A DNA stretch of 20,984 nucleotides. Origin: a virus. The notes under the pieces are model-generated. The model made no database searches and was not told where the DNA came from. It saw only the letters and a list, made by a program, of their open reading frames with translations. The stretch covers positions 1-20,984 of IMG/VR virus record IMGVR_UViG_3300032288_001727, one strand, 5' to 3'. Made by a program: the position numbers and the translations under genes. The stretch's first letter is position 1. Each line of letters starts with the position of its first letter. Of the stretch, positions 1-20,984 are shown piece after piece.

Positions 1-917
1 AGTGGGTACAGTCATATGTGAAGTCAGCAAATATCTTGTATAGAAATTATAAAATGCTTGGAACACCTGTTTATTTTCACCGAGGTTCTAAATTTATGAA
101 TGAAGTGTATTCTGGAAAAAAGATTGTGTTTGATGCTGATAAAAAATCAGATAGACCACAAGCACCAGGTTCCTTTTCTGATGATAAATGGAATCCAGGA
201 GATATTTGGATGACAACTCTAAAAACGGTGCCAAAAATTAGTACTGATTCTTGGTCTTCATTGAACAAAGACATTTATGATTTAGCTCGAGCAAAAAAAT
301 TAGTTGGAGTGTCTTTGAAAAAGGTTGGTGCATCAGCACACATTGAAGAATATAATGCATTATCAGCTAAACAAACAAAAGAATATCGATATGCCAGTTT
401 CAGAGTAACATCTGCTTCAGAACGTGGTCCATTACCTCCATTCTTCAATTCTATTGATTTATACATGTCTATTGGTGATAGAGAAGTGCAGTTTCGAGCT
501 ACATCTGGTGAAGCCAGCTGGCAGGGAGAAATTAAAGGTGCAACAGCTGCCGGTGGTAAAATTGGTGGCGGTAATGTCAACTTTTATTTAAAAAAATATG
601 TTGGCAAAGGTTTATTTGATAAGAGTGAAGATGAAGTTTTGAAATTTGTTAAGACAAAAGATTTCTTCAATGAGTTTTATGCATTATACAAAAAACATTT
701 TGATGGTAAAATATTACCATATGAAGAATTTGTTATGAACGCTAATAACAAACAAAAAGAATCAAAGGGATACCTGTTCTCTAAATATATGAACATGAAA
801 TTTATTGATATATTCTTAAGCGCTAATACGGCTACACGTAATAAAATTGCTACCGACTTTGTGAGATATGCTGCTTCAAATACCGACCAAAGTTCTTTTT
901 TCGTAAAAATATCCTAA
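1..917 (+). CDS. Conserved phage protein of unknown function, 5'-truncated
   Basis: The reading frame is open from base 3 with no stop before a GTG at 18, so the gene most likely begins upstream of the window and the GTG is internal. About 304 residues are visible, ending with TAA one base before the next ATG. I do not recognise a named family. Visible marks are a DKWNPGDIW stretch, followed about 35 residues later by LVGVSLKKVG. A buried Asp followed by a strand ending in x-x-K is loosely like PD-(D/E)XK nuclease cores, but this is only a weak resemblance. There is no signal peptide or membrane segment. The gene sits directly before the ligase-like gene, probably in the same transcript. Coding status is supported by length, codon pattern and tight spacing. 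Confidence 0.8.
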   Translation, partial: WVQSYVKSANILYRNYKMLGTPVYFHRGSKFMNEVYSGKKIVFDADKKSDRPQAPGSFSDDKWNPGDIWMTTLKTVPKISTDSWSSLNKDIYDLARAKKLVGVSLKKVGASAHIEEYNALSAKQTKEYRYASFRVTSASERGPLPPFFNSIDLYMSIGDREVQFRATSGEASWQGEIKGATAAGGKIGGGNVNFYLKKYVGKGLFDKSEDEVLKFVKTKDFFNEFYALYKKHFDGKILPYEEFVMNANNKQKESKGYLFSKYMNMKFIDIFLSANTATRNKIATDFVRYAASNTDQSSFFVKIS

Positions 918-918
918 A

Positions 919-2148
919 ATGAAATTCACACAATTTTTAACCGAATCAAAAGAAGGTAAGAACCTTCACCTAGAACACATTGAGGATGAAGTCTTAAATC
1001 GTGGTGTCTCTGGTGCTCGTGAAGCAATTAATTTCTTGCAATCTCTCCGAGATATGTTGGCAGGCCACTCACAATCACGGGTGAATGTTACAACAAAATG
1101 GGATGGTGCACCTGCTGTATTTTGCGGTATCAATCCGGAGAATGGTAAATTCTTTGTTGGTACTAAAGGTATATTCAATGCAAATCCAAAATTGAATTAT
1201 ACTGATGCAGACATTGATGCAAATCATTCTTCAGAAGGTTTAAACTCTAAACTTAAAGTTGCATTGCGTTATCTGCCTAAGTTAGGCATTAAAGGTATAT
1301 TGCAAGGCGACATGATGTTTGCAAAAGGTGATATTAACAAACAAGTTATTGATGGTCAATCATACATCACCTTTCAACCAAATACAATTGTCTATGCCGT
1401 TCCTTCTGATGCTAAGTTGGCTCGTATGATGCTTGATGCTCAAATGGGTATTGTCTTTCATACATCATACACAGGCAAGACGATGGCTGATATGAAGGCC
1501 TCATTCAATATTGATATTGGCCATTTGACTTCAACTAAAGATGTTTGGTTCCGTGATGCATCATTCACCGATGCTTCTGGTACTGCCACATTTACCGCAG
1601 AAGAAACTGCTGCTATTACTGGTATACTCTCACAAGCAGGCAGAACATTTCAAACAATCAACCCATTGAATTTGAATCGTATTTCTAATAGTGAAATTAT
1701 TATGACTTACATTAAGACTTTTAATAACACAAAAGTCCGTGCAGGTCAGGCTATCAGAGACACAAGAGCCCACACATTTGAATTAACACGATGGGTTGAA
1801 GCAAAGCTAAATAAAGATATCATTGATGCAAAGAAAGATGAAACTAAAAAGAAACGTGTCAAAGAGAAGACAGAGATTATGCGTTTCTTCAATAGTGCAG
1901 CCAGAGATTTAAAGGCTATATTTGACTTGATGAACCTGTTGGTTAATGCTAAGAATATGATTGTTAAGAAGTTACAACAAATGAAACAAGTTACTGGTAC
2001 ATTCTTACGTACAGACGATGGTTTCAAAATTACTAACCCCGAAGGTTTCGTGGCAGTTGATAGACTAAAAGGCAATGCAGTTAAACTGATTGACCGATTA
2101 GAATTTGCACACGCTAACTTTAATGCAACTAAAAATTGGAGTAATTGA
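919..2148 (+). CDS. Nucleotidyltransferase/ligase-like protein with KWDG motif and capsid-targeting-like N-terminus
   Basis: A 409-residue protein. Residues 60-63 read KWDG within TTKWDGAPAVFCG, which matches motif I (K-x-D-G) of covalent nucleotidyltransferases such as ATP-dependent DNA and RNA ligases, where the Lys takes AMP. Plausible downstream motifs follow in order: a motif III-like ILQGDMMF near 127-134, a motif IIIa-like ITFQPNTIVYAV near 150-161, and a motif IV-like GIVFH near 177-181. The C-terminal 170 residues are Lys-rich and mostly helical in character and have no motif I know. The N-terminus MKFTQFLTE|S resembles the T4 capsid-targeting peptide, with an (I/L)-x-E cleavage-type site after residue 9. 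The start lies one base after the upstream stop, and the stop overlaps the next ATG (TGATG). Likely role: a nucleic-acid ligase or related adenylyl/guanylyltransferase. The substrate is not inferable, and a non-ligase member of the fold is possible. Confidence 0.8.
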   Translation: MKFTQFLTESKEGKNLHLEHIEDEVLNRGVSGAREAINFLQSLRDMLAGHSQSRVNVTTKWDGAPAVFCGINPENGKFFVGTKGIFNANPKLNYTDADIDANHSSEGLNSKLKVALRYLPKLGIKGILQGDMMFAKGDINKQVIDGQSYITFQPNTIVYAVPSDAKLARMMLDAQMGIVFHTSYTGKTMADMKASFNIDIGHLTSTKDVWFRDASFTDASGTATFTAEETAAITGILSQAGRTFQTINPLNLNRISNSEIIMTYIKTFNNTKVRAGQAIRDTRAHTFELTRWVEAKLNKDIIDAKKDETKKKRVKEKTEIMRFFNSAARDLKAIFDLMNLLVNAKNMIVKKLQQMKQVTGTFLRTDDGFKITNPEGFVAVDRLKGNAVKLIDRLEFAHANFNATKNWSN

Positions 2149-2429
2149 TGGCTGAACAAAAGTTTAATATCAATGAGATTATGGCCGAGTATGGCGATAA
2201 TGATTTTGGTTTTACTGCAATAGATGAGGAAGAATATAATGCTGTTATTGCTGAGAAAGACGAAACAGTTGATGAATACAAAACTAGACTGAAAGAAGTT
2301 GAAAAGATTATTCTGCCATTCTTAACTAAACTATTAAAGACTGCCGACCAACCAATCATCAAATGGCCAAATAGAGGACCACAAATAGAGGCACAGATTC
2401 AAAAGTTATTGAATTTGACCAGAGGTTAA
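2148..2429 (+). CDS. Small conserved phage protein, unknown function
   Basis: A 93-residue acidic protein. The ATG at 2148 overlaps the upstream stop in TGATG, and I prefer it to the TTG just before it. The N-terminal third carries NINEIMAEYG, and the middle is Glu/Lys-rich and probably helical. The C-terminus carries PIIKWPNRGPQIEAQIQKLL, a Trp-Pro-Asn-Arg element that I recall from small proteins of marine T4-like phages, though I cannot name a function. No signal peptide or membrane segment is visible. Its coupling to the ligase-like gene upstream and the small gene downstream suggests co-translation. Confidence 0.75.
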   Translation: MAEQKFNINEIMAEYGDNDFGFTAIDEEEYNAVIAEKDETVDEYKTRLKEVEKIILPFLTKLLKTADQPIIKWPNRGPQIEAQIQKLLNLTRG

Positions 2430-2430
2430 T

Positions 2431-2766
2431 ATGAGATTTAAAGAGTATGAAGAATTGTTAGAGGCATCATATGCCGGCAACATCGGTATCATGGAACTAA
2501 TCAAGTTCAAACAGAAGGCAAACGACAAACAGAAAAAAGAGTTTGATGACCATGTAAAGAACAAACGTCACGAACAGGCTTGGAAAGTCGTCCAAGATGT
2601 GACTGGCGTAAAACTACATAAGAGTGTGCATGAAGAAACAAAGCCTGATATTCTTCCTAAATCAGGTGCAGGTGCATGGGGAACAGATGAATTGGCAAAC
2701 ACCTATAAAAAGGGAACGCCAGGTCAAAACATTGCCAAATTTAAAGATTACAAACGAACTAAGTAA
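2431..2766 (+). CDS. Small Lys-rich protein with capsid-targeting-like N-terminus
   Basis: A 111-residue basic, highly charged protein. Its ATG follows the upstream TAA by one base. The N-terminus reads MRFKEYEELLE|A. This fits the pattern M-(K/R)-x-F-x-x-(F/Y) followed by an L-x-E site, seen on several other proteins in this window and resembling the T4 capsid-targeting sequence. The rest is a helical Lys/Glu-rich middle and a Gly-containing tail (GAGAWGTDELANTYKKGTPG) of a style familiar from marine phage proteins. No enzyme motif is visible. An overlapping + frame at 2624-2848 crosses the intergenic gap and is a shadow. Likely role, by inference: a small internal head protein. Confidence 0.75.
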   Translation: MRFKEYEELLEASYAGNIGIMELIKFKQKANDKQKKEFDDHVKNKRHEQAWKVVQDVTGVKLHKSVHEETKPDILPKSGAGAWGTDELANTYKKGTPGQNIAKFKDYKRTK

Positions 2767-2783
2767 ACCAACTGGAGTATATT

Positions 2784-3617
2784 ATGAAAGACTTGATTAT
2801 AGGTGCAAGTACCAATTACGATTGGAACAAATTAAAATATTGGATTAATTCCATTAACAAATCAGGGTTTGAAGGCGATAAAGTCCTTATTCTGATGAAC
2901 TGTGATGCAGCCACAGTTAAGAAAGTGAACGAAGCAGGTTTCAAGGTCATTGGTTTTAACCAAGACCAACAAGGCAACTTGCAATACGAATCACAAATGC
3001 CGATTCACGTTGAACGATTCGGCCACATCTACGAATATCTCCGTAAAAACGAATATCGCTACGTCATTACTACAGACGTAAAAGATGTAATCTTTCAACA
3101 AAATCCTGTTGACTGGTTAGAAGCAAATCTAACCTCTGAAAATTTGGTCTTCTCATCTGAAAGTATTTTATACAAAGATGAACCATGGGGTGACCAAAAT
3201 CTATTAGAAACCTACGGCCCATACGTACACGAAAATTTTAAAAACAATGAGATATTTAATGTTGGCGTTCTTGCTGGTACTGGTAGTTCGATGCGTGATT
3301 TGGCTATCAACATCTTCACAGCAGCAACAAACAGGCCGATACCTATATGCGACCAATCTACGTTCAACTTCATGGTCTCTATGAGTCCGTATCGTGAAAC
3401 AAGTTTGTACAAACGCTCTGAAGATGGTTGGGCTTGCCAATTGGGTACAACAGTTGACCCATCTAAGATTCATCAATTCAAACCATTGTTGTTAGAAGCA
3501 TCACCAACTATTGATGGTGATACAGTAACTACATCAAAGGGAACACCATATTATATCGTACACCAGTATGATAGAGTTCCTGAATGGCGCAAATTGATTG
3601 AGGTGAAGTATGGCTAA
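2784..3617 (+). CDS. GT-A-like glycosyltransferase with DxxD motif
   Basis: A 277-residue protein with GGAG at 2774-2777 six bases before the ATG. The motif VITTDVKDVIFQQNP (residues 94-108) is the typical metal/nucleotide-sugar binding DxxDV(I/V)F element of bacterial GT-A glycosyltransferases. FNVGVLAGTG (158-167) and DQSTFNF (190-196) match the usual acceptor-side NxGxxxG and DQ positions, and HQYDR (260-264) supplies a late His typical of metal ligands. There is no signal peptide or membrane segment, so it should act in the cytoplasm on an activated sugar donor. It is the first gene of an eight-gene sugar cassette and overlaps the next gene by 8 nt. Donor and acceptor are unknown. Confidence 0.85.
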   Translation: MKDLIIGASTNYDWNKLKYWINSINKSGFEGDKVLILMNCDAATVKKVNEAGFKVIGFNQDQQGNLQYESQMPIHVERFGHIYEYLRKNEYRYVITTDVKDVIFQQNPVDWLEANLTSENLVFSSESILYKDEPWGDQNLLETYGPYVHENFKNNEIFNVGVLAGTGSSMRDLAINIFTAATNRPIPICDQSTFNFMVSMSPYRETSLYKRSEDGWACQLGTTVDPSKIHQFKPLLLEASPTIDGDTVTTSKGTPYYIVHQYDRVPEWRKLIEVKYG

Positions 3618-4320
3618 TGCGTTAGTAATGTCTGGTCATCTACGGACATTTAAAGACATTGCTGAAGAGGTTAAACATTTTGTTTCATTGAATGAACTTG
3701 ATGTTTACCTTTATATTTGGGATGAGGATAATCAAGCTGACATTGATTATGTTGTAAAGACTTTGCAACCAGTTAAATGGTTAGCTGAGAAGAATGAATT
3801 GTATGCACAAGAATTCTTTGATGCTGAAGACCGAATCTCAAAGAAGAACCCTAAAGAACTGATTACACCAGACCGCAATCATGTCACACTATCAATGCAC
3901 TTTGCCCGTAGAAAGGCGTATGAATTGATTGAGAAAGAGTATGACAATATTGTTTACAGTCGTTTTGATACTAGGTTGACCACATTCAAAGTACGACCAT
4001 TGGTTGAACAGTACAAAGATGCCGTGATTACACCAACAAATGAACAATATGGTATGGTGTCTGATATATTTGCTATTATTCCATGGCAACACAGAGAAGG
4101 CTATTTCTTCTACAATCGTGCAGAAGACATTTTGAATCGTAGGTTCAATAAGAAGACCAAAGAATGGTTGACTGAGAAGTTTTTCTGGCCAACTGGTCAA
4201 AGAGATATTGTGTTACACGATGAGAACAGATATTGTCCTCACCTGCTGTGTATGAGAAACTATTTTGAATCTAATACACCATACCTTGTAATTGATTTGC
4301 CTGTTTACATTAAGAGATAA
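3610..4320 (+). CDS. Glycosyltransferase-like protein, SRFD family (first of an adjacent pair)
   Basis: A 236-residue protein starting at an ATG inside the end of the upstream gene, with GAGGTG just before it. The N-terminus ALVMSGHLRTF is followed by a Leu/Asp-rich segment ending VYLYIWDED, then YSRFDTRLTT near residues 117-126. The next gene has the same layout (ALCVSGQPRG, then VFAHLWQDS, then RSRFDFALNT), so the two look like diverged paralogues. The layout of an SGxxR start, a hydrophobic strand ending in W-x-(D/E) and an (R/Y)SRFD motif is what I associate with phage and capsule-cluster glycosyltransferases. I see no experimentally defined family. Expected to be cytoplasmic, with substrate unknown. 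Confidence 0.7.
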   Translation: MANALVMSGHLRTFKDIAEEVKHFVSLNELDVYLYIWDEDNQADIDYVVKTLQPVKWLAEKNELYAQEFFDAEDRISKKNPKELITPDRNHVTLSMHFARRKAYELIEKEYDNIVYSRFDTRLTTFKVRPLVEQYKDAVITPTNEQYGMVSDIFAIIPWQHREGYFFYNRAEDILNRRFNKKTKEWLTEKFFWPTGQRDIVLHDENRYCPHLLCMRNYFESNTPYLVIDLPVYIKR

Positions 4321-4321
4321 T

Positions 4322-5026
4322 ATGAAAATTGCATTATGTGTGTCTGGCCAACCTAGAGGCCTTGCAACTGCCTTTCAGTATGTCAAAAAGAATCTGCTTG
4401 ACAAACATGATGTGACAGTATTTGCTCATCTTTGGCAAGACTCGACTAAAGATTTGGCACCATTGTGGATGTATGAGCCAAAGAAATTTGAACTTGAACA
4501 ACCAATGAACCCTGATTTGTCAAAGTACACCAGAGTTCCACCTCCACAACCAAACTGGAAAGTAAAGAACCCTGCTCTATCAACATATGCACAGTTCTAC
4601 TCTTTGATGAAGGCTAATAATTTAAAGAGAGAACATGAAAAAGAATTTGATATGACCTTTGATTGGGTAATTCGTTCTCGTTTTGATTTTGCATTGAATA
4701 CTGAAATTCCATTTGCAGAATTGGATAATACTAAGTTGTATATTCCAAATTGCCGAATGACACCAAACAGAGATTTTGGAAATGACCAGTTTGCTTTCTC
4801 ATCGTCACGCAACATGGATAAGTATTGTAATGTGTTTAATCGTATAGATGAATTCTATGATATTGGTGTCACGATGATTGGTGAAGATATGATGAGTATG
4901 AATTGGAAGACCACAGGTTTAACTGGTGAGAACCTTGTGTACTGCAATATGAATCATGCTTTCCCTCCCGGCCCACACAATGGAACATGGCATTCATTGG
5001 TGAGGGAAGACTTTGAAAAGTGGTAA
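4322..5026 (+). CDS. Glycosyltransferase-like protein, SRFD family (second of the pair)
   Basis: A 234-residue protein. I chose the ATG at 4322, one base after the upstream stop, over a start 30 nt further up inside that gene. KIALCVSGQPRG (residues 2-13), VFAHLWQDS (about 37-45) and VIRSRFDFALNT (about 117-128) match the preceding protein in order and spacing, pointing to an old tandem duplication. The later stretch with DQFAFSSSRNMDKY and GEDMM is consistent with a GT-A fold acceptor region, but no proven catalytic residue can be assigned. It overlaps the next gene by 14 nt. Likely adds a sugar in the same glycan as its neighbours. The substrate is unknown. Confidence 0.7.
   Translation: MKIALCVSGQPRGLATAFQYVKKNLLDKHDVTVFAHLWQDSTKDLAPLWMYEPKKFELEQPMNPDLSKYTRVPPPQPNWKVKNPALSTYAQFYSLMKANNLKREHEKEFDMTFDWVIRSRFDFALNTEIPFAELDNTKLYIPNCRMTPNRDFGNDQFAFSSSRNMDKYCNVFNRIDEFYDIGVTMIGEDMMSMNWKTTGLTGENLVYCNMNHAFPPGPHNGTWHSLVREDFEKW
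5002..5006 (+). promoter_or_regulatory. Ribosome binding site supporting a TTG start
   Basis: GAGGG lies six bases before a TTG at 5013, inside the end of the upstream glycosyltransferase gene. It supports the TTG as the true start of the kinase-like gene. The next in-frame ATG is 20 codons further on and would remove part of the N-terminal lobe. Confidence 0.55.
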
Positions 5027-5765
5027 AGTATTAAAAGAGTTAAAAGGTCATTCTAACAGCCATGTTTACCTAATGCAAGATGGTGATACTGTCTTTGTTA
5101 GGAAAACTGGTGACATTGACCGAAACTTGGAAAGATTTGATTCTCTTTCCAAGTTAAACTTGAGCCTGCCTAAAATCTATGAGATTACAGGCATGTATTA
5201 TGATATGGAATATATCTCTAGTTTAGAGATGAAGAAGTATTTGCCTACAAATAAAGTTGATAAACTAGTTGACTTTATTAAGAATACCATGTATAATCTA
5301 TCAAAGAATACCATTGAGAAAGATTATACTGAAACTTACCGCAAGAAACTGGCATCGTTTGACTTCAACAAGTTTGAAATGCCATTCACATCCGAAGAAC
5401 TACTAGATAAGTTACCAAAGGTTCTTCCATCTTCAGAGTATCATGGTGATTTCACACTAGAAAACATTCTCTATGATACAAACCAAGATGAGTTTGTATT
5501 GATTGACCCATTGACTACAGAGTATGATTCGTTTGTATTTGACTTGGCCAAATTAAGACAAGACCTTGTGTGCAAGTGGTTTATCAGAAATGACAATGTG
5601 TATTTGGATTCAAAACTGTATGCCATTATAGACAAATTGAACGGTTTTGTCTATAATGAGAATCAATATTTACTGATTCTGATGTTGATGAGAGTGTTGC
5701 CTTATACACACAATGAAAAAGATAAAGAATTTTTAATGACAGAAGTGAGAAGATTATGGAAATAA
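5013..5765 (+). CDS. APH/choline-kinase-fold small-molecule kinase
   Basis: A 250-residue protein with a TTG start preceded by GAGGG. The motif EYHGDFTLENILYD (residues 142-155) is the Brenner-type catalytic loop HGDxxxxN of aminoglycoside phosphotransferase and choline/ethanolamine-kinase-like enzymes: D146 is the catalytic base and N151 a metal ligand. FVLIDP (161-166) supplies the metal-binding Asp that replaces DFG, and VFVRK (K31) is the likely ATP-binding Lys. The domain is slightly short compared with typical APH enzymes. It phosphorylates a small hydroxyl compound, most plausibly a sugar or alcohol head group. The next gene is a nucleotidyltransferase, so a kinase-then-activation pair like LicA-LicC is a reasonable analogy, but the substrate cannot be read from sequence. 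Antibiotic resistance is an unlikely role in this context. Confidence 0.8.
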   Translation: MKSGKVLKELKGHSNSHVYLMQDGDTVFVRKTGDIDRNLERFDSLSKLNLSLPKIYEITGMYYDMEYISSLEMKKYLPTNKVDKLVDFIKNTMYNLSKNTIEKDYTETYRKKLASFDFNKFEMPFTSEELLDKLPKVLPSSEYHGDFTLENILYDTNQDEFVLIDPLTTEYDSFVFDLAKLRQDLVCKWFIRNDNVYLDSKLYAIIDKLNGFVYNENQYLLILMLMRVLPYTHNEKDKEFLMTEVRRLWK

Positions 5766-6781
5766 TTATGCCTTGTGCGGGTCTATCGACTCGCTTTCCC
5801 AATATGCGACCAAAGTACCTGTTGTCAGACTATAACAATAGGTTGATGATTGAGAATGCAGCCAAGAACTTTATTGGTAAATACAACGTCACGATTGCTA
5901 TTCTGAAACAACACAATGAGATGTTTAATGCAGAGAATAAATTGCGTGAGGCCTTTGGTGATAAAGTTAACATTGTTGTGTTAGATGAACCAACAAGTGG
6001 TCCTGCCGATACAGTCTATCAGGCCATTATGAAGGCTGAATATTTCTTCACATCAGTCTCACCAATGCTAATCAAAGACTGTGATGGTTTCTACGATACA
6101 GATTTGGTTGATGGTAATGCCATCTATGTTTCTAAGTTGTCAAAGAATCCAGACATTCGTAATGCACCTGCAAAGAGTTACACAATCACCAATGAACAGG
6201 GCATCATTACCTCTGTTGTTGAGAAACAGATTGTGAGTAATTCATTCTGTGTTGGTGGTTATCAGTTTGCAAGTATTGGTGAGTACGTTGATACGTTTGA
6301 GAAACTGAAAGACAATGCCACTTCTGAAATCTTTGTGTCAAACATTATTGATTATATGATTTCAAATGGTGCAGTATTCAATGAGAAAGAAGTTGAGAAC
6401 TTTGTTGATGTTGGTACTGCCGATGATTGGTTTAAATTCAATAACAAGCCAACATACTTCTGTGACATTGATGGTACAATCATTAAGACTAAAGACTTCC
6501 ATGATGACCCATATGAACCAATTCAAAAGAATGTGGATGCCTTGTTGAAAGAACAAGCCCGTGGTTGTAAACTGGTGTTTGTGACTGCTCGTAAGAAAAG
6601 ATACGAAGACTACACCAATAAGATTCTGACTGAGATGGGTTTTGTAAACTATGTGTTGGTGATGGAAGCAAACCATTCACGCCGTGTATTGATTAATGAT
6701 TATGCCAACTCTAACCCATTCCCTTCTGCTGTTGCGTTGAATCTGAAACGTGATAGTGATAATCTTGGAGATATGATATGA
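5756..6781 (+). CDS. Sugar nucleotidyltransferase fused to a HAD-family phosphatase
   Basis: A 341-residue two-domain protein overlapping the kinase gene by 10 nt. Residues 1-225 form a Rossmann-like nucleotidyltransferase: MPCAGLSTRFPNMRPKYLL gives the AGxxTR...PK signature for NTP binding, KDCDG (107-111) the metal-binding Asp pair, and DVGTADDW (218-225) the conserved late loop. Residues 232-341 form a HAD phosphatase: FCDIDGTI (nucleophile D237, acid D239), VTAR (276-279) and INDYANSNP (313-321, with the acidic motif IV). The first domain should make an NDP-sugar or NDP-alcohol from a phosphate ester. The second should remove a phosphate, perhaps from the precursor of the same pathway. 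Both fit a nucleotide-activated sugar route with the adjacent kinase and epimerase. The exact donor nucleotide is unknown. Confidence 0.85.
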   Translation: MEIIMPCAGLSTRFPNMRPKYLLSDYNNRLMIENAAKNFIGKYNVTIAILKQHNEMFNAENKLREAFGDKVNIVVLDEPTSGPADTVYQAIMKAEYFFTSVSPMLIKDCDGFYDTDLVDGNAIYVSKLSKNPDIRNAPAKSYTITNEQGIITSVVEKQIVSNSFCVGGYQFASIGEYVDTFEKLKDNATSEIFVSNIIDYMISNGAVFNEKEVENFVDVGTADDWFKFNNKPTYFCDIDGTIIKTKDFHDDPYEPIQKNVDALLKEQARGCKLVFVTARKKRYEDYTNKILTEMGFVNYVLVMEANHSRRVLINDYANSNPFPSAVALNLKRDSDNLGDMI

Positions 6782-7776
6782 ACATTCTGATTACTGGTGG
6801 TGCAGGTGGTATCGGTTCAACTCTATGCATTGAATTGGCCAAGAACGGTCATACAGTAGTTGCACTAGATGATTTCAGTCATGGTTACATGGAGAACTTA
6901 TTTGATAATGGCAAGCAGGTCTGTGATGCAGTACCACTTGATATCAGAAAGACAAAGAAACTAACAAAGCTTTTGCTATCTAACAAGACTGATGTTATAG
7001 TGCATTTGGCAGCGTTAACATCTTTACCTGAGTGTGAATCTAATCCTTCTGAGTGCTTGAGTGTGAATGTTGCAGGTACTGCCTCTGTACTCAAGGCAGC
7101 CAAAGATGCGGGTGTCAAACGAACCATTGTTGCTAGTACATCAGCCATCTATGAAGGTAATACTGAAGCGGAGGCACCATTTCCCGAAGACATACAAGTT
7201 AAACCATCATTGTTCTATCCATTGTCAAAGAAACTAATGGAAGATGTGGTGCAATCATACATTGCCAACTATGACATGGACATTGTGACACTACGATTCT
7301 TCAATGTGTTTGGTCCAAGGCAGGATGTCCACCGTCCATCACCACCACTTCTAAATTATATCGTAAAACAAGTTGCTAAGCAAGAACCATGCACATTCTA
7401 TTCAAATGGTGAACAAAAACGGGATTATGTCCATGTTGACGATGTAGTAAAGTTGATTGAACTTTGCATTAATAAACCAAAGGCAAAAGGACAAATCTAC
7501 AATGTATGCACAGGCACATTAACATCGGTAAAGGATGTTATTGGTTCTGCTGTGACCGCATTTGGTGATTTGAAATATGAATTCAAACCTTCAAAAGAAT
7601 ATTGGTCTAGTTACAACCTATCAATATCTAAAGCGGCAGTCGAAAGAGAAGTCAATAAGTTTTCTTTAGGTTCTTGTTCGAAGGCTATGTGGGAACTTGG
7701 TTGGACACCGAACAAAGGTATTGAATACTTGATGACAGAAACTATGAAACAAAATTATGAGCTTATTACTAGATAA
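6778..7776 (+). CDS. NAD-dependent sugar epimerase/dehydratase (extended SDR)
   Basis: A 332-residue protein whose ATG overlaps the upstream stop in ATGA. TGGAGGIG (residues 6-13) is the GxxGxxG dinucleotide-binding loop and the acidic DD at 31-32 favours NAD over NADP. STS (120-122) and YPLSK (147-151) supply the catalytic Ser/Thr and Tyr-x-x-x-Lys. RFFNVFGPRQ and RDYVHVDD are the sugar-nucleotide binding elements typical of UDP-glucose 4-epimerase and GDP/dTDP-sugar dehydratase relatives. Length is normal for the family and the protein is cytoplasmic. It should convert the activated sugar made upstream, by C4-epimerisation or dehydration. UDP-glucose/GlcNAc 4-epimerase-like activity is the nearest guess, but substrate specificity cannot be fixed. 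Confidence 0.9.
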   Translation: MNILITGGAGGIGSTLCIELAKNGHTVVALDDFSHGYMENLFDNGKQVCDAVPLDIRKTKKLTKLLLSNKTDVIVHLAALTSLPECESNPSECLSVNVAGTASVLKAAKDAGVKRTIVASTSAIYEGNTEAEAPFPEDIQVKPSLFYPLSKKLMEDVVQSYIANYDMDIVTLRFFNVFGPRQDVHRPSPPLLNYIVKQVAKQEPCTFYSNGEQKRDYVHVDDVVKLIELCINKPKAKGQIYNVCTGTLTSVKDVIGSAVTAFGDLKYEFKPSKEYWSSYNLSISKAAVEREVNKFSLGSCSKAMWELGWTPNKGIEYLMTETMKQNYELITR

Positions 7777-8470
7777 AAACTTATTCATCGTTACCTCTGC
7801 ATTGGTGCCAAATATTGGTGTGATTCAACCACAAGATAGGTTCAATCAAACTATTGATACTTTGAAGTCATTGCGTAAACAATTACCAAATGATTACATC
7901 TTCTTCTCTGATGGTTCACCTAATGCTGTACCTAAAGAATGGGAAGATGAGATTTCAAAGTATGCTAATGCAATGGCGTTTTGGGCTCAAGACCCTGAGA
8001 TTAAACAATTAGCCGGTGCAGGTCAAAAGAGTCAGGCTGAGATTGTGTTATTGTTTAAAACATTACAGGCCTTGAAAGGTAACCCGCAATTACATCCAAT
8101 CATGCAGGACACAAAACGAATCTTTAAGTTTTCAGCACGAAGTATATTGCATGATAGCTTTGATATTAAAGAATATGATAACCTATTTGGTAAGTATGTG
8201 TTTAAGACACGAATACCATCTTGGTTGTCACAAGATAAACAGGCACAAACAACTGACAATCTGTTTATCACACGTATGTATTCTATGTGCCCATCACTTA
8301 TAGATGATTATTTACAAACATTAGTTAAGTGCTATAATACTGTAAACGAACATGGGATTGATACAGAACACGCCCATTATCAACACATAGATAAGAAGTA
8401 TCTGATTGAATTTGACAAACTGCATTGTGAAGGCATTATGGCCGGAACAGGCGCTACTGAGGTATATTAA
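7757..8470 (+). CDS. Uncharacterised protein of the sugar cassette, possibly a glycosyltransferase
   Basis: A 237-residue protein starting 20 nt inside the epimerase gene. The N-terminus has a strand (NLFIVTSALV), then QDRFNQTIDTLKSLRKQ and YIFFSDGSP, a layout like the nucleotide-binding half of small GT-A-like enzymes. In the centre, RIFKFSARSILHDSFD recalls the K-(I/F)-S-G-R-Y element of capsule glycosyltransferases, and AGTGATEVY ends the protein. I cannot assign a family with certainty. Its position between an epimerase and a sugar-type methyltransferase, in an overlapping run, supports a glycan role. No signal peptide or membrane span is seen. Confidence 0.6.
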   Translation: MSLLLDKNLFIVTSALVPNIGVIQPQDRFNQTIDTLKSLRKQLPNDYIFFSDGSPNAVPKEWEDEISKYANAMAFWAQDPEIKQLAGAGQKSQAEIVLLFKTLQALKGNPQLHPIMQDTKRIFKFSARSILHDSFDIKEYDNLFGKYVFKTRIPSWLSQDKQAQTTDNLFITRMYSMCPSLIDDYLQTLVKCYNTVNEHGIDTEHAHYQHIDKKYLIEFDKLHCEGIMAGTGATEVY

Positions 8471-9154
8471 ATGAACTTAAAAGAATATTGGCTGAACAAC
8501 ACCGGCAAAAAGATTACAAAATGGACACATTACTTTTGGGTATATGACCGCCACTTTGCGGCACTAAGAGATAAACCAATTAAGATGTTGGAGATTGGTG
8601 TATTGAATGGTGGTTCATTAGAGATGTGGAAGAAATACTTCCATCCTGATAGTACAATCGTTGGCATTGATATCACACCAAGTTGCAAAGACTTTGAAGA
8701 TACAGAAAACAATGTACATGTACGCATTGGTGACCAATCTGACCCTGAGTTTCTGCAAAGCCTTGTAGATGAATTTGGTGAGTTTGATTTGGTGTTGGAT
8801 GATGGCAGTCACCATGTTGCACATGTAAACAAAACATTCCAGTTTTTGTATCCAAAGATTGCAAAGAATGGCACTTACTTCATTGAAGACACACATGCGG
8901 CCTATTGGTCATCACATGGTGGTTCTATTGACCATCCTGATTCTATCAATAATGTGGCTAAGAAGATGGTCGATAAGATTAATGCTGAACACACCCGTGG
9001 TCAGATGGAACCAGATTTCTTCACATACGAAACCAAATGCATGTCGGTGTATGATAGTATGGTTGTATTTGAGCGAGGAAATGTAGGCGCCAAACGACCA
9101 GAGGAGTATGGCGGACCAAAATCTGATGAGGTTTTCGTCATCAAGACTCACTAA
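8471..9154 (+). CDS. SAM-dependent O-methyltransferase, TylF/MycE/CmcI type
   Basis: A 227-residue protein with its ATG immediately after the upstream TAA. MLEIGVLNGGSLEMWKKYF (residues 39-57) is the SAM-binding motif I of the macrocin-O-methyltransferase-like family. IVGIDITP (63-70) carries the acidic residue after strand 2. LVLDDGSHHV (107-116) and YFIEDTHAAYW (136-146) hold the acidic and His residues which in that family bind a divalent metal and position the sugar hydroxyl. Family members methylate sugar hydroxyls on finished glycosides or antibiotics. As the last gene of the cassette it probably caps a transferred sugar. A nucleic-acid or protein target is less likely. A tandem CTAAATA at its 3' end may start the next transcript. 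Confidence 0.85.
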   Translation: MNLKEYWLNNTGKKITKWTHYFWVYDRHFAALRDKPIKMLEIGVLNGGSLEMWKKYFHPDSTIVGIDITPSCKDFEDTENNVHVRIGDQSDPEFLQSLVDEFGEFDLVLDDGSHHVAHVNKTFQFLYPKIAKNGTYFIEDTHAAYWSSHGGSIDHPDSINNVAKKMVDKINAEHTRGQMEPDFFTYETKCMSVYDSMVVFERGNVGAKRPEEYGGPKSDEVFVIKTH

Positions 9155-9164
9155 ATACTAAATA
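9151..9164 (+). promoter_or_regulatory. Candidate T4-like late promoter (tandem CTAAATA)
   Basis: Two head-to-tail copies of CTAAATA overlap the stop of the methyltransferase gene and lie about 30 nt before the ATG at 9195. The core TAAATA matches the T4 late -10 element TATAAATA except at its 5' edge. It occupies the 40-nt gap that breaks the overlapping sugar cassette from the downstream head-protein candidates, where a new transcript would be expected. Evidence is motif and position only. Confidence 0.4.
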
Positions 9165-9194
9165 AGACATTAACAACTGCTGCAGAGGCGGGAC

Positions 9195-11594
9195 ATGAAA
9201 TTTAGAGAATTTATTACTGAGAATAAAGAAAAACATGCGGTCATGGCGTTTGGCCGTATGAACCCACCTACAACCGGACATGAAGTTTTGGTTCATAAGG
9301 TTAAATCGGTGGCCAATCAAGTTGGCGGTTCTCATCACATTGTCCTGTCCCACTCACAAGATGCCGCTAAGAACCCTCTTACATCGGCACAAAAAGTCAA
9401 GCATGCTAAGAGATTCTTTCCAGATACGAACATCTCTGTAGCAACCAAAGAAGAACCAAACTTCTTAACACAAGCAGCCAAACTACACAAACAAGGTGTT
9501 ACACACCTTCACATGGTTGCTGGTTCTGACCGTGTTGCTGAATACCATAAATTGTTACACAAATACAATGGTACACACGAAGGCGCACTATTCAATTTCA
9601 AAAAGATTACACTTCACAATGCAGGTGCTCGTGACCCTGATGCTGAAGGTACATCTGGTATGTCCGCTTCAAAGATGAGGTCACATGCTAACACAAACAG
9701 TTTTGATGACTTTAGACAAGGCATTCCAAAACATGTACCTGAACACCACGCCAAAGAATTGTTCCGTGATGTTCGTAAAGGTATGAACATTAAAGAATCT
9801 GTAGACCTCAACGAAGAATTTGAAATGCTTTCTGAAGGTGTACACGACCAAGGCATCTTCAAGGCTGTGTTCTTAGCAGGCGGTCCAGGTTCTGGCAAAG
9901 ACTATGTGATGAATAATACATTGGATGGTCAAGGTCTAACTGAAATCAATTCTGATAAGGCACTTGAGTTCTTAATGGACAAAGAAGGCCTTGACAAGAT
10001 GATGCCTGTTGGTGAGACAGAGAAACGAAATCTTGTTCGTGGTCGTGCAAAGAACATTACAGAATTACGTCAACAACTTGCATTGTTAGGTCGCAATGGC
10101 CTGATTATCAATGGCACAGGTGATGATGTAGTTAAAACTAAAAACATCAAAGACCAATTGGAAAAGTTGGGTTATGAAACATCTATGTTACTGGTTAACA
10201 CAAGAGATGATATTTCAGCACAACGCAACATAGAACGTGGTCAACGTGGTGGTCGTGCAGTACCAGAACCAATTCGTAAAGAGAAATGGGATAATGTACA
10301 ATTAGCTCGTACTGAGTATGCACAAATGTTTGGTGCAAACTATTCCGAATTTGATAACTCTGAAGATTTGCGTGAAGCCGATCCAGAAACAGTTAAGGCT
10401 AAGAAGTCTGAGTTGTTAAGTTTGTTTAACAAGTTCAAAGAGTTTGTTGCGGCACCACCAAAGTCACAAGAGGCACAATTCTGGACTGCCAATGAATTGG
10501 ACAAGAAAGATTCTCTACCAGTTCCTAAAGATGGTGCAGAACAATTACCTCCATCTAATGATGAAACTGCTAGTGAAGCAAGTAAACTAGGTTTACAATA
10601 CTATGGTTTTGGCCGTTATGGTAAAAATGGTAAAGTAACACATCGTTCTGTACACGGCCAGTTGGTAATGGTTAATAAAGAAGAACCAAAACAACCAAAG
10701 ATTCCAGTTAATAGTTCATCACAGAAACCTGTTAAGAAGGTTGTTAATGAATCTGTTACAGTTTCCATTACAGGTGACACAGCAGAAGAAGTTAATCAGA
10801 TGTTTGCTATGATGCATGGCGGAACAACATCAGAAAATAAACAAACAGAACAATACCAATTCACAGACAATACGGAAGTATTGACTCTTGGTACAAGATA
10901 TGAATCCATTGGTGATAGACCAGATAGTATGACGTTCACCAATGATGATGTTCTTATAGAAAAAAATGAAGTGTTGAAAGACAAAAATGGTAAAGTGCGT
11001 GTCTTTATGCTTAGAAATTCAGCAGCAAAAGAAGCACACACTAAAAATGGAACTATTGTAAAATACAATAATGGTTATATTGTTAAACTTAATGGAGAAA
11101 ATAAAAATGCTAGATTATCTGAAAAAACTATTCACACCAAAACAACCGGCACCAGTGGAAGCCTCCTTACCGAAAGTAGAGGAAGCACCATTGGTTCAGT
11201 TGGAACAAGTGGCACCGCAAGAACCATTGCAGAGCACAGAGCCAGTGGTAACTACACCAGAACCAGCGCCAGTGCAACAGACAGCACCGGTACAGGAACA
11301 GAAACCTGCACCGAAGAAACAACCCGTAGCAAAATCACGCTCTCAGAAATCCGTACCCGCCAAAAAGAAAAAGTAATAGAGTCTATTAATAATGGCGAAT
11401 CTGGTCTATCAATGGCTGCATCTGGTGAAAACCTTGGTCGTGATGGTTTGACAAGAACCAAAACACTAAAGAAACCACTAGAAGAATTAACTGGTGATGA
11501 AACTGGTGCATCAATTGGTGACCAAAAAGAAGGTGAACTGAAAAGAGTTGGTATTAATCTTAACACATTTAAATCAAAGAAGTTTGTAGGATGA
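9195..11594 (+). CDS. Fusion: cytidylyltransferase-like domain, P-loop kinase domain and long C-terminal region
   Basis: A 799-residue protein with GAGG at 9185-9188 before the ATG. The N-terminus MKFREFITE|N looks like a T4 capsid-targeting peptide. Residues 12-195 form a nucleotidyltransferase: AFGRMNPPTTGHE gives the (H/T)xGH motif at 26-29, and GMSASKMR (155-162) the ISSTxxR-like motif. Residues about 220-400 form a P-loop kinase: FLAGGPGSGKD (226-236, Walker A K235), LIINGTGDD, and an Arg-rich lid around QRNIERGQRGGR. The order resembles NadR, but the kinase P-loop is more like T4 Pnk or zeta-type kinases, so an NAD role is not established. Residues 400-799 are mosaic, including GLQYYGFGRYG (466-476) and SVTVSITGDTAEEV. 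The interdomain linker has LNE and LSE sites fitting prohead-protease cleavage. Residues about 638-727 are low-complexity Thr/Ser/Gly because another gene occupies that DNA in a different frame. Confidence 0.85.
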   Translation: MKFREFITENKEKHAVMAFGRMNPPTTGHEVLVHKVKSVANQVGGSHHIVLSHSQDAAKNPLTSAQKVKHAKRFFPDTNISVATKEEPNFLTQAAKLHKQGVTHLHMVAGSDRVAEYHKLLHKYNGTHEGALFNFKKITLHNAGARDPDAEGTSGMSASKMRSHANTNSFDDFRQGIPKHVPEHHAKELFRDVRKGMNIKESVDLNEEFEMLSEGVHDQGIFKAVFLAGGPGSGKDYVMNNTLDGQGLTEINSDKALEFLMDKEGLDKMMPVGETEKRNLVRGRAKNITELRQQLALLGRNGLIINGTGDDVVKTKNIKDQLEKLGYETSMLLVNTRDDISAQRNIERGQRGGRAVPEPIRKEKWDNVQLARTEYAQMFGANYSEFDNSEDLREADPETVKAKKSELLSLFNKFKEFVAAPPKSQEAQFWTANELDKKDSLPVPKDGAEQLPPSNDETASEASKLGLQYYGFGRYGKNGKVTHRSVHGQLVMVNKEEPKQPKIPVNSSSQKPVKKVVNESVTVSITGDTAEEVNQMFAMMHGGTTSENKQTEQYQFTDNTEVLTLGTRYESIGDRPDSMTFTNDDVLIEKNEVLKDKNGKVRVFMLRNSAAKEAHTKNGTIVKYNNGYIVKLNGENKNARLSEKTIHTKTTGTSGSLLTESRGSTIGSVGTSGTARTIAEHRASGNYTRTSASATDSTGTGTETCTEETTRSKITLSEIRTRQKEKVIESINNGESGLSMAASGENLGRDGLTRTKTLKKPLEELTGDETGASIGDQKEGELKRVGINLNTFKSKKFVG
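11094..11097 (+). promoter_or_regulatory. Ribosome binding site for the nested gene
   Basis: GGAG lies nine bases before an ATG at 11107 that is out of frame with the surrounding large gene. It is the main signal that the nested frame is translated independently, and it favours this ATG over the upstream in-frame ATGs at 11071 and 11092. Confidence 0.5.
11107..11376 (+). CDS. Nested proline/lysine-rich small protein in an alternative frame
   Basis: An 89-residue frame lies entirely inside the larger fusion gene, shifted relative to it. It has GGAG before its ATG and ends with tandem stops TAA TAG. The product starts with an amphipathic segment, MLDYLKKLF, continues as a Pro/Glu/Val/Gln-rich linker, and ends in a very basic tail (AKSRSQKSVPAKKKK) like H1-type DNA-binding tails. 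Its codons mostly end in A or T/G as elsewhere in the window. The same bases read in the large frame give an unusual run of C-ending ACC/AGC/GCC codons and a Thr/Ser/Gly low-complexity peptide. That asymmetry suggests this frame is the one shaped by selection. I recall similar small proteins starting MLDxLKKLF as separate genes in marine T4-like phages. Function is unknown, and it could be non-expressed. Confidence 0.6.
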   Translation: MLDYLKKLFTPKQPAPVEASLPKVEEAPLVQLEQVAPQEPLQSTEPVVTTPEPAPVQQTAPVQEQKPAPKKQPVAKSRSQKSVPAKKKK

Positions 11595-11884
11595 AATCAT
11601 TTAAAGCATTCATAACAGAAACGCCTGCTTGGACACGCAAAGAAGGCAAGAACCCTGAGGGTGGTTTAAACCGCAAGGGTATTGCTTCTTATCGTGCTGC
11701 AAATCCAGGTTCTAAACTATCGATGGCGGTTACAACTCCACCATCAAAGTTAAAGCCTGGTTCTAAAGCGGCTAATCGTAGAAAATCATTCTGTGCTCGT
11801 ATGGGTGGCATGGAAGGTCCAATGAAGAAACCCAATGGTGAACCAACACGCAAAGCACTAGCGTTGAGGAAGTGGAACTGTTAA
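11591..11884 (+). CDS. Small basic protein with AWTRKEGKNPEGGLN domain and capsid-targeting-like N-terminus
   Basis: A 97-residue, strongly basic protein whose ATG overlaps the upstream stop in ATGA. The N-terminus MKSFKAFITE|T matches the capsid-targeting pattern with an I-x-E site after residue 10. The remainder is the conserved block with AWTRKEGKNPEGGLNRKG, RRKSFCARMGGMEGPMKKPN and a C-terminal ALRKWNC. I remember this as a domain of unknown function (DUF6321, from memory) that is common in T4-like marine phages and also found in giant viruses. The high Arg/Lys content and two conserved Cys suggest nucleic-acid binding. Likely a DNA-associated internal head protein, by inference. Confidence 0.85.
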   Translation: MKSFKAFITETPAWTRKEGKNPEGGLNRKGIASYRAANPGSKLSMAVTTPPSKLKPGSKAANRRKSFCARMGGMEGPMKKPNGEPTRKALALRKWNC

Positions 11885-12742
11885 ATGGCACAGTATAGAG
11901 TAGAAACTGGTTCTTACGACCCAAAAATATCCAATCATTTTGAAGTAATGATGTTGGCTAATAATGCGGCCGGAGATATCGTTACACAAAGTAATCCATT
12001 ACCAGTTTCATTGATTAACACCAATACTACTCTGAATGCACCTTGGGAACTTCAAGTTGGCCGAGGAAAAGTTGATACTGTAACTTCAATTAACATTCAA
12101 GGTTACAATGCTGCTATGCCATCAAGTTGGTGTACCGCATGGGAACTTGCTAATAGTGCTGGGGATTATGTGTATCCACCTTCGTCAGTTGCAATGACAT
12201 TTACAAGTGGATCAAATGAAAATCTGACTATGACAGTTTCAGGTTTAGATTCTTCTTACACACCAAAAACTGCTACTGTAACATTTACAAACAGCACCAC
12301 AGGAACTGTAACGAGTGGAACGAATTCGTTCTATCGCATTAATAAAATGCAGATAACATCAAACAATTCTGTTGGTGCTATATCTGCAACAAATAATGGA
12401 ACAACATATTCATATATAGCGGCTGGAACAGGTCAAAGTTTAGCTAGTATATACACAGTTCCAGCTGGTTACACATTTTATTTACTCCGTGTAGTTGCAT
12501 ATACCACAAATAATGGTAATCAATATTGCACATACAGAATTTCTACGCAAACAATTTCTGGCGGTATAACAACACCACAAATTGTTTTAACGGCACCGTT
12601 TCAACAAGTATATTCAACATTAAGAGTTGTACCAAGAGCTTATTCTGCTAACACAGACATTAAATGGCAGTTGTATCAAACATCACCTGCACCAGGTTCG
12701 GTACAACTTGAAGGTATATTAATTCCCAATTCTGCACCATAA
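11885..12742 (+). CDS. Putative beta-rich virion structural protein
   Basis: A 285-residue protein whose ATG follows the upstream TAA directly. The sequence is poor in charged residues and rich in Thr, Ser, Asn, Gly and Tyr, typical of phage beta-sandwich head-fibre, decoration or tail proteins. Recognisable blocks are WELQVGRGKVDTVTSINIQG (residues about 54-73), WCTAWELANSAGDYVYPP, and IYTVPAGYTFYLLRV in the C-terminal half, which resemble a structural family common in marine myoviruses. The C-terminus ends VQLEGILIPNSAP. There is no signal peptide and no capsid-targeting peptide, in keeping with an exterior rather than an internal protein. The exact position on the virion is unknown. Confidence 0.75.
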   Translation: MAQYRVETGSYDPKISNHFEVMMLANNAAGDIVTQSNPLPVSLINTNTTLNAPWELQVGRGKVDTVTSINIQGYNAAMPSSWCTAWELANSAGDYVYPPSSVAMTFTSGSNENLTMTVSGLDSSYTPKTATVTFTNSTTGTVTSGTNSFYRINKMQITSNNSVGAISATNNGTTYSYIAAGTGQSLASIYTVPAGYTFYLLRVVAYTTNNGNQYCTYRISTQTISGGITTPQIVLTAPFQQVYSTLRVVPRAYSANTDIKWQLYQTSPAPGSVQLEGILIPNSAP

Positions 12743-12765
12743 CAAATAACTAAAAGGAGAACACC

Positions 12766-14199
12766 ATGTTCGGAGATAACAAACAAATTAGAGATGTAGC
12801 TGAAGTAGCTAGAAAAATTATGATGGGTGAGAAACTTCATCCAAACCAACAGAAGTTGGATGTACATGAGCCAGAGAAAGACGAATTGACGGCTGATGAC
12901 TTCAAGAAGCTTCGTGCAGGTAAAAAACCTGATGTAAAAAAAGAAGAAGTTGGGATTGAAGAAGCAAGTCATCAGTCAAAAACAACAATGAAGCATATTC
13001 CAAATCCAACACCTGCACAAAAACAAGCAGCTAAAGATATTAAACCTGGCGTTGGCGGTTATCGTGACCGTATTGATATGCTTAAAAGTGCCGGTGTTAA
13101 AGAAGAAGTTGAAGAATTGGATGAAGTATCATTGAAAACTGCCACTTCTGCCTATGTAAAAAGAATGGGTAAAGATGATGATAAATCACCAGTTAAAGCA
13201 GTTAAAACTATGGATCACATAGCAAAAAAACATGGAGTAGTTGGTGTTGCTAGAGCTGCTAAAGCTGCGGACAAAGAATATGGTCTTAATGATCCAGTTC
13301 ATAACAAACGCAAAGATTTTGTTAAAGGTGTTATGGCTGGTGTTAAAGAAGAAGTTGAAGAAATTGATGAAGCTACGATGACACACATCACTCTTGGTGC
13401 GAAAGTTAAAGATAAAGAAGGTGGTTATAATCAAGATGTACACCATAAAGGTAAAAAGATTGGTCACATTGAAGCATATAAACACCGCACTGGGATGAGA
13501 TATGGTTCACACCATGATGCTTCTGGTGACTCAACAGCTGGCAACAGAGATGCGGAAGAATCTATTGCTGATATAAGATTTGCTCATGCCGACCATTTGA
13601 AGTCCATGAAGAAAGAGCAAGTTGAACAGATGGATGAAGTTAAGATGGCTGATTTGCCATCAACTAAAGTTCAAGGTCGTTCATATGGTTCATCTAAGCC
13701 ACAACCAAGTGCCTTTGATGTACTAAAAGGACCAAAAGAAAAAGAATTGAAGTCTATTGAATCTGAGAAGAAGAAAAAGAAAATGTCTGAAATGGTTGCC
13801 CTCTATAAAGATGGTGGCATGAAGGCATTCTTTGAATCTATTAAGAAAGAAGATTTGATTTCAGAAGAACCTGATTCAGAACAATTCGCAAAAGAATTGG
13901 AAGACCAAAAGAAACGTGCCGCTGGTACTAAACCACAAGCTGATGTTGCAAAGGCTGCTGTTTTATCAGTTAAGCAAGAAGCAACTGAACAAGACATTCA
14001 AGTTATCAATGCAGATGCAGCCAATGGTGTTGACCAAGTTAACATTGAAGAACGCACATTGACTGCTGCTGAGACAGACAAGAAAGAAGAAATTGTTAAA
14101 TCTATGAAAAAAGGTTTAGCAGGTTTTAAAGAGCGTTATGGTAAAGATGCTAAGTCTGTAATTTATGCAACTGCCACAAAGCAGGCCAAAAAAGACTAA
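12766..14199 (+). CDS. Modular polyprotein with repeated LDE/IDE/MDE linkers, candidate prohead internal protein
   Basis: A 477-residue, highly charged protein with AGGAG six bases before the ATG. Short modules of 80-90 residues are separated by near-identical acidic linkers: KEEVEELDE (residues 112-120), KEEVEEIDE (194-202) and KEQVEQMDE (283-291). The first two linkers end in (L/I)-x-E, the T4 gp21 prohead protease specificity; the third ends in M-x-E. Modules include PTPAQKQAAKDIKPGVGGYR (81-100) and a His-rich one around HHKGKKIGHIEAYKHRTG. The C-terminal part ends with a helix-rich stretch, LAGFKERYGKDAKSVIYATA, of a kind common at the ends of phage internal proteins. It lacks the N-terminal capsid-targeting peptide. 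I infer a scaffold or core protein cut into peptides during head maturation. No enzyme motif was found. Confidence 0.75.
   Translation: MFGDNKQIRDVAEVARKIMMGEKLHPNQQKLDVHEPEKDELTADDFKKLRAGKKPDVKKEEVGIEEASHQSKTTMKHIPNPTPAQKQAAKDIKPGVGGYRDRIDMLKSAGVKEEVEELDEVSLKTATSAYVKRMGKDDDKSPVKAVKTMDHIAKKHGVVGVARAAKAADKEYGLNDPVHNKRKDFVKGVMAGVKEEVEEIDEATMTHITLGAKVKDKEGGYNQDVHHKGKKIGHIEAYKHRTGMRYGSHHDASGDSTAGNRDAEESIADIRFAHADHLKSMKKEQVEQMDEVKMADLPSTKVQGRSYGSSKPQPSAFDVLKGPKEKELKSIESEKKKKKMSEMVALYKDGGMKAFFESIKKEDLISEEPDSEQFAKELEDQKKRAAGTKPQADVAKAAVLSVKQEATEQDIQVINADAANGVDQVNIEERTLTAAETDKKEEIVKSMKKGLAGFKERYGKDAKSVIYATATKQAKKD
13093..13638 (+). repeat. Three coding linker repeats (VE(E/Q)(L/I/M)DE)
   Basis: Units lie at about 13093-13125, 13339-13371 and 13612-13638. 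The first two share 24 identical bases, GGTGTTAAAGAAGAAGTTGA followed by AGAA, and start 246 nt (82 codons) apart. The third is diverged (AAAGAGCAAGTTGAACAGAT followed by GGATGAA). They mark the boundaries between modules of the encoded protein. DNA-level identity suggests recent duplication or recombination at these linkers. Confidence 0.8.
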
Positions 14200-14200
14200 A

Positions 14201-16519
14201 ATGGAAAACTTCAAAAGTTTTTCTGAAGCAATACAACCTGGTTCTGTTCCTGAACCAGGTCGTGAAGCTGTTGGTGGTAGATTTAAATCTGCAGCACCAA
14301 AGAAACCAACAAAACCTGCACCATTCGTGACTAGTGAAGACACAAAGGTTGATGTGCAAAGTTTTTCTGATTTCTTAGAGGGTAGATGTTGGCCTGGTTA
14401 TAAACCAAAACCAGGTAAGACACCTTACTCACCTGGTTCTTGTGTGAAAGAATCTCCTGATGCAGAACTCAAAGAAGATTTGCGTAAATGGTTTAGTAAA
14501 ACTGATCCAAAAGGTGGTTGGAAAAGAATCAATAGTAAGGGTGAGGCCATTGGTCCTTGTGCAAGAGAACCTGGTGAACCTAAACCTAAATGTATGTCTA
14601 ATGAAAAGAGAGCTGCTCTAAGTAAGAAAGAAAGAGCATCTGCTGTTGCAGCTAAAAGAAAACATGACCCTAATCCTGAGAGAAAGGGTGCACCAATAAA
14701 TGTGTCTAACTTTGGAAAAGGAAAGATAAGCGAAGATATGGAAAACTTAGAAGAAAAAAATGTACCAACTAGTCCTGAAAAATGGGCACAGGCCAAAGCA
14801 CAAGCAAAATCTAAATTTGATGTGTACCCTTCAGCATACGCCAATGGTTGGGCATCTAAAAAATACAAAGAAATGGGCGGCGGATGGAAATCTGTTGCAG
14901 AAGAATCTGAGAACCTTGAAGAAGGTCGCCCATCACAACGCCATCCATTGGAAGGCCATGAGTATCACAAAAAGTCTGATGAGGCTTTAATCCACATTGC
15001 TAAAGATGCTCATGCAGCCGCTGAAGCAATGAAGTCACACAATACTACTGCTGAGAATAAGTATCGTGACCAGGCCAATGACTCTGCAACAGTACGACAT
15101 TTCCGTAAAACAAGTGGAATGCCTGACTGGTACAAAAAGAAGTATGGTCATATGAAAGAAGATGCTAAACAAGATGATAAGTCTTCAACTGCTTTAAGTG
15201 GACTTGTTGCTAAAAAGAATTTGAAACAAGCCGAAGGCAAAAATAAGTCGCAAGCGTTTATTGATAAAATGACAAGCAAAGTAAATGCAGCTAAACGCCT
15301 TAAAGAAGAAGATGCATACGATAAAGATGCTAAACCTTCTGACAAACCACATGATAAAGAGGCCGCTGCAAAGCGTGCTAAGATTGCCGCAGTAATGGCA
15401 AGAAAGAAAATGGCTAAAGAAGAAGTTGAGCAGATTGATGAATTGTCCAATGATATGTTGGGTCGTTACAAGACTGCTGCTGGTGCTGATGCGTCTAAGG
15501 CTGACAAAGCTGGTGACTATAACAAAGGCAACAAACGATTTAGTGGTATTATGAGAGCAACTAAGAAACAAATGGCCAATGATATTGTTACACGAGCATC
15601 TGCTGTTGCAGAAGCTGCAGTTGTTACAGATAAAGATAAGATTGTATCTGTACATGACAAAAAAGGCAGTAGCCTCCGTGTGTTAGCAAGTAATCTTGGT
15701 CACTATAGAGATGCAGGTTACAAAGCTGTTAGAGAAGCAAAAGAGAAAACTGAGTATGATTACGAAGGTGACATGGCCCGTGGTCAATTACAAAGTGTAA
15801 TCAATAATGCTCAAAGAGTACATGACATGTTAGAAGATAATGATAATCTTCCTGAGTGGGTACAATCAAAGATTACCCTTGCAGAAGATTATATCTCAAC
15901 AGTTGCCAACTATATGATGAGTGAGATTGATGAATCTATTGAGCAGATTGATGAACGTGAAGATGATGAATACCATTCTACAAGAGAACATAAAGTTGGT
16001 GTTGTTATCAGTAAAGACAATGGCCCAAAAGAACGTATGAAGGCAACCATTAGAGCAAAAGAACCACAACATGCGGTTGACAAAGCTTTGAAACACTACA
16101 AAGATAAAGGTTATACAGTACATGACCACAAGTATCTTGGTGAAGGCATTGCTGATGACAAGTATGGTTCTGCAGCCTCTGAAACATTAGTCACTAAACC
16201 TTACAAAGAACCGGCTAAGAAGATGCAAGAATCTAAAGATGACTCACCACCTTTTGATGGTCCATACATTAAGCGCACAGGTACAGTAACAGACAAATCT
16301 GGTGCTAAACACACAGATATGTCCAGAGTTAGAGACTTGGCTCGTACAGCAATGAAGAAACAAGCCAGTTCTTACAAAGCACCTAAGAAACTAGGTGAAG
16401 AAGCTTCTCGCAAGGCAGAGATTGTCAAAACTGCTGCCAAGAAGAAAAAACCTGATAGTAAAGAAGATACATTCCAGGCAGAACCTGAGTTGTCATCTAC
16501 TATCACTAAAAATTATTAA
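14201..16519 (+). CDS. Large mosaic polyprotein of phage modules with IDE-type linkers, candidate internal head protein
   Basis: A 772-residue basic protein. The ATG at 14201 follows the upstream TAA by one base; an upstream in-frame ATG would overlap the previous gene. The N-terminus MENFKSFSE|A and the internal SFSDFLEG (54-61) are weaker versions of the capsid-targeting pattern. Modules in order: GRCWPGYKPKPGKTPYSPG (61-79); a Cys-containing basic block with GPCAREPGEPKPKCMS (118-133); DVYPSAYANGWASKKYK (207-223); an Ala/His helix (255-320); a Lys-rich part; a module starting LSNDMLGRYKTAAG after KEEVEQIDE (406-414); a helical module with LPEWVQSKITLAEDYISTVA (550-569) ending at IDESIEQIDE (576-585); and an HKVGV...GYTVHDHKYLG domain (597-647). 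(L/I)-x-E sites recur at these boundaries. I recall these modules in other combinations in marine phage proteins. I infer cleavage during head maturation, with no known catalytic activity. Confidence 0.75.
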   Translation: MENFKSFSEAIQPGSVPEPGREAVGGRFKSAAPKKPTKPAPFVTSEDTKVDVQSFSDFLEGRCWPGYKPKPGKTPYSPGSCVKESPDAELKEDLRKWFSKTDPKGGWKRINSKGEAIGPCAREPGEPKPKCMSNEKRAALSKKERASAVAAKRKHDPNPERKGAPINVSNFGKGKISEDMENLEEKNVPTSPEKWAQAKAQAKSKFDVYPSAYANGWASKKYKEMGGGWKSVAEESENLEEGRPSQRHPLEGHEYHKKSDEALIHIAKDAHAAAEAMKSHNTTAENKYRDQANDSATVRHFRKTSGMPDWYKKKYGHMKEDAKQDDKSSTALSGLVAKKNLKQAEGKNKSQAFIDKMTSKVNAAKRLKEEDAYDKDAKPSDKPHDKEAAAKRAKIAAVMARKKMAKEEVEQIDELSNDMLGRYKTAAGADASKADKAGDYNKGNKRFSGIMRATKKQMANDIVTRASAVAEAAVVTDKDKIVSVHDKKGSSLRVLASNLGHYRDAGYKAVREAKEKTEYDYEGDMARGQLQSVINNAQRVHDMLEDNDNLPEWVQSKITLAEDYISTVANYMMSEIDESIEQIDEREDDEYHSTREHKVGVVISKDNGPKERMKATIRAKEPQHAVDKALKHYKDKGYTVHDHKYLGEGIADDKYGSAASETLVTKPYKEPAKKMQESKDDSPPFDGPYIKRTGTVTDKSGAKHTDMSRVRDLARTAMKKQASSYKAPKKLGEEASRKAEIVKTAAKKKKPDSKEDTFQAEPELSSTITKNY
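15416..15955 (+). repeat. Coding linker repeats (EQIDE) in the second polyprotein
   Basis: Linkers at 15416-15442 and 15926-15955 share the identical 15-mer GAGCAGATTGATGAA (15428-15442 and 15941-15955). They encode the same VEQIDE/IEQIDE peptide type as the linkers in the preceding gene, so one linker motif is used by two adjacent proteins. Confidence 0.75.
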
Positions 16520-16531
16520 GTGGTTGACAGG

Positions 16532-16539
16532 CATAAATA
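16532..16539 (+). promoter_or_regulatory. Candidate T4-like late promoter
   Basis: CATAAATA matches the T4 late promoter TATAAATA at seven of eight positions. It sits in a 51-nt intergenic gap, about 31 nt before the ATG at 16571, upstream of a run of probable virion genes. The ribosome binding site AGGAG at 16560-16564 follows with six-base spacing. No hairpin terminator is obvious in this gap. Confidence 0.5.
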
Positions 16540-16570
16540 AACAATTAAACCAGATAACTAGGAGAAATAT

Positions 16571-16924
16571 ATGTCTTTATGGGGAAATTTAGATGCTGCT
16601 AACAATGCACCAAAGTTCGCAGGAACTGGTGGTATTGGCTTGACAGCTAACACACAACAATTATTTTCAAACACAACTTTTGCTACAACAAGTTCTTCAT
16701 TAGGTAGAGCAGGTCAAGCGATTGGTGTTTTTGGACTTAGTGCTTTAGAAGCATCCAATACAGGCGCTGGAAAAGCTAATACAGCTAGCGCACATGCTGG
16801 TTGGGTAATGCGTAAAGAAGGCACTGGCGGCCGTGCTGGTCGTATTCAGACGGAAACTTTGGTTGCTATGGGTTCCATGACTGGTGACCACGCAGCTGCG
16901 AATACAACTTACCCAGGCGTCTAA
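16571..16924 (+). CDS. Small conserved phage protein, probable virion component
   Basis: A 117-residue protein with AGGAG six bases upstream and a late-promoter-like CATAAATA before that. It is rich in Ala, Gly, Thr and Asn. The N-terminus MSLWGNLDAANNAPKF and the C-terminal block AGWVMRKEGTGGRAGRIQTE (residues 76-95), followed by TLVAMGSM, are of a type I recognise from marine T4-like phages, where the protein is usually listed as structural or hypothetical. No membrane span or signal peptide is seen. Its stop overlaps the next ATG (TAATG). Function unknown. Confidence 0.75.
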   Translation: MSLWGNLDAANNAPKFAGTGGIGLTANTQQLFSNTTFATTSSSLGRAGQAIGVFGLSALEASNTGAGKANTASAHAGWVMRKEGTGGRAGRIQTETLVAMGSMTGDHAAANTTYPGV

Positions 16925-17298
16925 TGCGATTCTCTGAATATATCCGTGAGATGGGTGTTGGTGCGGTGGCAACACCGATGGCCACACCTTCTCTCATGGA
17001 TACTAATTTAGATAGTCTTAACACACGTTTAGATTATGATACTGATGAGAAATTTATGTCTCCTGAATCTGGTATACAAAGGATTCGTAGAGTGTTGCAC
17101 CTGTATGGGTATGACTTAGCAGCACTCTACGATGCCGATCCAGAGGGTGAGGAGATAGTTATCGATTTGGATGATAATGTAGGCGTATACATTTTATATA
17201 CTCTCACCGATGATAATCGTTATGAATTTTATGCTGAAGTAGGCAATGAAAGTCGTATGCAAGAACTTTTATCGGACGAGGGCACAGAAGAAGAATAA
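16924..17298 (+). CDS. Acidic conserved phage protein with capsid-targeting-like N-terminus
   Basis: A 124-residue acidic protein. The N-terminus MRFSEYIRE|M fits the repeated pattern with an I-x-E site after residue 9. The body is an alpha/beta-looking domain with SPESGIQRIRRVLHLYGYDL (residues 46-65) and a strand-rich part (VGVYILYTL, YEFYAEVG), and it ends in an acidic tail. I recall relatives in marine T4-like phages but no function. The overlap with the upstream stop (TAATG) suggests translational coupling. It could be another head-internal protein or a small virion-assembly factor. Confidence 0.75.
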   Translation: MRFSEYIREMGVGAVATPMATPSLMDTNLDSLNTRLDYDTDEKFMSPESGIQRIRRVLHLYGYDLAALYDADPEGEEIVIDLDDNVGVYILYTLTDDNRYEFYAEVGNESRMQELLSDEGTEEE

Positions 17299-17301
17299 TA
17301 A

Positions 17302-17691
17302 ATGTCCTTTGATGATTTGAATACTGATAATATAATGATGTATGCAATGAAAGCTTATGATAAGCCTGATTGCATTATGAGTGAGTTTAAAGATGATATG
17401 AAACGATTCAACTACCTAAAAAGGTTGTTTCGTAGGTACCGTAAGGTTGATGAACTTAGAGAGCAATTGGTCTTAAACCATCTAGTTGTTCTCTATAATG
17501 TTTTTGGACCAGAGGTAACTTCGAGGATGTTATTCTTTAAAATGTCAAAAGACGATTATCCTGCTTTGAAGACTTATTTGTTGTTTTTGAGTATTATGCC
17601 TGATAGAATTCGTGGTATTAAAGGACAAGATATTATATCTTCGGATATTCCAATTGACCCTAGAGTTGCAGAAGTATTAAGACAAAAATGA
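17302..17691 (+). CDS. Conserved T4-like phage protein, unknown function
   Basis: A 129-residue, mainly helical protein. It starts MSFDDLNTDNIMMYAMKAYD, followed by a basic patch KRLFRRYRK (40-48) and LNHLVVLYNVFGPEVTSRML (58-77). This combination is familiar from a small family conserved across marine T4-like phages and encoded near structural genes. No catalytic motif is visible. The basic patch could contact nucleic acid or another virion protein. It lies three bases after the previous gene and overlaps the next in ATGA. Confidence 0.8.
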   Translation: MSFDDLNTDNIMMYAMKAYDKPDCIMSEFKDDMKRFNYLKRLFRRYRKVDELREQLVLNHLVVLYNVFGPEVTSRMLFFKMSKDDYPALKTYLLFLSIMPDRIRGIKGQDIISSDIPIDPRVAEVLRQK

Positions 17692-18419
17692 TTATCGAAT
17701 CCGGCATTACAATTGGTTCAGGTATCAATTTTACAGGCGCTGTCAGCCCAATTGTAACCTCAGGTTTACAGTTCAACCTAGATGTTGCACCATCTAGTGG
17801 TACTACATGGACAGATTCTTCAGGCAATGGCCGAGATGCGACACTCCAAGGTTCTGCTTCCTATACATCCGCAAATGGTGGTGGTATTAAATTAAACAAT
17901 ACCAGTTATTTGGGAACAGATTATATTAGTGTGCCATACAATATTTCAAGCAACACAGTCACAGTTGAGATTGTTGCGTCATTTAATTCAACAACACATT
18001 GGGCGACTATTTGGGGTAATGAATCTTATAGTGCTGGTCGTGGTTACTTAGCATTTATGACGAGTGCAACCAATTTAATTTATGGTAAATCTACTGCTCC
18101 AACCACAGAAACGATAACTGCAAGTAATAGTGTTAGACATTGGACTTTTGTTATCAACGGAACACAACATAGTTTATATTTAAATGGCACACAAGTTGGA
18201 ACGACAGATACTCTTGCTGTTCAAACATTATTTGTAACATCAGAATTTTTGTTCGGTGCAAGACACACCAACGCAGGTACAGGTGCAACCGATAAAATGA
18301 ATAACTCAAATTCAGCTTTGCAACCAGTATTCTATCAAATGCGTGTGTATAATAAAGCATTATCTGGTTCAGAAATAACACAGAACTACAATGCAGTAAA
18401 AGGAACTTACGGTATATGA
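17688..18419 (+). CDS. LamG/concanavalin-like virion protein
   Basis: A 243-residue Ser/Thr/Asn/Gly-rich protein. LQFNLDVAPSSGTTWTDSSG (residues 27-46), followed by NGRDATLQG, is the typical opening of a laminin-G/concanavalin-like beta-sandwich domain. HWTFVINGTQHSLYLNGTQV lies in the middle and MRVYNKALSGSEITQNYNAV near the C-terminus; both are characteristic of LamG_3 domains. Such domains occur in phage neck, tail or fibre proteins and are thought to bind glycans or other proteins. There is no signal peptide, in keeping with a virion protein. It is coupled to its neighbours by ATGA overlaps on both sides. The ligand is unknown. Confidence 0.8.
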   Translation: MIIESGITIGSGINFTGAVSPIVTSGLQFNLDVAPSSGTTWTDSSGNGRDATLQGSASYTSANGGGIKLNNTSYLGTDYISVPYNISSNTVTVEIVASFNSTTHWATIWGNESYSAGRGYLAFMTSATNLIYGKSTAPTTETITASNSVRHWTFVINGTQHSLYLNGTQVGTTDTLAVQTLFVTSEFLFGARHTNAGTGATDKMNNSNSALQPVFYQMRVYNKALSGSEITQNYNAVKGTYGI

Positions 18420-18670
18420 CAAACGAATTGAAAAAAGAATGTGGTGTAGGTTACTATTGGTGTAACACCGATAACGTCTGTAAACCTATGCAAAAAGAAG
18501 ATGGTGACCAAGGCTTTGTCGGCGGCAATCCAATTATCAATAAAGTATCTGGTGGTGAAATTGCAGGTCTTGGTATTGGGAAAGATGGCGAGCCAGGCAT
18601 TAAAAAGAAAAAGAAGGGTGTGTCATCCTTCACATCATTCATAAAGAGAAAATCAAATGTGGATTCTTAA
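18416..18670 (+). CDS. Small Cys-motif phage protein, unknown function
   Basis: An 84-residue protein in an ATGA overlap. The N-terminal CGVGYYWCNTDNVCKPM (9-25) holds three closely spaced Cys and may form a small disulphide or metal knot. A Gly-rich middle (GGEIAGLGIGKDG) and a basic tail with five consecutive Lys follow. Similar 'YYWCxxDxxCKP' starts are known to me from small marine phage proteins, with no assigned role. The end overlaps the spanin-like gene by 14 nt. Confidence 0.65.
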   Translation: MTNELKKECGVGYYWCNTDNVCKPMQKEDGDQGFVGGNPIINKVSGGEIAGLGIGKDGEPGIKKKKKGVSSFTSFIKRKSNVDS

Positions 18671-19112
18671 TTGGTTACCTAATTGGTTATTCTATGCAAT
18701 AGGATTTACAGGTTTATTAACCTTAGTCATCACTTATTTCATTAAGTTTTTACCAATTCCATTTGTTTACGTGTACAAGACTCCATTGCAATTATTAGCA
18801 ATTGTGATGATAGGTTTTGGCACATTCATGGCTGGTGCAATACATGACAATGAAGCATGGCTTGCTCGTGTTAAAGAATTAGAAGGTCAAGTAGCTGAAT
18901 CAGAAAAGAAAGCTGCTGAGAAGAATGTGGAGATAGTAGAAAAGATTGTACAGAAAGATAAAATCATCAAACAAAAAGGTGATGACATTATTAAGTATAT
19001 TGACAGAGAAATAGTTAAAAAAGAAGAAGTAATTAAGTATATTGAAAATTGTCCTGTGCCAAAAGATATTATTGATGCACATAACGCTGCAGCTGCAATA
19101 GGTAAGAAATGA
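18657..19112 (+). CDS. Membrane protein with coiled coil, i-spanin-like
   Basis: A 151-residue protein with two hydrophobic stretches (about residues 8-36 and 41-62), then a long charged coiled-coil-like region (about 68-128) and a C-terminal ENCPVPKDIIDAHNAAA. A membrane anchor followed by a periplasmic coiled coil and a late Cys is the layout of inner-membrane spanins (Rz type). The next gene, overlapping in ATGA, encodes a lipoprotein as expected for the outer-membrane partner. Two spans rather than one is unusual for a classical i-spanin, so a different membrane lysis factor is possible. Acts at the last step of lysis, outer-membrane disruption, if the assignment is right. Confidence 0.65.
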   Translation: MWILNWLPNWLFYAIGFTGLLTLVITYFIKFLPIPFVYVYKTPLQLLAIVMIGFGTFMAGAIHDNEAWLARVKELEGQVAESEKKAAEKNVEIVEKIVQKDKIIKQKGDDIIKYIDREIVKKEEVIKYIENCPVPKDIIDAHNAAAAIGKK

Positions 19113-19375
19113 AAAAACTTATAATTATTGTTTCTTTATTTTTAACTGGTTGTACCATGTTTGTACCAGTTAAGAGAAACTTCCCCGAAGCTTCGGCCAC
19201 ATTGATGGTTAAATGTCCAGAATTAGAAACTGTGCAAGGTGACCGAGTTGCAATAACAGAAATGTTAAGAACAGTTGTTAACAATTATAGATTATATTAC
19301 GAATGCTCAAACCGTGTTGATGGTTGGACAGAATGGTATATAGAACAGAAAAAGATATTCGATAGTGTTAAATAA
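19109..19375 (+). CDS. Lipoprotein, o-spanin-like
   Basis: An 88-residue protein. MKKLIIIVSLFLTGC is a lipoprotein signal with the lipobox LTGC and lipidation at Cys15. The mature part is short and helical, with CPELETVQG, VVNNYRLYYECSNRVDGWTE and a C-terminal EWYIEQKKIF, and contains two further Cys that could pair with the Cys of the upstream protein. Its ATGA overlap with the i-spanin-like gene and its position before the endolysin support an o-spanin (Rz1-type) role. It is longer and less proline-rich than classical Rz1, so this remains an inference. Confidence 0.65.
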   Translation: MKKLIIIVSLFLTGCTMFVPVKRNFPEASATLMVKCPELETVQGDRVAITEMLRTVVNNYRLYYECSNRVDGWTEWYIEQKKIFDSVK

Positions 19376-19385
19376 AGGAAAGTAT

Positions 19386-19649
19386 ATGAAATTAATTATT
19401 GCCTCACTAAGTTTTTTGTTATTGGCTGGTTGTGCTAGTAAAGATTATGCAGTATATGTCGATGCTCAAAGGTCTATGTCAAAAGACCTAACAATGAGTG
19501 AAACAGCAAGACTTGCTGCATTGACTGATATGACAAAAAATTCAGATCCAGGAGTTCGAGCCACTGGTATCATGTTAATACAACAACTTCAACAAGGCAG
19601 TAAAACTGTTGTAGTTGAACCACCTAAAAAGAATTGGCTAGGTTTTTAA
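19386..19649 (+). CDS. Second small lipoprotein of the lysis cassette
   Basis: An 87-residue protein. I chose the ATG at 19386, preceded by AAGGAAAG, over an ATG 21 nt upstream that would overlap the previous gene and spoil the signal. MKLIIASLSFLLLAGC gives a clear lipobox (LAGC, Cys16). The mature part is helical with SETARLAALTDMTKNSDPGV and a Pro/Lys end. The function is unknown. It could be an auxiliary spanin component or an outer-membrane lipoprotein involved in superinfection exclusion. Confidence 0.7.
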   Translation: MKLIIASLSFLLLAGCASKDYAVYVDAQRSMSKDLTMSETARLAALTDMTKNSDPGVRATGIMLIQQLQQGSKTVVVEPPKKNWLGF

Positions 19650-19658
19650 GGATAAAAA

Positions 19659-20282
19659 ATGGAATTAACAAAAGAACAACTAAAACAATTACTTCCTAAA
19701 AACCCGTACATTGACCATTGGCATAATGCTTTATCGCAACTATTGCCTGATTATGAAATCAATACGCCTCAACGTATTGCAGCTTTCGTAGCACAATGCG
19801 CTCACGAATCTGGTGGGTTTATGGTTTTACAAGAGAACTTGAATTACAGACCACAATCTCTACGCAAACTATTCAGTAAGTATTTCCCAACTGATGAGTT
19901 AGCAAATGAGTATTGCTCTAGACCAAACAAACAACAAGCAATTGCAAACAGAATCTATGCATCACGCATGGGTAATGGACCTGAAGACTCAGGTGATGGT
20001 TACACCTATCGTGGTCGTGGCCTAATACAATTGACAGGTAAAGACAACTATACATTCTTTGCAGGTTCACTACAAATCTCTGTAGAAGAAGCCGCAGAAT
20101 ACATGGCAACTTTTGAAGGTGCCGCACAGTCCGCATGTTGGTTCTGGGAAACAAATAACCTGAACCAATGGGCTGACAAGGGAGATATCGTTACATTAAC
20201 AAAACGCATTAACGGTGGCACTATCGGTCTTGATGACCGTATCAAACATTATGAACATGCATTACACGTTTTAGGAGTTTGA
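19659..20282 (+). CDS. Endolysin, GH19 (chitinase-like) muramidase
   Basis: A 207-residue protein, a single GH19 catalytic domain with no signal peptide. AAFVAQCAHESGGF (residues 41-54) contains the catalytic acid E50, and LQENLNYRP (57-65) contains the second acidic residue E59. GYTYRGRGLIQLTGKDNY is the family's substrate-cleft signature. It cleaves the peptidoglycan glycan backbone and needs a holin for export, which the next gene supplies. AAGGATAAAA lies just before the ATG as a weak ribosome site. No cell-wall-binding domain is attached, as is common for Gram-negative hosts. Confidence 0.9.
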   Translation: MELTKEQLKQLLPKNPYIDHWHNALSQLLPDYEINTPQRIAAFVAQCAHESGGFMVLQENLNYRPQSLRKLFSKYFPTDELANEYCSRPNKQQAIANRIYASRMGNGPEDSGDGYTYRGRGLIQLTGKDNYTFFAGSLQISVEEAAEYMATFEGAAQSACWFWETNNLNQWADKGDIVTLTKRINGGTIGLDDRIKHYEHALHVLGV

Positions 20283-20283
20283 T

Positions 20284-20844
20284 ATGGCTAAAGAAGTTAA
20301 AGAAGTAAAAGAAGTAAAGAAAAAAGACGAAGATTGGATGACCAAGAAATGGCGTCCACTAATGGCCATGATGTACATGACTTGTTGTTTAGCAGACTTC
20401 TTCTTGTTCCCAGTTATGTTCACAGTTGTACAGTTCTGGGAAACTCAGGCTGCTAACGATGCGTTTAGACAATGGGTTCCAATCACACTACAAGGCGGTG
20501 GTTTGTTCCACGTTGCCATGGGTGCTGTATTAGGTGTGTCAGCTTATGGTCGCACACAAGAGAAAGTAGCAGGTGCATCTAATGTCTCAACCGGTTTACC
20601 AACAAGCGGGGTACCAACACCTACGCTATCTTCAGCAGTCCCAACCTATCAGTCCGGCGGTTTTGGTTCACCAACACCGACAGGGTTCGGTGCACCAACA
20701 GGTTATGGCGCACCAAACACAGGCGGCTACGGTGGCGGATTCAACGGCACTTCAAGCTCAGACTTTAATCAACAACCAATTTCTGTAACAGTAGGATTTG
20801 GCGGCAAACCCGCACCAATGCCTGCACCACAACCATTACTATAA
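20284..20844 (+). CDS. Holin (3TM-type) with long Gly/Pro-rich tail
   Basis: A 186-residue protein. A charged start (Lys/Glu/Val repeats) is followed by WMTKKWRPLMAMMYMTCCLA, then hydrophobic spans at about 26-48 and 67-86, and by LQGGGLFHVAMGAVLGVSAY and GRTQEK. This pattern matches the phage and gene-transfer-agent 3TM holin family as I remember it. Residues about 98-186 form a low-complexity Gly/Pro/Thr/Ser tail with repeated GFG/GYG units, unusually long for a holin and probably cytoplasmic or periplasmic. It lies one base after the endolysin stop, so the two are co-expressed. It should open the inner membrane for the GH19 enzyme. Confidence 0.85.
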   Translation: MAKEVKEVKEVKKKDEDWMTKKWRPLMAMMYMTCCLADFFLFPVMFTVVQFWETQAANDAFRQWVPITLQGGGLFHVAMGAVLGVSAYGRTQEKVAGASNVSTGLPTSGVPTPTLSSAVPTYQSGGFGSPTPTGFGAPTGYGAPNTGGYGGGFNGTSSSDFNQQPISVTVGFGGKPAPMPAPQPLL

Positions 20845-20853
20845 GGAACCAAC

Positions 20854-20984
20854 ATGAAACAAATTATTGCCGTACTAGCCCTTGCTTTTGCATCCACTTT
20901 AGTGTATGCTGGAGGCGAGGCAGCTAAAGAAACAACCAAAGTATGCGTTGATGTTAAAGACAAAGCAGGTAATGTTGTAATCGA
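20854..20984 (+). CDS. Secreted small protein, truncated at the window end
   Basis: AAGGAA lies about nine bases before the ATG. The first 43 residues begin with MKQIIAVLALAFASTLVYAG, a classical Sec signal peptide with a likely cleavage after YA. The visible mature part, GGEAAKETTKVCVDVKDKAG, is Lys-rich and carries one Cys. The gene runs out of the window. Short periplasmic proteins of this style follow holin genes in some marine phages. The role is unknown. Confidence 0.7.
   Translation, partial: MKQIIAVLALAFASTLVYAGGEAAKETTKVCVDVKDKAGNVVI

Follow-up and report, generated by a model that had tools for sequence, protein, structure and literature searches.

Introduction

The closest described counterparts of the protein studied here are found among the head proteins of T4-like phages and among the nucleic acid ligases. 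In phage T4, IpII, IpIII and Alt carry an N-terminal peptide of the kind described below, with a Glu cleavage point; for IPIII, the available part of one study places targeting at residues 4 and 7 and processing at residues 8 and 10 (PMC9026906). Several cyanophages encode, in the same neighbourhood as the gene described here, an NMNAT-like protein (T4-GC190) with the same type of tag. According to the accessible portions of the respective papers, this protein was detected in virions of S-SM1 (PMC3037559), of S-SZBM1 with two peptides (PMC9146016), of S-SCSM1 (PMC9602691) and, by MS, of S-CREM2 (PMC10665884), a phage whose tag state lies outside our comparison. In the portion of a review available, g30 homologues are reported as not found in cyanomyoviruses, with the proviso that unrecognised distant ones may exist (PMC2984593).

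Across the open-licence literature searched, DUF6267 was named in no paper and we found no description of a capsid-delivered ligase, including in the available parts of PMC7824862, PMC9503650 and PMC5512222. We analysed a DUF6267 gene that is predicted to encode an enzyme with a ligase fold behind a capsid-targeting-type tag.

Results

A full-length member of the DUF6267 family

The window, that is, the whole stretch of viral DNA analysed (20,984 nucleotides of IMG/VR record IMGVR_UViG_3300032288_001727), opens with two genes, of which the first stops a single base short of the second one's ATG.

3 to 917, plus strand, cut by the window's left edge: upstream neighbour, phrog_1462 protein (E 6.4e-39), its frame open to the edge
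919 to 2148, plus strand: DUF6267 / phrog_455 gene, ATG start, 409 aa; predicted covalent nucleotidyltransferase (ligase fold) with a capsid-targeting-type N-terminal tag

The 409-aa protein exceeded the curated cut-off of PF19782 (DUF6267; T4-GC71) across the whole model (380.3 bits against a cut-off of 27, E 1.6e-113, model positions 1-376 of 376) and is thus a full-length member; it matched phrog_455 at E 1.1e-109. A Pfam scan down to E 1 returned DUF6267 alone, with no match to PF09511, PF09414, PF01068 or PF01653. Searches of PDB sequences with phmmer and hmmsearch gave what we judged to be chance-level matches only, PADLOC gave no match for the protein, and promoter and terminator scans of window positions 1-3000 gave counts not above those of shuffles. 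Relatives occurred in 468 of 50,697 phage records, the family being one of T4-like phages and common in those of aquatic bacteria. We took 34 DUF6267 loci in bacterial and archaeal genome assemblies, judged by title, to be putative phage contigs binned with their hosts.

Conserved motifs of a predicted covalent nucleotidyltransferase

Conservation was assessed in 95 homologues sharing 36-85% identity with the window protein; they were thinned from the 310 of 326 loci that passed a length filter.

1096 to 1107, plus strand: motif I, K60-W-D-G (codons 60-63), with the predicted nucleotidylated Lys60; K60, D62 and G63 invariant in 95/95
1303 to 1311, plus strand: candidate motif III, Q129-G130-D131; invariant in 95/95, strand 127-135
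1372 to 1395, plus strand: candidate motif IIIa, F152-Y159; F152, P154, N155, T156 and Y159 invariant, strands 147-152 and 157-162
1447 to 1470, plus strand: family-specific conserved strand G177-Y184 (GIVFHTSY); G177, H181, T182 and Y184 invariant, strand 176-185
1597 to 1977, plus strand: helical insertion between motifs IIIa and IV, residues 227-353; predicted helices, much shorter in some cyanophage members
2041 to 2052, plus strand: candidate motif IV, E375-G-F-V378; E375, G376 and V378 invariant
2083 to 2097, plus strand: candidate motif V, K389-L-I-D-R393; K389 and R393 invariant

An earlier note had read a KWDG motif in this frame, followed by ordered downstream motifs, as suggesting a covalent AMP- or GMP-transferring enzyme. 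The KWDG motif is indeed present, and its KxDG core, motif I of the covalent nucleotidyltransferase superfamily, was kept by all 95 homologues; position 61 was W in 92 and F in 3. Invariant throughout the set were K60, D62, G63, Q129, G130, D131, Y159, E375, G376, V378, K389 and R393. The candidate motifs do follow the order I-III-IIIa-IV-V, and both the motif IV Glu and a single motif V Lys are there, unchanged in every homologue. Their placing needed revision: the likely motifs IV and V sit C-terminal (E375-GFV, K389), beyond a long insertion modelled as helices 227-245, 249-257, 259-274, 282-303, 307-326 and 328-353. The G177-Y184 strand is conserved but lacks the Glu of motif IV. The E375-K389 spacing of 14 recurs between E312 and K326, the mutated residues named in the titles of Naegleria ligase structure entries.

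The motifs also survived in short forms of the protein. Each of 65 short forms from the S-SM1 clade matched all four of the loose patterns used for motifs I, III, IV and V, with motif III reading Q-A-D in those inspected; for the P-TIM68 form, the alignment began at locus position 2998, upstream of its annotated start. The canonical residues of ligases include a Glu in motif III and a second Lys in motif V. Here motif III carries Asp and position 391 is V or I, so that the second motif V Lys is absent, which we count against the reading favoured below; the motif assignment is our own and tentative.

A predicted ligase-type fold

The structure model of the DUF6267 protein had a pLDDT of 83.0 and a pTM of 0.76. 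It was aligned to 999 chains drawn from a Foldseek ranking and scored by Z. The best 50 of the 999 were all ligases, 22 RNA ligase entries followed by 28 DNA ligase entries, with Naegleria 6vt9 at the top (Z 8.9 over 182 residues, 3.6 A), REL1 at 8.4, T4 Rnl1 at 7.9, T4 Rnl2 at 7.7 and ATP-dependent DNA ligase entries at 6.0-6.6. As an internal control, the upstream protein in the same comparison retrieved no chain at Z >= 5. The nucleotidyltransferase core, whose absence from the predicted fold the earlier note would have taken as fatal to its reading, is thus present on the predicted model.

Some of the structural and profile results count against this assignment. Only 11 of the 999 chains reached Z >= 8, and the tool grades Z below 8 as a possibly common arrangement. 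Foldseek alone found nothing in the PDB at E 0.001 or better; its plain ranking placed carbonic anhydrases first, human DNA ligase IV ninth and REL1 31st, with the vaccinia capping enzyme among the weak matches. No significant score was obtained by hhalign against T4 Rnl1, 28 T4 Rnl2 relatives, T4 gp30 and one other phage ligase, whether with the full DUF6267 profile or with a core profile without the insertion; columns 373-386 (14 columns near motif IV) paired with T4 Rnl1 225-238 at a P of 0.05 only.

By model, then, the catalytic domain resembles those of Naegleria Rnl, REL1, T4 Rnl1 and Rnl2, with the same motif order and, as in the Naegleria enzyme, the same IV-V spacing. It differs from these ATP-dependent RNA ligases in its helical bundle between motifs IIIa and IV, its motif III Asp, the lack of a recognised accessory domain and the lack of a significant sequence relation in profile comparison. 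The model also shares the superfamily fold of ATP- and NAD-dependent DNA ligases; unlike them, it has no C-terminal OB domain with motif VI, ending in helix 393-400 directly after motif V, and no PF01068 or PF01653 match.

A lineage-specific capsid-targeting-type tag

919 to 945, plus strand: N-terminal tag M1-E9 (MKFTQFLTE), with a predicted head-protease cut after E9 and mature N-terminus Ser10

This N-terminus has the makings of a T4-type capsid-targeting peptide: about 10 residues, aromatic or hydrophobic anchors and a Glu cleavage point. Its FLTE end matches T4 gp23 (FLTE-A, Glu at 65), where Glu65 is the cleavage point. The T4 internal head proteins differ in cargo, which here is a predicted ligase, and the IPIII peptide is longer by one residue. 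Model segments 1-3 and 5-16 had pLDDT under 50.

Tags were counted with one regular expression; a start at any of three codons was accepted if it lay no more than 15 codons away from the first ATG. A positive control on 90 kb of T4, with ATG starts only, matched IpII and IpIII at their gene starts plus one internal ATG; it missed IpI, Alt, whose peptide escapes the pattern, and the starts of gp67, gp68, gp21, gp22 and gp24. The counts, given for four groups, used 320 IMG/VR loci; five named phage loci and the window were left out. Among close relatives, 77 of 78 DUF6267 proteins bore the tag, compared with 10 of 557 unassigned ORFs from their loci; in the DLP6-like group the figures were 72 of 78 and 70 of 603. 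These backgrounds exclude ORFs assigned to named neighbour families, and Fisher tests on such counts of related sequences overstate independence. The DLP6-like group had 53 distinct tag sequences with the same anchors, for which the pattern itself selects. Tags were found on 17 of 79 pelagiphage-type and 0 of 79 P-HM2-type DUF6267 proteins. None of the 69 window-group loci had a tagged -1 gene, which we count against the favoured reading.

The machinery for such a tag was found in relatives. The head protease PF03420 turned up in 11 of 12 records, T4 among them, and inspection by eye showed an LxE site in the corresponding position of all 13 major capsid proteins, 3 of which a stricter script pattern also reported; neither a head protease nor a capsid gene was seen in the window fragment.

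Tagged partners in cyanophage virions

The NMNAT-like partners of S-SZBM1 and S-SCSM1 are both tagged, as is the adjacent partner in all 80 loci from the S-SM1 clade (cyanophages), a count that represents one clade. The earlier note's comparison of the DUF6267 N-terminus to a capsid-targeting peptide is well supported: the pattern finds T4 IpII and IpIII, matches the gp23 site and marks a partner found in cyanophage virions. Those virion proteins are the partner enzyme, not the ligase, and DUF6267 itself is untagged in the phages checked. The untagged DUF6267 protein of S-SZBM1 is not named in the available part of its virion paper (PMC9146016), and that of S-SCSM1 is not labelled a virion protein in its record. 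The main text of the S-SM1 study (PMC3037559) does not mention T4-GC71. Among tagged members is that of Melnitz, an isolated Methylophilales phage, and we came across no virion proteome for any phage with a tagged DUF6267, which we count against the favoured reading. The S-SCSM1 record labels, by our count, 48 CDS as virion, compared with 45 proteins detected according to the accessible text (PMC9602691), so the label is not the MS list. The tag is an imperfect predictor: S-SCSM1 has two annotated gene starts that fit the pattern, and one of these, that of the oxygenase SSCSM1_186, carries no virion label.

Since the cyanophage members examined carry no tag and two published cases did not report them, DUF6267 taken as a whole does not resemble a virion family, and we dropped the idea that all of it is packaged. 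The window branch differs from these members in its conserved tag.

Replication genes and other ligases

DUF6267 lies near replication genes (UvsX/RecA, gp41 or a DnaB-like helicase, and mazG in cyanophages) in Melnitz, HTVC008M, P-HM2, S-PM2, S-SM1 and S-SZBM1. Among 11 DUF6267-bearing records, PF01068, PF09414, PF01653 and PF09511 had no match in 8 (Melnitz, HTVC008M, P-HM2, S-PM2 and G001, G004, G005 and G006, of which the G records may be fragments), and PF01068 was found in 0 of 10 window-group records, all possible fragments. Together with the reported lack of g30 homologues in cyanomyoviruses, distant ones perhaps excepted (PMC2984593, available part), these observations would fit a replicative ligase that cyanophages and their relatives had seemed to lack, sealing Okazaki fragments instead of gp30 and bearing an incidental tag. 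We think this rather unlikely. The other three records (DLP6, G002 and G003) hold DUF6267 and a PF01068 ligase together, and S-SCSM1 has a 165-aa protein annotated as DNA ligase and a DUF6267 gene far from its replication genes. The model also lacks the C-terminal OB domain, RNA ligases outrank DNA ligases among the best 50 of 999 chains, and strong tag conservation in two groups would go unexplained. A simple replacement of gp30 was dropped as an explanation, since conventional DNA ligases coexist with DUF6267 in three records; we count this coexistence against the favoured reading as well.

Neighbouring genes

9195 to 11594, plus strand: tagged partner (MKFREFITE), with an NMNAT/cytidylyltransferase-like domain and, after it, a zeta-toxin-type P-loop kinase domain

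The partner matched phrog_3041 at E 1.3e-66 and PF06414 at E 7e-10. PF01467 scored above its cut-off in the S-SM1, P-HM2, Melnitz and S-PM2 partners and below it in that of the window, and a five-sequence NMNAT-like profile found no convincing chain in the PDB, where the matches to the window kinase domain were weak adenylate kinases. In S-PM2, DUF6267 and an NMNAT-like domain homologous to the partner's form one 591-aa polypeptide. The order of nucleotidyltransferase and P-loop kinase also resembles NadR, going by the available part of PMC9503650, a likeness that would imply a role in NAD+ synthesis and not in end healing; TIGR01526 matches to the partner were far below cut-off.

Some kinase and phosphatase neighbours point to nucleic acid ends. 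Four tagged HAD phosphatases matched the PNK family phrog_415 (E 1.3e-10 to 6.8e-9), and one untagged kinase directly upstream of DUF6267 matched the PNK family phrog_505 (E 6.9e-6). A HAD phosphatase or kinase was present in 74 of 320 DUF6267 loci, with limited flanks, which we count against the favoured reading. The phrog_1462 neighbour is probably a PD-(D/E)XK-like nuclease, judging from a motif in its sequence. Its family invariants are P109, D111 and S157-L-K159, and an S-SCSM1 member is annotated as a virion protein. A model of the upstream protein from a 98% identical locus (pLDDT 92.0) found nothing by Foldseek at E 0.001 or better and no chain at Z 5, so the nuclease label derives from D111...S157-L-K159 and from similar motifs seen by eye in other -1 genes.

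The company of an NMNAT-like domain, fused or often nearby, could also mean that DUF6267 transfers NMP without ligation, to a host protein, a small molecule or an RNA end, and that the partner supplies or recycles the nucleotide. The non-canonical motifs III and V, the missing OB domain, the weak Foldseek match to the vaccinia capping enzyme and the NadR-like domain order of the partner (PMC9503650, in part; the TIGR01526 matches notwithstanding) agree with such a transferase, and early delivery would suit host modification, as by T4 Alt according to the T4 annotation. Against it, the top structural matches are end-joining RNA ligases, the best 50 of 999 chains include no capping enzyme, and some of the kinase and phosphatase neighbours are PNK-type; we regard it as on the improbable side. 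The divergent motifs and the lack of a significant profile link to ligases might suggest that DUF6267 is a head protein with a structural or regulatory role, its nucleotidyltransferase fold being a non-catalytic relic. This is very improbable given that the expected catalytic residues are invariant down to 36% identity, that the motifs survive in shortened forms and that many DUF6267 lineages have no tag.

Discussion

We favour, at about even chances, the reading that the DUF6267 protein is a non-canonical covalent nucleotidyltransferase, RNA-ligase-like and probably end-sealing, which is packaged and injected in the tagged lineages. It is favoured by the invariant catalytic-type residues, the ligase-type predicted fold, the match of tag and head-protease site, the recurrent neighbourhood and the presence of the partner in cyanophage virions. 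The interpretation offered in the earlier note, a ligase that enters the cell with the genome, is partly supported.

Packaging, injection, adenylylation, substrate and sealing are steps that we infer for this protein. The tag would draw it into the prohead, where the head protease would cut after Glu9, and the protein would be packed with the genome and injected alongside the DNA. At Lys60 the enzyme would accept AMP, with ATP or NAD+ as the donor, and would then transfer it to a 5'-phosphate end for joining to a 3'-OH. The ends of incoming DNA, or cell RNA cleaved by defence enzymes, might in this way be mended before phage gene expression. DUF6267 may work with its tagged NMNAT-like/kinase neighbour, to which some relatives would add a tagged HAD phosphatase and a nuclease-like protein.

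A wider version, which we hold to be distinctly unlikely, is a head-carried, injected kit for end healing and sealing built on a new ligase family, with the tag shifting between members by lineage. Its candidate members would be the nuclease-like protein, the PNK-type HAD phosphatase and P-loop kinase, the NMNAT-like enzyme and the DUF6267 ligase. In the boldest form of this kit, the ligase would use NAD+ and the coupled NMNAT, fused to it in S-PM2, would turn the released NMN and ATP back into NAD+. If true, this would be a self-recharging ligase, working while defence systems drain the cell of NAD+.

The tag provides a sequence rule for guessing the injected enzymes of T4-like phages; as far as the available parts of the papers go, it agrees with three cyanophage virion proteomes for the NMNAT-like partner and picks out one unconfirmed tagged gene in S-SCSM1. 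If the ligase assignment is true, it would give a function to a widespread gene family that has had none assigned, and would offer DUF6267 as a possible answer to the apparent absence of a DNA ligase from cyanophages, a question left by the review in the portion available (PMC2984593). If the ligase is indeed delivered from the capsid, nucleic-acid repair could start ahead of phage gene expression.

Conserved motifs of the DUF6267 protein

The gene under study is the following.
919-2148, + strand: DUF6267 gene, ORF of 409 residues

Its product is a full-length PF19782 (DUF6267) member by Pfam profile match (E 1.6e-113). It is also a member of phrog_455, whose 764-position profile extends further to include a cytidylyltransferase-like domain; window ORF 9195-11594 matches that domain as well. 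Relatives were found in 468 of 50,697 phage records, mostly cyanophages, and the best named match was Methylophilales phage Melnitz (50.8% identity). The 20,984-base virus record carries no completeness estimate, and the gene upstream of DUF6267 is truncated at its left edge.

The alignment comprised 95 homologues: of 326 loci, 310 remained after a length filter, and these were thinned at 85% identity. Invariant residues included K60, D62, G63, P65, F78, F79, K83, G130 and D131 in the N-terminal third, F152, P154, N155, T156, Y159, G177, H181, T182 and Y184 further on, and E375, G376, V378, K389 and R393 near the C-terminus. Candidate motifs were assigned as I (K60-WDG), III (G130-D131), IIIa (152-159), IV (E375-GFV) and V (K389). 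E375 and K389 lie 14 residues apart, as do E312 and K326 in the Naegleria ligase, the latter positions being taken from titles of mutant structures. A helical bundle (227-353) separates motif IIIa from IV in the window protein; three short cyanophage forms of 295-324 aa (S-SM1, Syn33, P-TIM68) retain the motifs and only a small part of the bundle, and their motif III reads Q-A-D. Loosely defined versions of motifs I, III, IV and V were all present in 65/65 DUF6267 ORFs of the S-SM1 clade.

Counting against a ligase are the Asp of motif III in the window protein, its lack of an OB domain, and V or I at position 391 of the alignment, where ligases have the second Lys of motif V. Profile comparison with four ligase sets gave no significant score.

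Predicted structure

The AlphaFold2 model had a pLDDT of 83.0 and a pTM of 0.76; pLDDT fell below 50 at residues 1-3 and 5-16. Foldseek by itself was uninformative, and 999 chains taken from its ranking were compared with the model. The best 50 of the 999 entries were ligases throughout, 22 RNA-ligase entries first and then 28 DNA-ligase entries (Z 6.0-6.6). The top match was Naegleria 6vt9 (Z 8.9, 182 residues, 3.6 A); other RNA ligases included REL1 (Z 8.4), T4 Rnl1 (7.9) and T4 Rnl2 (7.7). Because the upstream protein gave no chain at Z >= 5 in the same comparison, the run of ligases does not stem from the procedure itself. A ligase-superfamily fold is considered very likely, and Lys60 is predicted, with good probability, to transfer nucleotide covalently.

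The N-terminal tag

The window protein begins MKFTQFLTE-SKE, resembling a T4-type capsid-targeting tag with a predicted head-protease cut after Glu9. According to passages of PMC9026906, the first ten residues of T4 IPIII are enough to direct a protein to the head, with positions 4 and 7 important for targeting and 8 and 10 for processing, and cargo fused to the peptide reaches the cell interior. As a control, one fixed pattern was run over ATG starts in 90 kb of T4. It found IpII and IpIII at gene starts plus one internal ATG, and missed IpI, Alt and the starts of gp67, gp68, gp21, gp22 and gp24, which shows it to be strict. In T4 gp23, FLTE-A has its Glu at 65.

We surveyed 320 IMG/VR loci (2,645 ORFs) in four groups. 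DUF6267 was tagged in 77/78 loci of the window group (unassigned ORFs at the same loci, 10/557), 72/78 DLP6-like (70/603), 17/79 pelagiphage (17/368) and 0/79 P-HM2-like (0/306). The DLP6-like group held 53 distinct tag sequences, free outside the conserved anchors, which the pattern itself selects. Among the pelagiphage members without a pattern hit, several open with short forms such as MELLNE-D, resembling the T4 Alt start MELITELFDE-D. Inspection by eye placed an LxE site at the corresponding position of the major capsid protein in 13/13 records, of which a stricter scripted pattern picked up 3; the head protease family was present in 11/12 records, T4 being one.

The pattern fits four window genes in all, including 11591-11884 (MKSFKAFITE, a DUF6321 protein) and 16924-17298 (MRFSEYIRE). 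Window 2431-2766 encodes a small protein, MRFKEYEELLEA; its counterpart in loci L036 to L038, L040, L041 and others has 297 aa, with a tagged HAD phosphatase part first. In Melnitz (L327, 82-1131) a RimK-like ATP-grasp protein fits the pattern from a TTG start (LTQKFSQFITE), which suggests another injected enzyme. Tagged small proteins near DUF6267 in L293 (5450-5998) and L290 (12159-12716) have HD-type motifs and, by eye only, look like metal-dependent phosphohydrolases.

Tagged proteins and published virion proteomes

In S-SM1-type cyanophages DUF6267 was tagged in 0/65, and the next gene, the NMNAT-like T4-GC190, in 80/80 loci vs 4/387 other ORFs, these being close relatives of one clade. 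T4-GC190 was detected by MS in S-SM1 virions, and the main text of that report, as far as available, does not name T4-GC71 (DUF6267) (PMC3037559). In S-SZBM1, cytidylyltransferase 140 is tagged and DUF6267 protein 141 untagged; the virion table lists protein 140 with two peptides, and the available text does not mention 141 (PMC9146016). S-SCSM1 NMNAT-like protein 91, detected in virions according to part of PMC9602691, is tagged; DUF6267 (protein 257) lies elsewhere in the genome, untagged and without a virion label. Section 18 of PMC10665884 places a cytidylyltransferase in S-CREM2 virions too.

Tagging thus agrees with virion presence of the NMNAT-like partner in three phages. Against a clean rule, most virion-labelled S-SCSM1 proteins are untagged, and a second annotated start fitting the pattern, SSCSM1_186, lacks a virion label. 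In S-SCSM1, phrog_1462 protein 90 is untagged and carries a virion label in the record. SSCSM1_186 is a 2OG-Fe(II) oxygenase (L502, 145303-145917). We found no virion proteome for the window group's tagged DUF6267 phages; there, the tag sequence predicts packaging of DUF6267 itself, and packaging in tagged lineages is considered probable.

Genomic neighborhood

DUF6267 sits near UvsX/RecA and helicase genes, and in cyanophages also mazG. The NMNAT-like gene lies directly 3' in P-HM2, S-SM1, Syn33 and S-SZBM1 but not in P-TIM68 or S-SCSM1, and in S-PM2 both domains form a single 591-aa protein. Two S-PM2 records differ: the older splits them into two ORFs, and that of a deletion mutant shows the 591-aa ORF (L086, L370). 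In the window, the partner (9195-11594) is 7 kb away, past sugar-modification-type genes; it bears the tag and is joined to a P-loop kinase. By eye, the intervening ORFs (2784-9154) are of sugar, glycosyltransferase, epimerase and methyltransferase type, and the last part of 5756-6781 is HAD-like.

At the -1 position, 270 loci hold an unusually varied set of genes that fall into 29 BLAST-linked components; the gene is tagged in 64/270 loci, but in 0/69 of the window group. Inspection by eye shows D ... [ES]xK motifs in several of these genes, and the position may hold a hypervariable set of injected nucleases. Within four genes of DUF6267, 20/320 loci encode a HAD phosphatase with a DxDxT-type motif (15/20 tagged), and four representatives match phrog_415, polynucleotide kinase. 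Kinases akin to the window's occurred in 55/320 loci, 47 of them pelagiphage-type, and one DUF6267-adjacent kinase matches phrog_505, also polynucleotide kinase. By analogy with T4 PseT and RnlA, as annotated in T4, these neighbors could be fitting company for a nucleic-acid end-repair ligase. Alternatively, the NMNAT-like partner may be NadR-like, going by part of PMC9503650.

Likely function

The missing OB domain and the structural ranking favor an RNA ligase-like enzyme; replication-gene location, and the finding that 8/11 DUF6267 records match none of four ligase models, favor DNA ends. Sealing nucleic-acid ends as the main function is predicted with slight preference. Searches by name of an open-licence paper library returned nothing on DUF6267, PF19782 or phrog_455, and among the titles and passages covered on capsid targeting with RNA ligase, or RNA repair with virion, none described a packaged ligase. 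Virion NMNAT-like proteins were published previously and are not new; the ligase-type assignment of DUF6267, its tag, and the tag's shift to the partner in cyanophages appear to be. Because its parts are linked, we give an even chance to the joint prediction that DUF6267 is a covalent nucleotidyltransferase, probably an end-sealing ligase, packaged and injected in tagged lineages.
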